From positions 1 to 64,000 of the forward strand of contig LNFC01000007.1 of the NCBI GenBank assembly GCA_001464545.1: DNA of 64,000 nucleotides, read 5' to 3'. Source of the stretch: Acidobacteria bacterium Ga0077551. GTDB lineage: Bacteria; Pseudomonadota; Alphaproteobacteria; Caulobacterales; Hyphomonadaceae. The notes under the pieces are model-generated. The model did not search any database. It saw nothing but the letters and a program-made list of their open reading frames with translations, and was not told where the DNA came from. The translations under genes were made by a program, and so were the position numbers. The stretch's first letter is position 1; each line of letters starts with the position of its first letter. Positions 1 through 64,000 of this stretch are shown piece by piece.

Positions 1-91
1 TGGTCAGCAGCGTCAGCGCCAGCAGCAGGAAGGCGCAAAGTCCGGCCAGCATGGCTGCGACAACCGCGGTTGGGGCCCTCACAAAGCTCAT
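1..91 (-). CDS. Type II secretion protein, probably GspN or GspC (N-terminus only)
   Basis: Only the first 30 codons are in the window. The ATG at 91 lies 3 bases after the gspM stop codon and is preceded by a GGAGG-type ribosome site that falls inside the end of gspM. The visible residues (MSFVRAPTAV, then a run of A, L, V and G) form an N-terminal membrane segment, as expected of GspN or GspC inner-membrane components. Position after gspL-gspM favours GspN, which in many clusters follows gspM, but too little is visible to decide. Confidence 0.5.
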   Translation of the reverse strand, partial: MSFVRAPTAVVAAMLAGLCAFLLLALTLLT

Positions 92-94
92 CTC

Positions 95-676
95 TCATTC
101 CTCCGGAAGGGCGTAAGCGTAGACATCAAGGCGAACCTGGAGAACGGGCGCCTCGCGGCTTTCGCCGTCGCGGCTGCTGCCCGAGGCGAGCTGGAAATTG
201 GCTTCGCGGACGAACAGGCGCGGATTGGAGTTGTCGAGGGCGAACAGCGTGTCGTCGAGCTGGTGCTGCGTGGCGAGGGCAATCACGCGAACGCCAGCCT
301 CGCGCAGGCTTCCGGCGCCGCGTGCATCGAGCGGTTGGATGCTCTTGAGATCGGCTCCCGCATCGCCGAGCATGCGCCGAACCATGGCCTGAACGCTCGC
401 CGCGGCCTGCGCATCGGTCGAAGCGGGCAGCGCGAGCGCGATGGTGCGCACGTTGGCGGCTGGATCTGTCGATGCCGCTTTCATGACATCAGCCGAAGCC
501 GCGATGCCGCGCCACTTGGCAAGGTCGGCTTCGCCCTTGCGGATGTCTTCCTGCTTGGTGGTGATCATGTCGGCGACAGGGGCCGCCACGGCGAGGCCAG
601 CGATGGCCAACGCGCCCGCGAACAGTCCGGCGGCGATCAGTTGCTGGCGCTGGCGGGGAAGGCCGTAGAAGTTCAT
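95..676 (-). CDS. gspM: Type II secretion system protein GspM-like
   Basis: 193 aa. A short cytoplasmic start (MNFYGLPRQRQQL) is followed by one membrane helix at about residues 13-32 and then a periplasmic coiled and ferredoxin-like region, the usual GspM layout. GspM partners GspL in the inner-membrane assembly platform and helps couple the GspE ATPase to pseudopilus assembly. It overlaps gspL by 4 bases (stop of gspL inside the ATG of gspM), so the two are translationally coupled. GspM is weakly conserved in sequence; the call rests on topology, size and position after gspL. Confidence 0.8.
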   Translation of the reverse strand: MNFYGLPRQRQQLIAAGLFAGALAIAGLAVAAPVADMITTKQEDIRKGEADLAKWRGIAASADVMKAASTDPAANVRTIALALPASTDAQAAASVQAMVRRMLGDAGADLKSIQPLDARGAGSLREAGVRVIALATQHQLDDTLFALDNSNPRLFVREANFQLASGSSRDGESREAPVLQVRLDVYAYALPEE

Positions 677-1812
677 CCGTTGTCCTCCGATTCAAAATCG
701 GGCGCAGCCGGTGGTTCTGCGGCGGCCGGCGGCGCGGCGATGATATCGGCTTCGAGCAGGAGCTCGATGCGGAAACGGTCCGCATTCAGACGATCATCCC
801 GCATCATCGAGGAGACGACCCGGGCGCCGGTAACGCCGGGAATGGATTCCAGTTTCGAGACGAGACCGTCTGAGGAGCGGGAGAGGCCGACGAGCGAAAT
901 CTGCTTGCCGTCATACGCGAGGCCTTCAAGCCAGGAATCTTCAGGAAGCGCGGTTGCAATCTCGTCCAGCAAGGTTGTGAAACGTACCGGGCTCGCCGAA
1001 CGCTGCTCGATCATGCGGATCGCATCGACGCGCGCGATGGCCTGGCGCTGCAGGTCGAGGACCGAAGCGGCCTCTGCGCGGATGGCGGTGGTTTCGCGCT
1101 CGAGCGCGCCGAGTTTCCGGTCCATGGCGAGCAGGCCCAGCGTGCCGGTCAGCACCGCAAGCGCCAGGGCGCCGAGCGCCAGGCCGCGGTTGAGCTGGGG
1201 CAGGAAAGCATCGCTGCGCGCCCGCTGGTTTTCCGGTAGAAGGTTGAAACCAATGGGTTTTCCGTCATCGCCGACGACGTCGACACCGGCGAGATCTATC
1301 CGGTTGGCGGCGGCTAGCGCGACCAAGTCCGCGATCACACTGCGCTTGACGAGGGCCTGCTCGGCCAGCAACTGCCCGCCTTCTTCAGCGCCGGGGACAA
1401 TCCGGCAATCATCGTGAACTTCGTCGAGTTCGAAGGGTGTATCTGCAGCGATCTGGAGGCGCAGCGCATTGCGCAGATGTTGTTCGGACGTGGCGGGCAG
1501 GCGGCGCTGACGCAGGAAGGCCTCATCGGGCGACAGCAGCGCCAACACATCTCCAGAGCGAACTTTCGAACGGGCGCTCCCGCTATCGGCGAGTGAGCCG
1601 ACAGGTAGTCCGTTGTCAGAGTATACGGTGAAGCTGTCGCCTTCGCGGCGGACGATCACCCAATTCCGGTTTGGTACGAAAGCTGCCTTCAGCCAATCCG
1701 GCGTCATTCCGGCGAGGGTTGAACCCCACCAGCGCATGAATTCGCGAGGCGTCATCGCCGAACCGGCGGACGCGCGATCGCTGCCGAGGGATGATCCCTG
1801 GTCGATAGGCAT
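673..1812 (-). CDS. gspL: Type II secretion system protein GspL (PilN-like C-terminal part)
   Basis: 379 aa. Residues 1 to about 205 form a cytoplasmic part, a membrane helix covers about 208-230, and the rest is a periplasmic PilN/GspL-like domain with a coiled segment (about 231-265) followed by a ferredoxin-like fold. GspL recruits the GspE ATPase to the inner membrane and binds GspM. It is transcribed divergently from gspE across a 194-base gap. The ATG at 1812 has an AGGAC ribosome site a few bases upstream; a later ATG at residue 20 is possible. Usual GspL length is about 380-400 aa, so it looks complete. Confidence 0.85.
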   Translation of the reverse strand: MPIDQGSSLGSDRASAGSAMTPREFMRWWGSTLAGMTPDWLKAAFVPNRNWVIVRREGDSFTVYSDNGLPVGSLADSGSARSKVRSGDVLALLSPDEAFLRQRRLPATSEQHLRNALRLQIAADTPFELDEVHDDCRIVPGAEEGGQLLAEQALVKRSVIADLVALAAANRIDLAGVDVVGDDGKPIGFNLLPENQRARSDAFLPQLNRGLALGALALAVLTGTLGLLAMDRKLGALERETTAIRAEAASVLDLQRQAIARVDAIRMIEQRSASPVRFTTLLDEIATALPEDSWLEGLAYDGKQISLVGLSRSSDGLVSKLESIPGVTGARVVSSMMRDDRLNADRFRIELLLEADIIAAPPAAAEPPAAPDFESEDNG

Positions 1813-1833
1813 TGGTCCTGTCCCCGTTCCCCG

Positions 1834-1853
1834 CCGGTCTGTCCCGAGACCGG
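1834..1853. repeat. Inverted repeat in the gspL/gspE divergent region
   Basis: Perfect 7-base arms (CCGGTCT and AGACCGG) around a 6-base loop, 21 bases upstream of the gspL start. It could be an operator or the 5' hairpin of the gspL leader. No T-run follows. The same intergenic stretch holds an 8-base palindrome TCAATTGA at 1893-1900. Confidence 0.3.
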
Positions 1854-1940
1854 ATGAGGTACACTTCTATAGTCGATGCAAAACCAAAGGAGTCAATTGA
1901 AGGCCTTTGCGGACGGCATCCTTCTATGATGTTATGCAAG

Positions 1941-1956
1941 TGGCACACCACATGCT
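1941..1956 (+). promoter_or_regulatory. Sigma-54-type promoter candidate for gspE-F-H-I-J
   Basis: The -24 element TGGCAC (1941-1946) matches the consensus fully. After the invariant GG-N10-GC spacing comes ATGCT (1952-1956), one mismatch from TTGCW. The predicted start of transcription, about 12 bases after the GC, is near 1967, leaving a leader of about 40 bases before the gspE ATG at 2007. Found by eye; function is inferred. Confidence 0.45.
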
Positions 1957-2006
1957 TGCCGGGGGACAGGCAGCGTGAGCTGAGTTTGTGTGGGGACACG
2001 GCAGGC

Positions 2007-3731
2007 ATGAAGATGCAAGCGAAAGCGAGTGCGGCCAAAGGATCGAATGGCCGCAAGGATATCTGGCTGGTTCTCGGTGAACGGCTGGTCGCGAAACGCC
2101 ATATCAATGAAGCGAAACTTGCCCGCGCACTCTCCTCGGTGGAGAAAACCGGAGAGCCGCTGCCGTCCGTCCTGATCAAGCTCGGGCTCTGTTCCGAGGA
2201 AGCGGTTGCGGCGACGCTCGCGGAAGTGCTCGGCCTCTCGCATGCCAAACTCGCTGGTACGCCGCGGATTCCGGCGGACCTTGCCGGGCTGCGCCCGCGC
2301 TTCCTGCTCGATTCCAATGTCGTGCCGCTGGCGGTGGAAGGCGGCGAGGTCGTGCTCGCCATGGCAGACCCGCTGGATGACGAAGCCGCGAATGCCGTTG
2401 GCTATAAAACAGGTCTTTCCGTCCGCCGCGCGGTCGCCACGCGGTCGGATGTCCGGGCTTGGCTTTCGGCAATCCGCCCCGGAAACGACGCCGCAGGAGC
2501 GGACGAGCCGACTGTCTCAGTTTCGGACAATGACCTTGAGCGCCTGATTGACCTGGCCCGCGGCGCGCCGGTCATCCGGTGGGTTGAAGACGTACTGGCC
2601 ATGGCCGTGGAAGCGCGCGCGTCGGACATTCATATAGAGCCGGAGCGTGACCACGTGCGGGTCCGCATGCGCCTCGACGGCGCCATGTCGCCCGTCAACC
2701 TGCCGGTCGAAGGCTCGCCCGAGGCAGTCGTCTCGCGCATCAAGATCCTCGCCAAGCTCAACATTGCCGAGCGCCGGCTGCCCCAGGACGGCCGTATCCG
2801 CACCGCCGTGCGCGGGCGCGATATCGACCTGCGCGTCGCGACCATGCCCAGCCTGCACGGCGAGACCGTTACCCTGCGCCTGCTCGACCAGACGGCCGCC
2901 CACCTCGACATGCCGGCTCTCGGCCTCTCCGATCATGCCCGGGAGCGCCTGGTCACGGCGTTTGCCAAACCGAACGGCATCACGCTGGTCACCGGCCCGA
3001 CCGGCAGCGGCAAGACGACGACGCTATATGCAGGCCTGCGCCATCTGATGAACCCGCAGGTCAAGTTCATGTCGGTTGAAGACCCGGTCGAGTACGAGAT
3101 CCCCGGCGTCTCGCAGATCCAGGTAAAGCCTGAGATCGGGATGACCTTCGCCCGCGCCCTGCGCTCTGTGCTGCGCCACAACCCGAACGTGCTGATGATC
3201 GGCGAGATCCGCGACCTTGAATCGGCGTCGATCGCTGTCGAAGCGGCGCTGACGGGCCACATGGTGCTATCCACGATCCACACCAACAATGCGCCTGCAA
3301 CGGTAACCCGCCTGCTGGAAATGGGCATCGAGGACTATCTCGTCGCGAGCACCGTGAACGCGATTTCGGCGCAACGCCTGGTTCGGCTGCTGTGCAATGC
3401 CTGCAAACGCCCGGAGGCGCCGCCGCTGGCGATGCAGACCCGCCTCGGAACTTTGCTGGCGCCGGGCGCCGACACTCATTGGTGTGCTGCCGCTGGCTGC
3501 GAAGAGTGCCGGGGCACTGGCTACCGAGGCCGGATGAGCCTCGCCGAAGTGATGCCGATGTCACCGGCGATAGAAGCTGCGATCCTCGAGAAAGCGCCCG
3601 AAAGCCGTCAGCGTGCGATTGCCCGCAGCGAAGGCATGCTGACGCTCTTTGAAGAGGGCGTGCGGGCCGCCGCAGCGGGCAAGACCTCGTTGACCGAGGT
3701 GTTCTCGGTCATCGGGATGGACGCGGCCTGA
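2007..3731 (+). CDS. gspE: Type II secretion ATPase GspE
   Basis: 574 aa. This cytoplasmic hexameric ATPase powers pseudopilus assembly. An N-terminal GspE/MshEN-like domain is followed by the ATPase core with Walker A GPTGSGKTT at residues 330-338, an Asp/His-box region with the sequence MIGEIRD, and the zinc-binding four-cysteine motif typical of GspE (CNAC, then CEEC about 40 residues later). The reading frame is open back to 1812, but ATG 2007 is preferred because GspE homology starts soon after it and the sigma-54-like promoter lies at 1941-1956. It overlaps gspF by one base in ATGATG-type coupling. Confidence 0.95.
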   Translation: MKMQAKASAAKGSNGRKDIWLVLGERLVAKRHINEAKLARALSSVEKTGEPLPSVLIKLGLCSEEAVAATLAEVLGLSHAKLAGTPRIPADLAGLRPRFLLDSNVVPLAVEGGEVVLAMADPLDDEAANAVGYKTGLSVRRAVATRSDVRAWLSAIRPGNDAAGADEPTVSVSDNDLERLIDLARGAPVIRWVEDVLAMAVEARASDIHIEPERDHVRVRMRLDGAMSPVNLPVEGSPEAVVSRIKILAKLNIAERRLPQDGRIRTAVRGRDIDLRVATMPSLHGETVTLRLLDQTAAHLDMPALGLSDHARERLVTAFAKPNGITLVTGPTGSGKTTTLYAGLRHLMNPQVKFMSVEDPVEYEIPGVSQIQVKPEIGMTFARALRSVLRHNPNVLMIGEIRDLESASIAVEAALTGHMVLSTIHTNNAPATVTRLLEMGIEDYLVASTVNAISAQRLVRLLCNACKRPEAPPLAMQTRLGTLLAPGADTHWCAAAGCEECRGTGYRGRMSLAEVMPMSPAIEAAILEKAPESRQRAIARSEGMLTLFEEGVRAAAAGKTSLTEVFSVIGMDAA

Positions 3732-4939
3732 TGGCACGGTTTCGCTACCGCGCGTTCCAGGCAGATGGCCGTGTCGTCAGCGACGTGGTCAGTGCGATAT
3801 CGGAATCCGAGGCCGTTCGTGACCTGATGGGTCAGGGCTTGACGCCGTTCGAGATGACCGATGCGGGTTCGACCGCCGCGGCGAGACAAGGTAAGCCAGC
3901 CGGCAAGCAGCCGCCGCAAGTTCTGGCTGGATTCTGCCGCAACCTCGCTTCGATGCTCGCTGGCGGACTGCCGCTCGACGAGGCCCTGAAACTCCTCGCC
4001 GATGATCCGGAAGACAAACGTGTTTCGCGCCTGTCGAACGAATTGCGCAGCGGTGTTCTCAACGGCCAGTCTCTCGCGGATGCAATGGCGGGTCTGCGCA
4101 CGCCTCCTGCGGACTATGTCATCGGTCTGATCCGTGCGGGCGAAGAGGGCGGCTCCACGGTACCGGTCCTCAACCGGCTGGCAGACTCCATCGACAACGA
4201 ATTGCGCCTGACGGAAGCAGTGCGCGGGGCGCTGATTTATCCCGCAATCCTGCTGCTCACCGCAATCATCTCCATCTGCATCATCCTGCTCGTGGTTGCG
4301 CCAGCTCTCGAGCCGGTGCTGGAAACATCCGGCAATGAAACCCCGGCCGCGGCCGCCTGGCTGATGGCGGCCTCGCACGGATTGCGAGACACCTGGCCCT
4401 TGCTGACCATCTCGCCCCTCGTGATATGGCTGCTCGCCATGAGCTGGTCGCGGACCCCGGCCGGTCGCGGCTCGATGAGCGCGCTCGCCATGCGCCTCCC
4501 GGTCATCGGCCTTCTGATCCGGGACATGGAATCGGCGCGTTGCCTCACGTCTCTCTCTGCGCTTCTCGAAAACGGTGTCAGCCTTGTGCCGGCAATGGAA
4601 ATTGCCGGGCAGGGCGCGCGCAATCCGCTCGTGCGCAAAGCCCTGGACAGGATTGCAGATGAGGTGCGCGTCGGCGTCCGCCTCTCCGATGCCATCGCGA
4701 ATGACGGCTTCCTGCCGATGACGGCCTCCCAGCTTGCCGCGGTCGGCGAGCGCTCCGGCGACATGGCGAGCCAACTTGCGCAGGCCTCATCCATCCTTGA
4801 AAGCCGCAGCCGGCGCCGGATCGCGACCTTGACCACGCTTGCGGGCCCGGTGATGACCCTGGCGCTGGGCGTGCTGATCGGCGGCATTGTCCTGACGCTG
4901 CTCAGTGCGATCATGAGCGTCAACGATCTGGCGGTGTGA
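3731..4939 (+). CDS. gspF: Type II secretion inner-membrane platform protein GspF
   Basis: 402 aa, the normal GspF length. GspF is the polytopic core of the assembly platform and binds GspE and GspL. The sequence starts MARFRYRAFQADG, matching the family's opening, and has two repeats of the T2SS_F domain (about 65-190 and 265-390), each ending in hydrophobic helices, including a long one near residues 168-190 and one at the C-terminus. The start codon overlaps the gspE stop; the stop overlaps the gspH start. Confidence 0.95.
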   Translation: MARFRYRAFQADGRVVSDVVSAISESEAVRDLMGQGLTPFEMTDAGSTAAARQGKPAGKQPPQVLAGFCRNLASMLAGGLPLDEALKLLADDPEDKRVSRLSNELRSGVLNGQSLADAMAGLRTPPADYVIGLIRAGEEGGSTVPVLNRLADSIDNELRLTEAVRGALIYPAILLLTAIISICIILLVVAPALEPVLETSGNETPAAAAWLMAASHGLRDTWPLLTISPLVIWLLAMSWSRTPAGRGSMSALAMRLPVIGLLIRDMESARCLTSLSALLENGVSLVPAMEIAGQGARNPLVRKALDRIADEVRVGVRLSDAIANDGFLPMTASQLAAVGERSGDMASQLAQASSILESRSRRRIATLTTLAGPVMTLALGVLIGGIVLTLLSAIMSVNDLAV

Positions 4940-5388
4940 TCATGCCGCGCCCGCGCATTCCCGGTCAGGCCGGCTTCTCCCTTCTGGAACTGCTCGTCGC
5001 GCTGACGATCCTGGCGCTGGCCATGACCGTCGTATCGATCTCCGCCTCGCGCCGCAGCCCGTCCTTTGAGATCCAGCGCCTGTCGGGTGAAGCGGTCAGC
5101 CTGCTGCGTGAAGCGCGGCTCGCGGCCCAGTCCTCGGGCAGGGCGGTCCGGATCGTGTTCGACGCCGACGCGCGACAACTGAAGCGCGCGGGGACCGAGC
5201 CGATCACCATTCCGGAAGGCGTCAATGTAGACTTGGTATCTTCGGCTTCAGCAGGCCCATCGGCGATTATCTTTTTCCCGGATGGCTCTTCCTCGGGCGG
5301 CGAATTCACCCTCGAAGGCGCGGGCCGCAGGGAAAGAGTCACGGTCGACTGGCTGACCTCGCGCATCGAGCGGCAGGAACCGCGATGA
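4936..5388 (+). CDS. gspH: Minor pseudopilin GspH
   Basis: 150 aa. Class III signal sequence: a short basic leader, then G-FSLLELLVALTILAL with the conserved Glu at +5, which is the prepilin peptidase site and pseudopilus-packing helix. The GspH/FimT-like globular domain follows. Minor pseudopilins sit at or near the pseudopilus tip and are processed by GspO/PilD, which is not in the window. The GTG at 4936 overlaps the gspF stop by 4 bases; ATG 4942 is an alternative start. The major pseudopilin GspG, normally between F and H, is absent here. Confidence 0.88.
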   Translation: MIMPRPRIPGQAGFSLLELLVALTILALAMTVVSISASRRSPSFEIQRLSGEAVSLLREARLAAQSSGRAVRIVFDADARQLKRAGTEPITIPEGVNVDLVSSASAGPSAIIFFPDGSSSGGEFTLEGAGRRERVTVDWLTSRIERQEPR

Positions 5389-5744
5389 GCCAGCGCGGCT
5401 TCACCCTGATGGAAACACTGGTTGCGCTGGTGATCTTCAGCCTCGCCTGCATGGCCCTGCTGGAGCTTTATTCTGGGTCAGCCCGCGCAAAAGCCGCGCA
5501 CGACTCGATGATCGAGCGCACCGCCCGGGCCGAGGCACTGTTGCTGGAGATCGATCTGGCGCGCACGTTCGAGGCGTCCCGCAGCGGCGCCGATCCGGAT
5601 GGCACGATCTGGGAAGTGACGATGGTGCCGGTCGCCGCCGAGCTCGTGCGCGTCGACATAAAGGTCACCGACCGGGCCGGTCGCCTCGCGCACCTGCAGA
5701 CGATGCGCCTTCCGGCGGAACTGAGCATCGAGACAGCGCCATGA
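5385..5744 (+). CDS. gspI: Minor pseudopilin GspI
   Basis: 119 aa. It begins MSQRGFTLMETLVALVIFS, a textbook prepilin peptidase site (cleavage after Gly5, Glu at +5) and hydrophobic alpha1 helix. Short globular C-terminal region as in GspI. GspI nucleates the tip complex with GspJ and GspK. It overlaps gspH and gspJ by 4 bases each. Confidence 0.9.
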   Translation: MSQRGFTLMETLVALVIFSLACMALLELYSGSARAKAAHDSMIERTARAEALLLEIDLARTFEASRSGADPDGTIWEVTMVPVAAELVRVDIKVTDRAGRLAHLQTMRLPAELSIETAP

Positions 5745-6352
5745 CCCGGCGGCGGTCCTCTGAAGCGGGCTTCAGTCTCCTGGAAATGCTGGTGGGGCTT
5801 ACCCTGCTCGCCTTGATCTCGGTCGCCGTGACCCAATCGGTCCGCACCGGCCTTCGGCTCTGGCAAGCCGCAGAAGCCAATGACAGCGAAGCCGAGTGGC
5901 AGCAGACCGAGTGGCTCATCGAGCGCTGGCTGTCGCGCGCCCTTTCGCCGAAGGGATATGACCTCGATTCCAGGGTGATCTTCGAGGCGCGCCCAGACGG
6001 TGTCAGCTTTGTTGTGGACGGCCAGGTCGGCCGCAAGCCGGCGGGCTATTCCCGGCTCGGTCTTCTCGCGAAACCCAACCCGGTCTGCCCGGGCCGGTCG
6101 GATTTTGTCCTCACCTGGGAGGATGTGACCATGGCGTCGAATTTCGCCCCGGCGGCAGCAGACGAGCGTGTTCTGTTCGAATGCGCCGATACCATTTCGT
6201 TCGATTATGGCGGGCTCGCGGTTCCGGCCCCTGAGCAACTTCAGCCCGAATCATTTGCTTCGGACGGCGAGCTGCCCCGCATCATTCAGATCCGGCTGGT
6301 GGCGGGCGGTAAGCCTCGGGTTGTCTCAGCGCGGCTTCTGTATGCCCGGTAA
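5741..6352 (+). CDS. gspJ: Minor pseudopilin GspJ
   Basis: 203 aa. The N-terminus has a basic leader (MTRRRSSEA) followed by G-FSLLEMLVGLTLLAL, the prepilin cleavage site and helix. Length and the larger C-terminal beta domain fit GspJ. The tip partner GspK, which usually follows, is absent; the next gene on this strand is a multicopper oxidase 221 bases downstream. gspJ appears to end the rightward secretion operon. Confidence 0.88.
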   Translation: MTRRRSSEAGFSLLEMLVGLTLLALISVAVTQSVRTGLRLWQAAEANDSEAEWQQTEWLIERWLSRALSPKGYDLDSRVIFEARPDGVSFVVDGQVGRKPAGYSRLGLLAKPNPVCPGRSDFVLTWEDVTMASNFAPAAADERVLFECADTISFDYGGLAVPAPEQLQPESFASDGELPRIIQIRLVAGGKPRVVSARLLYAR

Positions 6353-6458
6353 TTAAGCACAAATACGTAGTCGCCACTGGAACTACTGCTGAATCCGCGA
6401 GCAGTTGCGCCTCGAACTCCCGCATTACTTGAATCGCCGCAGGAAATACAACTTTTCG

Positions 6459-6470
6459 CCTCAATTGAGG
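6459..6470. promoter_or_regulatory. Perfect 12-base palindrome upstream of the multicopper oxidase
   Basis: CCTCAATTGAGG, about 104 bases before the oxidase start, in an AT-richer 221-base gap (6353-6573). Its core TCAATTGA also occurs at 1893-1900 upstream of gspE. It could be an operator for a dimeric regulator. A weak sigma-54-like match (GG-N10-GC, 6517-6532) and TATAAC-like sequences near 6547 are also in the gap, but none is convincing. Confidence 0.3.
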
Positions 6471-6573
6471 TGGACGCAGCGTAATATCTGCCATATATGA
6501 ACGAGCGTGCTCGGATCGGGACAATCCGTGCACGGCCTATTTTTCATATAACGTCACTTTTTGGGAGGGGGAC

Positions 6574-9500
6574 GTGTTGGGTGGACTTACCAGGCTGGCC
6601 GTTGGGCTGGCTGCATGCGCAATAGGCGCATTCGCGAGCAACTTTGAGGCTCAGGCACAACTTCCGGTTTGCGGCAGGACGGTAAAGGCTGACGTTGTCG
6701 CCTTCGACCAGCCGTTGATGTTCAACCGGCTTGGCGCACAGAACGTCAACGGCATGATCTATGCCCTGCGCTCTGACGTCATCGACCGCTCCACGGGCAA
6801 GCCCGAGGCGGCAGGCGGAACCCTGACGCCGGGCAATGTCGGGCTGCGGCCTGACAAGCGCCCGCGCCCGATTGTCCTGCGCGTCCGCTCCGGCGACTGC
6901 CTGGAGGTCAATTTCACAAACCTTCTGAGCTCGCAGGCGAACCCCAACAACGCCATGCCGAGCATCATGACGATCAACGACCAGGTCGCTGAACGCCGTG
7001 CCGGCTTTACACCGCTCGGAATGAGCGCGCTGGATTCGGCGGGCGACACATCGTCGTATGTCGGCAAGGGTCCCAACACGCTCGCGGACGTTGGTCAGTC
7101 CAGGACATACCGCTTTTATGCAGACTCCGAGGGCTCCCACCTCGTGCTGTCGCATGCTGTGAGCTTTGGCGGCGAAGGAACCGGCGGGAACCTGGCGAAC
7201 GGTCTGTTCGGCGTAGTTCAGGTCGAACCAGTGGAGGCAAACTTCTACCGAAGCCAGGTAACCGAGGAGGACATGCGTCTTGCTTCAATCGGCACGACGC
7301 CTGGTGGCCATCCGATCATCAACTATGAGGCGCGCTATCCGAACCGCGCGCCGTGGACGCATGAAGGCAAGGGTGGCAAGCCAATCCTTAACATGCTGGA
7401 CGTTTCGGGATCGAGCATCAAGCTGGTTGCAAGCGATGTGACCGCGATCATCTCCGGGCCGAACCCGGATGGCTCGTTCCCGGCTTCGACCTATCCGCTT
7501 GAAGCGCGCGGCGCCACCAATCCGGCGTTGCCCAACCGGCTTGAGCCCTTCCGCGAGTTCATCGCGCTGTTCAACGACGAGACCGTTTCCAAGCAGGCTT
7601 TCCCCTTCTGGTATGAAGACCCGGTATTCTCTCACACGCTGCACGGCGTGGGCGACCACTTCATGATCAACCAGGGCGCTGCGGGAGCCGGCTCCGAAGT
7701 TATCGCTAACCGTCTTGGCGTTGGTCCGGCACATGACTGCCTGTCCTGTGCCTATGAGGAATTCTTTCTGACATCTTTCGCCATGGGCGACCCGGCTATG
7801 CTGGTTGATGTGCCGGCCAATGCGGGCCTCGAATTCTGCTCGCCGCAGCCTGGCGATCCCTTCTGCGAGCGCGATCCCAGCATCCGCGCGTCTTATGCCA
7901 AATATCCGGATGATCCGGCCAACGTCACGCACTCCTACGTCGGCGATTTCGTGAAGTTCCGGAACCTGCATGCAGGCCCGAAAGAGCATCACATCTTCCA
8001 TCTTCATAACCACCAGTGGTTGGCAAACCCGGACGACGACAACTCGAACTACATGGACGCGCAAGGCATTGGCCCTGGTGGTTCGTACACGTATGAAATC
8101 GCGTTCGGTGGGTCGGGCAACCGCAACAAGTCTGCGGGCGATGCCATCTTTCACTGCCACTATTACCCGCACTTTGCGCAAGGCATGTGGGCTCTCTGGC
8201 GCAACCACGACACGTTCGAAGCCGGCACGCAGCTCGATGTTGCAACCGGTTCTGACGGCTTCCACCGCGATGCCTTTGCGCTCGAGCGCGGCAAGCCAGC
8301 GGTTGGTGCGCGCGCCCTTCCGGACGGTGAAATTCTCGCCGGGACTCCGATTCCGGCGCTTGTGCCACTGCCAGGCAAACCGCTCGCGCCGATGCCGGGC
8401 CGCGTTTATGTCGCGTCGGTGGACAAGAACAGTGATGGCCAGCCGGAATCGAGCCAGGCCGTCATCGACCGTGCGGATACCGATCCGTCTCTCATCGACG
8501 TTCGCCCCGTTCTCGCGTCACTAAACCCGGCTGACCCCGACAACCAGCTGAACCCGACCGGACTGAAAAACCCCGGCTTTCCGTTCTGGATTGGCGGCAT
8601 GGAAGGCGCAGTCGGTCAGCGGGCTCCGTCACCTCCGCTCGACATGGCGCCGAATCCGGCCAATCCGGGATCGGGTGGCTGGGACGGCGGTCTGCCGCGC
8701 CACTTCCTGGATGGCTACGCCGTCGGCGGCATTTCCGAAGACCACCAGACGCGGTTCTCGTTCGAGAAACATATTGAGAAGGCTAAGGCTCAGTTCATCA
8801 GCGAGTATGGAAGTGATGTCGAGCGAGCGGCGATGTCGTTCCACGCAACGCGCTTCCATCCGACTTTCCGCCAACTGCCGGATGGAACGGTCCTGCCGGC
8901 CTCCTATCGCACCAACGGCGCATTGCCACAGCCCGGCTCGCCCTTCTTTGAGCCATGCATGGATGATGAAGGCGACGTGTTCAACACAGGCGTTGCAGGA
9001 CAGTTCTTCTCTGCCGCCGGCAATGGCCTTGCCAACACCTTCACGGCTGCCTTCGGCGCGGACAATCCACGCGTCTATAAGGGCGCGAACATCCAGCTCG
9101 ATGTCGTCTTCAACAAGCTCGGCGATCACTATCCGCAGCAGCGTATCATCACGCTCTGGGAAGACGTTGCCCCGACGCTTGCCAAGACCCGTGCCCCCGA
9201 GCCGTTCGTTTTCCGTCTGAACTCGTACGATTGTGCGATGTACTACCAGACCAACCTCGTGCCTGAATTCTACATGGTCGACGACTACCAGGTGACCACG
9301 CCGACCGACATCATCGGTCAGCATATCCACCTGCCGAAATGGGACCTCGTTGCGGCTGATGGCGCCGCCAACGGCTGGAACTATGAAGACGGTGTTTTCG
9401 GGGCTGAAACGGTCCGTAACCGGATTGAGGCAATCAACCGCTACACCCTTGAAGAAGGTACCGGCGACGCGTTGTTGACGCCGGCTGCGCACCCCTTCTT

Positions 9501-12273
9501 CGGGGCTGGTCCGAACGGCAAGTATCTCGGCGCCCGCACGATGATCCAGCGCTGGTTCGTTGACCCGCTGCATAACATTGAGGGCCGTGACCGCGGTCTG
9601 GGCGTGACGTTCACGCACGACCACTTCGGTCCGTCCACCCACCAGCAGGTCGGGCTTTACGCCACATTGCTCGTGAACCCCGCCGGCTCGGTCTGGAAGC
9701 ACAATGAGACCGGCGAGCAGATGTATACGCGCGCTGATGGCGGCCCGACTTCATGGCAAGCCATGATCCTCGCGGGCGACATCGACGGCGACGGCAAGGA
9801 CGACTCCTACCGCGAGTTCTATCTCGCTGCGCAGGACTTCGCGCACGCCTATAATGCGGGTGCGTGGACAGGCGTCGACGCGGCGGGCGAGCCTGCGCCG
9901 CCAACGGAAGACTCCTTCCGTTACTCACTCAATCCGTCGGTGCGCCAGTCTGCGCCTTTCCCGGATACTGTGCGGCTTTACTCAATCTGCCCAGGCGGCG
10001 TTCCGCGGCCTTGTCCGGAAGCGGTCTCTGCAGCCGACATCGGCACCTTCGTCATCAACTACCGCAACGAACCGCTCGGTTACCGTGTATATGATCCGAA
10101 CAAGGTCGGACCGGATGGCAAGAAGGGTTCTCAGGCCGACGGCCTCGCCGGTGACCTGTCTTACGCGCTGCAGACGCGCACGGACCGCAAAATCCCGCAG
10201 CTCAACACCCCGCTGGGATCGACGCCTTATCCGGCGCTGACGAAGGACATCCGCAACGGTGACCCCTTCACGCCGGTCCTCCGCTCGAACGCAGGTGACA
10301 TCGTCCGTATCAAGATTATGGCCGGTGCGCATGAACACGAACACACAGCGACCGTGAATGGCGTGAAGTGGCTCAACGGCGGCGCTGGATTCGGAACAGC
10401 TGACGAGTCCGGCTGGCGCAGCGCCCTGCAGGTGGGCCTGTCAGAAAAGGCCTCGTTTGCGACATCGATCTTCGGTGACGTGGACCAGGCGGTGAACCAG
10501 ACCGATCACCTCTATTCATGGGACCGTTCGCAGGAAGGGCTCTGGACCGGAACATGGGGCGTGCTGCGTACCTATGAGCAGAGCCGGACTGACCTTGCAT
10601 CGCTGCCGAACAACCCGCGCGGCGTGCCTATCACGATCACTAACCGTTCGCAGTTCAACGGCGTCTGCCCGAAAACGGCACCCATTCGCGCCTATGACCT
10701 CTCGGCAGTCTCGGTTAACAGCGTGATCAAGTCACCGCTCACGACTTCGATCATTCCGTCGGACACCTCTGCGTTCATGCACGTGGGCGGCCCGCTCGAT
10801 CCGAACGGCGGCACCCTGCGGTATAACAGCCGCGCTACGCAGCTATCGAACGGCGAACGGGGGCCGCTGCACGATCCGACGGCACTGGTCTATGTCCCGA
10901 CGGCGGATCTTCGCACCAACATCGTCACGCCGGCGGACTCAGCTGCTTGTTCGGCCCGCCTGGGCGGCGTGCGCAATCCGCTCTGTCCGGCGCGGCTTCC
11001 GAACACCTACAAGTTCGAGCCGGTCAGCGTGCGTGCTGCAGCCGGTGAGTGTATCGAAGTCACGGTTCGCAACCGCTTGCCCGAAATGGTGCCGGACCTC
11101 GCGAGCTATGTGATGCAACACTACACAGTCATCCGTGACCGCTGGGATCCGCGTGGGTACACCACATTCAATAACAACCTGATCCGGGCGTCGAGCCATG
11201 TCGGCTTCAACACCCAAAAGGTTGAGTATGATGTGTCGCGTGACGACGGCATGAACGTCGGCCTGAACCCGGTCCAGACCGTTGCCCCTGGCAGCGTACG
11301 GACCTACCGGTTCTATGCCGGCGACCTGGAACTCGGCCCCCGCTCTGCTTCGGGTGATGGCAAGTCAGGTGCCTTCGGCGCCCTTGCAGGCAACTCGTTC
11401 CCGCTTATCGCGACCCCCGTGGAGTACGGCGCAATGCCGATCTTCCCGGCGGACACGATCAAGCAAGGCCAGAAAGGCCTGCTGGGCGTGATGACCATCC
11501 TGCCCGCAGGATCGACCTTCGCGCTTGATGCCGGCACGACGGCCCAGGCAACGGTCACGGTGCCAGGGGGCCGCGTCTTCCGCGACTTCTCGATGGTCTT
11601 CCAGAAATCCGTCAACATGCGCTACCGCGATGGTACGCCGGTGGAGAACATCTCGGGCGAAGGCCCGGGTGTGCCGGAAGACGCGCATGATGCAGGCGGG
11701 GCTGCGATTAACTTTGCCGCCGAGCCACTGTGGTTCCGGTTCGGCTTCCCTGCCGGCGCTGACTGGGGCTATGGCGACACTGGCGGCGGCGCACCCGAGC
11801 CGGAAGAGCCTGATCCGTTCGGTGCGGAGCCAGGCGTACTTCCGGCACCAACCGGTCCAGGCCTTGCGTCGATTTCCAATGCCTTCCGTGCGTATTCCAA
11901 CATCATGACGGGTGGCAACGATCCGCAAACGCCGGTCTACAAGGCACGTCCCGGACAGGAGATGCGGTTCCGCATCGCCATTCCGGCTGGCTACGCCCGT
12001 AACACGACCCTGACCATCCTCGGCCATAACTGGAGTGAGGAACCCTTCAGGTCCGTGAACGGCCCTTCCGATGTGATGGGCGCGCACTGGTCGCATCGTT
12101 TCCGGACGACGACGGACAATATCGTCACGGGTAACAGCTGGAACATCCTGACCAAAGCAGGCGGCACGATGTCGGTGCCGGGTGACTATCTCTACCGCGA
12201 TGTGGCATCCTTCGGGAACCTGAACGGACTTTGGGGTGTCGTCAGGGTCGAAGAACCGGCCCCTACGCCTTGA
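6574..12273 (+). CDS. Giant secreted multicopper oxidase (MnxG-like size and context)
   Basis: 1899 aa with an N-terminal Sec signal ending near AQAQ (about residue 29). Copper motifs are visible. The HxxHxH set is H473, H476, H478, in a His-rich stretch 472-480. A type 1 site follows: HCH at 527-529 (Cys528), then H533 and M538. Further HxH pairs are HIH 917-919 and HDH 1015-1017, plus an HEHEH cluster 1253-1257. Six copies of a domain-end strand motif (G-L-[FWY]-like) near 210, 537, 1027, 1322, 1635 and 1885 indicate a multi-cupredoxin chain. Such giants (about 1900 aa) include MnxG Mn(II) oxidase of Pseudomonas putida. The substrate cannot be read from sequence; Mn(II), Fe(II) or Cu(I) are candidates. 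Start: GTG 6574 after GGGAGGGG. Confidence 0.85.
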   Translation: MLGGLTRLAVGLAACAIGAFASNFEAQAQLPVCGRTVKADVVAFDQPLMFNRLGAQNVNGMIYALRSDVIDRSTGKPEAAGGTLTPGNVGLRPDKRPRPIVLRVRSGDCLEVNFTNLLSSQANPNNAMPSIMTINDQVAERRAGFTPLGMSALDSAGDTSSYVGKGPNTLADVGQSRTYRFYADSEGSHLVLSHAVSFGGEGTGGNLANGLFGVVQVEPVEANFYRSQVTEEDMRLASIGTTPGGHPIINYEARYPNRAPWTHEGKGGKPILNMLDVSGSSIKLVASDVTAIISGPNPDGSFPASTYPLEARGATNPALPNRLEPFREFIALFNDETVSKQAFPFWYEDPVFSHTLHGVGDHFMINQGAAGAGSEVIANRLGVGPAHDCLSCAYEEFFLTSFAMGDPAMLVDVPANAGLEFCSPQPGDPFCERDPSIRASYAKYPDDPANVTHSYVGDFVKFRNLHAGPKEHHIFHLHNHQWLANPDDDNSNYMDAQGIGPGGSYTYEIAFGGSGNRNKSAGDAIFHCHYYPHFAQGMWALWRNHDTFEAGTQLDVATGSDGFHRDAFALERGKPAVGARALPDGEILAGTPIPALVPLPGKPLAPMPGRVYVASVDKNSDGQPESSQAVIDRADTDPSLIDVRPVLASLNPADPDNQLNPTGLKNPGFPFWIGGMEGAVGQRAPSPPLDMAPNPANPGSGGWDGGLPRHFLDGYAVGGISEDHQTRFSFEKHIEKAKAQFISEYGSDVERAAMSFHATRFHPTFRQLPDGTVLPASYRTNGALPQPGSPFFEPCMDDEGDVFNTGVAGQFFSAAGNGLANTFTAAFGADNPRVYKGANIQLDVVFNKLGDHYPQQRIITLWEDVAPTLAKTRAPEPFVFRLNSYDCAMYYQTNLVPEFYMVDDYQVTTPTDIIGQHIHLPKWDLVAADGAANGWNYEDGVFGAETVRNRIEAINRYTLEEGTGDALLTPAAHPFFGAGPNGKYLGARTMIQRWFVDPLHNIEGRDRGLGVTFTHDHFGPSTHQQVGLYATLLVNPAGSVWKHNETGEQMYTRADGGPTSWQAMILAGDIDGDGKDDSYREFYLAAQDFAHAYNAGAWTGVDAAGEPAPPTEDSFRYSLNPSVRQSAPFPDTVRLYSICPGGVPRPCPEAVSAADIGTFVINYRNEPLGYRVYDPNKVGPDGKKGSQADGLAGDLSYALQTRTDRKIPQLNTPLGSTPYPALTKDIRNGDPFTPVLRSNAGDIVRIKIMAGAHEHEHTATVNGVKWLNGGAGFGTADESGWRSALQVGLSEKASFATSIFGDVDQAVNQTDHLYSWDRSQEGLWTGTWGVLRTYEQSRTDLASLPNNPRGVPITITNRSQFNGVCPKTAPIRAYDLSAVSVNSVIKSPLTTSIIPSDTSAFMHVGGPLDPNGGTLRYNSRATQLSNGERGPLHDPTALVYVPTADLRTNIVTPADSAACSARLGGVRNPLCPARLPNTYKFEPVSVRAAAGECIEVTVRNRLPEMVPDLASYVMQHYTVIRDRWDPRGYTTFNNNLIRASSHVGFNTQKVEYDVSRDDGMNVGLNPVQTVAPGSVRTYRFYAGDLELGPRSASGDGKSGAFGALAGNSFPLIATPVEYGAMPIFPADTIKQGQKGLLGVMTILPAGSTFALDAGTTAQATVTVPGGRVFRDFSMVFQKSVNMRYRDGTPVENISGEGPGVPEDAHDAGGAAINFAAEPLWFRFGFPAGADWGYGDTGGGAPEPEEPDPFGAEPGVLPAPTGPGLASISNAFRAYSNIMTGGNDPQTPVYKARPGQEMRFRIAIPAGYARNTTLTILGHNWSEEPFRSVNGPSDVMGAHWSHRFRTTTDNIVTGNSWNILTKAGGTMSVPGDYLYRDVASFGNLNGLWGVVRVEEPAPTP

Positions 12274-12283
12274 TCTGATGCTG

Positions 12284-12314
12284 TCCGGGTGGGCACGATA
12301 CTTGCTCACCCGGA
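12284..12314 (+). other. Stable hairpin between the oxidase and beta-propeller genes
   Basis: Twelve-base arms (12284-12295 and 12303-12314) pair with a single G-T wobble around a 7-base loop. No T-run follows, so it is more likely an mRNA processing or stability element, or a leaky terminator that lowers expression of the downstream chaperone genes, than a full terminator. Confidence 0.5.
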
Positions 12315-12347
12315 TTCCCATACATTGGAACAGCCGGGTACCAGGAA

Positions 12348-14294
12348 ATGACGCCATTCTGGAAATCGAACAGAGTTCGCGAACTGGCCCCGATCATCGC
12401 GATCTCGGCCGGCGTGGTCCTGTTTGTCGCCTTCCTGTTCTTTCGCTCAGATTCCTCTGTCGTCACCGGCGAATCGGTTACCCGCGAAGGCTTGAAAATC
12501 GACTTTTCGATCACGTCCGTGATCGAACCGGACAAACCGCTCAAAGCCGGCGAGATTGCCAAAGTCAGCCTTAAATTTACGGACTCCACGACCGGCAAGC
12601 CCGTCACCGGCCTGCTTCCGGCGGCCTGGATCGATCCACTTCGGGACGGCACGAAATCCGAACCGGAGGCCTGCAAGCGCTCGGCCGCGACCTATCTCAG
12701 CGGTTTCGTCGGAATCCGGCCGATGATTGACCTCAACAGTTACTATATTGTTGTGCTTAACGCCGACCCGTCGATCGCCGTCATCGACCCGATTATCGGC
12801 GTGCGCGGTATTACCAAGCTGCTGACGCAGGTCCTCCTGCCGGGTCCCCCGGAAGACTGGGCCCGGTCAGCAGATGAAAAGCAGGTCTATGTGGCCATGT
12901 CATCGGTCAACGCGGTCAGCTTTGTTGACCTCGACACGTTCCGAATTGGAAAGACGGTCAAGGTTGGAGAGCGGCCCTCGCGGATAATGGTTCAGCCGGA
13001 CGGTCGTTACGCCTGGGTCGGAACGACCGGCGCCAAACCCGGCGTTACCGTTGTCGATACCGAAAAGCAGGAAGTCAAAGCCCACATCGAAACGGGCAAG
13101 GGACATCATGAACTCGTGGTGACGTCGGACAACCGGTTTGCGCTGGTCAGCAACCGCGATGACCGCACTGTCAGTTTGATCAATGTGCGCCAACTGAAGA
13201 AGACCAAGGACTTCGAGCTGAAAGGTATTCCAATATCGCTTGCCTACTCCGCGCTTTCGCAAGCTGCGTATGTGGCCGATGGCGAAACCGGCGAAGTGCT
13301 GGTGCTGGACCCGGCATCCGGCAAGGTACGCGCCACAATCCCGCTAGAGCCTGGACTTGGCCCGATGCGGATCACGCCTGACGGTCGATACGGATTTGTC
13401 GTGAACCCCGCGAAGGACGCCGTCTTTGTCTTCGATACTGCCAACAATACCCAGGTTCACAGGATTGATATCAAGGGTGAGCCCTTCCAGATCGTGTTTT
13501 CGCGCGCTTATGGGTTCGTCCGTAGCCTGTCGAACAACACTGTCTCGATGATCCGCCTCGCCGATATCGGCGGCACCGGCCAAGTTACGGTATCGCACTT
13601 TGAAGCGGGTGACCGGCCCCCGAAGGATTCGCCTTTTCTTCTGCCTTCAGACCTCTTCGCGACGGCCGTGACCGAAGCTTCGACCATCGTTGTAAGCCCC
13701 GGCGACGCTAACGTTTTCTACTATATGGAAGGCATGAACGCCCCGATGGGCAGCTTCGGCAACTATGGTCACCGGCCGCTCTCGGCGATCGTCGCCGACC
13801 GAACCATCAAGGAAGCGGCGCCTGGCGAATACATTTCGACGGTCAAGATTCCATCCGACGGAAACTACCAGATGATCCTTACGCTTGATTCGCCGCAGCT
13901 CATCGAATGCTTTGACTTTGCCGCAGCCATAAACCCGAATCTGGCAAGGGACGAGCTCCCGCTGCGCATTGCCTATGAAACGCGCGGCGGTACACTGACC
14001 CCGACCGGGCAGGAAGCGAAAATCCGCTTTACTTTGAATGATACGGCGAAAAACGGTGCCCCGTACTCCGGAGATGACGTCACGGTACTGACGTTCCGCG
14101 CACCTGGTCAGGATCGCACGGAGCATAAGGTGAAGTCCCTCGGCGACGGCAAATTTGAGTTTGCGTTCACGCCGAACAACTCCGGCGCCTATTACATCTA
14201 CCCCTCGGTGCGCAGCCAGGGACTAGACTACTCCAAGCTCGCCTTCATCACGATTATTGTCCAGGATCCACCGAGCGGGGGAGGTGTCCAGTGA
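12348..14294 (+). CDS. Membrane-anchored YncE-like beta-propeller protein of the copper operon
   Basis: 648 aa. One N-terminal membrane helix (about residues 13-32) anchors a large periplasmic region. An Ig-like stretch (about 45-95) precedes a seven-bladed YncE/cytochrome-D1-like propeller (about 120-420) with repeated V-x-D-x-D and DGRYA-type blade signatures. A C-terminal Ig-like domain (about 540-640) follows. Between them is a Met-, Gly- and Tyr-rich loop (YYMEGMNAPMGSFGNYGH) that could bind copper. Gene order suggests a partner of the multicopper oxidase, as scaffold, electron carrier or maturation factor; none is proven. The GTG of the next gene overlaps its stop by 4 bases. Confidence 0.75.
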   Translation: MTPFWKSNRVRELAPIIAISAGVVLFVAFLFFRSDSSVVTGESVTREGLKIDFSITSVIEPDKPLKAGEIAKVSLKFTDSTTGKPVTGLLPAAWIDPLRDGTKSEPEACKRSAATYLSGFVGIRPMIDLNSYYIVVLNADPSIAVIDPIIGVRGITKLLTQVLLPGPPEDWARSADEKQVYVAMSSVNAVSFVDLDTFRIGKTVKVGERPSRIMVQPDGRYAWVGTTGAKPGVTVVDTEKQEVKAHIETGKGHHELVVTSDNRFALVSNRDDRTVSLINVRQLKKTKDFELKGIPISLAYSALSQAAYVADGETGEVLVLDPASGKVRATIPLEPGLGPMRITPDGRYGFVVNPAKDAVFVFDTANNTQVHRIDIKGEPFQIVFSRAYGFVRSLSNNTVSMIRLADIGGTGQVTVSHFEAGDRPPKDSPFLLPSDLFATAVTEASTIVVSPGDANVFYYMEGMNAPMGSFGNYGHRPLSAIVADRTIKEAAPGEYISTVKIPSDGNYQMILTLDSPQLIECFDFAAAINPNLARDELPLRIAYETRGGTLTPTGQEAKIRFTLNDTAKNGAPYSGDDVTVLTFRAPGQDRTEHKVKSLGDGKFEFAFTPNNSGAYYIYPSVRSQGLDYSKLAFITIIVQDPPSGGGVQ

Positions 14295-14965
14295 CGCGGG
14301 ACATCGAATACACCCGCACCAGGTTCTTCAGCGGTTGCGCCATAGCGGCGATGCTCCTTTTGGCGGCTTGCGGCAACGGGAAGGCGACCGGTGAGCACGA
14401 ACATGCCGAAGGCCACGTCCATAAGGAGTCGGCCGGCGTTCCTGCGTCCGGGGCTGAGCAACAGGCCCTGGTCGTGCTGAGCGATGCGCCAATGCTCGAT
14501 CAGGCCGGCGCCGCGCGGCAGCTGAAATCGGATGTGATCGGTTCACGGATCGTCGTTGTCGATTTCATTTTCACCAGCTGCCAGACGATCTGCCCGGTTA
14601 CTACAGCCCTGCTGGCACAGGCAAAGCGCGACCTTGCCGACATTCCTGCTGAAGAACTCGTGTTTGTTTCCCTCAGCGTCGATTCCCGCGTAGACACGCC
14701 GGAACGCCTCGCTGCCTTTGCGGCTGCTCACAATGCCGACTGGACATTTCTGACGGGAGAAAAGCCTGTAATGGATGAGGCGCTGACCTGGCTCAACGCT
14801 TACGCAACCAATCCCGAGAACCACGCAGCCATGATTCTGATAGGGGATGCCTCCGCCGAAGAATTCTCGCGTATCTACGGCATGCCGGATCCGGAATTTG
14901 TGGAAAGCCGTGTCCGCGAACTTGTCGCGGCGCGCGAAACGCAAACCACCCAGCATAGCCACTGA
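14291..14965 (+). CDS. SCO1/SenC-family copper chaperone, lipoprotein
   Basis: 224 aa. Lipobox LLAAC with the lipidated Cys at 27, then a short His-rich segment (residues 35-44, EHEHAEGHVH). The thioredoxin-like SCO fold carries the copper-binding Cys pair CQTIC (C97, C101) and the distal His (H178). SCO proteins deliver copper or reduce cysteines in copper enzymes; here the nearby copper enzyme is the multicopper oxidase rather than a cytochrome oxidase. GTG start overlaps the previous stop (GTGA). Confidence 0.88.
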   Translation: MTRDIEYTRTRFFSGCAIAAMLLLAACGNGKATGEHEHAEGHVHKESAGVPASGAEQQALVVLSDAPMLDQAGAARQLKSDVIGSRIVVVDFIFTSCQTICPVTTALLAQAKRDLADIPAEELVFVSLSVDSRVDTPERLAAFAAAHNADWTFLTGEKPVMDEALTWLNAYATNPENHAAMILIGDASAEEFSRIYGMPDPEFVESRVRELVAARETQTTQHSH

Positions 14966-14976
14966 GGAATTCAAAA

Positions 14977-15615
14977 ATGCCAGTGCATCCTTTCCGCTCC
15001 CTGTCCGTCATCGCATTTGCTGGACTTTTCGGGGCCGTTTCCGGACCCGCCGCGCTCGCACACGGCGCCGGCCACAAGCCGGGCGACAAGGTGGTGACGC
15101 GCGACATTTCCGCCTCTGATACCGAAGACAAGGCCCGCGAGTATTTCACAGACACCGTCCTGATCAGCCATACCGGCGAGAAGCTGAAATTCTATTCGGA
15201 TATTCTCGCAGGGCGCACAGTCGTCATCAGCTTCATGTTCACGACTTGCGAAGATGCGTGTCCATTGATCAATGCTTCCCTCCAGCGGGTGCAGGAGCGT
15301 CTCAAAGACCGGATGGGCAAGGACATCTTCTTTGTTTCGATCACCGTTGATCCAAAAGTCGATACCGCAGCAGTGATGGCAGATTATCGCAAGCAGTTCA
15401 AAGCGGGTCCCGGATGGCTTTATGTTACTGGCACCGAAAAGAATATCGAGGTGGTCGGCAACAAAATGGGGCAGGTGTTCGAAAAGGAAGCCCACCTTAC
15501 GGCGCTTCTCGTCGGCAATACCAAGACGGCCCGCTGGCGCAAAATACCGGCAAATCTCAGCGATACCGTGATCGCCGCACAGGTCAAAGACATTGCCGAC
15601 GGCATTCACGATTAA
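14977..15615 (+). CDS. SCO1/SenC-family copper chaperone, soluble periplasmic
   Basis: 212 aa. It has a cleavable Sec signal (ending near ALA, residue 28) rather than a lipobox, and the mature N-terminus has a short HGAGH motif. The SCO fold shows CEDAC (C91, C95) and distal His H173, so the copper site is complete. It is the second SCO gene in tandem, 11 bases after the first. The two differ in sequence and anchoring, suggesting separate steps, for example thiol reduction and copper transfer. Confidence 0.87.
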   Translation: MPVHPFRSLSVIAFAGLFGAVSGPAALAHGAGHKPGDKVVTRDISASDTEDKAREYFTDTVLISHTGEKLKFYSDILAGRTVVISFMFTTCEDACPLINASLQRVQERLKDRMGKDIFFVSITVDPKVDTAAVMADYRKQFKAGPGWLYVTGTEKNIEVVGNKMGQVFEKEAHLTALLVGNTKTARWRKIPANLSDTVIAAQVKDIADGIHD

Positions 15616-16948
15616 GGCTCTTTCGCTCCTTGCGCTCATGCTTTGCACGCTGGCGCTGCCGGCCTGCGCAGACTTGACCGCTTCTGAGGAACGCGGACGT
15701 GCCATATACTTCGGCGAAAAGGGCTCCGCTCTCGACTCGGCAGAAGTCCAGATCGGCGACCTTTCGACAAAGCTCCCGGCACGGACATTTCCCTGTGCCT
15801 CCTGCCATGGCCGCACCGGTGCCGGAAAAGCCGAGCGCGGGGCACAACCCAGCCAGATCAGCCGCGATGCGCTGACGCGCCCCTACACCGTAAAAGAGGC
15901 AACTGGGCGAAAGCGCCCGCCCTATACCTCCTCCTCCTTCCGAAATGCCGTCCGCGCCGGCAAGGATTCCGGCGGCAATGCCCTATCGGAGGCGATGCCG
16001 CGCTTTGATCTGACCGACAAACAGCTCGCTGACGTCTGGGCTTTTCTGGCCGTGGTGGCGGAAGCCAGTGATCCGGGTATCACGGACGATGCGCTCACCG
16101 TCGGGATCGTACTGGACCCGGCCAACCCGGCCAGTCAGGCGCAGCAGAAACTGCTCGGCGTACTGGCCGGCGACATCGACAAGCTCGGCGGCGTGCACGG
16201 ACGAAAGCTCACTTTGCGCATTGTGTCGCCGAAGAACGCCGGTGCGGAGACCGCCAACGTGTTTGCACTCGTCTTCCCGCAAAGCGTTCCGCCTGCCGGC
16301 TTTGACAGTACCGTGCCAGTCATTTCCGTATTGCCGGCTTCTGCACCATCGGCCGGCGCATTTGCGCTCGTGGCCAGCGAAGCAGACCAGGCTTCTGCCC
16401 TGAAGCGGTTCGCGACTGAGGAGTGGGGCGTCGTCAGCGTGAAGGACGGCTGCGCCGCGAAGAAGGGCGAAACGGTCCTGCTTGGCTCCGCAAAATGCCT
16501 CGACAAGGCAACGGCCGCCAAAAGGGTGCTCCTCACCCAGACGGTGTTCTCCAGCATTCCGCCGGCCAGCCGAAAGGTTCTGCCTGCCGAAACTTACGTC
16601 GCCTTTGCCGCGCCGCTAAGCCGTGTGGCGCGCAATGCCCAGTCGGCTTTTGCCCAGACGCGCGCCCGCGCCAGGAACGATAAGTCTTCCATCCTTGCGG
16701 AAGCCGATGCCTATTCGGCTGCAGCTTTGCTGATCGAAGCGCTCATGCGCACGGGCAGGGATGTTTCGCGCGAAGGTGTTATCGATACCCTGGAGGCGGT
16801 GCGCAGCTTCGAGGGCGGCATGACGCCGCCTTTGACCTTCGGCCCCAACAGGCATGTTGGTTCCCGCGGCGCCGAAATTGTCCGCTATGACGCCCTTGCG
16901 GGCACATTTGCGCTTTCGGGAATTTGGACAGACCCGGACATCCGCTAG
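15593..16948 (+). CDS. Cytochrome c fused to a periplasmic binding-protein-like domain
   Basis: 451 aa from a TTG at 15593 that overlaps the SCO gene by 23 bases; no better start gives a full signal sequence. An LPAC lipobox (Cys25) predicts a lipoprotein. A class I cytochrome c domain (about 30-155) has the haem motif CASCH at 68-72 and a likely axial Met in the segment EAMPRF. From about 163 the sequence resembles type I periplasmic ligand-binding proteins of the LivK/Peripla_BP_6 kind (VGIVLDPANP, then GGVHGRKL). The fusion could sense or bind a ligand and couple this to electron transfer from the oxidase. This function is inferred. Confidence 0.75.
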   Translation: MPTAFTIKALSLLALMLCTLALPACADLTASEERGRAIYFGEKGSALDSAEVQIGDLSTKLPARTFPCASCHGRTGAGKAERGAQPSQISRDALTRPYTVKEATGRKRPPYTSSSFRNAVRAGKDSGGNALSEAMPRFDLTDKQLADVWAFLAVVAEASDPGITDDALTVGIVLDPANPASQAQQKLLGVLAGDIDKLGGVHGRKLTLRIVSPKNAGAETANVFALVFPQSVPPAGFDSTVPVISVLPASAPSAGAFALVASEADQASALKRFATEEWGVVSVKDGCAAKKGETVLLGSAKCLDKATAAKRVLLTQTVFSSIPPASRKVLPAETYVAFAAPLSRVARNAQSAFAQTRARARNDKSSILAEADAYSAAALLIEALMRTGRDVSREGVIDTLEAVRSFEGGMTPPLTFGPNRHVGSRGAEIVRYDALAGTFALSGIWTDPDIR

Positions 16949-17136
16949 CCGAAGACCAGAATATTCGCCTCACATGCGATTACTTGATGCTATTAAGGTT
17001 AAATATGTACTTGATAGACGTCTGATGGTTGACGCAAAATCACACTTGGCGTTTAACTTGCATATAGATGTGTGGGGACGCATCAGCCATTGCAATCAGG
17101 CGCAAGCTGATGTCCTCCATGACGAGGACGCACATT
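16949..17136 (+). other. AT-rich intergenic region before the curli operon
   Basis: 188 bases, clearly richer in A and T than the flanking genes, with TTAAGGTTAA near 16993-17002. It contains the sigma-54-like site described separately. A sigma-70-like pair (TTGACG 17029-17034, 17-base gap, TTTAAC 17052-17057) overlaps that site. No terminator for the copper operon is visible. Confidence 0.4.
17046..17062 (+). promoter_or_regulatory. Sigma-54-type promoter candidate for the curli operon
   Basis: TTGGCGTTTAACTTGCA: -24 element YTGGC (the last two positions of TGGCAC differ) and a perfect -12 element TTGCA, with GG-N10-GC spacing. Predicted transcription start is near 17073, so the upstream ATG at 17068 would not be in the message and the csgF start at 17137 is supported. 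Confidence 0.45.
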
Positions 17137-17727
17137 ATGGTGGGACTAAAATCAATCGCGCGCGCAGCTGCTTCAGTTGCCGCGCTCAGCTGGATCGGCC
17201 TAGCGGCGTCCGCTCAGGAACTGGTGTACACGCCGGTCAACCCGTCCTTTGGCGGTGACAGCTTCAACTCGGCGCATCTACTTGGCATTGCGAATGCCCA
17301 GAACGATTACAAGGATCCTGAAAGCACGACCGGCGGCAATACGCAGGTCGATCAGTTCCTGCGCCAGTTGCAGAGCCGCCTGCTGTCTTCACTCGCGGCG
17401 CAGGTCAATGACGCAATATTCGGTGAGAACCCGCAGGATAGCGGGACGATAACCTTCGGCGATCAGACGATCACCTTCGTGCGCCTGCTCGACTCCGTCG
17501 CACTTACGATCACCGATTCGACAACCGGCGCAGTGACGGAGATCTCCATCCCTCTCCTCGGCCAGACGAGTCAGGGCGACCCGGCTGGGCAGATCGCCCT
17601 TCTTCTGGGTGGAAGCGGCGGCGACCTTTCTGCGCCTGCGTCGGACTCGCAAAGCGAAGGCGGATCGTTGGACGACCTCAGCGGGCTGATCACCGGCGAA
17701 GGTGATCTGGTTCCGGGGGGTGGTTGA
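17137..17727 (+). CDS. csgF: Curli assembly factor CsgF
   Basis: 196 aa. Sec signal ending ASAQ, then a mature N-terminus ELVYTPVNPSFGGDSFNSA, which matches the CsgF segment that plugs into the CsgG pore (N-P-x-FGG-x-x-x-x). A helical region and a beta C-terminal region follow. CsgF docks at the outer face of CsgG and guides subunit nucleation. The protein is longer than the E. coli form (138 aa), with a Gly/Ser/Asp-rich tail. Start: ATG 17137 has GAGGA at 17124-17128 and begins the signal peptide. csgG starts one base after the stop. Confidence 0.9.
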   Translation: MVGLKSIARAAASVAALSWIGLAASAQELVYTPVNPSFGGDSFNSAHLLGIANAQNDYKDPESTTGGNTQVDQFLRQLQSRLLSSLAAQVNDAIFGENPQDSGTITFGDQTITFVRLLDSVALTITDSTTGAVTEISIPLLGQTSQGDPAGQIALLLGGSGGDLSAPASDSQSEGGSLDDLSGLITGEGDLVPGGG

Positions 17728-17728
17728 C

Positions 17729-18961
17729 ATGTTGCGCGCTCTCAAACGCCTGGTGCTTGGCGCTTCCCTCCTTCCACTGATGGTCGGCGCATGCGCCACC
17801 ACTCATGATGATCATCCCGGCTTTATCCAGCAGCCGGCGGTTTCCGAAGTTCGTACCGAAACGCAGTCTCGACTTCGCGCGCTTCCTGCGCCTGTCGAAA
17901 AGGCGGCGGTCGCAGTATACTCCTTTGAAGATCAGACCGGTCAGTTCAAACCGTCCGAAGGCGTACAAACGCTTTCGCGCGCGGTAACCCAAGGCTCGAC
18001 ATCGGTTCTTCTCAAGGCCCTCCAGGACGCTGGAGATCGCAGCTGGTTCACGGTGATTGAACGCGAAAATCTCGACAACCTCCTGAAAGAACGCCAGATT
18101 ATCCGTGAGATGCGCAAGCAGTATCTTGGCGAAGAAGATCTCAATGAAGCGGCCCTTCCGCCGCTGCTCTTTGCAGGCATCATTCTCGAAGGCGGCATAA
18201 TTGGCTATGACACCAACACACTGACCGGCGGTGCAGGCGCACGCTTCCTCGGTATCGGCGCGAAAACGGACTACCGCGAAGACAAGGTCACCGTTTACCT
18301 GCGCGCCGTCAGCGTGAAATCGGGCGAGGTAATCACGTCCGTCGTCGCCTCGAAGAAAATCGCATCCATCGGCGTTGCGGCCAACGCGTTCCGGTATGTC
18401 AGCTTCAAGGAACTCCTCGAAGTCGACACCGGTATCACGACCAACGAGCCGGACCTCCTCGCATTGCGCCAGGCAACGGAGAAGGCGGTTGAGCTCCTGA
18501 TCATGGAAGGCGCCGCGCTGGGCGTCTGGCAGTTCCAGGACCAGCTCGCCGGGGCAGCGCTCCTCGAACAGTATGTAGCCGAGCGCGACGGTTTTATTCC
18601 GGATCCGGATATCAGCTTTGCCCAACAGGATCAGGCTGCGCCGGTCCGCAAGTCTGCAGCGGTCAGGAGCGAGGCGCGCGCCGCAGAATCCGAGCGTGAA
18701 GACAAACCAGCCATCGATGAAGTGAAGGTCAGCGAGGCTGCTCCTCCGGCTGAGAATACTGGGGTCGATGCTCCGCAGGCGGCGTTTCCCGTTGCCGCAG
18801 TAAGTGAAGCTTCCCTTCAGCTTGTACCGGCGTCCTATTCTGTATCTTATGAGTTGAATCAGGTTGCGCAGAGCGAATTGCAGCGGTTCTCTTGGACTGA
18901 CTATGAAATGTTGCGCGTCATGAAAATGGCTTCAGCCGACTACACCATGGCACGCCAATAA
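17729..18961 (+). CDS. csgG: Curli secretion channel CsgG with long C-terminal extension
   Basis: 410 aa. Lipobox LMVGAC (Cys22) anchors it in the outer membrane. Residues about 55-280 carry the CsgG core: VAVYSFEDQTGQFK, SWFTVIERENLDNLLKER and the GGIIGYD segment, forming the nonameric export pore for curlins. E. coli CsgG is 277 aa; here about 120 extra residues (290-410) follow, rich in Ala, Glu, Pro and Ser and ending in an aromatic-containing segment. The extension has no clear relative that can be named by eye. ATG 17729 is chosen over 17702 because of the GGGGGGTGG ribosome site and the signal peptide. Confidence 0.93.
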   Translation: MLRALKRLVLGASLLPLMVGACATTHDDHPGFIQQPAVSEVRTETQSRLRALPAPVEKAAVAVYSFEDQTGQFKPSEGVQTLSRAVTQGSTSVLLKALQDAGDRSWFTVIERENLDNLLKERQIIREMRKQYLGEEDLNEAALPPLLFAGIILEGGIIGYDTNTLTGGAGARFLGIGAKTDYREDKVTVYLRAVSVKSGEVITSVVASKKIASIGVAANAFRYVSFKELLEVDTGITTNEPDLLALRQATEKAVELLIMEGAALGVWQFQDQLAGAALLEQYVAERDGFIPDPDISFAQQDQAAPVRKSAAVRSEARAAESEREDKPAIDEVKVSEAAPPAENTGVDAPQAAFPVAAVSEASLQLVPASYSVSYELNQVAQSELQRFSWTDYEMLRVMKMASADYTMARQ

Positions 18962-18990
18962 AAGAAGGGTGCCTTGCGCGCCAGTCATAC

Positions 18991-19013
18991 CAGCCCCGGG
19001 GACACGGGCTGGA
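18991..19013 (+). other. Hairpin between csgG and the first curlin gene
   Basis: Arms CCAGCCC and GGGCTGG around a 9-base loop; a second small hairpin (GCCTG/CAGGC, 19031-19044) follows. Neither has a T-run. They may protect the abundant subunit message from 5' decay or partly terminate the csgFG message, a common way to set subunit and channel ratios. Confidence 0.4.
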
Positions 19014-19072
19014 ACTATCTTGGGGGCTCTGCCTGTCGGCAGGCCGGGACGCATTACAGGAGAAGTATCAAC

Positions 19073-20350
19073 ATGCGTATTAAACTTATGGCCGGCGCGG
19101 CAATGGCTCTCGTGATGGCGAGTCCTGCATTCGCCAACTCGTCCAATGTGACGCAGAACAATACGAACCAGTCGGCGATCGTTGATCAGACAGGCGGCGA
19201 TGCCGGTAGTTCCGATATCGACCAGACGGGCGACGATAACTCCGCTCTGGTGTTGCAGTCGGATACCGCGACCTCGGGCTTGGGCGCCGCACGCAATTCG
19301 AGCGATATCGAGCAGAACGGCGACGAGAATATTGCGAATGTTGAGCAAATCAACACCGGTGCGGGATCGAACGCTGTGAACTCTTCCAGCATCGTGCAGA
19401 CCGGCGACGGAGCGTCGGCCTTTGTCATTCAAGAGGGCACCGGCAACTCGTCCGGGGTGAACCAGACCGCTACAGCAGAAGAGACCGCCGATATCAAGCA
19501 AAGCGGCGCAGACAACTCGTCGGTCGTTGACCAGATGGGCGTTGGCGGCTCAGTTACCGTCGATCAAGGCTATACCGCTGGTACGTCTAACAGCAGCATG
19601 GCCGACGTCGAACAGACCGGTACCGACGGCGTCGTGTCCGTGATTCAATCGGGCGACGACCAGGACGCCTCTGTCACGCAGGGCGGCGCAAACAACACTG
19701 CTGAAATCGAACAAAGCGGCCAGAACAACATCGCAGATGCCAACCAGTCGGGCGTCGGCTCGCTCGTGCAGATCACCCAGATCGGTTCGTCCAACGGGAA
19801 CATGGCCTTTATCAGCCAGCTCGGCAGCAATTCAACATTCATCGGCAACCAGTCCGGCTCTGAAAACGTTGTCGGCGACGCCGCAGATTTCGTTCAGTCT
19901 GCCAATGGCTCGGCTGTCGAGATCGAACAGACAGGCACGGGCAACACGCTCGATGGTTCGCAGGCCGGTTCGGCCAACCAGATAGGCATCAGCCAGCTTA
20001 GCGCTGACAACAAGGCATCGGTCGGCCAGTCAGGGACTGAAAACATCCTTGCGCTGAATCAGGTCGGTTTCACAAACGAAGCCGGTGACGAGAACCTCTC
20101 CACCATCACGCAGGGCGGCCTGAACAACGAAACCTTCGTCGAGCAGACCGGCGCCGGCAACGAGGTGCTGATCACCCAGACCGGCAATGCCGGCCTGATC
20201 GATGTCCTGCAGACCGGCGCGGGCAGCTATGCTGAGATCAGCCAGTCGGGCGGCTCGGGCAACGATGCACTGGTGACCCAGTCCTCTAATGACTCCGTGT
20301 CGTTCATCACGCAGGTCGGTAACAACAACTACGCGTCCATCAACCAGTAA
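19073..20350 (+). CDS. Large curlin-repeat amyloid subunit (CsgA/CsgB-like)
   Basis: 425 aa. Sec signal ends SPAFA (about residue 21). The whole mature protein is made of roughly 20 curlin-type repeats of 18-25 residues with the pattern Q-x-G-x2-N-x-[AS]-x3-Q (for example QTGDDNSALVLQ, QSGQNNIADANQ), ending NNYASINQ like known curlins. E. coli CsgA has five repeats, so this is a very long subunit. It would be exported through CsgG and polymerise into cross-beta fibres. ATG 19073 has AGGAGA upstream; the frame is open back to 18974 but without signal-like sequence. Confidence 0.9.
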   Translation: MRIKLMAGAAMALVMASPAFANSSNVTQNNTNQSAIVDQTGGDAGSSDIDQTGDDNSALVLQSDTATSGLGAARNSSDIEQNGDENIANVEQINTGAGSNAVNSSSIVQTGDGASAFVIQEGTGNSSGVNQTATAEETADIKQSGADNSSVVDQMGVGGSVTVDQGYTAGTSNSSMADVEQTGTDGVVSVIQSGDDQDASVTQGGANNTAEIEQSGQNNIADANQSGVGSLVQITQIGSSNGNMAFISQLGSNSTFIGNQSGSENVVGDAADFVQSANGSAVEIEQTGTGNTLDGSQAGSANQIGISQLSADNKASVGQSGTENILALNQVGFTNEAGDENLSTITQGGLNNETFVEQTGAGNEVLITQTGNAGLIDVLQTGAGSYAEISQSGGSGNDALVTQSSNDSVSFITQVGNNNYASINQ

Positions 20351-20383
20351 GCGGGCCCTTTGGCCTTCCTCAGGGAGAGGATT

Positions 20384-21451
20384 ATGAAAAGATACCTTGT
20401 TCTTGCTGCGTCAATGTCCGTCCTCGGATTTGCCTCGGCCCACGCCCAGACCTTTCCGTCGACTTCGTTCGACAACTCGGCGCGCATTACCCAGACGGGT
20501 AACCTCAACGAAGCTGAAATCGACCAGGCCGCTGGTGGCACCATCAACGGCCAGGGCCGGGCCGAGATTATCCAGACGAGCAACCGCAATGATGCCTCGA
20601 TTACGCAGACCTCTGCAACGAGCCCATTCGGTGCGGGTTTCGCAAACACGGCTCTGATCGATCAGCGCCGCGCCCGCGGCGATGCCTCCATCGACCAGAT
20701 CCATGACTACCTCGTCACCCGCAACAACAACGCTCTGATCGTCCAGATTACGCCGGATGCAACGGCATCGATCCAGCAGCGCGGGGACCGCAACACCGGC
20801 ACTATCCGTCAACTGGCTGGATCTGCAGTACCCGTCGCAAGCATAGACCAGAACGGCCGCATCAATACTGCGATCGTTGAACAGCGCGGATCGAACGGTG
20901 TTGTGGAAGTTGTCCAGGGTACTTTCCAGGCCGGCCCAGGTACCTCACCTGTAACCTTCAACAGCCGAGTGGACATCGACAATGACGGCGCCAATGCTGA
21001 CATCTTCGTCTCGCAGATTGGCTTCAATCATGATGCCCGAGTGATTGAAGACGGTGCAAATGGCGTGATCACCATCACGATGGAAGGTGCGTCCAACGCA
21101 GCTACGGTCACCCAGGAATCGCGCGACGGTCTGGTTGAAATCGAGGCCACCGGCTCTGCAAACATCGCCGAAGTGACCCAGGCTTCGTCCGATGAGGGCA
21201 GCATTGCCCGGGTTATCCAGTCCGGTAACTTTGCCATCTCCGAAATCGAGCAGCTGGACGATGCGACCAGCGGCGGATTTAACATTGCCGAAGTCAACCA
21301 GACCGGCCTTGCAACCGGCTCGGGTAACATCCTGTCGACGATCCTTCAGAATGGCGGAACCAACCTGGCCTTCGTTGACCAGGCCAGCGCTTATGCTCAG
21401 TCTGACATCGTTCAGACGGGCACCGGCCATCTGGCAAACGTCGCGCAGTAG
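20384..21451 (+). CDS. Second curlin-repeat amyloid subunit
   Basis: 355 aa. Sec signal ending AHAQ (about residue 22), then degenerate curlin repeats (ITQTGNLNEAEIDQ near the start, IVQTGTGHLANVAQ at the end). The repeats are less regular and carry more charged residues (Arg, Asp, Glu) than in the previous gene, which suggests a nucleator or capping subunit (CsgB-like) rather than the bulk fibre. ATG 20384 with GGGAGAGG upstream; the gene follows the first subunit by 33 bases. Confidence 0.85.
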   Translation: MKRYLVLAASMSVLGFASAHAQTFPSTSFDNSARITQTGNLNEAEIDQAAGGTINGQGRAEIIQTSNRNDASITQTSATSPFGAGFANTALIDQRRARGDASIDQIHDYLVTRNNNALIVQITPDATASIQQRGDRNTGTIRQLAGSAVPVASIDQNGRINTAIVEQRGSNGVVEVVQGTFQAGPGTSPVTFNSRVDIDNDGANADIFVSQIGFNHDARVIEDGANGVITITMEGASNAATVTQESRDGLVEIEATGSANIAEVTQASSDEGSIARVIQSGNFAISEIEQLDDATSGGFNIAEVNQTGLATGSGNILSTILQNGGTNLAFVDQASAYAQSDIVQTGTGHLANVAQ

Positions 21452-21458
21452 TCGCCAG

Positions 21459-21947
21459 ATGAAGCCGTATCGCTTCATGCAAGTGGGGGCGGCCTTGATG
21501 GTCGCCCTCATTTTTGTCGGATCCGCTGGCGCGCAGGTGTCCGGTGAAGATGCATTGCTTGGCAGTCTCGACCTCAGATCCTCGCTGAGCAGCAGCGATC
21601 TCTATTCCGGGGGGGGCTCTGCAAGCTCGGAAGAAGCGGGCGAGGAGAATTCGGCCCTCATCCGACAGACCGGGCAAAGCAATATCGTTGAGGTCACGCA
21701 GACAGGCTCCGCCTACGGAGCGTGGGCCCGTGTCGCGCAGTTTGGCGCAGACAACACAGTCGATGTCACCCAATGCGCCTGCGGCAACGTCGTCGACGTG
21801 ATCCAGGACGGCAGCGAAAATCTTTCTGAAATCAGCCAGACCGGCGCGGGGAACGTGTTTGTCCACCGGCAATATGGCGACGCCCTCGGCCTTTCGGTGT
21901 CGCAGTATGGCGGCGCGCAGATATCCATCACGCAGACAGGACCCTGA
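21459..21947 (+). CDS. Third, short curlin-repeat protein with a Cys pair
   Basis: 162 aa. Sec signal ending SAGAQ (about residue 26), a Ser/Gly-rich stretch, then about five curlin repeats (LIRQTGQSNIVEVTQ, then others) ending ISITQTGP. Size and repeat number match E. coli CsgA/CsgB. One repeat carries a CAC motif (TQCACGNVVDVIQ); cysteine is unusual in curlins and could form an intra-strand or inter-subunit disulphide. It starts 7 bases after the previous stop. Confidence 0.83.
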   Translation: MKPYRFMQVGAALMVALIFVGSAGAQVSGEDALLGSLDLRSSLSSSDLYSGGGSASSEEAGEENSALIRQTGQSNIVEVTQTGSAYGAWARVAQFGADNTVDVTQCACGNVVDVIQDGSENLSEISQTGAGNVFVHRQYGDALGLSVSQYGGAQISITQTGP

Positions 21948-21948
21948 C

Positions 21949-22530
21949 ATGCGTGCAGGATGGGCCAGTCCGAAACATGCGGCTGTCCTGCTGACGCTCT
22001 CTGCATTGGCATCTTTGGCCCACGCCGAAGCGGACCGTTCCGCCGCCATCAATCAGGTCACAAAAAGCCGCACCTTGGCCGAGCGCAGCAGCGCCGCCTT
22101 TGACCAGCTGTCCACCGTCGAAACCGGCCGCAGCCGCGTCGACCAGATCGATCCGGCACTTGCTGCTGCCGAAGCGCCGGGTAGCGACCAGCTGTCTGCT
22201 GGCGAACCGGCCGCGCCGGACACCGCCTGCACCCTCTCGCCGGAGCAGCAATCCATCGTCACCAGTCTCGAAGCGCAGGGAAGGTTACCGGCCGGAGACT
22301 GCGAAATGGTCGCCTGGTTTGCCCAGCCGGGGGACAAGGGGGAGGGCGAAGATCGCCAGTCCCTCGCGGAAGCCGTCATCGCCGGCGCGCCGGAAATGCT
22401 GGGCCGGGAGTCGGAAGCCGGCCGTCTCGCCCCGCTTGAGCTCGAAAAGCGCCAGGCCGAGGCTGCCGCTGCGGCGGCAGTCGCGCTAACCATCCTCACC
22501 CCCGCGGTGCCCGTTCCGCCCGGCAAATAG
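21949..22530 (+). CDS. Secreted protein of unknown function at the end of the curli operon
   Basis: 193 aa, not recognised. A Sec signal (ending LAHA, about residue 26) is followed by a polar region with two Cys (C-TLSPEQQ and GD-C-EMVAWF) about 30 residues apart, and an Ala/Glu helix. It ends with a Val/Pro-rich hydrophobic tail. It contains no curlin repeat and does not look like CsgC or CsgE. It starts one base after the third subunit, so it is co-transcribed and probably serves fibre assembly, capping or anchoring. Confidence 0.7.
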   Translation: MRAGWASPKHAAVLLTLSALASLAHAEADRSAAINQVTKSRTLAERSSAAFDQLSTVETGRSRVDQIDPALAAAEAPGSDQLSAGEPAAPDTACTLSPEQQSIVTSLEAQGRLPAGDCEMVAWFAQPGDKGEGEDRQSLAEAVIAGAPEMLGRESEAGRLAPLELEKRQAEAAAAAAVALTILTPAVPVPPGK

Positions 22531-22625
22531 CCGCTCCCGGAAACCTTTTGTGAACCATGCAGGCTCCAATGATGACCATTCGGGTGTATGCCCGAACTTG
22601 CCGTCATCCAGAGGAACTTCCGCGC

Positions 22626-24836
22626 ATGTCCGCCGCCCCCGTTTCGATTGCCCGCCTCATCGCCCGCGAACTGAATGTCGAGGAAAAACAAGTCTCTGCG
22701 GCAATCGATCTGATCGGGGAGGGTGCGACGGTCCCGTTCATCGCGCGCTACCGGAAGGAACGCACCGGCGGTCTCGACGACACCCAGCTGCGCCACCTCG
22801 CCGCGCGCCTCACCTATCTTACAGACCTCAATGCCCGCCGCGACACGGTCCTCAAGTCCATCCGCGAGCAGGGCAAGCTCACCCCGGCGCTCGAAAAGCA
22901 GATCAACGCCGCCGAAACCAAGGTCGCGCTTGAGGACCTCTACGCGCCGTTCAAGCAGAAGCGCCGCACCAAGGCGACCATCGCCCGCGAAGCCGGCCTC
23001 GCGCCGCTGGCGGAACAACTGCTCGCCAATCCTAACCTCAATCCGGCGGAGATCGCCGCGAAGTTCATCTCGAAAACCAAGGGCGTTGCTTCCGCTGACG
23101 AGGCGCTTGAAGGCGCCCGCCATATCGTCGTCGAGACCCTGGCTGAGACGCCGGAAATCGTCGGCGCCGTGCGCGAGAAGATGTGGGCCGAAGGCAAGGT
23201 CCGCTCCAGCGTCGCCAAGGGCAAGGCTGAAGAGGGCGCCAAGTTCTCCGACTATTTCGATTTCGACCAACCGATCGAGCAGCTTCCGTCCCACCGCCTC
23301 CTCGCACTGCTGCGGGGCGAGAAGGAAGGCGTTCTGAAGCTCGGCCTGGATATTCCGCATGCGGAGAAATCAATTCATCCGGCCGTCGCTACCGTGATGG
23401 CGAAAGGCGGCATTTCCCGCAAGGGTCGCCCCGCCGATGCCTGGCTCGCCGAGACGGCAGAGATCGCCTGGAAAACCCGCCTTGCCCCGGCCTGTACGAA
23501 TGACCTCTTCGCGCGCGTCAAGGAACGCGCGGACGACGAAGCGATCAGCGTCTTCTCGAAGAACGTCAAAGCCCTGCTGCTCGCCGCGCCGGCCGGCCCG
23601 AAAACCGTCATGGGTATCGATCCCGGTATTCGCACGGGCTGCAAGATCGCCGTGGTCGACGCCACTGGCAAGGTGCTCGACACCGACACGATCTACCCGC
23701 ACGAGCCGAGGCGCGACTGGGCAGGGGCCCTGATGACGCTCGCCAAACTCGCCAAGAAGCACAAGGTGCAGCTCGTCAGCGTCGGCAACGGCACCGCCAG
23801 CCGCGAGACGGACAAACTCGTCGCCGAGCTTGAAAGCAAGATGCCGGATCTGGGCCTCACCCGGGTGATGGTCTCCGAAGCCGGTGCATCGGTCTACTCC
23901 GCGTCCGAACTTGCTGCCAAAGAGTTCCCGGACATGGACGTCTCCATCCGCGGCGCCGTCTCCATCGCTCGCCGCCTGCAAGATCCGTTGGCGGAGCTTG
24001 TGAAGATTGAGCCGAAAGCCATCGGCGTCGGCCAGTACCAGCATGACGTTGATCAGTCTGCGCTGTCGCATTCGCTCACTGCCGTCGTGGAAGACTGCGT
24101 GAACGCGGTCGGCGTCGACGTGAACACGGCCTCCGCGCCGCTGCTCGCCCGCGTCTCCGGTCTCAACGAAACGCTCGCCTCGAACATCGTCGCTTTCCGC
24201 AACGAGAACGGCGCGTTCAAGTCGCGCGCCGCGCTGAAGAAAGTGCCGCGCATGGGCCCGAAAGCGTTCGAACAATCTGCGGGGTTCCTTCGCATCCGAG
24301 ATGCGAAGAACCCGCTTGATGGCTCCAGCGTCCACCCCGAAGCCTACCAGGTCGTCGAGCGCATCTCGGAGAAGACCGGGCGCGACGTGAAAAGCCTCGT
24401 CGGCGACAAGGCTTTCCTCTCGAAGCTCAAACCACGCGACTTTGCCGACGCCACCTTCGGCGAGCCGACCGTCGCCGACATCCTGAAGGAACTGGAAAAG
24501 CCGGGCCGCGATCCGCGCCCGGAATTCAAGACAGCAACCTTCAAGGACGGCATCGAGAAAATCTCTGACCTGAAACCCGGCATGTCCCTTGAAGGTGTCG
24601 TCACCAACGTCACGGCCTTCGGCGCATTCGTCGATATCGGCGTCCACCAGGACGGCCTCGTCCACATCTCGGAGCTCTCGGACACGTTCGTCAAGGATCC
24701 GCACACGGTCGTTCGCGCCGGGCAGGTGGTCCGCGTGCGGGTGAAGGAAGTCGACGCCGCCCGCAAACGCATCGCTCTCAGCATGAAATCAGAAGCCGGC
24801 GCCGAGCCGCGCGGCTATGCTGGCGGGCGCCGCTAG
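22626..24836 (+). CDS. tex: Transcription accessory protein Tex (S1 RNA-binding)
   Basis: 736 aa, close to the usual 770. Domain order: N-terminal Tex helical part (SIARLIARELNVEEKQV), a YqgF/RuvX-like domain with GIDPGIRTGCK (near residue 330), helix-hairpin-helix segments (about 490-560), and a C-terminal S1 domain (about 645-715, GAFVDIGVHQDGLVHIS). Tex binds nucleic acids and RNA polymerase and affects transcription and stress tolerance. ATG 22626 is chosen over 22557 by homology and GAGGAA upstream. Its TAG stop shares the tetranucleotide CTAG with the stop of the convergent flippase gene. Confidence 0.95.
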   Translation: MSAAPVSIARLIARELNVEEKQVSAAIDLIGEGATVPFIARYRKERTGGLDDTQLRHLAARLTYLTDLNARRDTVLKSIREQGKLTPALEKQINAAETKVALEDLYAPFKQKRRTKATIAREAGLAPLAEQLLANPNLNPAEIAAKFISKTKGVASADEALEGARHIVVETLAETPEIVGAVREKMWAEGKVRSSVAKGKAEEGAKFSDYFDFDQPIEQLPSHRLLALLRGEKEGVLKLGLDIPHAEKSIHPAVATVMAKGGISRKGRPADAWLAETAEIAWKTRLAPACTNDLFARVKERADDEAISVFSKNVKALLLAAPAGPKTVMGIDPGIRTGCKIAVVDATGKVLDTDTIYPHEPRRDWAGALMTLAKLAKKHKVQLVSVGNGTASRETDKLVAELESKMPDLGLTRVMVSEAGASVYSASELAAKEFPDMDVSIRGAVSIARRLQDPLAELVKIEPKAIGVGQYQHDVDQSALSHSLTAVVEDCVNAVGVDVNTASAPLLARVSGLNETLASNIVAFRNENGAFKSRAALKKVPRMGPKAFEQSAGFLRIRDAKNPLDGSSVHPEAYQVVERISEKTGRDVKSLVGDKAFLSKLKPRDFADATFGEPTVADILKELEKPGRDPRPEFKTATFKDGIEKISDLKPGMSLEGVVTNVTAFGAFVDIGVHQDGLVHISELSDTFVKDPHTVVRAGQVVRVRVKEVDAARKRIALSMKSEAGAEPRGYAGGRR

Positions 24837-26371
24837 GAAGGTACGGCGGTGCTGACGGTCTCCGGCGTTCCGGCGCCGCGTCCCCCGACGCGCATCATCC
24901 GCGTGGCCGCCATCGACCATTTGCGATGGAAGATCAGCAGGTAGCTGACATAGGTCAGCGCGCCCACCGACATTTTCAACCCGAGTCTCAGCCAGGGATC
25001 GAAGTCCTGCGTCTGGTATTCGATCAGCATAACGGCCCCCGCCATCACGACGCAGCCGATATAGGCCGGAAGCACTGACATCAGCAGGCTTATCGGTTTC
25101 GTGTGCATGTCCTTGACGAGAATCGGCACCGTCAGGGCCATGCGAACAGCCTCGGTTATCAGCAGGGACATGATGACAGCCTCGGCGGAATACTGCGAAA
25201 GGGCGAGCGCCGCTGCGGTGAGGATGATCAGGTCGATCAGGGAGAAGGTGATCAGCAGGTTCAGCCTTTTCACGGCGATGAAGGCTGCGTTGCGGAAATA
25301 GGTGAACGGTGCAAACAGGCCGACGAGGCAGAGGATCAGCAACATGTCCGCCGTCGGAGCATACTCGGCGCTCAGCGTAACGGCCACGACATCCCGGCTG
25401 GTCAGCGCAAGGCCGGCAAAGATCGGCAACACGATCAGCGCCGACATCTGCGACAGGCGGCGGTACAGCATGTCGCGGTCGCCCTTGGTCTGGGTACCCT
25501 CTGACAGCAGGACGACCCAGAGCGAGCTGATCGGCGCAACGAAGGTGCCGTAGATGATGTCCACGAACCTGCTGGCAATGCGCATGAACCCGACGGCTGC
25601 CGCGCCGAAACTGAACGCAACAATCAGGTCGAGCACCCGCATGTAGGACGAGGCGATGCCCTGTCCCGCGAAGATCTTGCCAGCTTCCCTGAGGAATCCG
25701 CCCGCCAGCGGCGCCGAGAAATGCAGGCCCGGCCACCAGCGCACGCGCCAGGCCATGATAATCGCCGATACGGTTACCTGGGTGCCGCGCTGCGCCACCA
25801 GCGCCCACTCGGCAAAGGGGCTGAACACCACGAGCAGGGCCGCCGCGCCGCCAGCCACCGCGCCAATGATGCCGCGGATCGCGCCGCCCTTGAAATCATG
25901 GTCTCGCAGCATGATGGCGTTCGGCGGAATCGACAGCGGTACCGCCAGCAGGGTGAGCGCCAGCGCAGGCATCAAGTAGGTCAGGCTCGGCTCATTGTTC
26001 GCCGCTGCCAGCCAGCTGCCGGCAAAGGCGCAGACGATGATGACGCAGACCGTCACGCCCATCGTGGCCCAGAAGATCGTGTCCATTTCCGGCTTGGAAT
26101 AGGCGCGGCGCAGGACGGCCGTGTCGAGGCAGGCCGATCGGGCCTGGAAATTGAAATAGTCGACAATGATCACGCCGAGCGCGAACAGCCCGAATACGGC
26201 AGCGTCTAGCCGGTAGGTCAAAAAAATGAACACCACCATGGTGATCCCGCTGGTGGCGAGATTGTTCGCGATATTCCACAGCATCGACGAGCCGAACGCC
26301 CGCTCCAGACGTGTCTGGTGCCGTTCGGACGCCTGGTCGGTGGCGGAAAGATCGCTGCGCGGGTCAGTCAT
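24833..26371 (-). CDS. Oligosaccharide flippase (Wzx/MviN-like, MOP superfamily)
   Basis: 512 aa with about 12-14 hydrophobic helices spread along the chain, starting after a polar N-terminus (about 35 residues) and with the family-like opening helix near MLWNIANNLATSGITMVVFI. Such proteins flip undecaprenyl-linked sugar units to the periplasm for polymerisation. It is the last gene of the leftward exopolysaccharide cluster. The frame is open upstream to 26437, but ATG 26371 starts a normal polar N-terminus. Confidence 0.87.
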   Translation of the reverse strand: MTDPRSDLSATDQASERHQTRLERAFGSSMLWNIANNLATSGITMVVFIFLTYRLDAAVFGLFALGVIIVDYFNFQARSACLDTAVLRRAYSKPEMDTIFWATMGVTVCVIIVCAFAGSWLAAANNEPSLTYLMPALALTLLAVPLSIPPNAIMLRDHDFKGGAIRGIIGAVAGGAAALLVVFSPFAEWALVAQRGTQVTVSAIIMAWRVRWWPGLHFSAPLAGGFLREAGKIFAGQGIASSYMRVLDLIVAFSFGAAAVGFMRIASRFVDIIYGTFVAPISSLWVVLLSEGTQTKGDRDMLYRRLSQMSALIVLPIFAGLALTSRDVVAVTLSAEYAPTADMLLILCLVGLFAPFTYFRNAAFIAVKRLNLLITFSLIDLIILTAAALALSQYSAEAVIMSLLITEAVRMALTVPILVKDMHTKPISLLMSVLPAYIGCVVMAGAVMLIEYQTQDFDPWLRLGLKMSVGALTYVSYLLIFHRKWSMAATRMMRVGGRGAGTPETVSTAVPS

Positions 26372-26433
26372 GAAGGTGGTTTGGGCCGTCTGTCGGTCGA
26401 ATGGCAAGGGCGGCGGTGCGCCGAAGCTGCATT

Positions 26434-27306
26434 TCAATTGTCATGGCGGCTGAAATTGAACGCGTCGGAACATTGCCGAGTTTCGTCGCCGGCCGCCTGG
26501 TAGCTGAGGCAGTAGTATTTTGCGCGCGCGCCATCCTTGAAGGTCGGCTTGCCATGCCAGCCGACCTGATCTCGCCCCCCGCTCCAGAGGTGCAGCATGA
26601 GCCGGCCGGGCGCTTGCGGAATCGGCATGTCGGCAGGTGTTGCGGTGTACGCCAGCCGGTCATCGACGTACCAGCGGATCTCGTCAGGCTCCCATTCGAA
26701 CGCATATAGGTGGACTTCCTTGCTCGCGTCGAAACCCAGAGGAATGTAGATGCCGCCAAGTTGCTGGCCATTGGTAAAATAGTTTGCGTGCAGCCGGGTG
26801 AGGTCCTTGCCGAGAAACTCGATATCGATCTCGTCATGGGGGTCACCGAACTGCTGATGCGTATGCGTAAACATTGCAGACACCGTGCCGGAACCGGGCG
26901 CTGCCTGCATGACGACCTCATACCGGCCGAAATGGTGAAAACCGCGCCGCTGGTACTCCGCGCCGGCAATTTTCTTGTAGGCCGTCCTCTGACGCCGCAC
27001 TTCCAGCTCGATCCGGTCCTGCTTGAAGTGAATGAGATCCGCTTTCCAGGCCGGATGGTCGGAATTCGGGTAATAGAAGTCGGATTTGTACCACTCGGCC
27101 TCATCACGCGGGCCGCCAAAATGGTGCACGAAGGAGCCGGCGAGCTTACGGTCCGGCAGATTGCTCACGTTTTTCGGCAGCCTGGCGGCGTCCTCCCACG
27201 GCGGGGTCATAAGCGCCGCCAGACCTGCAAGAACCACTACAGCAATGAGCGCGAAGACACTGATCCGCCAGACCTCGAAGGTCCGCACTTTTCCACTTCG
27301 GGCCAT
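26434..27306 (-). CDS. Glycoside hydrolase family 16, membrane-anchored
   Basis: 290 aa. A single N-terminal membrane helix (about residues 13-33) anchors a GH16 beta-jelly-roll domain facing the periplasm. The catalytic signature DEIDIEFLG supplies the nucleophile Glu159, Asp161 and acid/base Glu163. GH16 enzymes cut beta-1,3/1,4-glucans and galactans; those inside polysaccharide loci (for example ExoK) trim the nascent polymer. It lies between the flippase and the sugar transferase in the EPS cluster. Confidence 0.9.
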   Translation of the reverse strand: MARSGKVRTFEVWRISVFALIAVVVLAGLAALMTPPWEDAARLPKNVSNLPDRKLAGSFVHHFGGPRDEAEWYKSDFYYPNSDHPAWKADLIHFKQDRIELEVRRQRTAYKKIAGAEYQRRGFHHFGRYEVVMQAAPGSGTVSAMFTHTHQQFGDPHDEIDIEFLGKDLTRLHANYFTNGQQLGGIYIPLGFDASKEVHLYAFEWEPDEIRWYVDDRLAYTATPADMPIPQAPGRLMLHLWSGGRDQVGWHGKPTFKDGARAKYYCLSYQAAGDETRQCSDAFNFSRHDN

Positions 27307-27366
27307 GCGAATTGTCTCAAGTGCGGGTGAGCCGCGCAGCCAGGCGGCCGGGGCAGATGACCGGAG

Positions 27367-27392
27367 GCGGGGCCTGGCAAACCAAGCCCCGC
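27367..27392 (-). terminator. Hairpin after the EPS sugar transferase
   Basis: Arms GCGGGGC and GCCCCGC with an inner TGG/CCA pairing, a few bases beyond the stop codon at 27397. There is no clear U-run on the minus strand, so it may be Rho-assisted or only partly terminating. Confidence 0.45.
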
Positions 27393-27396
27393 GCTC

Positions 27397-28092
27397 CTAT
27401 TTTGCGCCGACGGATAGCAGCACTGCCGGAACGGTTTTCACGATGATCCAGACATCGCCCCAGAAGGTGCGGGTCTGCACATACTTGGTGTCGAGCTGGA
27501 TGCGTTCGGCATAAGTCGTGTTACTGCGGCCGCTGGTCTGCCACAGGCCGGTAAGGCCGGGGCGGACGCTGGCATAGTGGACGAAACCTTCGCCATACTT
27601 GGGGCGCTCGTAGAGCGGGATCGGGCGCGGGCCGACGACCGACATGTCACCGCGGATGATGTTCAGCAACTGCGGCAGCTCGTCGATCGAGGTGGCGCGG
27701 ATGAACTTGCCCAGCGGCGTGATGCGCGGGTCATTGGTCAGCTTCTGCGTGAGCTCCCATTCCTGGCGGGCTTCTGCGCTGCTTTCCAGCACAGCCTGAA
27801 GTTTCTTGTCGGCGTCAGGCACCATGGTGCGCAGCTTGAAACACTGGAAGGGCTCGCCCTTGTAACCCCAGCGCGGCTGGGAATAGAGCGCCTTCTGGCC
27901 GTCCTGAAGACGGATCAACAGGGCCACCAGGATCAGCAGGGGGGCCAGGAACAGCAGTCCCAGCGATGCCGCCACGATGTCGAAAATACGTTTCGCGCTG
28001 AAGTCCCCGCCCTTCGGCGAGCCTTCGTTTGCGTCATCCGAGTACGCATCGTCTGGCAGACTTCCTGTCTGCTCGCCGAACCGGAATTCCAT
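27397..28092 (-). CDS. Undecaprenyl-phosphate sugar-phosphate transferase (ExoY/PssY type)
   Basis: 231 aa. One membrane helix (about residues 40-65, in the F-DIVAASLGLLFLAPLL context) and the bacterial sugar transferase domain: FQCFKLRTM, LGKFIRATSIDELPQLLNIIRGDMS, VGPRP and RPGLTGLWQ-SGR motifs. It loads the first sugar phosphate on undecaprenyl phosphate and so starts the EPS repeat unit. The short form without the CoA-binding-like N-terminal domain is ExoY-like. ATG 28092 follows AAGGGGA; the in-frame TTG 28107 is less likely. A sigma-54-like site lies upstream. Confidence 0.92.
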   Translation of the reverse strand: MEFRFGEQTGSLPDDAYSDDANEGSPKGGDFSAKRIFDIVAASLGLLFLAPLLILVALLIRLQDGQKALYSQPRWGYKGEPFQCFKLRTMVPDADKKLQAVLESSAEARQEWELTQKLTNDPRITPLGKFIRATSIDELPQLLNIIRGDMSVVGPRPIPLYERPKYGEGFVHYASVRPGLTGLWQTSGRSNTTYAERIQLDTKYVQTRTFWGDVWIIVKTVPAVLLSVGAK

Positions 28093-28193
28093 TGAGTTCC
28101 CCTTCAAGTCTACTTGGCCGCGTTCAGTTCAAGCTTTGGAGGCGCCCCCACGGCAGCCGGCTCAAAGCCTTCCCTTGTTCTGAACTTGGCAAT

Positions 28194-28209
28194 TGCAATC
28201 TGTATACCA
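28194..28209 (-). promoter_or_regulatory. Sigma-54-type promoter candidate for the EPS sugar transferase
   Basis: On the minus strand TGGTATACAGATTGCA: -24 TGG with two mismatches in the rest, perfect -12 TTGCA, GG-N10-GC spacing. The predicted start near 28183 gives a leader of about 90 bases before ATG 28092. It is the weakest of the five candidates. Confidence 0.35.
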
Positions 28210-28394
28210 CTGCTGCGCTTGCGAATTAAGCGAAAATTAAAACTTTCATCTGTGAGGAGAAGTATTCGTTAAATATTGCGGCAGGTAACCGGCACAGGTG
28301 CTCCCCTACTGTGCAGAATAGGCACACCTGCAGCAGCCTCGGCATTCCCCCCCGAGATTATACCTACTCAGCGAGGCTTCTGCCGCATGTGAAA

Positions 28395-28422
28395 GAGGCG
28401 CCGCAGGGACCTGCAGCGCCTC
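28395..28422 (-). terminator. Terminator of the wza-like gene
   Basis: A strong interrupted hairpin: GAGGCGC/GCGCCTC outer arms and GCAGG/CCTGC inner arms, followed on the minus strand by TTTC. It starts 26 bases after the stop codon at 28448. Confidence 0.65.
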
Positions 28423-28447
28423 GATACATATTGCCTCAGGGGGGGGA

Positions 28448-29038
28448 TCAGAAGATCCGTTCGCCGATCCGCAGGGTATCACCCGGCTTGACGACCGTGC
28501 CAGGGGTCAGATCGTAGGGAATCTCGCGGTCGGAATCGATGCTCTTGATGTACACGACCCGCTTGTTCGCGCGGTAGGTGAACCCGCCGGCGGCGGCCAC
28601 CGCGTTCTGGACGGTCAGACCGTTCGTGTAGGGATATTCGCCGGGTGTGCCGACTTCGCCCAGAATGTAGAATGGGCGGTAGTTGATCACTTCAACGCTG
28701 ACGCGCGGGTCAAGGATGTAGCCCGCCGCCAAGGTCTCGGTGATCGAGGTTTCGAGCTGGGCCGTCGACAGGCCGACAGCCTTTTTCTGGCCGATCAGCG
28801 GCAGCGAGATCGAGCCCGTACCATCGACTTCGAACTCGCCGGAAAGGTCCGGATGGCCGAACACGGTGACGCGGAGGCGGTCGCTGGAGCCCAGCTGATA
28901 AGCCGAAGCCACTTGGGTAAGGGCGTCGGGCGTCGCTTCGCGGGCGCCCGCGGTCTGGCCGCCGGTCGAGCCGCAAGCGGCGAGCAACAACGTCAGGGCA
29001 GAAAGGAAAAGGACGTAGAATGGACGAAGCGCGATCAT
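28448..29038 (-). CDS. Short polysaccharide export lipoprotein (Wza/OPX family)
   Basis: 196 aa. Lipobox LLAAC (Cys22). A Poly_export domain (about 45-125: YQLGSSDRLRVTVFGHPDLSGEFEVDGTGSI) is followed by one SLBB-like beta-grasp domain (about 128-190: FYILGEVGTPGEYPY). OPX proteins shape the outer-membrane exit for capsule or EPS. At 196 aa it lacks the C-terminal transmembrane helix and extra SLBB domains of E. coli Wza (379 aa), so it belongs to the short OPX class that needs another outer-membrane partner. Confidence 0.9.
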   Translation of the reverse strand: MIALRPFYVLFLSALTLLLAACGSTGGQTAGAREATPDALTQVASAYQLGSSDRLRVTVFGHPDLSGEFEVDGTGSISLPLIGQKKAVGLSTAQLETSITETLAAGYILDPRVSVEVINYRPFYILGEVGTPGEYPYTNGLTVQNAVAAAGGFTYRANKRVVYIKSIDSDREIPYDLTPGTVVKPGDTLRIGERIF

Positions 29039-29099
29039 GGCTGCGAATGTCTCCCGGGGTTTTTTGCGGCGTAGCCTGTCAAGGCGACGAATAAATGAC

Positions 29100-30029
29100 T
29101 CAGGTGCTCAGGAAAGCAACATCCGTGCCGATCAGGCGGGCGGCCGTCAGGCGCCCCGTCAGGAAGGCGCCGGTGTCCAGCCCGATCCTGCGATCGTCAT
29201 AGTGAACGGCGTCCATCGGCGTGTGCCCGTGGACGATCATCTGTGCGAACGGCGCCGTATCCTCAAGGAATTCTTCGCGGATCCACAGCATGTCGCGGTT
29301 GGACTGTTCCTCAAGGCTCACGCCTGGCCGCAGCCCGGCGTGCACGAACAGGTAGTCGCCCGCCGTGTAATAGGACTTCAGCGACTGCAGGAAGTTCAGA
29401 TGTTCTGCTGGCAGCCGGACCCGGAATTCGTTCCACACCCGTGTCCAGGCGTCGCGCGCAGCGGCCATCTCTTCGTGTGAGTTGAGGCTGGCGCGCTGGT
29501 TCGGCGGCGCCAGACCGTAGGAATAAAGCGTCTCGGCGCCGCCATAGCGCGCCCATTGGCTGCCGAACGAGGCTTCCTGAAGGAAGCGCAGCAACGCCTC
29601 TTCATGGTTACCGAGCAAGTAGATCGGGTCGAACTTGTCGAGCGCGCCGCTGGCGAACAACTCGATCACATCCCGGGATTTGAGTCCGCGGTCGATGTAG
29701 TCGCCAAGGAACACGATCTGGGCCTTGATGCCCTCCGGCAGTTTCGCGGCATCCTCTTCGATCAGGACCAGCAACTGGTCGAGCAGGTCCCGGCGGCCAT
29801 GGATGTCGCCAACGGCGTAGATGCAAACGGCTTCGGGCGCCGAGGTCACGCGGCTGACGGGCACGTGCGGCGCTTCATGACCGGCTCTGCTGCCAGGGTC
29901 TTCGGGTTCGCGGTCAGGCCCACGGCCAAGACCGCGCTGAATCCGCTCACGCAGCGCGTTGGCCGTCCGGCCGAAAAAGCCGAGCCGTTCACGCGCGGCC
30001 GACAACATACTGTTGCTCGAGCTGGCCAT
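29100..30029 (-). CDS. PPP-family (serine/threonine-type) metallophosphatase
   Basis: 309 aa. All three PPP metal-site motifs are present: GDIHGR (74-79), GDYIDRG (109-115) and GNHE (140-143), with further His in the C-terminal part (VHAGLRPG, IVHGHTP). A basic, non-conserved N-terminal region of about 65 residues precedes the domain. Members hydrolyse phosphoproteins or bis-nucleoside tetraphosphates. Its place between EPS glycosyltransferase and export genes suggests control of EPS synthesis. ATG 30029 is preferred to the open frame up to 30137 because a sigma-54-like promoter lies at 30059-30075. Confidence 0.87.
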   Translation of the reverse strand: MASSSNSMLSAARERLGFFGRTANALRERIQRGLGRGPDREPEDPGSRAGHEAPHVPVSRVTSAPEAVCIYAVGDIHGRRDLLDQLLVLIEEDAAKLPEGIKAQIVFLGDYIDRGLKSRDVIELFASGALDKFDPIYLLGNHEEALLRFLQEASFGSQWARYGGAETLYSYGLAPPNQRASLNSHEEMAAARDAWTRVWNEFRVRLPAEHLNFLQSLKSYYTAGDYLFVHAGLRPGVSLEEQSNRDMLWIREEFLEDTAPFAQMIVHGHTPMDAVHYDDRRIGLDTGAFLTGRLTAARLIGTDVAFLST

Positions 30030-30058
30030 GGTTAGCGTCCTAAACATCGATAATAGTA

Positions 30059-30075
30059 GGCAATTTACGGGCCAA
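30059..30075 (-). promoter_or_regulatory. Sigma-54-type promoter candidate for the PPP phosphatase
   Basis: On the minus strand TTGGCCCGTAAATTGCC: YTGGC and the following CG are kept (one mismatch in TGGCAC), -12 TTGC followed by C instead of A/T, GG-N10-GC spacing. Predicted start near 30048, 19 bases before ATG 30029. Confidence 0.5.
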
Positions 30076-30099
30076 AACCAATACGGAAGATCCGCAGGG

Positions 30100-31128
30100 T
30101 TAACCTTTCGGCCGCGTTGCCTCCCGCAGGTAACCAAACGCCCAGCTCATGTGCATGGTTCCGGCGGCGAGTCCGGCGTACAATCCGCACAGGGACTTGT
30201 GTTTCAGCGCCACCAGCCCCGAGGCGAGAGCGAGGATCGCTACATATCCCAGCGGGAGAATGATCGCCGGCCAATACACCAGCGACGCGACCAGCCCGAG
30301 TGCCGAGCCGAGCAGCGCAAGGATTGGCACAGTCTGGCGCAGCTTCAGGCGCGAGCCATGCTTGCGCACATTCTTCGCGCGGCCGCGGCCATATCCCTCG
30401 TACTGTTTCCACAGCCTGCGGACATTGCCGCGCGGGATGTACTGAATGCGGATCCCGGCATCGAGGTAAACGCGCCCGCCCGCCTTGCCGAGGCGGACAT
30501 CATATTCTGCGTCTTCGTTATGGGAGAAGCTCTCGTCATAGCCGCCGATGCGGCGATACCAGGAAAGGTCAAATCCGGCATGGTGGCCATGGTCCACCCA
30601 GCCCGAAGCCTTGCCGCCCCGGTGCGCCGCGCCGCCGGAACCGAGCGGAGTATCGACGATCCAGGCATTGGCCTTCTCGAAGCAGGTCTCGCCGACAGCG
30701 TCCATCGGAATCACGAGCGAGGCCGCGCCGGTGTCGACGAGGGACTGGGCCACATCCAGAATGAAGTTCTCGGGGTAAATCGAGTGCGCATCGCACCGCA
30801 CGAGGATCGTGGCGGCCACCGGCGCCCCGGCCGCCGCCAGGTTCAGCGCCGCCGCCTGCAACCTTTTCGGGTTGTGCAGCACGCTTAGGTTGGGAAATTC
30901 CGTCCGCAGGCGCTCGACGATCGCCACCGTGTCATCCGAGCTGCCGCCATCCGCCACAAGCATCGGCACCTGGCGCAGCGCCTGCGATCCCGCCATCAGC
31001 GAGCGGATACAGGTTTCGATATGCCGCGCCTCGTTGAGGGCAGGGATGACTGCCAGAATCGCCGCCGGCTGGACCGCTGCGGGCCGGCCGGCGTTGGAAA
31101 GGGGGGCGGTCTGGGTCATGTCGAGCAT
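30100..31128 (-). CDS. Glycosyltransferase family 2, ExoA-like
   Basis: 342 aa. GT-A domain (about 20-260) with VIPALNEARHIE, ADGGSSDDT, a D-x-H/DxD-like RCDAHSIYPENF site and the downstream GYDESFSHNEDAEYDVRLGKAGG acceptor segment. Two or three hydrophobic helices close the protein (about 270-335). This layout matches ExoA, the succinoglycan beta-1,3-glucosyltransferase. It is the first gene of the leftward EPS cluster. The C-terminal helices suggest it acts at the inner membrane. Confidence 0.9.
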   Translation of the reverse strand: MLDMTQTAPLSNAGRPAAVQPAAILAVIPALNEARHIETCIRSLMAGSQALRQVPMLVADGGSSDDTVAIVERLRTEFPNLSVLHNPKRLQAAALNLAAAGAPVAATILVRCDAHSIYPENFILDVAQSLVDTGAASLVIPMDAVGETCFEKANAWIVDTPLGSGGAAHRGGKASGWVDHGHHAGFDLSWYRRIGGYDESFSHNEDAEYDVRLGKAGGRVYLDAGIRIQYIPRGNVRRLWKQYEGYGRGRAKNVRKHGSRLKLRQTVPILALLGSALGLVASLVYWPAIILPLGYVAILALASGLVALKHKSLCGLYAGLAAGTMHMSWAFGYLREATRPKG

Positions 31129-31163
31129 CAGTCTATCGGGCTCCGGAAGCTACCGGGCCATTC

Positions 31164-31179
31164 AGCAATAATTGTTCCA
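31164..31179 (-). promoter_or_regulatory. Sigma-54-type promoter candidate for the ExoA-like gene
   Basis: On the minus strand TGGAACAATTATTGCT: one mismatch in TGGCAC, perfect TTGCT, GG-N10-GC spacing, preceded by C. Predicted start near 31153, 25 bases before ATG 31128. Together with the phosphatase site it is the best of the set. Confidence 0.5.
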
Positions 31180-31327
31180 GAACGAGATTGACCCGCCTCG
31201 GCCCGGTCCTGCTGGGCTTTCGCAGATTAACCCACGCTGAATTCTTCCCATACCCTAGGGGACGGGCTTGCCGGATGTCGCGGACCACATACTGTGACAA
31301 ATGACCAGATCCCCGGGAGGAACGAAC

Positions 31328-31618
31328 ATGATCGGTGTTGTCGCGAAGCTGAAGATCCAGGACGGCAAGCAGGCCGAGTTCGAACAGGTCGCCAAGGACC
31401 TGATGGCCAAAGTGAAGGCCAACGAGCCGGGCTGCCTCACCTACCAGCTCTACAAGACCAAGGGCTCGACCACCGAGTACATCTTCATGGAACAGTACGC
31501 CTCGCAGGACGCCCTCAAGGCGCACGGCCAGACCGAGTATTTCAAGGCGGCTGGACCCAAGCTCGGCGCGGTGCTCGGCGGCGCGCCTGAGATCGCCTAT
31601 TACGACATCGTCGAATAG
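31328..31618 (+). CDS. Antibiotic biosynthesis monooxygenase (ABM) domain protein
   Basis: 96 aa, a single dimeric alpha+beta-barrel ABM domain (IGVVAKLKIQDGKQAEFEQV, then NEPGCLTYQLYK and EYIFMEQYASQDALKAH). Members are small cofactor-free monooxygenases or act on quinones and signalling molecules. Start ATG 31328 after GGGAGGA. It lies 14 bases upstream of an acyl-CoA dehydrogenase gene, so the two are probably co-transcribed. Confidence 0.88.
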   Translation: MIGVVAKLKIQDGKQAEFEQVAKDLMAKVKANEPGCLTYQLYKTKGSTTEYIFMEQYASQDALKAHGQTEYFKAAGPKLGAVLGGAPEIAYYDIVE

Positions 31619-31632
31619 TCGGAGCGGCGGCC

Positions 31633-32856
31633 ATGGATCTCTCGCTTTCGCCGTCTGACCTGAAGTTCCAGAAAGAAGTGCGCGACTGGATCGCGGCCAA
31701 TTTCGATAAGGACCTGCGCGCCCGCATGGCGCTGTCGAAGAATGGCTATGTCGACAAGGCGAGCCAGGTCGCCTGGCAGAAAAAGCTCGCCTCGAAAGGC
31801 TGGATCGCGCCGAACTGGCCGAAGGAATATGGCGGCCCGGGCCTCTCCACCACCGAGCGCTACATCCTGCATTCCGAACTCTCGGGCGCCGGCACGCCGA
31901 ACGTCGCCCCCTTCGGCGTCTCGATGGTCGCCCCCGTGATCATGGCCTTCGGCAATGACGAACAGAAGAAGAAGCACCTCCCGCCGATCCTGGCCTCCGA
32001 TCTCTGGTGGTGCCAGGGCTATTCCGAACCCGGCGCCGGCTCCGATCTCGCGGGTCTCCAGATGAGCGCCGTGCGCGACGGCGACGACTACATCCTCAAC
32101 GGTTCCAAGATCTGGACCACGCTCGCCCAGTGGGCCGACATGATCTTCTGCCTCGTGCGCACCTCGAAAGAGGGCAAGCCGCAGGAAGGCATCTCCTTCA
32201 TCGTCTTTCCGATGTCGCTGCCCGGCATTACCGTGCGCGCCCTGCCAACGCTCGACGGCCCCGCCGAGGGCCAGCACGAAATCAACCAGGTCTTCTTCGA
32301 GAACGTCCGTGTAAAGATCAGCGACGCCCTGATCGGCAAGGAGAACTCGGGCTGGACCTACGCCAAGTACCTGCTCGAGTTCGAGCGCGGCAACGCCTAC
32401 GCCCCCGGCCTGCGCCATATGCTCAACAAGACCCGCAAGGTCGCCTCGAAAGAGTATGACGGCAACGAGCCGGTGATCCGCAATCCGGACTTCGCCCGCA
32501 AGCTCGCCCTCCTCGAAATGCGCATCGACACCCTCGATGCCACCGAGCGCCGCGTCCTCTCCTCGCTCTCGGCCGGACAGAACGTAGGCCCCGAAAGCTC
32601 GATGCTGAAATGTGCAGGCTCCGAGGCCCAGCAGGCGATCACCGAACTCACGCTTGAAGCGGTCGGCCTCCTCGCCAACCCTTTCGTTCAGGACACGGTC
32701 GCCCTCGCGGAGCCCGGATCGAACGTCGAGTCGCCCACGCCCGAATACGCCCTGACCGCCGCGCCGAGCTACTTCAACTACCGCAAGACCTCGATCTATG
32801 CGGGTTCGAACGAGATCCAGCGCAACATCATGGCGAAGGCCGTACTCGGCCTCTGA
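31633..32856 (+). CDS. Acyl-CoA dehydrogenase
   Basis: 407 aa, the usual length. FAD-dependent alpha-beta oxidation of acyl-CoA thioesters. The N-terminal helical domain includes WPKEYGGPGLS; the middle domain has QGYSEPGAGSDLAGLQ and the W-x-x-A segment; the C-terminal domain ends with the family signature Y-x-GSNEIQRNIMA. With the CYP153 and transporter genes nearby it could serve breakdown of alkanes or fatty acids, but the substrate range cannot be read from sequence. Confidence 0.93.
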   Translation: MDLSLSPSDLKFQKEVRDWIAANFDKDLRARMALSKNGYVDKASQVAWQKKLASKGWIAPNWPKEYGGPGLSTTERYILHSELSGAGTPNVAPFGVSMVAPVIMAFGNDEQKKKHLPPILASDLWWCQGYSEPGAGSDLAGLQMSAVRDGDDYILNGSKIWTTLAQWADMIFCLVRTSKEGKPQEGISFIVFPMSLPGITVRALPTLDGPAEGQHEINQVFFENVRVKISDALIGKENSGWTYAKYLLEFERGNAYAPGLRHMLNKTRKVASKEYDGNEPVIRNPDFARKLALLEMRIDTLDATERRVLSSLSAGQNVGPESSMLKCAGSEAQQAITELTLEAVGLLANPFVQDTVALAEPGSNVESPTPEYALTAAPSYFNYRKTSIYAGSNEIQRNIMAKAVLGL

Positions 32857-32889
32857 GGCCAATGACCGAAACACCATAGGATTGCATCG

Positions 32890-34344
32890 ATGACGACAGT
32901 TACTGCCGCCGCGCCCAACCTGCTGACGCGTGTTTCGTTTGGCATCGGAGGCGCCGCGGAAGGCGTCAAGAACAACGGGTTCGAGTATGTGCTGCTGTTC
33001 TTTTATTCCAACATCCTTGGGGTAGATGCCGGGCTGGTCGCCATGGCGCTCCTGATCGCCCTGGTCGTCGATGCTTTTTCGGATCCGATCGTCGGCTATT
33101 GGTCAGACAACATGCGCACCCGGCTCGGGCGCCGGCACCCCTTCATGTACGGGGCGCTGATCCCGATTGCGGTCACCTACTATTTCACCTGGAACCCGCC
33201 AGCGGGAATGACCGGCAATGACCTGTTTCTCTGGCTGGTGGCACTGACCATTCTCGTCCGTTTGTCCTTTACCTTCTTTGATGTGCCCGGAACGGCGCTG
33301 GCGGCCGAGTTGACGCAGGAATACGATGCGCGCACGTCGCTCCTGTCCCTGCGCACCTTCTTCGGCTGGTTTGGCGGGTTGACGATCCAGATACTTCTCT
33401 TCCGCTTCCTGCTCGTGCCTACGGAAGAAATTGAAATCGGCGTGTTCAATGTCGATGGATGGAATACCTACGGCCTCGTGGCTTCAGTCTGCATTTTCAT
33501 CTGCGCGTTGATCTGTACAGTCGGCACACACAACCACATCCCCCACCTCAAGGCTCCGCCAGCCGCCCGCAAGATCACGCTCGCCACGGTCTTCAAGGAA
33601 ATCTTCGAGACGGTTTCAAATCCTTCTTTCCGGGCGCTTTTCCTGGCCACGCTTTGCGGCCTCATCGCCTCGGGCATCTCGGCCACGCTCAACCAGTACA
33701 TCAATACGATCTTCTGGGGCTTCACCAACGCCCAGATCGCCGCCATCACCGCCGCCGTTTACATCTCGGCCATCCTCGCCCTGATCATCGCGCCGATCGT
33801 CGGCAAGACCTTCGGCAAGAAGCGCGGCGCCATCGTGATCGGCGCACTCGCCTTCACCATCGCGCCGATGCCGGTCTTCCTGCGCCTTCTCGGCCTCCTG
33901 CCGCCAAACGGTTCGGAAGCGCTTTTCAACATCATCTTCTTCATCACCATCTTCGACCTGGCCCTGATCATCGCCACCCAGATGCTGATGGCCTCCATGG
34001 TCGCCGACATCGTCGAGGACAGCGAGTTGCAGACCGGCCGCCGCTCCGAAGGGATCTTCTTTGCCGGTATCAGCTTCATCCGGAAGCTCTCGCAGGGGGT
34101 AGGCGTCATGACGGCCTCTGCAGTGCTCTGGGTTTCCGGGTTTTCCACCGGTGGCGGCGGGGCAGGGGCCAGCGAGGAATCGATCCGGGCCCTCGGTTTC
34201 GGTTACGGCGTGTCGGTACTTGCGGCCTGGACGCTGATGCTCATCTGCGTCAGTTTCTACAAGATCAGCCGGGAATCACATGGCGAAAACCTGCGACTTC
34301 TGCGCGAGCGGGACGCGGCCGCAGCGGCCTCAGACGCCCCCTGA
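32890..34344 (+). CDS. GPH-family sugar/cation symporter (MFS, MelB-like)
   Basis: 484 aa with about 12 membrane helices. The family motif between helices 2 and 3 is visible (DAFSDPIVGYWSDNMRTRLGRRHPFM), as are the D-x-x-x-x-R-T-S-LLSLRTF segment and a central loop with HIPHLKAPP. GPH proteins import sugars, glycosides or related polar compounds with H+ or Na+. It lies 33 bases after the acyl-CoA dehydrogenase and ends shortly before htrA. Confidence 0.9.
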   Translation: MTTVTAAAPNLLTRVSFGIGGAAEGVKNNGFEYVLLFFYSNILGVDAGLVAMALLIALVVDAFSDPIVGYWSDNMRTRLGRRHPFMYGALIPIAVTYYFTWNPPAGMTGNDLFLWLVALTILVRLSFTFFDVPGTALAAELTQEYDARTSLLSLRTFFGWFGGLTIQILLFRFLLVPTEEIEIGVFNVDGWNTYGLVASVCIFICALICTVGTHNHIPHLKAPPAARKITLATVFKEIFETVSNPSFRALFLATLCGLIASGISATLNQYINTIFWGFTNAQIAAITAAVYISAILALIIAPIVGKTFGKKRGAIVIGALAFTIAPMPVFLRLLGLLPPNGSEALFNIIFFITIFDLALIIATQMLMASMVADIVEDSELQTGRRSEGIFFAGISFIRKLSQGVGVMTASAVLWVSGFSTGGGGAGASEESIRALGFGYGVSVLAAWTLMLICVSFYKISRESHGENLRLLRERDAAAAASDAP

Positions 34345-34397
34345 CTGAAATGTCATGAAGGTACGAATTGCGCCGCATTTCGCGCCGCAATAGAGCC

Positions 34398-35900
<1,503 letters not shown>

Positions 35901-35928
35901 GGCTAAACCCCAATCACAACCTGAGAAC

Positions 35929-35950
35929 CCCTCGCCGCGCGCGGCGAGGG
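35929..35950 (+). terminator. Terminator after htrA
   Basis: Perfect 8-base arms (CCCTCGCC and GGCGAGGG) around GCGCGC, followed by CTTT, 28 bases after the htrA stop. It also sits between convergent genes and may stop the P450 message from the other strand. Confidence 0.6.
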
Positions 35951-36023
35951 CTTTGGGCGGGGCCTTACTTCGATCAAAACCCAAAGACCGCACCGGCCCG
36001 AGGCCTCTGAGGCTGCACGTGCA

Positions 36024-37280
36024 TCACTTCGCGTGCAGCACCACCGGCAGTTCCTCGTACCCGCGCACGAAATTCGAATGCACGCGCTTCGGCGGCCCGA
36101 CCACTTCGATATGCTCAAACCGCTTCAGGATCTCTTCCCACAGGATGCGCAGCTGCATCTCGGCGACGCGGTTGCCCATGCAGCGATGGATGCCGAAGCC
36201 GAATGAAATGTGCCGGCGCGCATTCGTCCGGTCGATCAGGAACTCGTCGGCGCGCTCGATCACCTCTTCATCCCGGTTGCCGGACACGTACCACATCACC
36301 ACCTTGTCGCCCTTGCGGATCAGCTTGCCGCCAAACTCGATATCCTCCAGCGCAATCCGGCGCATGTGCGGCAGCGGCGTTTGATAACGAATGATCTCGG
36401 AGACCATGTTGGTGATCAGGCTCGGATCGGCCTTCAGTTTCGCATACTCGGCCGGGAACTGGTTCAGATAATACACGCCGCCGGAAATCGAGTTCCTCGT
36501 CGTGTCGTTGCCGCCCACGATCAGCAGCATCAGGTTGCCCATCAGCTCCATCGGGTTGTTGATCATGTCCTTCGTGTCCGGGTTGTGCGCGAGCAGCGAG
36601 ATGAAATCCATCTTCTGCGGCGCTGCGGCCCGCTCCACCCAGAGGCGCGAGAAATACTGCACGCACTCGGTCAGGTGCTTCATCCGCCATTCCATGTCGG
36701 CGCCGACAATCCCGGCGGCGTCTGTCGTGGTCGCCACATCCGACCAGAACGGCAGCTTGTGCCGGTCCTCGAACGGAAAGTCGAACAGCGTCGCCAGCAT
36801 CTGCGTCGTCAGCTCGATCGACACCTTGTCCACCCAGTTGAACCGTGTCCCAACCGGAAGGCTGTCGAGGATGTTGATCACGCGCGAGCGGATCAGACCT
36901 TCAAGTTCGGCCAGCTGCATCGGCGCCACCGCCGGCTGCGCCGCCTTGCGCTGGATGTCATGGATCGGCGGGTCCATCGCGATGAACATCGGAGGATAGA
37001 TGCCGTCGCTCGGATCGCCGATCCCGATGCTCGGGCTGGAGGAGAAAACCTTGTGGTTGGTATCAACGGCGACGATGTCGTTATACTTGGTGATCGACCA
37101 GTAAGGCCCGACAAGGCTATCCGGGCAGTAATGAACCGGCGCCTCTTTCCTCAGCCTGCGGAAGTATTCCCAATGCAGGTCCCGCTCGAACAGTTCCGCC
37201 TTCGAGACGTCGAACGTCTCCAGCGGCAAGGTCCACGGATCCGGAATGCCGGCGCTCGCGCCGTGCCAGGTGTCAGCCAT
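36024..37280 (-). CDS. Cytochrome P450, CYP153-like alkane or fatty-acid omega-hydroxylase
   Basis: 418 aa. The I-helix sequence GGNDTTRNSISGG is the hallmark of CYP153 enzymes, which hydroxylate terminal carbons of medium-chain alkanes and fatty acids. The haem-binding loop FGFGIHRCMGNR has the axial Cys367, and the ExxR motif is present as SEIIRYQ. CYP153 needs a ferredoxin and a ferredoxin reductase; neither is in this window. ATG 37280 follows GGAGGAAG, so the open frame to 37301 is not needed. A TauD-type dioxygenase gene lies just upstream on the same strand. Confidence 0.92.
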   Translation of the reverse strand: MADTWHGASAGIPDPWTLPLETFDVSKAELFERDLHWEYFRRLRKEAPVHYCPDSLVGPYWSITKYNDIVAVDTNHKVFSSSPSIGIGDPSDGIYPPMFIAMDPPIHDIQRKAAQPAVAPMQLAELEGLIRSRVINILDSLPVGTRFNWVDKVSIELTTQMLATLFDFPFEDRHKLPFWSDVATTTDAAGIVGADMEWRMKHLTECVQYFSRLWVERAAAPQKMDFISLLAHNPDTKDMINNPMELMGNLMLLIVGGNDTTRNSISGGVYYLNQFPAEYAKLKADPSLITNMVSEIIRYQTPLPHMRRIALEDIEFGGKLIRKGDKVVMWYVSGNRDEEVIERADEFLIDRTNARRHISFGFGIHRCMGNRVAEMQLRILWEEILKRFEHIEVVGPPKRVHSNFVRGYEELPVVLHAK

Positions 37281-37352
37281 CGATCTTCCTCCACGGGCCA
37301 TCTGTGCGGCCTCGGGAAAATCATACTCCGAAGATGGCCGCTCGGGAACGCC

Positions 37353-38189
37353 TCAGGCCGCGCCAATCGTTGTGCGGTGCAGCAGCCGGTCATGCCCGGC
37401 ATAGCCGCCAGTCGCCATGTGCAGCGTGCACCGGTTGTCCCACATCACCAGCATCTCCGGCGACCATTTGTGCCGGTACTGGAATTCCGGCCGCGTCTGC
37501 CAGCGATAGATTTCGGACACGAGGTCCCAGCCTTCAGCCTGGTCCATGCCCTCGATGCCGACGATGTAGCCCGCCGTGCCGAACAGGCATGCCCGCCCTG
37601 TTTCGGGGTGTTTGTGGATGATCGGATGGGTCTGCGTCGCCTGCGCCTCATCCGACGGGCGGATGTCCATGCTCCGGCCCTTGTCGCCAGCGCCGTAGAA
37701 GCCAGTCGGGGCATAGGCATTCTTCGCCGAGTGAATCGCGCTCTTGCCTTCGATCCTTTTGCGAAGATCGGCCGGCATCTGTTCAAGCGCGAGATACTGG
37801 TTCGTGAACAGCGTGTCGCCGCCAACCGGCGGAATTGTCTTGCCATAAAGACACGTGCCTTGCGGCGGCTTCGCCTGAAAGCTCCAGTCCGAATGCCAGC
37901 TCTCGGCAAAGATCGGGGAGGTCTCGTCGGCCATGCGCTTCACCGCAATGATATGCGGATGGCCGGGAATTGGCGCGATGAACGGGTCTTCGCCAAACGG
38001 GCCGAAATTCAGCGTGTAGGCTTCCAGCTGATCGTCCGTCAGTTTTTGGTCCGGAAAGGCCAGCACTTGATGTTCCAGCCAGGCGGCGCGAACTGCAGCA
38101 AGAATGTCCTTTGTCATCGGTTTCGACAGGTCCAAGCCGCGCACGGCCGCGCCGCAGGCCTGGCCCGAAGGCGTGATGTCCAGCTTCAT
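37353..38189 (-). CDS. TauD/TfdA-family Fe(II)/2-oxoglutarate dioxygenase
   Basis: 278 aa, normal for the family. The iron ligands are the HxD pair His99/Asp101 (WHSDWSF) and distal His257, with 2-oxoglutarate-binding Arg268/Arg272 in H-DRLLHRTT. Substrates of relatives include taurine, alkyl sulfates and phenoxyacetates. Placement 72 bases upstream of the CYP153 gene on the same strand suggests a joint role in oxidation of an organic acid or alkyl compound. Confidence 0.9.
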   Translation of the reverse strand: MKLDITPSGQACGAAVRGLDLSKPMTKDILAAVRAAWLEHQVLAFPDQKLTDDQLEAYTLNFGPFGEDPFIAPIPGHPHIIAVKRMADETSPIFAESWHSDWSFQAKPPQGTCLYGKTIPPVGGDTLFTNQYLALEQMPADLRKRIEGKSAIHSAKNAYAPTGFYGAGDKGRSMDIRPSDEAQATQTHPIIHKHPETGRACLFGTAGYIVGIEGMDQAEGWDLVSEIYRWQTRPEFQYRHKWSPEMLVMWDNRCTLHMATGGYAGHDRLLHRTTIGAA

Positions 38190-38260
38190 GATTTCCTCCC
38201 GGTATTGGCCGTATTTTTTCGCAGCTTACCACAATGGCCGCGCTCGCCTAGAAAGCCCTG

Positions 38261-39574
38261 ATGACGGACCTGTTCGACTCCGCTGGCCTCTCCGACGGCG
38301 CGCCCCGGCCGCTGGCAGACCGGCTGCGCCCGCAAACGCTGGCCGACGTGGTGGGGCAGGACCACCTGATCGGGCCGGACGGCACGCTGTCGCGGATGCT
38401 GGTTGCGAAACGGCTTTCCTCGATCATCCTTTGGGGGCCGCCGGGAACCGGCAAGACAACCATTGCCCGCCTGCTCGCCGAAGGCACGGGCCTCGAGTTC
38501 GAGGCGATCAGTGCGATCTTCTCAGGCGTGAAGGAATTGCGCGCGGCGTTCGAGCGCGCCGAATCGCGCCGCAAGATGGGTAAAGGCACGCTGCTCTTCG
38601 TCGACGAAATCCACCGTTTCAACCGGGCCCAGCAGGACGGTTTCCTGCCCTTCGTCGAAAGCGGCGTGGTGACGCTGATTGGCGCGACGACCGAGAATCC
38701 GAGCTTCGAGCTGAACGGCGCGCTCCTGTCGCGTTGCCAGGTTCTGGTACTGAAACGCCTCGATGAAGCGGCCCTGGGACTACTGCTGCAACGCGCCGAA
38801 AACATGGAACAGCGCCGCCTGCCAGTGACCAAGGAAGCGCGCGCAATGATCCTGTCGATGGCGGACGGGGATGGCCGTTACCTGCTGAACCTCGCCGAAC
38901 AGGCCTTCTCGATGATGGGCGAGCCGGGGCTGCTGTCGCCGGACGACCTCGGAAAGTCCCTCTCGAAGCGCGCGGCGGCCTATGACAAGGACCGCGAGGA
39001 ACACTACAACCTCATCTCCGCCCTGCACAAATCCGTACGCGGATCAGATCCGGATGCGGCGCTCTACTGGTTCGCGCGGATGCTCGAAGGCGGCGAAGAC
39101 CCGCTCTTCCTGGCGCGGCGCCTCATCCGGATGGCGAGCGAGGACATCGGCCTCGCCGACCCGACCGCCCTGATGGTCGCCGGCGAAGCAGCGCGCACCT
39201 ATGAGCGGCTCGGCTCGCCGGAAGGCGAACTCGCGCTGGCGCACTGCGTGATCCATCTCGCCACCGCGCCGAAATCCAATGCGGCCTATGTCGCCTACAA
39301 GGCCGCAAGACGTGCCGCGGCCGAGACCGGCAGCCTCATGCCGCCAAAACACATCCTCAATGCGCCGACCTCGATGATGAAGGATCAGGGTTACGGATCG
39401 GGCTACAAATATGATCACGATACGGAAGAAGGCTTCTCCGGTCAGGACTATTTCCCCGATAGCATGAAACGCCCGGTCTTCTATGATCCCAAGGGCGAAG
39501 GCCGCGAAGCGCCGATTGCGGAGCGGCTCCGCCGCCTTGCGGAACTTCGCGCGGGCACTAAGAAGCCGAAATGA
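38261..39574 (+). CDS. rarA: Replication-associated recombination protein RarA (MgsA)
   Basis: 437 aa. AAA+ ATPase of the clamp-loader family acting at stalled forks. Walker A GPPGTGKT is at 59-66 and Walker B FVDEIHR at 113-119; sensor and arginine-finger segments (TTENPSFELNGALLSRC) follow, then the RarA tetramerisation and C-terminal domains (SDPDAALYWFARMLEGGEDP, then YKYDHDTEEGFSGQDYFPD near the end). It overlaps the following pseudouridine synthase gene by 4 bases. Confidence 0.96.
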   Translation: MTDLFDSAGLSDGAPRPLADRLRPQTLADVVGQDHLIGPDGTLSRMLVAKRLSSIILWGPPGTGKTTIARLLAEGTGLEFEAISAIFSGVKELRAAFERAESRRKMGKGTLLFVDEIHRFNRAQQDGFLPFVESGVVTLIGATTENPSFELNGALLSRCQVLVLKRLDEAALGLLLQRAENMEQRRLPVTKEARAMILSMADGDGRYLLNLAEQAFSMMGEPGLLSPDDLGKSLSKRAAAYDKDREEHYNLISALHKSVRGSDPDAALYWFARMLEGGEDPLFLARRLIRMASEDIGLADPTALMVAGEAARTYERLGSPEGELALAHCVIHLATAPKSNAAYVAYKAARRAAAETGSLMPPKHILNAPTSMMKDQGYGSGYKYDHDTEEGFSGQDYFPDSMKRPVFYDPKGEGREAPIAERLRRLAELRAGTKKPK

Positions 39575-40302
39575 CCCGTAACCGCGCCGTTCCCGATATT
39601 TCGCCTGAAGATACCGCATTCGTCCGTGCCATCGTCGTGCATGAGGACAATTCGCTGATCGCGTTCAACAAGCCCGCCGGGTTGGCCGTGCAGGCGGGCA
39701 GCGGCGTCGCGCGGTCGCTGGATGACTTGATGGCGGCCTTTGCGAAATCTAACGGCAAGCGCCCGCGCCTCGTGCACCGGCTGGATCAGGGCACGTCCGG
39801 CGTGATCGTGGCGGCGAAAACGCAGCCGGTAGCAGCCAAACTGTCCGAAGCATTCGCCGGGCGGGATGTGCAGAAGACTTATCTGGCGCTTGTGAAGGGG
39901 CGTTTGCCTTCGGCTGAAACCGGCGTGGCCGATGCTTCGCTGGTAAAGGTGGAGGAAAGCGGAAAATCGCGGATGATCATCGCGCGGCCAGACCGGAAGG
40001 GCGCGCAGGCCGCGCGCACGGGATGGCGCGTAATGGCGCGCCAGGGTGAGTTCGGACTGATGCAGATGGCGCCCGAAACCGGGCGGATGCACCAGATCCG
40101 CGTGCACCTGCTGTCACTCGGCTGCCCGATCCTCGGCGACGCGCTTTACGGCGAAGGGCAGGCAACAGCGCCACGTTTGATGCTGCATGCTGCGAAACTG
40201 GATCTTCCGCACCCGGAAGGTGGGCGGCTCGTGATCGAGGCGCCCTTGCCGGAGGATTTTCGCCGCGCGGCCGAAGCCGCCGGGCTTCAGGCGGGCTTGT
40301 AG
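39571..40302 (+). CDS. RluA-family pseudouridine synthase (no S4 domain)
   Basis: 243 aa. Catalytic motif HRLDQGTSG with Asp72, and the family's closing motif RMHQIRVHL. The N-terminal S4 RNA-binding domain of RluC/RluD is missing, as in shorter RluA-type enzymes that act on tRNA or 23S rRNA. The start overlaps the rarA stop by 4 bases; its end overlaps the convergent epimerase gene by 16 bases. Confidence 0.9.
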   Translation: MTRNRAVPDISPEDTAFVRAIVVHEDNSLIAFNKPAGLAVQAGSGVARSLDDLMAAFAKSNGKRPRLVHRLDQGTSGVIVAAKTQPVAAKLSEAFAGRDVQKTYLALVKGRLPSAETGVADASLVKVEESGKSRMIIARPDRKGAQAARTGWRVMARQGEFGLMQMAPETGRMHQIRVHLLSLGCPILGDALYGEGQATAPRLMLHAAKLDLPHPEGGRLVIEAPLPEDFRRAAEAAGLQAGL

Positions 40303-41291
40303 TAGCTGCGGAACCAGTCGACGAAAGCCGGGATGCCGACACGGTAGTCCGTGTTCGGCGTATAGCCGGTAAGCGCTTTCAGCAGGCGCACGTCGGCGAA
40401 GGTCTGCTTCACGTCGCCGGGCTGCATGCCGAGCATGTTCTTGACGGCGGTCTTGCCGATCGCCTTCTCGATGGTCTCGATATAGTCCATCAGGCGGATC
40501 GGCGTGGCATTGCCGATATTGACGAGACGGTAAGGGGCGACCGGCGAGAGCGAGTCGCCGCGGATCATGTGGCTGCCCATCTGGGGAGGGCAATCCATCA
40601 GCCGGCGGATCGATTCCACCAAGTCGTCGATATAGGTGAAGTCGCGCAGCAGGTCGCCATTGTTGAACACGTCGATCGGCTGGCCCTTGAAGATCCTGTC
40701 CGTGAACAGGAAGAAGGCCATGTCCGGCCGGCCCCACGGGCCATACACGCTGAAGAAGCGCAGCGCCGTGGTCGGCACGCCGTAGAGATGGGCATGGCTG
40801 TGGCCGATCAGTTCAGCGGCCAGCTTGGTCGCCGCGTAGATCGTCAGCGGGTAGGGCGCCGAATCGCGCTCCTCGAAGGGAAACTTCTGGTTCGCTCCGT
40901 AGGCGGAGCTGGTCGAGGCGAGGATGAGGTGGCGCGCCTTGTAGCGGCGGGCGAGGTCGATGATATTGAACGAGCCAACGATGTTGGCGTCGATATACTC
41001 GCGCGGATGATCGAGGCTGTAGCGCACGCCGGCCTGCGCGGCGAAGTGGAGGATGATGTCCGGCTGCACCCGGTCGAACACGCGCTCCATCATCGCGGCA
41101 TCTTCCACGCCGTAGCGGGCGAGACGGAAGTTCGGGAAGGCGGCCAGGCGCGCGGCGCGGTCTTCCTTCAGCTTCACGTCATAATAGGCCGTGAAGGAAT
41201 CGATGCCGGTGACCGAATGGCCTTCGCGCAGCAATCTCAGCGCAATTTCGCTTCCGATGAAACCGGCCGCCCCGGTAACGATGATGTTCAT
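40287..41291 (-). CDS. NAD-dependent nucleotide-sugar epimerase (UDP-glucuronate 4-epimerase type)
   Basis: 334 aa. Extended SDR fold: GAAGFIG NAD-binding motif at 7-13, catalytic Ser in LASTSSAYG, and Tyr152/Lys156 (IYAATK). The opening IDSFTAYYDVKLKEDRAA and the YSLDHPREYIDANIVG segment are typical of UDP-glucuronate 4-epimerases, which supply UDP-galacturonate for surface polysaccharides. It may feed the EPS cluster about 10 kb to the left. Convergent with, and overlapping, the pseudouridine synthase gene. Confidence 0.9.
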   Translation of the reverse strand: MNIIVTGAAGFIGSEIALRLLREGHSVTGIDSFTAYYDVKLKEDRAARLAAFPNFRLARYGVEDAAMMERVFDRVQPDIILHFAAQAGVRYSLDHPREYIDANIVGSFNIIDLARRYKARHLILASTSSAYGANQKFPFEERDSAPYPLTIYAATKLAAELIGHSHAHLYGVPTTALRFFSVYGPWGRPDMAFFLFTDRIFKGQPIDVFNNGDLLRDFTYIDDLVESIRRLMDCPPQMGSHMIRGDSLSPVAPYRLVNIGNATPIRLMDYIETIEKAIGKTAVKNMLGMQPGDVKQTFADVRLLKALTGYTPNTDYRVGIPAFVDWFRSYYKPA

Positions 41292-41399
41292 GTGCTTCTG
41301 CAGAACCTTTTCACAGGGGCGGGCTAGACGATCCGCTGCGCCTTCACAAGCGCCGGGGCTGCAACAGAAGACGAAGAATTGCGGCCTTCGTCAATGAAA

Positions 41400-41427
41400 C
41401 GGCCCGCCGGAGCAAGCCGGCGGGCCG
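41400..41427 (-). terminator. Terminator after sppA
   Basis: Perfect 11-base arms (CGGCCCGCCGG and CCGGCGGGCCG) around AGCAAG, followed on the minus strand by TTTC, 23 bases after the sppA stop. Confidence 0.7.
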
Positions 41428-41449
41428 CATCTAGGTCATCGGGCAGCGC

Positions 41450-43228
41450 CTAGCGCTCGCGGATGCGCGGGCCCATTGCCATAGCCTGGCCGGAGTTGAC
41501 GGCGTCGGCCACGGCCAGTTCCTCGATCAGGATCTGCGTGCGCTCGTCACCAACCACTGCGCTGAGGACAGCGGCGGCGCGGGCCGTTTCGGCGGACACG
41601 CCGAACAGGCTTTCCAGCGCCTCGAAGCCGGACTTGCGGTGCGGGTAATAGGCGAGCACGGGCATCGCGGCGGTGTCCATCCCGGCCAGTTCCTGCGCCT
41701 TGGTGATGGCCGTCATGATGCCGCCGATCTCGTCGACGAGGCCGATCTTCCGGGCCTCCTCGCCGCTCCAGACGCGGCCGCGGGCGATTTCGTGCACTTC
41801 ATCATAGGTCATGCCGCGGCCTTCGCCGACGAGGCCGACGAAACGGTCATAGCCGCGTTTCAGCATTGCGCGGATTTCCGCTTCCTGGCCCTGATTGAAC
41901 GGCCCGACGCCGTAGGCATTGGCGAAATCGCCGCCGACGGTGACGGTGTCGAAGGTGACGCCGATCTTGTTGAACGTGCCGTCGAGGGCAAACTTGCCGC
42001 CGAAGATGCCGATCGAGCCGGTGATCGTGCCGCGGTTGGCGATGATCGAGTCGGCGCCGGTCGAGACATAATAGCCACCCGATGCGGCCAGCGAACCCAT
42101 CGAGACGACGACCGGCTTGCCTTTTTCCTTGGCGCGTTCAACCGCGCGCCAGATCTGGTCCGACGCAGTCGGCGAGCCTCCGGGGCTGTCGACGCGGAAG
42201 ACGATCGCCTTGACGTTTTCGTTGTCGGCCGCGTCGAGGATGGCGCGGGCAATCACGTCGGAAGCAAAGCCCGGGGTCTCCGAGAAGGGCGAGTCGGAGC
42301 CGCCGCCGCCGGTGACGACCGCGCCTTCGCCGCCGACGATGGCGATCATGCCATCCTTGGCTTTCGCCTTCGAGGCGGGGGCCGTGTAGTAGAAGAGATC
42401 AACCAGTTCCGAATTTTCACCGGCGCGTTCCAGCGCAGCTTCTTCGGCGTCTTCCGGCCAGCCGAGCTTGTCGATGAGCTTGGCTTCAAGTGCGGCTTCC
42501 GCCGATTTCGGGCCGCTCTCGAGGATGGCCTTCAGGGCGGGCACTTCCATGCTGCGGTCTGCGGCAATGTCCGTGAGCGCCGTATTCCAGAGCGACGTGG
42601 CGAGCGCCGTCATCGCTTCGCGGTGAGGCTCCGTGTACGCCGTTTCGTTGTAGGAGTTCGGCGCGTTCTTGTATTCATACAGCGCATAGATCTGCGGCGT
42701 GAGGCCGATCTTTTCGAACAGGCCTTTCAGGAACTCGGTCTCGAACGAGACACCGTTGATCATGAAGTCAGAGCCGGGCTGCATCCAGATTTCTTCGGCC
42801 GCCGTGATCGAATGATAGGCAGACGGACCACCGAGGCCGAGCATGCCCTGCGTATGGGCTACCACGAACTTGCCGGAGTCGCGGAAGCTTTTCAGCGAGG
42901 TGCGCAGCTCTTCAGCGCGCGAGGTGCCGATGCCGGTGAACGAGCCGCGGAGGTAAATGCCTTTCACCGACTTGTCGGTCTCGGCGGCCTTCAGCTTGAT
43001 CAGAAGATCCGTGAACCCCGGAACGCCGGAGAAGGCAGCAAGCCCGCCGAGCGGGGCCTGATCCGGCAGGCCGGCATTCAGGTCCAGCGACAGGACCACA
43101 TTGTCCGGCCGCACGGGCTGCGAGCTGGCGGCGCCAAGGATAAGGAACATAAGCATGGCAAATCCGACGATCACAAACAGGATCATCGCGACGAAAGCAC
43201 CTGCCATCGACAGGAAGAAGGTTCTCAT
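41450..43228 (-). CDS. sppA: Signal peptide peptidase SppA, long (67K) type
   Basis: 592 aa. One N-terminal membrane helix (about residues 10-35) and two tandem peptidase S49 domains (about 60-300 and 320-545). The nucleophile region is GSLAASGGYY in the C-terminal domain; the general-base Lys comes from the N-terminal domain (YLRGSFTGIGTSRAEELRTSL region). It degrades signal peptides left in the inner membrane. ATG 43228 is chosen because the membrane helix follows it directly; the open frame upstream to 43414 is not signal-like. Confidence 0.93.
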   Translation of the reverse strand: MRTFFLSMAGAFVAMILFVIVGFAMLMFLILGAASSQPVRPDNVVLSLDLNAGLPDQAPLGGLAAFSGVPGFTDLLIKLKAAETDKSVKGIYLRGSFTGIGTSRAEELRTSLKSFRDSGKFVVAHTQGMLGLGGPSAYHSITAAEEIWMQPGSDFMINGVSFETEFLKGLFEKIGLTPQIYALYEYKNAPNSYNETAYTEPHREAMTALATSLWNTALTDIAADRSMEVPALKAILESGPKSAEAALEAKLIDKLGWPEDAEEAALERAGENSELVDLFYYTAPASKAKAKDGMIAIVGGEGAVVTGGGGSDSPFSETPGFASDVIARAILDAADNENVKAIVFRVDSPGGSPTASDQIWRAVERAKEKGKPVVVSMGSLAASGGYYVSTGADSIIANRGTITGSIGIFGGKFALDGTFNKIGVTFDTVTVGGDFANAYGVGPFNQGQEAEIRAMLKRGYDRFVGLVGEGRGMTYDEVHEIARGRVWSGEEARKIGLVDEIGGIMTAITKAQELAGMDTAAMPVLAYYPHRKSGFEALESLFGVSAETARAAAVLSAVVGDERTQILIEELAVADAVNSGQAMAMGPRIRER

Positions 43229-43444
43229 GACCGGGGCAATTCCTCTGCTGGTTCTGGAGTCGGGAATATCTCGATTTTCGATATTGTTGATAATCGATAA
43301 AAAGTAAAGGGCTGGTGTGTGAACATATCTGGATTCGTGCCGACCCGAGGCAATAGCAACAGGTTCAGGAGTCGCTCCACAGGCGAGGCGCGTTTCGGGA
43401 GTTGCCAGCAACACAAAGAGTAGCTATTTCGCGCGCTCCACAGT

Positions 43445-43518
<74 letters not shown>

Positions 43519-43964
43519 ATCACCGAAAAATCGGCCTCTCAACTTATTCGGGCAGCGTCATCTTGCTGACATCTGTCGCGTTTATGCCCCCCATTGACAC
43601 CGCTACTGCGCAGCGCTGATTGCGTTCGTGACGTGCCCGGTTATTTTCTAAACGAATCGTAAAGCGCGATTGATCCGTAATTAGAGGATTGTTAGCGTTG
43701 AGGTTCGTCGCTAAGGGCTTGCGCGGTTGGCCGCAGAAGTTGGCCGAACGGGAACAGAGAATATAGAGAGAGCGAAAAACGCTCCAGAAAAGACAGGGGA
43801 TGTGATGGGGCTACTCCATCCACTTCCACTTCCAATTCCAACTCCCGGCTCGTTTGTGTTTGAGCCGAAGATCATCGGGACGCCCTCGCAAGCAGGTGCG
43901 CCCAAGACCCAGGAATTTACGCGCCGGCTGAGCGCGACCGTTTGGAGAGTGAGAGGCAAACCTC
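43519..43964. other. 446-base region between tRNA-Gln and the TonB operon
   Basis: The first half is AT-richer and probably carries the TonB operon promoter, but no clear -35/-10, sigma-54 or Fur-box match could be fixed by eye. A short tandem run of TCCACT-like hexamers lies at about 43817-43846. An open frame (43727-44086) runs through into the next gene but has no convincing start or family, so no gene is called. Confidence 0.5.
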
Positions 43965-44732
43965 ATGAAGAAAATTCTGTCACCCGCGCGCAGTGTGATT
44001 GCTGCAGCATTGATTGCGGGCCTGGCCATTCCGGCCCACGCCCAGCTTCGCGAGGCCCTGACGACGGGCGAGCAAGCGACCCGTAAGGCTGAGCAGGTCC
44101 AGGACCAGATCAACCAGCTGGACGATGACCGTTCGGAAATGGTGCGCGAGTATCGCACGCTTCTGCAGCGCCGCGACGCCGCAGAACTTTTCGCCAAGCA
44201 ACAGGAATTGGTCGTCCAGAGCCAGCGCGAGGAAATCGCGTCGCTCACCGAACAGCTCGGCTCGATCGACGACATCACGGCCCAGACGGTGCCGATGCTG
44301 CTCGGCATGGTCGAAGACCTGAAAATGTTTGTCGCCGCCGACCTTCCGTTCAAGGCTGATGAGCGCAAGACGCGCCTCGAGACGCTTGATGCGGTGATGA
44401 AGCAGCCGAACGTTTCGACCGCTGAGCAATACCGCCTGATCATGGAAGCCTACTCTGCCGAGATGGAGTATGGCCGCACGATCGACACCTGGCAGGAAGA
44501 GATCACAATCGACGGCAACCCGACGACCGTTGATATGTTCCTCTATGGCCGCGTCGCCCTGGTTTACATGACGCCGGCCGGCAAGGTCGCCCGTTATGAC
44601 CGCGCCACGGGTGAGTGGCAGCCGCTGCCCAGCAGCTACGCCGCCGACATCAAGCGTGCCGTCCGCGTCGCCCAGGGCAAGGCCCAGCAGGTCGTCCTGT
44701 TCGCCCCCGTCCAGAAGTTCACGGTCCAGTAA
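43965..44732 (+). CDS. DUF3450 family protein of the TonB system
   Basis: 255 aa. Sec signal ending AHAQ (about residue 27), a long coiled-coil region (about 30-115, rich in Glu, Gln and Leu), then a conserved globular end (EMEYGRTIDTWQEEI, VDMFLYGRVALVYMTPAGKVARYD). DUF3450 proteins are periplasmic and regularly sit at the head of TtpC-ExbB-ExbD-TonB operons in marine proteobacteria, probably bracing the energising complex. ATG 43965 begins the signal peptide. Confidence 0.87.
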   Translation: MKKILSPARSVIAAALIAGLAIPAHAQLREALTTGEQATRKAEQVQDQINQLDDDRSEMVREYRTLLQRRDAAELFAKQQELVVQSQREEIASLTEQLGSIDDITAQTVPMLLGMVEDLKMFVAADLPFKADERKTRLETLDAVMKQPNVSTAEQYRLIMEAYSAEMEYGRTIDTWQEEITIDGNPTTVDMFLYGRVALVYMTPAGKVARYDRATGEWQPLPSSYAADIKRAVRVAQGKAQQVVLFAPVQKFTVQ

Positions 44733-44767
44733 TCGGCCAGTTGATCAGATACGAAGGTCATAGAGTT

Positions 44768-46165
44768 ATGAAAACATTCAAATCTTCACTCAAGGCACTG
44801 GGCGCTGCGGTTCTTCTCGGATCGGTTGCCCTGGTTGCTGCTGCGCCGGCTTCGGCCCAGTCCCTCAGTGACGTCCTGGCGAAAGTCCGCCAGGACGCGA
44901 ACCAGATGTCGGCCGAGGATCAGGCCCGCCTGAAACAGTTCCAGGCTGACCGCGCCAGCCAGGCCGCCAGCATGGAATCCGCCCGCGGCGTTCTGAACGC
45001 AGCCGAAGGCAAGGCCCGCGCCCTCAGCGCGGAGTTCGACGCCAACGAAGCCCAGCTCGGTGCTCTCGAAGCCCAGGTTTCGACCCTCGCCGGCGACTTC
45101 CAGGAAATGCTTGGCCAGTTCCGCTCTGCAGCCGGCGCCACGATGCCGGAAATCGCAAACTCGGTCGCCAACTTCGACTATAAAGACCGCGTTGCCGGCA
45201 TCGCAGAGATCGCCGAAGCCCGCGTTCTCCCGAACCGCGCCCAGCTCGAGCGTCTTCCAAAAGCCATGCTTCAGGAAATGATCGCGCAGTCCGAAGTCAA
45301 AACCTTCACGGCCACCGTGAACGGCATTGGCCCGGAAGGCTCGAACGCTGAAGCCGAACTCGTCCGTATCGGTGTGTTCACTGCAGCGACCGTTGACGGC
45401 CGCAAGTTCGTCGAAGTCCGCAAGGGCGAAGGCAGCGACACGTTCCTCCAGGTCTTCGCAAGCCAGCCCTCGGGCAACTTTGCTTCGGCCATGGGCGCCG
45501 TCGTGAACGCCAGCGAAGGCCAAGTCGTCAAGGCTCCGGTCGATCCGTCCAAAGGCAACCTGTTCGGCATCCTCGGTGAACTCCCGACCATGGGTGACCG
45601 TCTTAACCACGGCGGTGTCGTCGGCTACGTGATCATCGCGCTGGCCTTCGTCGGCATCCTGCTCGGCCTCTACAAGATGTTCACGCTCTTCACCCAGGGC
45701 GCTGCGATGCGCGGTTCGGCGAAAACCCGCCAGGCTGGCACCAGCAACCCGCTCGCCCGCGTGTTCGAAGTCTACGAGAGCAACCGCAACCGGGACATCG
45801 AAACGCTCGAGCTCAAGCTCGACGAGCAGATCCTCAAGGAATCGCCGAAGATCGAATGGGGCCTCGACATCATCAAGGTGCTCGCTTCGGTCGCTCCGCT
45901 CCTCGGACTCCTCGGCACGGTGGTCGGCATGATCATCACCTTCACCGCGATCACGATCTACGGTGCAGGCGATCCGAAACTCATGGCTGACGGTATCTCG
46001 ACCGCGCTCGTGACGACGGTGCAAGGCCTTGTCGCCGCTATCCCGCTGGTTCTCATCCACGCTGTCGTCGCTTCGATGGCTCGCGGAAACCAGCAGATCC
46101 TCGACGAACAAGCCGCTGGCATCATCGCCGAAAAAATGGAGTCGCTGCACGGGGGCCGGGCATAA
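44768..46165 (+). CDS. TtpC-like MotA/TolQ/ExbB protein with periplasmic N-terminal domain
   Basis: 465 aa. Sec signal ending ASAQ (about residue 31), a periplasmic coiled-coil domain (about 35-110) and beta region (about 175-260), then three membrane helices with the ExbB/TolQ channel core (VIIALAFVGILLGLYKMF, LASVAPLLGLLGTVVGMI, LVTTVQGLVAAIPLVLIH). TtpC is the extra ExbB-like subunit of the Vibrio TonB2 system. It follows the DUF3450 gene by 35 bases. Confidence 0.9.
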   Translation: MKTFKSSLKALGAAVLLGSVALVAAAPASAQSLSDVLAKVRQDANQMSAEDQARLKQFQADRASQAASMESARGVLNAAEGKARALSAEFDANEAQLGALEAQVSTLAGDFQEMLGQFRSAAGATMPEIANSVANFDYKDRVAGIAEIAEARVLPNRAQLERLPKAMLQEMIAQSEVKTFTATVNGIGPEGSNAEAELVRIGVFTAATVDGRKFVEVRKGEGSDTFLQVFASQPSGNFASAMGAVVNASEGQVVKAPVDPSKGNLFGILGELPTMGDRLNHGGVVGYVIIALAFVGILLGLYKMFTLFTQGAAMRGSAKTRQAGTSNPLARVFEVYESNRNRDIETLELKLDEQILKESPKIEWGLDIIKVLASVAPLLGLLGTVVGMIITFTAITIYGAGDPKLMADGISTALVTTVQGLVAAIPLVLIHAVVASMARGNQQILDEQAAGIIAEKMESLHGGRA

Positions 46166-46198
46166 GCCCGCCCCTTAACAGCCCTGGAGGAGTACCCC

Positions 46199-46711
46199 AT
46201 GCTGGGTCTTGATGCTCTACAGGCCTTTCTGGATCGCGGCGGCCCTGTGTTGCTGATCATCATGGCAGCCACATTCTTCATGTGGGCCCTGATTCTGGAA
46301 CGGTTTTTCTACTTCCGTTTTGCCCATAACCAGATTGCTGCAGAAGCTGTTGCAGAGTGGCGTGCGCGCTCCGACAAGAAGTCCAAGCTCGCCCACTGGG
46401 TGCGTGACAAGCTTGTGTCGGAAGTTCGCCAGAAGGCCGAAGAAAACGTCCAGCTGACCAAAGCCATGGTCGCGCTGGCCCCGCTTCTCGGCCTGCTCGG
46501 TACCGTGACGGGCATGGTGTCGGTGTTCGACATCATGGCCATCACAGCGGGCGCAGATGCGAAGGCCATGTCGGCCGGCGTATCGCGGGCCACGATTCCC
46601 ACGATGGCGGGCATGGTGGCTTCCCTTTCCGGCGTTCTGATCACGTCGGGCATGGACCGCAAGGTGAGCCGCTCGGTGCAGCAGGTCGAAGACCAGATGG
46701 AGATCAGCTGA
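46199..46711 (+). CDS. exbB: Biopolymer transport protein ExbB
   Basis: 170 aa, the short ExbB2 form. Three membrane helices: near the N-terminus (VLLIIMAATFFMWALILERF), at about 85-110 (ALAPLLGLLGTVTGMVSVF) and at about 135-160. It forms the pentameric proton channel that drives TonB. ATG 46199 with GGAGGAG upstream; it overlaps the next gene by one base. Confidence 0.93.
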   Translation: MLGLDALQAFLDRGGPVLLIIMAATFFMWALILERFFYFRFAHNQIAAEAVAEWRARSDKKSKLAHWVRDKLVSEVRQKAEENVQLTKAMVALAPLLGLLGTVTGMVSVFDIMAITAGADAKAMSAGVSRATIPTMAGMVASLSGVLITSGMDRKVSRSVQQVEDQMEIS

Positions 46712-47127
46712 TGCGCGGACGTGGTACCAGACAGGCTGAGTCAGCCGAAATCGACCTCACGCCGATGCTCGACGTGGTGTTCATCCTGCTCATCTTCTTC
46801 ATCGTGACATCGACCTTTGCCCGCGAAGAGGCGATCGGCCTTGAGCCGCCGCCCCCACCGGCACCGGACCAGCTTAACCAGCCCCAGGTTCCGGCGATCC
46901 TGATCTACGTGGACGAGAGCAACCTGATCACCGTCAATGGCCGTCTGGCCGATATCAGCTCGGTGCGTGCGAATATTGAGCGTGTCATCGCAGAAACGCC
47001 CAATAGTTCTGTCATCATTCAGGCGCATCCCAAGGCGAAGAGCGGCGTGATCGTGAAAATCCGGGACGAGGCATACAATGCCGGGTTCCGCGAACGCGTG
47101 AACATCGTCATCTCGCAAACGTCGTAG
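46711..47127 (+). CDS. exbD: Biopolymer transport protein ExbD (first copy)
   Basis: 138 aa. ExbD/TolR layout: short cytoplasmic part, one membrane helix with the essential Asp in DLTPMLDVVFILLIFFIVT, then a periplasmic domain. The Asp in that helix is the proton-carrying residue. A proline-rich linker (PPPPPAPDQ) follows the helix. First of two adjacent exbD genes. Confidence 0.93.
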   Translation: MRGRGTRQAESAEIDLTPMLDVVFILLIFFIVTSTFAREEAIGLEPPPPPAPDQLNQPQVPAILIYVDESNLITVNGRLADISSVRANIERVIAETPNSSVIIQAHPKAKSGVIVKIRDEAYNAGFRERVNIVISQTS

Positions 47128-47139
47128 GCAGGAGTACAC

Positions 47140-47550
47140 ATGGCACGCAAACAACGCGCAACGGTGGCCAGCGGCGGGGACGAGATCAACCTCACCCCGA
47201 TGCTGGATGTGGTTTTCATCCTGCTGATCTTCTTCATCGTGACCGCCCAGTTCATCAAGGAACCCGGCGTTCCCGTCATCCGTCCGGATGTCGATAACCA
47301 GGCCCAGGCCAAGCCGCTCGCGATCCTGATCGCGATCACGGAGAACGACGAGGTCTTCATCGCCAAGAAGGAAGTCCCGATGGTCGAGGTGGGCTTCACG
47401 TTGAAGGAACTTCGCCTCGACAACCCCCGCGGAGAGGTTGTGGTTCAAGCAGACGTGAACTCGTCGGCTGAAACCATGGTTGAAGTCATGGAAGCCATCA
47501 ACAAGGTTGACGGGTCTACGGTCATCAACATCTCGGCGAAAACCAACTAG
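47140..47550 (+). CDS. exbD: Biopolymer transport protein ExbD (second copy)
   Basis: 136 aa. Same helix signature (NLTPMLDVVFILLIFFIVTA) with the essential Asp, but a different periplasmic domain (VDNQAQAKPLAILIAITEND). Two ExbD subunits are normal for TtpC-type TonB operons. It lies 12 bases after the first exbD. Confidence 0.93.
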   Translation: MARKQRATVASGGDEINLTPMLDVVFILLIFFIVTAQFIKEPGVPVIRPDVDNQAQAKPLAILIAITENDEVFIAKKEVPMVEVGFTLKELRLDNPRGEVVVQADVNSSAETMVEVMEAINKVDGSTVINISAKTN

Positions 47551-47561
47551 GGAGAGGTTCC

Positions 47562-48185
47562 ATGTTCAACAGTCCCCTCGGGCGTTTTCTGATCAGTTTC
47601 GCGATTGCGGCGCCGATCGCGATCTTGATCTTCCTGTTCATGAGCATGCTGATCGCGGTCAACGAAATCTCTCTGGAAGCGAAAGAAACCCGGGTCCTCT
47701 CGGCGATCACGCCCCAGGCGAACGATTCCGATGTACGCACCCGTCAGCGGGCCAAGCCGCAGCGGATAGACGCTGCTGCCAAGCCGCCGCCGCCGCCGAA
47801 ACAGTCGGCCACCAAGTCCAGCATCAACCTGCCGACTCCGAAAATCGAAGGCGGCGTTCCTCAGGACCTCGACCTCGGCCGGATGAAATCGCTCGCGATC
47901 GATCCGGTGGCCGTCTCGGACCGGGATGCCCAGCCGATCCGCCCGCCGACGCCATCCTATCCTCAGCGCGCTCAGGAACGCGGTCTGTCGGGCAGCTGCG
48001 ATGTGCGCTTTGACGTGGATACCCGCGGCAAGCCCTACAACATTGCGGCAACCTGCACGGACTCGGTCTTCAAGTCCGAAGCCGAACGCGCCGTATCGCG
48101 GGTGGAGTTTGCGCCGAAGATCGTGCGCGGCAAGGCCGTCGAACGCCGGAATGTCGTCTACCCGCTGGAATTCAACATCGAGTAG
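47562..48185 (+). CDS. tonB: Energy transducer TonB
   Basis: 207 aa. One N-terminal membrane helix (about residues 8-32), a short proline-containing spacer (PPPPPKQ near residue 70) and a C-terminal TonB domain (about 125-207: YPQRAQERGLSGSCDVRFDV, ending YPLEFNIE). TonB passes proton-motive energy to outer-membrane receptors. The spacer is short, as in TonB2-type proteins. Start follows GGGAGAGG. Confidence 0.93.
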   Translation: MFNSPLGRFLISFAIAAPIAILIFLFMSMLIAVNEISLEAKETRVLSAITPQANDSDVRTRQRAKPQRIDAAAKPPPPPKQSATKSSINLPTPKIEGGVPQDLDLGRMKSLAIDPVAVSDRDAQPIRPPTPSYPQRAQERGLSGSCDVRFDVDTRGKPYNIAATCTDSVFKSEAERAVSRVEFAPKIVRGKAVERRNVVYPLEFNIE

Positions 48186-48194
48186 TAATATATT

Positions 48195-48234
48195 GAAGGC
48201 AGGGCAGTGGCGATCCGTTCCGCTGCCCGCCTTC
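48195..48234 (+). other. Hairpin between tonB and the TPR gene
   Basis: Arms GAAGGC/GCCTTC and GGGCAGTGG/CCGCTGCCC with one bulged A (48201) and one G-T pair. No T-run follows. It may be a processing site or a partial terminator that lowers TPR gene expression. Confidence 0.45.
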
Positions 48235-48318
48235 CACTTCCGCCCAAAACGGCGCCAGACCGTGGGCCAGCATGGCTAGTGAGAGATTGCCGCTGCGAGG
48301 CGGTCAGGAGAGACAATT

Positions 48319-49722
48319 ATGCGACTGAAAGTTTTCCTCAAAGGCGCAATCACGGCAGGTGTGCTCGGGTTCTTGGGTGCAGGCGCCGCGCTTGCCCAGG
48401 GCAGCTGCACCGAGACCCAGTTCAGTTCGAAAACGGGCCAGCTGTATCTTGAAGCCGAGCAGGCAGCCATCACCAACAAGGATTTCGACACCGCGCTCGC
48501 GAAGCTGAACCAGCTGCGCGGCATGCCGCTGAACTGCTACGAAGAAAGCGCGATCATCCGCATTTCGGCGTACATCAAGATCGAGAAGGGCGACCGTCAG
48601 GGCGCCATCAAGGATCTGCTGGATGCGATCAACAAGGGTTATGTCCCGCCGGCAGATGTCGCCCAGACCTATTACAACATTGCGCAGATCTACCTGCAGC
48701 TCGAGGACACGAAGTCGGCCCTCGACTATATGAAGAAATGGCAGACCGCTGGCGGAAAGCCGGATCGCGGCCAGAAATGGCAGCTGGCGGTGCTTTATCA
48801 GCGCGTCAACAATTTCAAGGAAGCGATCCGCTACGCCGAAGAAGTGCGCCGCGAAGATGGCGCGAAGTTCGACCAGCAGCTCTATGACCTGCTCGTATTC
48901 CTTTACAACGATGCCGGCGAGAAGTCGAAACTCGCGGAAGTCCTGGAAGTGCTCGTCGAGCGCAAGCCTGAAGAACGCAAATACTGGGATGCCATCGCCG
49001 GCAACTACTTTGCCGACAACGAACTGCACAAGGCGTTTGAAGTTCAAAAGGCCATGTATCTTGCTGGCCTTCTGAAGACCGAAGACGAACTGATGCGGAT
49101 CGTGAACTTCTATAACCAGCTCAACGCGCCCTATCACGCTGCCCGCGTCCTCGAGAAGGAAATGAACGCCGGCCGCATCAAGAAGACGACCGAGAAGGTG
49201 TCGCTCCTCGCTGACTTCTACCAGGTCGCGCGCGAGCATGAAAAAGCGATCCCGGTGATCCGCCAGGCTGCCGAAATGGGCGGTGCAGGTGCCATGTACG
49301 AACGTCTTGGCGCGTCGTACAGCGAGCTGCAGAAGTGGAAAGAGACGGAAGACGCGCTGCAGAAGGCGCTCAGCATTGGCGGCCTCAAGGACAGGGGCAC
49401 TGTCTGGGTCCGTATCGGCCAGTCGCGCTTCGAGCGCGGCGACCGGGCGGGCGCCAAGGAGGCGTTCCGCCAGGCAGGCAACGCAGGCGGCCGCGGTTGG
49501 CTCGATTTCATGCAGTCGGAAGAGGACACGAAGGACGCGCTTGTCTGTTTCGAAGTTCAGGCCGCCGTGCTGAACGTCGTCAACGAGGACAAGATCTGCA
49601 AGAAGCTACAGGGTCTCGGCGAGAACATCCCGGAAGGCTGCAAGACGGTCGGCGAACGCCTGAAGGCGGGCCGCGCCAAGTTTGAAGCTACGCCGCAATG
49701 CCGGAACGCCGCGCCGGTCTGA
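48319..49722 (+). CDS. TPR protein of the TonB system
   Basis: 467 aa. Sec signal ending ALAQ (about residue 27), then tandem TPR-like helix pairs over most of the length (for example ADVAQTYYNIAQIYLQLEDT and GAMYERLGASYSELQKWKET). TPR proteins with DUF3450 and TtpC genes are a regular part of these operons and probably bind TonB or the outer-membrane receptors in the periplasm. The C-terminal 60 residues have four Cys. Confidence 0.85.
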   Translation: MRLKVFLKGAITAGVLGFLGAGAALAQGSCTETQFSSKTGQLYLEAEQAAITNKDFDTALAKLNQLRGMPLNCYEESAIIRISAYIKIEKGDRQGAIKDLLDAINKGYVPPADVAQTYYNIAQIYLQLEDTKSALDYMKKWQTAGGKPDRGQKWQLAVLYQRVNNFKEAIRYAEEVRREDGAKFDQQLYDLLVFLYNDAGEKSKLAEVLEVLVERKPEERKYWDAIAGNYFADNELHKAFEVQKAMYLAGLLKTEDELMRIVNFYNQLNAPYHAARVLEKEMNAGRIKKTTEKVSLLADFYQVAREHEKAIPVIRQAAEMGGAGAMYERLGASYSELQKWKETEDALQKALSIGGLKDRGTVWVRIGQSRFERGDRAGAKEAFRQAGNAGGRGWLDFMQSEEDTKDALVCFEVQAAVLNVVNEDKICKKLQGLGENIPEGCKTVGERLKAGRAKFEATPQCRNAAPV

Positions 49723-49746
49723 TCGGTTAGCCTCAGCCCACAAATC

Positions 49747-49775
49747 AAAGCCCCGGACCTTCGGTCCGGGGCTTT
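49747..49775 (+). terminator. Terminator of the TonB operon
   Basis: Perfect 13-base arms (AAAGCCCCGGACC and GGTCCGGGGCTTT) around a TTC loop. The A-rich left side and T-rich right side make it able to work on both strands. Confidence 0.85.
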
Positions 49776-49848
49776 CTGATTCCGGGGATGGGCAAGATGG
49801 GCTGAGGCGCTGTGATCCGCCCTTTTACGCGGCACGGCGCAAACAAAA

Positions 49849-49873
49849 AACGCCGGCGGGTGAGGCCGGCGTT
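49849..49873 (-). terminator. Terminator of the M23-bactofilin operon
   Basis: Arms AACGCCGGC and GCCGGCGTT; on the minus strand the hairpin runs into TTTTTTGTTT. A classic intrinsic terminator 26 bases after the bactofilin stop. Confidence 0.85.
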
Positions 49874-49899
49874 CTGAAGGTTCGGGCTAGGGGGCCGGA

Positions 49900-50415
49900 T
49901 CAGCTCGGCTGCGAGGATATGCCGAAAGCGGCCGGGCTCGGCGATGAGGCGGTCATCGTCTTGGCTTCGGTGGCGGCGACCGGGCCGGTCTCGCGCAGCG
50001 GATCGTCCGCATGCTTCACCTGGCCTTCGAACACGGCGTTGGGCTGGATCTGCAGCGAGGAATGGACGATGTCGCCCTTCACATGCGCGCCGGTTTCCAG
50101 CTCGACCTTGCGGGCCCGGATGGAGCCGCGGATCTTTCCCTTGACCTTGACGACTTCGGCTTTGACTTCGCCGGTGATCTGGCCGGACGCGCCGATCGTG
50201 ATGTCGGTAGCGGAAACGTCGCCATCGACGATGCCGTCAATCTGGAGGGAGCCCTCGGAGATGACGGAGCCGTTGATCTTCATGTCGGCGCAGATGATGG
50301 AAGCGGCACGGGCAGCGGTTTTCGTCGCTGCGCCACGGATGGCATCCTGGGCCGGCGCCACTTTCGGCGCTTCGACCGGGGTGTGATCCGGGGTTTTGCT
50401 ATTCTTTGTGAACAT
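49900..50415 (-). CDS. Bactofilin (polymer-forming cytoskeletal protein)
   Basis: 171 aa. The central bactofilin beta-helix (about 38-140) shows the repeating pattern of short strands with Gly turns (INGSVISEGSLQIDGIVDGD, ITIGASGQITGEVKAEVVKV). Flexible, proline-containing tails lie on both sides. Bactofilins polymerise without nucleotide and place cell-wall enzymes at sites of growth or stalk formation. The start overlaps the M23 peptidase stop by 17 bases. Confidence 0.93.
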   Translation of the reverse strand: MFTKNSKTPDHTPVEAPKVAPAQDAIRGAATKTAARAASIICADMKINGSVISEGSLQIDGIVDGDVSATDITIGASGQITGEVKAEVVKVKGKIRGSIRARKVELETGAHVKGDIVHSSLQIQPNAVFEGQVKHADDPLRETGPVAATEAKTMTASSPSPAAFGISSQPS

Positions 50416-51607
50416 GTCGGCCTGCTTTCAGGAATTTACTGGGGTCATACGGTTTACCATTGTACCACACTTCATAGTGAAGGTGATCGCCGGTACTGCG
50501 TCCGGTCGAGCCCATACGCCCGACAAGGTCGCCAATCTTGATTGTATCACCTTTGGACACGGTGATCGACCTCAAGTGTCCGTAACGCGACTTGAAACCA
50601 TGACCATGATCGACTTCGACAAGCAGTCCATAGCCTGAGCGGGCGCCGGCATAGCTGACGGTGCCGGGGCCGGTCGTAACAATCGGGGCGTCGCGGTAGG
50701 CGGCAAGGTCAACGCCCATGTGCGGGGACGGACGCTTGGTGAAGGGATCGACGCGGATGCCATAGGGGCTGGTATAGCGGAACGGAACGGATACCGGCTC
50801 GCCGAGCGGCAGGCTGTCGACGACCTTCTCGTAATACTTCATTTCGGCGATCCGGGCGCGGGCCTGGAAGATACGGGTCATGAAGTCCTGATCCCCGATC
50901 GACCAGTCCGAGGCAGAAGAGGTCAGCGACCCCATCGAGATTTCCGGGCCGCCGACATTGCTGCTGGCGAGGATGTTGTCAGTGCCGACGGCGGTCAGCA
51001 TCAGGACGCCGCGGGCGCGTTCGGCCCGCTCGGCGGCATGGTCTTCCATCAGGTCGAACAGGCGGTAGATGTCCTGTTCGATGGCTTTTGGGGTTCCGCG
51101 GGCGGCGGGAACGCTCAGCCCGCCGGTCATCAGGTATTCGTCACGGGACTGCCGGCGGTCTGCTTCTTCGATGGAGGCCTCGACCAGGAGGGAGGCGCCG
51201 TCACCTTCGAGGGCGGACAGTTTCTGCCCATCATCCTCGCGCATGTCGTTCAGGAGTTCTTCAAGCGCTTTCTGCTTCTTCTCGAGGTCTGCGGTCTCCT
51301 TGGAGCGCTCTTCCAGAAGGGTGCGCTGGAGCGATTCGCGGGCGCGCAGGTCCTGGACCCAGCGCTCATACTTGGCGAGTTCCTTGCCTTCGCCGCCGGC
51401 GAGGGTGGTCTCGCCGCCCCCGAACACAAAACTGGCCGTGGCGAAAACCGTCCAGCCGGCGAGAGCGGTAGCGCCCGCAGCCATGATAGCCTGTTGCCAA
51501 GGGGATACGGAAATATATCGGACTGTACCGCCGCTGCGGTGGTAGATCTGGCGTTCCGGGAATGCGCGATCGAACGTCGCCTTGAGGTTCGCACTCAACT
51601 TCGCCAT
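50399..51607 (-). CDS. M23 family peptidoglycan endopeptidase (LytM type) with membrane anchor
   Basis: 402 aa. One membrane helix (about residues 38-60), a coiled-coil region (about 80-125), then a C-terminal M23 domain with zinc ligands H-x3-D (SPHMGVDLA) and HxH (DHLHYEV). Such enzymes cut peptide cross-links in the cell wall. Overlap with the bactofilin gene agrees with known M23-bactofilin pairs, in which the filament localises the enzyme. Confidence 0.92.
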   Translation of the reverse strand: MAKLSANLKATFDRAFPERQIYHRSGGTVRYISVSPWQQAIMAAGATALAGWTVFATASFVFGGGETTLAGGEGKELAKYERWVQDLRARESLQRTLLEERSKETADLEKKQKALEELLNDMREDDGQKLSALEGDGASLLVEASIEEADRRQSRDEYLMTGGLSVPAARGTPKAIEQDIYRLFDLMEDHAAERAERARGVLMLTAVGTDNILASSNVGGPEISMGSLTSSASDWSIGDQDFMTRIFQARARIAEMKYYEKVVDSLPLGEPVSVPFRYTSPYGIRVDPFTKRPSPHMGVDLAAYRDAPIVTTGPGTVSYAGARSGYGLLVEVDHGHGFKSRYGHLRSITVSKGDTIKIGDLVGRMGSTGRSTGDHLHYEVWYNGKPYDPSKFLKAGRHVHKE

Positions 51608-51816
51608 GCAAGCAACCTGTAAGCTGGAAACTTCTTATGAAGCTGCAAAAACTTCTGCAGCCGGCTTCCCATTCCCCACTGCATACATACCCAATTCGAC
51701 CCGGGGTGAAACCCCCGATAGCCATATATTTCGGCAATGTTCGCAGTTGAGCGTAAACTTCTCATTAACTCGATGAAAGTTTCGGCAATCATTGACGATT
51801 TTCGGACAGCCGAGGA

Positions 51817-52281
51817 CTATTCTGCCAGTGCGGCCAGCACTTCCTCTGCATGCCCCTTGACCTTCACTTTAGGCCATACACGGACGATCTTGCCGTCCGG
51901 CCCGATCAGGAAGGTGCGCCGCGCCATGCCCATATAGGTCCGGCCGTACATCGATTTCTCCTCCCATGTGCCATAGGAATCGGACACCTCGCCGGCCTCG
52001 TCCGTCCCGAGCAAAACCGTCAGGTTGTGTTTCGCGGCGAATTTCTCGTGTTTGGCGAGCGTGTCGCGCGAGATGCCGAGCACCGTCGCGCCGGCTTTCC
52101 GGAACGCGTCCGCATGGGCCGAGAAGTCGAGGGCCTCCTGGGTGCAGCCCGGTGTGTCATCCTTGGGGTAGAAGTAGAGCACAAGGTGGCCGCCCGCGAA
52201 GTCCTTCAGGCGCTTCGGTCCGCCCGTCGTCTGGACGCTGAAGGCAGGGGCCTTGGTGCCGGGTTTCAGATCAGCGCTCAT
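51817..52281 (-). CDS. bcp: Thioredoxin-dependent thiol peroxidase, Bcp/PrxQ family
   Basis: 154 aa. AhpC/TSA fold with peroxidatic Cys46 in DDTPGCTQEA. The usual resolving Cys five residues later is replaced by Leu, so it should work as a 1-Cys type or use another partner. It reduces hydrogen peroxide and lipid hydroperoxides. Single gene, divergent from the AsmA-like gene. Confidence 0.93.
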   Translation of the reverse strand: MSADLKPGTKAPAFSVQTTGGPKRLKDFAGGHLVLYFYPKDDTPGCTQEALDFSAHADAFRKAGATVLGISRDTLAKHEKFAAKHNLTVLLGTDEAGEVSDSYGTWEEKSMYGRTYMGMARRTFLIGPDGKIVRVWPKVKVKGHAEEVLAALAE

Positions 52282-52375
52282 GCTTTGCTCCTATGGTCTG
52301 GGCCTGTTCACGCAATTATAGTTTCTATGTGCCAATGGACCTGCGGCAACACCGGTATTTTTGAGGAGCCAGCGA

Positions 52376-55300
52376 TTGGTCCGCCAGACCGCGTCCGTCA
52401 TTGTCATGGAGATACTCGGCGCCCTCGTCCTGGTGCTGATGGCGGCCGCCGCGTTGCTCCTCCTGCGCCTGTCAAGCGGCCCCCTCGATCTCAGCCCGTT
52501 TCGCGATGATGTCGAGCACGCGTTGACCGATGCACGCGACGGGCGCGTCGTCTCGATCGGCGCCCTGCAGCTCGAATGGTCGCCAGAATCGAAACGCGTC
52601 CAGATCACCGCGCAGGACGTGAGCCTGCTGGACGATGACGGCAGTGAGGCGGCCGAGGCGGCCAATTCCGAGATCGTGCTGTCGGCCTCGGCGCTGCTGC
52701 TTGGACACGTCGAGGTATTGCGCCTCAACCTGCGCGACGGCTGGATCGGGCTCGATCATCAGGGCGGCAATCTCTGGACGCTCGGCGGCGATCCGTTGCC
52801 GGAAATCAAGGCGCGGGCCCTGCCGACCACGCCGCAAGGCTGGATGGACTATGCCAACACGGTGCTGCCGGAATGGCTCGCGGCGCTGACGGAAACTGGC
52901 GAGACGCTGACTTTCGAATCGATCAGCTTTGACGGCTTCGAATTGCGCGTGCGCTCGGCCGATCTCGCCCTGCTCGGCACGGTGCAGCACACGACCGGAA
53001 ATCTGACCCGCGCGGAGGATGGCCTCAGCCTCAACCTCTCCGGCAGCGGCCTCGGCGATGGCCTTCCCGGCGGCATAGCCATCCGTATGCAGACGAGTGA
53101 GCGCGGCACGCGGATGCTGGCCGAGCTGGGCGTCGCAGACTGGCCGCTGGGCGAACTCCTCCGCCGCACAGGTCTCGGCGCGGAGGGCTCGCAGGGGCTC
53201 GATTCCAATTTCGAGGTCGCAGTCGGTTTCACGCAGAGTGCCGGCATCGAGGAGGTCCGGCTGAACGCCCGCAGCGGGGCTGGCACCCTCAAGATCCGCG
53301 ACTGGTCGGAGCCGGTGAAGGACCTGCGCATCTCGGCCGCCTATGGCCGCCCGGATGACAAGCTCGCACTGACGCTGGAGTCGACCGGCACCGGCGTGTT
53401 CAAGGGACGCGCCGAGCTGGAACTGGAAAAAGCCCTGACGGGCAAGGGCTTCCGCCCGTTCCGCCTGACAAGCCCGGCGCTGACCGCTAATCTGGTGCCG
53501 TTCCTCGAAGCGCCGCTCGACTTTGCGAGCGTGTCGGCGGCGGGTGAAGTCGATCTGAATGCGATCGCTGTGCGCAAGGCGACGGCGAAATTCGTGACCG
53601 GCGGCGCGGCGTTCGAACTTGCCGGCGACCTTGCGATGACGCCGGACTGGAAAGAGGGCGACGCACTGGTCATCGGAACCCTGGACGCGGGCGTGCCGGG
53701 CGCCCTGCCGCTGCAAACCGTGCTGGCGCTCTGGCCGGTAACGCTCGGCGAGGGTGCGCGCGATTTCGGCAAGGAGCGGGTCCTGGCCGGAACGGCGCGC
53801 GGTGCCAAGGGGCGCATAACGCTCCAGCGCGACAGCTTCGCGGAAGGCCACCTGCGCGACACCGATCTCGAAGTCACCTTCGCAGTGGACGGCGCGCAGG
53901 TGAAATTTCTCGACGATCTGCCAGCGGTTGAGAATGCCAGCGGCACCGGCCGGCTGACCGGCAACAGTTTCAAGGTCGTGCTCGACAAGGCCGAGTATGG
54001 GGGCTGGGTGGTCAGCGAAGGGTTGGTCGACTTTCCGGCCTTCAATCCGCGCGGCAAGGAGTTCCGCGTGTTCGCAAAGGGACGCGGCCCGGCGCGCAAT
54101 ATCGTCCGTACACTGGCAGAATCGCGGCTGGAGTTTGATCTGGATCCGGCGCGGGTCTCCGGCGATGCGGAAATGACCTACGAGATGTTCCGCCCGGCGC
54201 GCGATGACGTGGCCTACGAGGACATGCGTTTCACCGGTTTCGGCACCGTCCGCAATGGCGGCCTCAAGGGCGCGGCGTTCGGGTTCGATTTGACCGGCGG
54301 CGCACTGAAGGTGAACCTCGACCAGAACGGCATCGTCATGACCGGACAGGCCAGCCTCGGCCCCTCTCCGGTGAATTTCGTCTGGAAGGACAGTTTCGCG
54401 GACGACGGCAAGCCGGCGGACCTGACGGCGACGGGCGTCATGACGGCAGACTTCCTCAACGGATTCGGCCTGCTGGGGCGCGCCTACATGACCGGTGAGG
54501 CGCCCATTGACGTGAAAGCGACGCTCGAAGGCGCCGATCTGGAGACCGCCATCGTGCAGGCCGACTTCAAGGACGCCCGGCTGGATATCGCGGAGATCGG
54601 CTGGCTGAAGCCGCGCGGCGGCGCCTCGGACGCCACCATCAACTACGCCCGGGCCGGCGAGAACATGACGTCCAAGGTCAAGTTCACGGCAGACGGCGCA
54701 GCGCTCGACGGCGACTTCACGCTGCGCGCGTCCGATTCGCGGCTCGTCTCCGCTGACCTGCGCCGCGCCTTCTTCCGGAACGTGGCGGACGTGAACGGCA
54801 AGATGAGCCGGGGCGCAGCGGACCAGATCATCCTGACACTGGGCGGCAAGCATCTCGACATTTCCGGCCTGATGCCGGGGCTCGGTGGGCTTAGCGGCGA
54901 AGAGGGCAAGGCGGGCTCGCCGATGACCCTGACGGCGGCGGTGGACCGGTTGACGCTTCGGCCCGGGCTGGACCTGCGCAGCGCCGAGCTGGTGCTGATG
55001 ACCAACCGGACCGGTCTCGAAACAGTGACCGCAAACGGAATCGCAGGCGATGGCGCCCCGCTGGTCGCCTCGATCGATGCAAGCGGCAGCGGTCCTGCCC
55101 GCCTCAGCGTCACCTCCGGCGACGCAGGCTTCCTCGCGAGCGCGTTCCTGAACACGGATTTCATCTCGGGCGGCACGGTTGAGATCAACGGCACGCTCGA
55201 GCAGGCGGCGACGCCGGCCAACCTGATGGTGAAGATATCGGATGCGCGGATGAGCGACGCGCCGTTCCTGACGCAGATCCTCTCGCTCGCCTCGCTGCGC

Positions 55301-55762
55301 GGCCTCGCCGATACGCTCGGCGGCGACGGCGTGATGTTCAGCCGGATCGACTTACCGCTGAAGATTTCCGGCGGGCGCTACATCATCAACGGCGCCAAGG
55401 CGCAGGGGCCGGCGCTGGGCCTGACAGCGAGCGGCTTCATCGATTCCAGGACGACCGATATCGAGATCGACGGCGTGCTGGTGCCGAGCTTCGGCATGAA
55501 CTCCGCCCTCGGAGGAATTCCGATCCTGGGCGACCTCGTCGTCGGCCGCGACGGGGAGGGCGTGTTCTCGCTCACCTACGGCGTGCGCGGCAAGCTCGAC
55601 AAGGCAAACGTCTCGGTCAACCCGCTCTCGGCGCTGGCGCCGGGCGTCATCCGCCGCATCTTCGAAAACCCCTCCGACACGAAAATCCCGGAAGCCAAAC
55701 CCCGCGCCCCGGACGCGCCGCTTCCGAAGGAACTGCCTCCGATCAAGGACGAGACGTTCTAA
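52376..55762 (+). CDS. AsmA-like/YhdP-type giant envelope protein
   Basis: 1128 aa. One N-terminal membrane helix (about residues 8-35, MEILGALVLVLMAAAALLLL region), then a long beta-rich periplasmic chain typical of YhdP/DUF3971 proteins and a C-terminal AsmA-like domain (LKISGGRYIINGAKAQGPAL, then IPILGDLVVGRDGEGVFSLTY). YhdP and relatives form bridge-like channels that move phospholipids to the outer membrane. Start chosen as TTG 52376 because AGGAG lies 7 bases upstream; TTG 52361 and ATG 52406 are alternatives. Confidence 0.85.
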   Translation: MVRQTASVIVMEILGALVLVLMAAAALLLLRLSSGPLDLSPFRDDVEHALTDARDGRVVSIGALQLEWSPESKRVQITAQDVSLLDDDGSEAAEAANSEIVLSASALLLGHVEVLRLNLRDGWIGLDHQGGNLWTLGGDPLPEIKARALPTTPQGWMDYANTVLPEWLAALTETGETLTFESISFDGFELRVRSADLALLGTVQHTTGNLTRAEDGLSLNLSGSGLGDGLPGGIAIRMQTSERGTRMLAELGVADWPLGELLRRTGLGAEGSQGLDSNFEVAVGFTQSAGIEEVRLNARSGAGTLKIRDWSEPVKDLRISAAYGRPDDKLALTLESTGTGVFKGRAELELEKALTGKGFRPFRLTSPALTANLVPFLEAPLDFASVSAAGEVDLNAIAVRKATAKFVTGGAAFELAGDLAMTPDWKEGDALVIGTLDAGVPGALPLQTVLALWPVTLGEGARDFGKERVLAGTARGAKGRITLQRDSFAEGHLRDTDLEVTFAVDGAQVKFLDDLPAVENASGTGRLTGNSFKVVLDKAEYGGWVVSEGLVDFPAFNPRGKEFRVFAKGRGPARNIVRTLAESRLEFDLDPARVSGDAEMTYEMFRPARDDVAYEDMRFTGFGTVRNGGLKGAAFGFDLTGGALKVNLDQNGIVMTGQASLGPSPVNFVWKDSFADDGKPADLTATGVMTADFLNGFGLLGRAYMTGEAPIDVKATLEGADLETAIVQADFKDARLDIAEIGWLKPRGGASDATINYARAGENMTSKVKFTADGAALDGDFTLRASDSRLVSADLRRAFFRNVADVNGKMSRGAADQIILTLGGKHLDISGLMPGLGGLSGEEGKAGSPMTLTAAVDRLTLRPGLDLRSAELVLMTNRTGLETVTANGIAGDGAPLVASIDASGSGPARLSVTSGDAGFLASAFLNTDFISGGTVEINGTLEQAATPANLMVKISDARMSDAPFLTQILSLASLRGLADTLGGDGVMFSRIDLPLKISGGRYIINGAKAQGPALGLTASGFIDSRTTDIEIDGVLVPSFGMNSALGGIPILGDLVVGRDGEGVFSLTYGVRGKLDKANVSVNPLSALAPGVIRRIFENPSDTKIPEAKPRAPDAPLPKELPPIKDETF

Positions 55763-55776
55763 GGCGCCCCAATCAT

Positions 55777-55853
55777 CCGCTCATCCCCGCGCAGGCGGGG
55801 ATCGGGTCAGGGACATGCCGATTGGGACCCCCGCCTGCGCGGGGGTGAGCGGG
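55777..55853. repeat. REP-like long inverted repeat between convergent genes
   Basis: Two arms of about 25 bases (55777-55801 and 55828-55852) are imperfect inverses of each other, and each is itself palindromic (CCCCGC-GCAG-GCGGGG and CCCCCGC-CTGC-GCGGGGG). This doubled structure is like the dispersed palindromic repeats found between genes in many Alphaproteobacteria. It lies between the AsmA-like gene and tyrS and probably also ends both messages. Confidence 0.7.
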
Positions 55854-55868
55854 TGTCGGGAAGCGAGT

Positions 55869-57119
55869 TTACCCCGCCTTGATCAGCGCATGCCGCTTCT
55901 TGCCGGCCGAAATCTTGATCGCCCCATCTTTCAGATCGGCGGACGAGACTTTCGCATTCGGATCGGTCACCGCTTCATCGTTGACGCGGATGGCGCCCTG
56001 TTCGATCAGACGCCGCGCTTCACCGTTAGACTTGGAAAGTCCGGCCGCCGTGCAGGCCGCTGCGACCAGCATGCCGGCATCAAGCTCCGCCTGCGGAACA
56101 AGTGCCGTCGGCAGGGAGTCGGATGACGCACCCGCGCTGAACACGGCCTTTGCGGCAGCCTCCGCTTCCTTCGCCGCCGCTTCCCCGTGCAGCAAGGTCG
56201 TCGCGGCATTGGCGAGCGCGATCTTCGCGTCATTGATCTCCGAGCCCTGCAGCGCTTCCAGCTTGACAATTTTGTCGAGCGGCAATTCCGTGAACAGCCG
56301 CAGGAACCGTCCGACATCCGCATCTTCGGTGTTGCGCCAGAATTGCCAAAATTCGTAGGGGCTCTTGCGATCCGCGTTCAGCCAGACCGCTCCATCGGCC
56401 GTCTTGCCCATCTTGGCGCCCGACGCGGTCGTGATCAGTGGACAGGTGAGACCGAAAGCCGATCCACCCACCACCTTGTGGACGAGGTCGACGCCGCCGA
56501 CGATGTTGCCCCACTGGTCCGAGCCGCCAAACTGAACGCGGCAGTTCCGTGAACGGAAGAGTTCGAGGAAGTCGTAGGACTGCATCAGCAGGTAGTTGAA
56601 CTCGAGGAAAGTGTAGGGTTGCTCGGACTCGAGACGGCGAGCGACCGTCTCCTGCTTGATCATCGTATTGATGGTGAAGTGCGTGCCGATTTCCCGCAGG
56701 AGGTCGATGTAGCCGAGCTTGCCCAGCCAATCGTCATTGTTGACCATGACAGCGTCGGTCGGGCCATCGCCGAATTTCAGGTACTTCGCATAGGCCGATT
56801 TGATCCCCTCGATGTTGGAGGCGATCTGCGCGTCGGTCAGGATCGGACGCGACTTGTCCTTGTCGGTCGGGTCGCCCACCTTGGTTGTGCCGCCGCCGAT
56901 GAGCACGATGGGTTTGCCGCCACACTTCTGGAAGTGCCGCAGCATCATGATCGTCACCATGTTGCCGACATGCAGGCTGGTCGCCGTTGCGTCATAGCCG
57001 ACATAGGCCACCGGAACCCCTGACATGCAGTAGCTGTCAAGCTCGGCCGGGTGGGTGGCCTGCTTGATGAAGCCGCGCCAGCTGAGCTCGCGCAGGAATT
57101 CCGACTTGTATTCGCTCAT
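55869..57119 (-). CDS. tyrS: Tyrosyl-tRNA synthetase
   Basis: 416 aa. Class I synthetase charging tRNA-Tyr. HIGH-like motif SLHVGN (about residue 48), a KMSKS variant KMGKT (in GAKMGKTADGA), and a C-terminal S4 RNA-binding domain (about 350-412: SNGEARRLIEQGAIRVNDEAV). ATG 57119 is chosen by homology and GGAG upstream; the open frame continues to 57443 through the divergent anmK gene. Confidence 0.96.
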   Translation of the reverse strand: MSEYKSEFLRELSWRGFIKQATHPAELDSYCMSGVPVAYVGYDATATSLHVGNMVTIMMLRHFQKCGGKPIVLIGGGTTKVGDPTDKDKSRPILTDAQIASNIEGIKSAYAKYLKFGDGPTDAVMVNNDDWLGKLGYIDLLREIGTHFTINTMIKQETVARRLESEQPYTFLEFNYLLMQSYDFLELFRSRNCRVQFGGSDQWGNIVGGVDLVHKVVGGSAFGLTCPLITTASGAKMGKTADGAVWLNADRKSPYEFWQFWRNTEDADVGRFLRLFTELPLDKIVKLEALQGSEINDAKIALANAATTLLHGEAAAKEAEAAAKAVFSAGASSDSLPTALVPQAELDAGMLVAAACTAAGLSKSNGEARRLIEQGAIRVNDEAVTDPNAKVSSADLKDGAIKISAGKKRHALIKAG

Positions 57120-57171
57120 GTTCTTGTGTCTCCGTTGAGCAGACGCGCGCCTAACACGGAAAGGTCTGGGC

Positions 57172-58311
57172 TTGAACACGGCTACGGAAAAAACAACGCC
57201 CCCTACCACCCCCGTCTGGGTCGCCGGCTTCATGTCCGGCACCTCGCTGGACGCCGTGGACGCCGCCATGATCCTGACGGACGGGGAGAAGGTCACCGAC
57301 TTTGGCCCGGCGGTAGAGCGCAAGTATTCGGCGCAGGAGCGCGCGGTCCTGCAGGCCGCGACCGACGCGGCCAGGGCCTGGAACTGGATAGGGCCGATCC
57401 CGGAAGCGCCCTTCCGGGCCGCTCTCGAAGTGATCACGCGCACGCATTACGAGGCCTGGATGCTGCTGACCTCGCCCGCCCGGGCGCCGGTCCCGCTGCT
57501 GGCCGGCGTCCACGGGCAGACCGTGCTGCACCGGCGCGCGACCCCCGGCCAGAAGGGCGCGACGCTGCAGCTGGTGGACCCCTTCAGCCTGCGCAAGACG
57601 ATGGGCGTGCCGCTGGTGTGTGACTTCCGCTCGGCCGATGTCGAGGCCGGCGGCCAGGGCGCGCCGCTGGCGCCGGCCTATCACGGCGCCCTGATGACCC
57701 GGCTCGGCGGCGAAGCGGCGGTCGTGCTGAACCTCGGCGGCGTGGCCAACATCACTGCGCGTCTCGCCGATGGCACGCTGATCGCCTGCGACACCGGCCC
57801 GGCCAACGGGCCCATTGACGAATGGGTGGAACGCCACGGCAAGGGCACGCACGATGCCGGCGGCAAGCTCGCACTCGCCGGCAAGGTGGATACCGCCCGA
57901 TTGGCGCGGCTGATGAGCCATTCCTGGTTCTTGGAAAAGCTGCCCAAATCGCTCGACCGGTATGACTTCAATGCCGGGATGGCCGAGGGCTTGTCGCTCG
58001 AAGACGGCGCCGCGACCCTGACGGCGTTTTCGGCCGCAGCCGTCGCCGCCGGCATTGATCAGCTCCCCGAAAAACCGGCACGCGTGATCGCCTGCGGCGG
58101 CGGCCGGCACAATCCAGCGCTGATGGCCGCCCTGCGCGGCGCCTTGCCCTGCAAGCTGATGTCAGCCGAAGAAGCAGGCTGGCGCGGCGATTCGATCGAG
58201 GCGGAAGCGTTCGCTTACCTCGCCGCGCGCCGGATGCGGGAGTTGCCCCTCAGCTGGCCGATGACGACCGGCGTACCCAAGCCGCTAACCGGCGGGCAGA
58301 TCTTCCTCTAG
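57172..58311 (+). CDS. anmK: Anhydro-N-acetylmuramic acid kinase AnmK
   Basis: 379 aa. Recycles cell-wall sugar by phosphorylating 1,6-anhydroMurNAc. The N-terminal ATPase-fold motif GFMSGTSLDAVDAAM and the NLGGVANIT and DTGPAN phosphate-binding segments are present, as is the C-terminal CGGGRHNPALM. Starts with TTG 57172 after GGAAAGG. tyrS and anmK are commonly divergent neighbours in Alphaproteobacteria. Its stop shares CTAG with the stop of the convergent acetyltransferase gene. Confidence 0.94.
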   Translation: MNTATEKTTPPTTPVWVAGFMSGTSLDAVDAAMILTDGEKVTDFGPAVERKYSAQERAVLQAATDAARAWNWIGPIPEAPFRAALEVITRTHYEAWMLLTSPARAPVPLLAGVHGQTVLHRRATPGQKGATLQLVDPFSLRKTMGVPLVCDFRSADVEAGGQGAPLAPAYHGALMTRLGGEAAVVLNLGGVANITARLADGTLIACDTGPANGPIDEWVERHGKGTHDAGGKLALAGKVDTARLARLMSHSWFLEKLPKSLDRYDFNAGMAEGLSLEDGAATLTAFSAAAVAAGIDQLPEKPARVIACGGGRHNPALMAALRGALPCKLMSAEEAGWRGDSIEAEAFAYLAARRMRELPLSWPMTTGVPKPLTGGQIFL

Positions 58312-58784
58312 CTGCGGGCAAGGCCCGTGAGGCTGTCGCCCTCAAGCCGGTAGATCGTCCACTCGTCCATCGGCTTTGCGCCGAGGGAGAGGTAGAAATC
58401 GATCGACGGTTTGTTCCAGTCGAGCACCGACCATTCGAGCCGGCCGCAGCCGCGCTCGACGGCGATTTCGGCGAGCCGTTTCAGAAGCGCCTTGCCGTAG
58501 CCTTTTCCGCGCTGGGCCGGGTCCACGAACAGGTCTTCCAGATAGAGGCCCGGTTTGGCGAGAAAAGTTGAGAAGTTATGGAAGAAGAGTGCGAAGCCTT
58601 GCGGTCCCTTTCGATCTTCGATCAGCAACACTTCGGCATAGGGTCGTACGCCAAAGAGGCTGCCGCGAAGCGACTCTGCATCCGCAACGCATACATCTGA
58701 CAGCTTTTCATATTCCGCGAGCGCGCGGATGAACCGGAGAATCGTTTCCGTATCCCGCTCATCCGCGAACCTGATCTCTGCCAT
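58308..58784 (-). CDS. GNAT acetyltransferase, diamine/spermidine acetyltransferase-like
   Basis: 158 aa. GNAT fold with acetyl-CoA-binding motif QRGKGYGK and the preceding LYLEDLFVDPA strand. The FFHNFSTFLAKPG and WSVLDWNKPSIDFYLSLGA segments resemble eukaryotic-type SSAT (diamine acetyltransferase) and thialysine acetyltransferases. The substrate is probably a small amine, but this is not certain. It follows the alpha/beta hydrolase gene by 11 bases on the same strand. Confidence 0.87.
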   Translation of the reverse strand: MAEIRFADERDTETILRFIRALAEYEKLSDVCVADAESLRGSLFGVRPYAEVLLIEDRKGPQGFALFFHNFSTFLAKPGLYLEDLFVDPAQRGKGYGKALLKRLAEIAVERGCGRLEWSVLDWNKPSIDFYLSLGAKPMDEWTIYRLEGDSLTGLARS

Positions 58785-58795
58785 GCCCGCCAGTC

Positions 58796-59515
58796 CTATT
58801 CTTCGAAGTCGTCTTCGTCCTCGACCACGTCCGCATCGACGCCTTCTTCAGCCTCGAGGCGCAGCTTGTTCTCGGCTTCATCAAGGCGGCGGACCAGGTA
58901 TTCCTCGCAGACGCCGAGCAGTTCTTCGCGCTTGTCGACGTAGAAGTGGTTGGCGCCCTTGATCTTGGCGCGCTCGACCTTGTGGCCCTTCTGCACGCGG
59001 ACCTTCGACAGCGCCCGTTCGACATCTTCCGGCGTCGCGATGGAATCGGCGTCGCCCGCCACGATCAGGCCTGAGGCCGGGCAGGGGGCGAGGAAGGACA
59101 GGTCGTAATGGTTGGCCGGCGGGGAGATGGCGAGGAAACCATCGATTTCCGGGCGGCGCATCAGCAGCTGCAGCGTGATCCAGGCCCCGAACGAATAGCC
59201 GGCGCACCAGACCAGGCGCGGGCTTTCCGAGAGGTTTTCGACATAGTCGAGCACATAAGCGGCGTCTTCGAGTTCGCCGATGCCCTGGTCATAAACGCCC
59301 TGCGAGCGGCCGACGCCCCGGGAATTGTAGCGCAGGACGCCGAAACCATGCCGTTCGAACAGCTGATAAAGCATGATCGTGACCGGATCCTGCATCGTTC
59401 CGCCCGCTTTTGGGTGCGGATGAAGGATCAGCGCGATCGGCGCGCCCGGATATGGGGGCTCGGTGTAACGCGCTTCGATCCGCCCTTGCGGGCCCGGAAT
59501 GATGATTTCTGCCAT
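58796..59515 (-). CDS. Alpha/beta hydrolase
   Basis: 239 aa. Typical fold: LILHPHPKAGGTM oxyanion region, nucleophile elbow GYSFGAW (Ser), catalytic Asp near GDADSIATPEDV and His in ANHFYV. The C-terminal 40 residues are strongly acidic. The family is common next to Suf genes in Alphaproteobacteria; substrate unknown. ATG 59515 is the start; the open frame to 59731 reads antisense to the divergent cysteine desulfurase. Confidence 0.88.
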   Translation of the reverse strand: MAEIIIPGPQGRIEARYTEPPYPGAPIALILHPHPKAGGTMQDPVTIMLYQLFERHGFGVLRYNSRGVGRSQGVYDQGIGELEDAAYVLDYVENLSESPRLVWCAGYSFGAWITLQLLMRRPEIDGFLAISPPANHYDLSFLAPCPASGLIVAGDADSIATPEDVERALSKVRVQKGHKVERAKIKGANHFYVDKREELLGVCEEYLVRRLDEAENKLRLEAEEGVDADVVEDEDDFEE

Positions 59516-59626
59516 CTGATCCTCGGCTGTTTTCAGGTGAAGCGGGCGAGATAGGCCAAATCGGCCGCGAAATGCAAATTTTTCTGCAGGGTGCGGCCTC
59601 GGCCGGAAAAGCCTATATAAGAAGCC

Positions 59627-60772
59627 ATGATCTATGCCGACTATAACGCAACCGCCCCGATGCGGCCGGAAGCCCGGGACGCTGTGCTGGCGGCGCTGGC
59701 GCTGGGCGCGGCGAATCCGTCGTCGGTGCACCAGTCCGGGCGGGCGGCGCGTGCCGTGGTGGAGAAGGCCCGGGGCCAGATCGGCGCGGCCATCGGTTCA
59801 CGGACCGCGGACATCCTGTTTACCAGCGGCGGCACTGAATCACTGGCGCTGGCCATCCAGGGCGCCGTCCTGGCGCTGGACGACAAGGCGACGCTGATCG
59901 TCTCCGCCATCGAGCATGAGGCGGCCAGCAAGGCCGCTGCCTATGCCGGTGTGCCGGTGGAGACGGCCTATGTGGGCGCGGACGGACGGGTTGACCTCGC
60001 AGATCTCGGCGCCCGGCTGGCAGCCTGGGACGCGGGGCTGAAGGGCACGCCCATCCTGGTGCTGATGCTGGCGAACAACGAGACAGGCATCCTTCAGCCC
60101 GTGTCTGAAGCGGCAGCGCTCGTGCGCGGGGCCGGTGGTTTGACCGTGTGTGACGCGGTGCAGGCCTTCGGCAAGGTTCAGGTGAATGCCGCGCTGCTAG
60201 GCGCTGATTATATCGCGCTCTCGGCGCACAAGATCGGCGGCCCGCAGGGTGTGGGCGCGCTCTGGCACCGCGCAGGCGCGCCGCTGAAAGCGCTGCAATA
60301 TGGCGGCGGGCAGGAGCGGGGACTGCGGTCAGGCACGGAAAACGTCGCGGGCATCGCCGGATTTGGCGCCGCGGCCGAGGCAGCCGTGCGCGACCTGCCG
60401 AAGTACGCCGCGTTGGCAAAGCCCCGCGACGCGATGGAAGCCCGCCTCAAAGCCGAGGGCGGCGTGACGGTCATCGGCGAGGGCTCGCCCCGTCTTGCCG
60501 GCACCTCGAATTTCGCCCGCCCGGGTTTCCGGGCGGAAACCCAGGTGATGGCGCTTGATCTCGCGGGCGTGTGCGTTTCGGCGGGCTCGGCCTGCTCGTC
60601 GGGCAAGGTGAAGAGATCGCTTGTGCTGCTCGCGATGGGCGCCGATGACGCCCTTGCGGAATCGGCCATTCGCACCAGCTTCGGCTGGGACACCAAACCG
60701 GAAGACTTCGAGCGCGTCGGGGACGCCTGGCTCGAGGCCGCCCGGAGAACTGTACTGAAGGAAACTGTGTGA
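59627..60772 (+). CDS. Cysteine desulfurase (NifS/IscS type)
   Basis: 381 aa. PLP-dependent enzyme giving sulfur for Fe-S clusters. PLP Lys202 in SAHKIGG and the catalytic Cys323 loop SAGSACSSGK are intact. The loop is of the IscS/NifS form. First gene of the Suf operon in this window; no IscR-type regulator gene lies upstream, where the divergent hydrolase starts 111 bases away. Its stop overlaps the small lipoprotein start (TGATG). Confidence 0.94.
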   Translation: MIYADYNATAPMRPEARDAVLAALALGAANPSSVHQSGRAARAVVEKARGQIGAAIGSRTADILFTSGGTESLALAIQGAVLALDDKATLIVSAIEHEAASKAAAYAGVPVETAYVGADGRVDLADLGARLAAWDAGLKGTPILVLMLANNETGILQPVSEAAALVRGAGGLTVCDAVQAFGKVQVNAALLGADYIALSAHKIGGPQGVGALWHRAGAPLKALQYGGGQERGLRSGTENVAGIAGFGAAAEAAVRDLPKYAALAKPRDAMEARLKAEGGVTVIGEGSPRLAGTSNFARPGFRAETQVMALDLAGVCVSAGSACSSGKVKRSLVLLAMGADDALAESAIRTSFGWDTKPEDFERVGDAWLEAARRTVLKETV

Positions 60773-60971
60773 TGACCCAGATCAAAAGCCATGTGCTCCG
60801 GATTGTTGTGCTGTCGGGCCTGCTCGCACTTTCGGGCTGCGTGATCCTCGATGATGTCTATGATGAAGCCGCGCGCAGTGCCTGCGAGGACGAAATCGAT
60901 GGAAAAGCGCGGGTCGATTGTTACGACAGGGCCGACGAAGCCCGGCGTGAAAGAGACAGGAACCGAGAGTG

Positions 60972-60972
<1 letters not shown>
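60772..60972 (+). CDS. Small lipoprotein between cysteine desulfurase and sufB
   Basis: 66 aa, not assigned to a named family. Lipobox ALSGC (Cys23) predicts an outer- or inner-membrane lipoprotein. The short mature part is highly charged, with two further Cys ([15 protein letters not shown]) and an Arg/Glu tail. It overlaps both neighbours (TGATG junctions), so it is translated with the Suf genes. Its role is unknown; an unrelated passenger gene is possible. Confidence 0.7.
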
Positions 60973-62533
<1,561 letters not shown>

Positions 62534-62534
<1 letters not shown>

Positions 62535-63244
62535 TGATGAAATCGGGAATTGCGGGACTTGCCTTCGTGATGGCCGCCGCGTGTACGCCGGCAGCCGAGG
62601 TTGCTCCGGCTGCGGATGAAACAGTGGTTGCGGCAACCGAGGCGGCCACGCCGACCTGCGCGGAGGCCGAGGCGGCGACCGGCACGATGATTCCGAAAAT
62701 TGACCTCTGCAAGATCGAGCTCGGCGCCGGCGAGCCGGCCGTGTTCGTGTCGTCCGATCCGATGACGGAAGGCGAAGGCACCCTGCGCGTTGAACTCATG
62801 GCCGCAGACGGCACGTCGCTGCAGCTGATCGATGAGACCGCCACGAGCGCCTACACCTATCCCTATGTCGAGGATATCGACGGCGACGGCGCGGTCGACA
62901 TCATGGTGCCCCTGCTGACCGGCAACGTGAACACGAGCTACGCGGTCTGGCTGAAAGGCGCCGATGGCCTGTTCTTCCGCGCGGGCGAACTGGGCGGTGT
63001 CAGTATCGGACACACGCCGGAAGGCCTGATTGCCGCTTCGGGACGCTCCAGCGCCTCGGAATGGGAAACCGGCTATTTCCGGGTTTCCAACGGCGCCCTC
63101 GAAGAGATCGCCGCCGTGGTTAACCGCGCAGACCCGGAGCCGGGCGAGCCGACCCTGACTGTGCCAGCCTGCGAGGTTATCAGGGTCGCCGAAGGCGTGG
63201 ACCCGGCGCCTTTCTGCCAGTCCGTGCCCGCCATCCCGGGCTGA
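62534..63244 (+). CDS. Lipoprotein of unknown function inserted in the suf operon
   Basis: 236 aa. Lipobox MAAAC (Cys15), an Ala/Glu/Thr-rich linker, then a beta-rich domain with a calcium-binding-like D-x-D-x-D turn (DIDGDGAVDIMVPL) of the FG-GAP/integrin-like kind, and a C-terminal Cys pair. Not recognised as a Suf protein. The start overlaps the sufB stop by one base, so it is transcribed with sufB; the role is unknown. Confidence 0.72.
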
Positions 63245-63307
63245 TCCGGCCCGGAACTTGCTGCCTTTCCTCCCGAAGCGGCCGATGCGAGCCGTTCGGA
63301 GGAAGCC

Positions 63308-63385
63308 ATGTTGAAAGAACTCGCCGCCCTGGCCGTGATCTGCGTTGCCGTATTTCTGGCGCCGCTGATGGCTGTGGCCGCCTGA
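63308..63385 (+). CDS. 25-residue membrane microprotein candidate
   Basis: ATG 63308 is 3 bases after a strong ribosome site (GGAGGAAG, 63297-63304) in the sufB-sufC gap. The peptide (MLKELAALAVICVAVFLAPL, then MAVAA) is a short charged start followed by a single hydrophobic helix, like known single-pass microproteins. It is too short to assign. Confidence 0.45.
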   Translation: MLKELAALAVICVAVFLAPLMAVAA

Positions 63386-63467
63386 AATTCGGGGAAACCT
63401 GTATTGCGCCTGCGGCAAACTCCGCTTTGTGCTTTCAAATCCTCCCGGGGCGCCCTAAATCCCCGGC

Positions 63468-64000
63468 ATGTTGAAGATTGAAAACCTGACTGCCACCGTC
63501 GGCGAAGGCGAGGATGCGAAAACCATCCTCAACGGCCTGTCGCTGGCTGTTCCCACCGGCGAAGTCCACGCGATCATGGGCCCGAACGGCGCGGGCAAAT
63601 CCACGCTCTCGTATGTGCTGACGGGCCGCGAAGGCTACGCCGTCACCGGGGGCAGCGCGACGCTGAACGGCGCGGACATTCTGGCGCTGGAGCCGGAAGC
63701 GCGCGCCGCCGCCGGCCTGTTCCTGTCCTTCCAGTACCCGGTCGAGATCCCCGGCGTGCCGGTGATGACGTTCGTGCGCACCGCAATGAACGCGCAGCGC
63801 AAGGCGCGCGGCGAGACGGAGATTTCCGCGCCGGACTTCATCAAGAAGTCCCGCGAGATTGCCAAGGTGCTCAGCCTTGATCCCGAGATGCTGAAACGTC
63901 CGGTGAATGTCGGCTTTTCCGGCGGCGAGAAGAAGCGGCTCGAGATCTACCAGATGATGATGCTGGAGCCGCGCTTCATGGTGCTCGACGAGACCGATTC
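63468..64000 (+). CDS. sufC: Fe-S assembly ATPase SufC (C-terminus beyond the window)
   Basis: 177 codons are visible, about two thirds of the usual 250. ABC ATPase with Walker A GPNGAGKST at 38-46, Q-loop LSFQYPVEIPG, signature FSGGEKKR and the start of Walker B (MVLDETDS) at the window edge. SufC drives cluster assembly on SufB and SufD. It is separated from sufB by about 930 bases holding a lipoprotein gene and the microprotein candidate, which is unusual. ATG 63468 lacks a clear ribosome site. Confidence 0.95.
   Translation, partial: MLKIENLTATVGEGEDAKTILNGLSLAVPTGEVHAIMGPNGAGKSTLSYVLTGREGYAVTGGSATLNGADILALEPEARAAAGLFLSFQYPVEIPGVPVMTFVRTAMNAQRKARGETEISAPDFIKKSREIAKVLSLDPEMLKRPVNVGFSGGEKKRLEIYQMMMLEPRFMVLDETD

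Follow-up and report, generated by a model that had tools for sequence, protein, structure and literature searches.

Bacterial oxidation drives much of the manganese cycle. In the title of one Pseudomonas putida study, 'the manganese-oxidizing factor' is reportedly connected with a Gsp-related pathway. How the giant oxidases responsible mature, how they leave the cell and how the need for cytochrome c maturation genes is to be understood are unsettled questions, both generally and in section 11 of PMC3056050. That section covers secretion and ccm mutants, and reports that a Gsp-related pathway and the cytochrome c maturation genes are required for Mn oxidation in P. putida. A first-pass annotation of the locus described here had stated that Mn(II) oxidation by MnxG needs the type II pathway in P. 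putida; the section bears out the need for a Gsp-related pathway, which it ties to 'the manganese-oxidizing factor' and not to MnxG by name. The mnxG operon of P. putida GB-1 (PputGB1_2447 onwards) encodes MnxG, a YVTN propeller, two successive SCO proteins, a cytochrome c/ABC binding-protein fusion and, last, SurA (PMC11409713, Table 4). Strain WCS358 is reported to possess two type II secretion systems (T2SSs), an Xcp-like system and Xcm (PMC4509608, section 13).

The window, a stretch of 64,000 nucleotides, comes from a Hyphomonas-like bacterium, and we hypothesize, with a probability of roughly 0.7, that it encodes an extracellular Mn(II) oxidase of the Pseudomonas mnxG type which would be exported by the linked T2SS. 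The coordinates and gene order given in the first-pass annotation hold: gspJ (ending at 6352), a gap of 221 bases, an oxidase gene, a propeller gene, two SCO genes and a cytochrome c fusion gene follow each other, all on the + strand. The mnxG-like gene (6574..12273, +) has a GTG start and encodes a giant multicopper oxidase of 1899 residues with a Sec-type leader recognizable by eye. The oxidase is covered by the NCBIfam profile of the Pseudomonas-type MnxG, NF041487, over positions 1–1894 of 1894 (E = 0, 2216 bits), and is 48–50% identical to Pseudomonas MnxG. Its score lies below the curated equivalog cut-off of 3100 bits, which is reached in all 47 Pseudomonas carriers but in none of 105 Hyphomonadaceae genomes, the 10 MnxG carriers included. 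No Pfam domain is found at E ≤ 0.001, and in Pfam and NCBIfam at this threshold MnxG is the sole NCBIfam match and CopA-type families give none. A CopA-type or short-laccase identity was dropped on these grounds, and the earlier view that the oxidase is not of the CopA type stands on family profiles rather than a CopA tree. At the sequence level the oxidase also matches the solved MnxG structure, PDB 9bxa (7.4e-70). The predicted copper ligands are H473, H476 and H478; H527, C528, H529, H533 and M538; H917 and H919; and H1015 and H1017, in motifs that run in the order L3-L4-L1-L2. These 12 putative Type 1 and trinuclear positions are invariant in 72 of 72 aligned relatives, an alignment that includes L061 and L067, which were absent from a first ligand alignment; the partial rows L035, L069 and L072 were left out of the MnxG alignments. 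The ORF is not a chance frame, since it has relatives of full length that are flanked by the same genes, and a chance ORF or assembly artefact was set aside, the cluster recurring in several independent records. On sequence grounds, the ORF is a full-length homologue of Pseudomonas MnxG.

Four genes follow. The first (12348..14294, +) encodes a YVTN beta-propeller with a C-terminal YtkA-like domain (PF21783, PF13115) and, by eye, an N-terminal membrane anchor; its structural model (pLDDT 81.8) finds the YVTN propeller 1l0q as best PDB match (1.7e-22). Two SCO1/SenC copper chaperones are encoded at 14291..14965 (+; PF02630, 1.2e-16; CxxxC motif CQTIC) and 14977..15615 (+; PF02630, 2.2e-18; CEDAC). 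The fourth gene (15593..16948, +) encodes a fusion of a cytochrome c (PF00034, 4.6e-5; heme motif CASCH) with a periplasmic binding domain of the LivJ/LivK fold, the model of which (pLDDT 82.7) matches PDB 4n03 (2.3e-10) and 4gnr (2.5e-9).

Upstream of mnxG, aligned upstream regions reveal a dyad, CGGAT-N7-ATCCG (6512..6528, +), as a candidate operator. With at most one mismatch it lies upstream of mnxG in four of six genomes searched: exact dyads occur solely at this place, in G000, G060 and G061, and G057 has one-mismatch dyads both here and 3.6 kb past the mnxG end. With up to two mismatches allowed, none is present upstream of mnxG in G050 or G028; across the six genomes this setting gives 16 sites versus three for a reversed control pattern, the remaining sites having two mismatches each. 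The close relative L002 has not kept the dyad. With regard to sigma-54/MnxR control, a sigma-54-like site is found in 8/8 Pseudomonas upstream regions tested (from 59 Pseudomonadaceae loci), whereas at up to two mismatches it was not found in 5/5 of the shorter Hyphomonas upstream gaps (the window, L002, L003, L004 and L045; L005, L006, L035, G028 and G032 were left out), some Hyphomonas loci having the dyad instead. Scans for sigma-70 promoters and terminators gave no more than shuffled sequences did. The Hyphomonadaceae copy offers a second system for study, with no match to the usual regulator site in the five gaps tested. This difference, the score below the equivalog cut-off and Hyphomonas isolates cited as iron oxidisers in PMC9861301 would fit an oxidase whose main substrate is another one, be it Fe(II), Cu(I) or some organic molecule, with Mn oxidation lost or incidental in Hyphomonadaceae. 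We consider this unlikely, given that the copper ligand set and the operon partners are kept and that the similarity lies with Pseudomonas MnxG and the solved MnxG.

The genes preceding mnxG encode components of a T2SS, with E, F, H, I, L and M recognized by profile and J by its leader motif. They comprise gspM (95..676, −; T2SSM_b, PF10741, 1.1e-14), gspL with a PilN-like C-terminal domain (673..1812, −; PF05137, 1.4e-8), the ATPase gene gspE (1812..3731, +; TIGR02533, 3.8e-152, 507 bits, below the cut-off of 630), gspF (3731..4939, +; TIGR02120, 2.5e-81, below cut-off) and the minor pseudopilin genes gspH (4936..5388, +; NF047827, 3.1e-15, and TIGR01708, 2.1e-9, below cut-offs), gspI (5385..5744, +; TIGR01707, 4.8e-6, below cut-off) and a gspJ-like gene (5741..6352, +), named by position, with a pilin leader motif, a weak ComGF match and TIGR02532 at 3e-4. 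GspE has an N-terminal c-di-GMP/MshE-type motif (NF053729, 40.6 bits, above the cut-off of 38). The listed start of gspE overlaps gspL, and the real start is probably further in. Since the window starts at base 1 of its contig, whose end adjoins gspM, gspD, K, G and C are probably cut off here; the relative G057 has gspD, K and G and a prepilin peptidase, and a weak gspC match. Another GspF/GspE pair of the same genome lies on a separate contig, C17; the idea that the linked system is the genome's only one was dropped, and the gsp genes of the window are part of a second T2SS.

The co-occurrence of this second system with MnxG, proposed in the first-pass annotation, proves very strong in two bacterial families. 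Its GspL is found in 10/10 MnxG carriers versus 6/95 other genomes among 105 Hyphomonadaceae, and a mnx-type GspE (75–100% identity) in 47/47 carriers versus 1/102 others among 149 Pseudomonas genomes, counts that carry no correction for shared ancestry. For 44 of the 48 mnxG copies in Pseudomonas, the mnx-type GspE is no more than 8.3 kb away. Of the Pseudomonadaceae loci, 54 extend for 9.5 kb or more downstream; 46 of these have the full operon order, all 46 with GspE after it, and the other eight have no SCO, CytX or GspE match in 9.5 kb (tblastn, E ≤ 1e-4). In one Hyphomonadaceae genome, G026, GspL and mnxG are on different contigs. The linkage is not peculiar to this genome, Pseudomonas having it too. 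Of the dedicated export module suggested at first, the tie between a second T2SS and MnxG is borne out; export itself would follow by inference alone. The adjacent T2SS might instead be a neighbour by history, through a shared island, with MnxG leaving by another T2SS or staying periplasmic. Related systems do occur without MnxG, in five g10 genomes by GspL and in a sixth genome, G099, by a GspF with scores in that range; most Hyphomonadaceae genomes have another GspF type; and mnxG of Pseudomonas G595 lies 185 kb from the T2SS. In the MnxG-free L134 the related T2SS adjoins a GMC oxidoreductase gene, as it does by eye in L132, and a GspE of 51–53% identity occurs in eight Pseudomonas genomes that lack MnxG. 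Against a historical association, every carrier sampled, 47 in Pseudomonas and 10 in Hyphomonadaceae, has kept the second T2SS, in two families that differ in gene order, and we regard such an association as decidedly improbable.

That difference, gsp-mnx-csg in Hyphomonadaceae versus mnx-gsp-csg in Pseudomonas, bears on how the linkage arose. The mnxG operon, T2SS and curli genes could have been joined by repeated recruitment, separately in each family, instead of being transferred as one cluster, which would be compatible with export of MnxG by the linked system. Secretin domain content differs as well, and support for a joint GspE clade is 61/82, but the best GspE tree weakly joins both mnx-linked systems. 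If the Hyphomonadaceae set is instead placed with GspE of the other type, the tree loses 2.62 lnL units and is not rejected (p-AU 0.122; one long row, L111, dropped from 35). The chances of repeated recruitment appear slightly short of even. The nearest record, L002, has a cluster 84–97% identical by protein to that of the window and is titled Candidatus Sulfopaludibacter (Acidobacteriota); a transfer to Acidobacteria was set aside, and the record is treated as a mis-binned MAG.

The same-strand run extends beyond 16948 into curli genes, which were absent from the first-pass annotation and are part of the conserved linkage. These are csgF (17068..17727, +, start approximate; PF10614, 3.9e-33), csgG for the curli secretion channel (17702..18961, +; PF03783, 7.3e-57) and two genes for curlin-repeat, CsgA/CsgB-like proteins at 18974..20350 (+; NF007506, 2.8e-36, and NF007470, 3e-34, both below cut-off) and 20360..21451 (+; NF007506, 5.8e-23, below cut-off). 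A third curlin-repeat ORF (21192..21947, +; NF007506, 5.8e-11, below cut-off) has a listed start overlapping the preceding gene, its real start probably being further in. The ORF scan from 17068 to 22530 gave no csgE. CsgG lies 5–6 kb downstream of mnxG on the same strand in six of ten Hyphomonadaceae carriers (distances by subtraction), and in Pseudomonas it is at most 16.5 kb away from mnxG for 43 of the 48 copies. A single P. putida genome was inspected for curli gene order, and there csgE-F-G come after the secretion genes. The searched literature, to which subscription papers mostly did not belong, holds nothing on MnxG in Hyphomonas (which could be published elsewhere), on adjacency of mnxG and type II secretion genes (which could likewise be in print), on csgG in Pseudomonas manganese oxidation, or on a link between mnxG and curli, the available parts of PMC3056050 included. 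That the three gene sets lie close together in most Pseudomonas carriers checked suggests that the mnxG operon, the T2SS and curli act together outside the cell.

We propose the following route for an exported oxidase. MnxG, judging by its leader, would pass the inner membrane by Sec, and the two SCO proteins would load copper into it in the periplasm, perhaps helped by the propeller-YtkA protein. The folded enzyme would then be exported by the linked second T2SS, as suggested by the linkage and by the published dependence of Mn oxidation in P. putida on a Gsp-related pathway. Outside the cell, MnxG, judged by its homology and its preserved copper sites, would turn Mn(II) into Mn(III/IV) with O2. 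A putative periplasmic partner in redox chemistry or sensing is the cytochrome c/binding-protein fusion. In the least certain step, the neighbouring curli genes would give an amyloid matrix holding enzyme and oxide, perhaps the place of the exported MnxG. A bolder and distinctly tentative extension, which we hold to be doubtful on balance, is that MnxG, a cargo-specific T2SS and curli form a conserved three-part 'mineralising matrix' in which oxidase and amyloid scaffold are exported together, the fusion protein being the c-type cytochrome behind the reported ccm requirement and the T2SS perhaps having joined through separate recruitment in each family. With regard to the unsettled steps of maturation and exit, linkage conserved in two distant families points to specific partners: one T2SS, two SCO proteins, the propeller, the cytochrome c/binding-protein fusion and curli.

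Compared with the mnxG operon of GB-1, the window has the same order of mnxG, propeller, SCO, SCO and cytochrome c/binding-protein fusion genes, whereas its T2SS genes lie upstream and those of Pseudomonas downstream. SurA does not directly follow the fusion gene; the interval between the end of that gene (16948) and csgF (17068), the only one considered, has no space for it. We infer that the mnx-linked T2SS of Pseudomonas is Xcm of P. putida GB-1 and KT2440, because WCS358 is reported to have an Xcp-like system and Xcm, and the mnx-linked GspE of WCS358 (L051) shares 78% identity with the P. putida 31753 protein, in an analysis with a quick-method tree of 25 chosen rows. Xcm would likewise be a second T2SS beside mnxG; the secretin has TPR and STN domains in P. 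putida versus a GspD N0 domain in G057. The solved MnxG of PDB 9bxa, which we take to be of Bacillus origin, is homologous over several stretches holding copper motifs, the H1015/H1017 stretch being weak on its own; it has 1227 residues versus 1899 here, and an Ala is aligned with H533 of the window oxidase. With type VIII (csgEFG and csgAB) curli systems the window shares csgF, csgG and curlin repeats, but its curlin ORFs are longer and linked to mnxG. The locus is a known operon in a less-known lineage, with a wider linkage.

The oxidase gene (6574-12273, + strand; 1899 residues) and the propeller, two SCO and cytochrome c fusion genes that follow it are located where the first-pass annotation had placed them, in what it described as a giant oxidase operon directly after gsp genes, suggestive of a dedicated export and copper-maturation module. 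The window spans the initial 64 kb of contig 7 in a 3.08-Mb genome assembled in 25 contigs. The oxidase is matched from end to end by the NCBIfam MnxG model (NF041487) with 2216 bits, the curated cut-off of 3100 being passed by 47/47 carriers among the 149 Pseudomonas genomes sampled and by 0/10 carriers among 105 Hyphomonadaceae genomes, and its nearest MnxG matches are mostly Hyphomonas records. Because it is equal in length and homologous throughout, yet not a curated equivalog, it is classified from its sequence as MnxG-like. Twelve His/Cys/Met positions are identical in 72/72 aligned relatives (67 rows in an earlier first pass), among which are the remote G241 and four that are distant, and are read as putative type 1 and trinuclear copper ligands. 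The solved MnxG 9bxa can be aligned across the copper-ligand regions but has Ala at the position of H533, and its stretch with H1015/H1017 aligns weakly when taken alone. The protein of G241, another alphaproteobacterium, is a remote giant multicopper oxidase of ~1916 residues (L151:10563-16310) that keeps all 12 positions.

CxxxC is kept in both SCO proteins and CASCH in the cytochrome c fusion, whose predicted fold includes a binding domain of LivJ/LivK type (pLDDT 82.7; 4n03 2.3e-10, 4gnr 2.5e-9). The propeller protein is predicted to combine a YVTN-type propeller with further beta structure (pLDDT 81.8; 1l0q 1.7e-22); the model also matches the propellers of nitrous oxide reductase, hydrazine synthase and NirF, which assigns no cofactor. 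The propeller match of G032 (L137:6352-8163, - strand) is interrupted, within the stretch taken, by a single in-frame stop codon, reflecting either a broken gene or a sequence error.

The secretion genes upstream of mnxG (gspM, L, E, F, H, I and J) belong to a second type II secretion system (T2SS). GspF of some type is present in 98/105 Hyphomonadaceae genomes, usually a higher-scoring type (395-475 bits for most) that Ga0077551 encodes alongside its GspE on contig 17. The GspF linked to mnx has scores of 239-306 bits in the 10 MnxG carriers. The proposed tie between secretion and oxidase genes is supported by co-occurrence surveys in two families. In Hyphomonadaceae, GspL of the linked system was found in 16/105 genomes, namely 10/10 MnxG carriers versus 6/95 others (Fisher 2.8e-10, a statistic that ignores shared ancestry). 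In the carrier G026, gspL and mnxG are on separate contigs. One of the six MnxG-free genomes, G042, has a match at E 2.8e-4 only, and the remaining five (group g10) possess a related T2SS. The genes after gspJ were surveyed in three g10 loci (L134, L132 and L131), L133 and L135 being viewed only up to gspJ. A GMC oxidoreductase identified by Pfam is next after gspJ in L134 (14029-15756), a similar ORF was recognized by eye in L132 (3067-4929), and more flavoprotein-like ORFs lie beyond; L131 has two-component-like ORFs instead. The related T2SS can therefore occur in another setting, and the GMC oxidoreductase is possibly a different T2SS cargo. Secreted-looking proteins of ~385 residues are encoded past the prepilin peptidase gene in the mnx-linked T2SS cluster of G057 (L149:3160-4302, - strand; no Pfam match) and near the same cluster end in G028 (L150:8175-9347, + strand), and could be further cargo.

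In Pseudomonas, where 47/149 genomes carry MnxG, GspE was found at E<=1e-150 in 56 genomes. At 75-100% identity it is present in 48 of these, namely G514 and every one of the 47 carriers; the remaining eight (51-53% identity) all lack MnxG. The 75-100%-identity GspE is encoded <=8.3 kb from 44/48 mnxG copies, the exceptions being G627 and G518 (split over contigs), the second G580 copy, and G595, where the two genes are 185 kb from each other. From WCS358, we infer that this system is Xcm. Among 59 Pseudomonadaceae mnxG loci, 54 have >=9.5 kb downstream, and in 46 of these tblastn with the window proteins (E<=1e-4) detected propeller, SCO, SCO, cytochrome fusion and then GspE 6.1-8.6 kb past mnxG. 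The full set was not detected within 9.5 kb in 8/54, of which the four in the tree (L027, L037, L054 and L060) form a single MnxG clade. A second kind of Pseudomonas locus (L027, L034, L037, L043 and L060; mnxG at 10001) has the propeller gene alone, SCO, cytochrome fusion and GspE matches all being absent within 9.5 kb. Both kinds occur in isolate PS910 (L028 and L034).

Curli genes extend the linkage. In the window, the fusion gene is succeeded by csgF, csgG and three ORFs with curlin repeats. P. putida 31753, the sole Pseudomonas genome annotated here, has csgE, csgF and csgG after the T2SS pseudopilin genes and on the same strand as these. CsgG (E<=1e-30) was found in 46/47 Pseudomonas carriers versus 3/102 non-carriers and is encoded <=16.5 kb from 43/48 mnxG copies. 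In Hyphomonadaceae, 66/105 genomes have some CsgG match (E<=1e-10), and matches above 170 bits, a line chosen after the list was seen, occur in 8/10 carriers versus 13/95 others; curli genes are thus common in this family even without MnxG. In six of the eight carriers, csgG is 5-6 kb downstream of mnxG on the same strand; it is on the opposite strand 12 kb off in G032 and 23 kb off in G026, and in G061 and G031 mnxG is at a contig end.

Upstream of mnxG, a sigma-54-like site with 0-2 mismatches is present in 8/8 tested Pseudomonas regions and in 0/5 tested Hyphomonas gaps, which are shorter; L002 has one site with 3 mismatches (expectation 0.06 hits at <=3 mismatches per shuffled window gap). 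A dyad, CGGAT-N7-ATCCG (6512-6528), recurs with <=1 mismatch in the window, L003, L004 and L045, is not kept in L002 and was not detected ahead of mnxG in G050 or G028; G057 has another 1-mismatch copy 3.6 kb past the mnxG end. The window GspE passes the c-di-GMP-binding motif model (40.6, cut-off 38), whereas for P. putida GspE this model is not listed and the MshEN match is sub-threshold (22.4 vs 23.1 bits). As PMC9765421 reports a biofilm link in Pseudomonas, the motif is a weak lead.

In a quick MnxG tree of 25 chosen rows, eight Hyphomonadaceae-type rows (counting L002) and 13 Pseudomonadaceae rows fall into sister clades of their own, from which four distant relatives are separate. L002, titled Candidatus Sulfopaludibacter (Acidobacteriota), holds a Hyphomonas-type cluster with 84-97% protein identity to that of the window and is probably a mis-binned MAG contig. 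Among 385 genomes sampled from the class, a full-length match was found only in Ga0077551, three others being fragmentary or remote. The 398 genomes sampled from the phylum gave Ga0077551 and one remote match; since this sample holds no other full-length carrier, Pseudomonas included, what it shows is limited to the overall rarity of carriers. Transfer of mnxG between the two families, in either direction, is likely. In the GspE tree, also built in a 35-row version, the six mnx-linked rows from Pseudomonadaceae group together with full support, and the six from Hyphomonadaceae make up another clade with two MnxG-free g10 systems; a union of both mnx-linked clades is a possibility, at a support of 61/82.

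The module is real and well conserved, and its function in Ga0077551 is one that we infer. The core operon is already known from Pseudomonas: the order propeller, SCO, SCO, cytochrome c fusion is shared with P. putida GB-1 as listed in Table 4 of PMC11409713. The same table places a SurA gene next after the fusion gene, whereas in the window csgF takes this position after a gap of 119 bases. The literature searched yielded no mnxG operon in Hyphomonadaceae, no statistical association, across two families, of mnxG with a second T2SS, and no mnxG-curli linkage.
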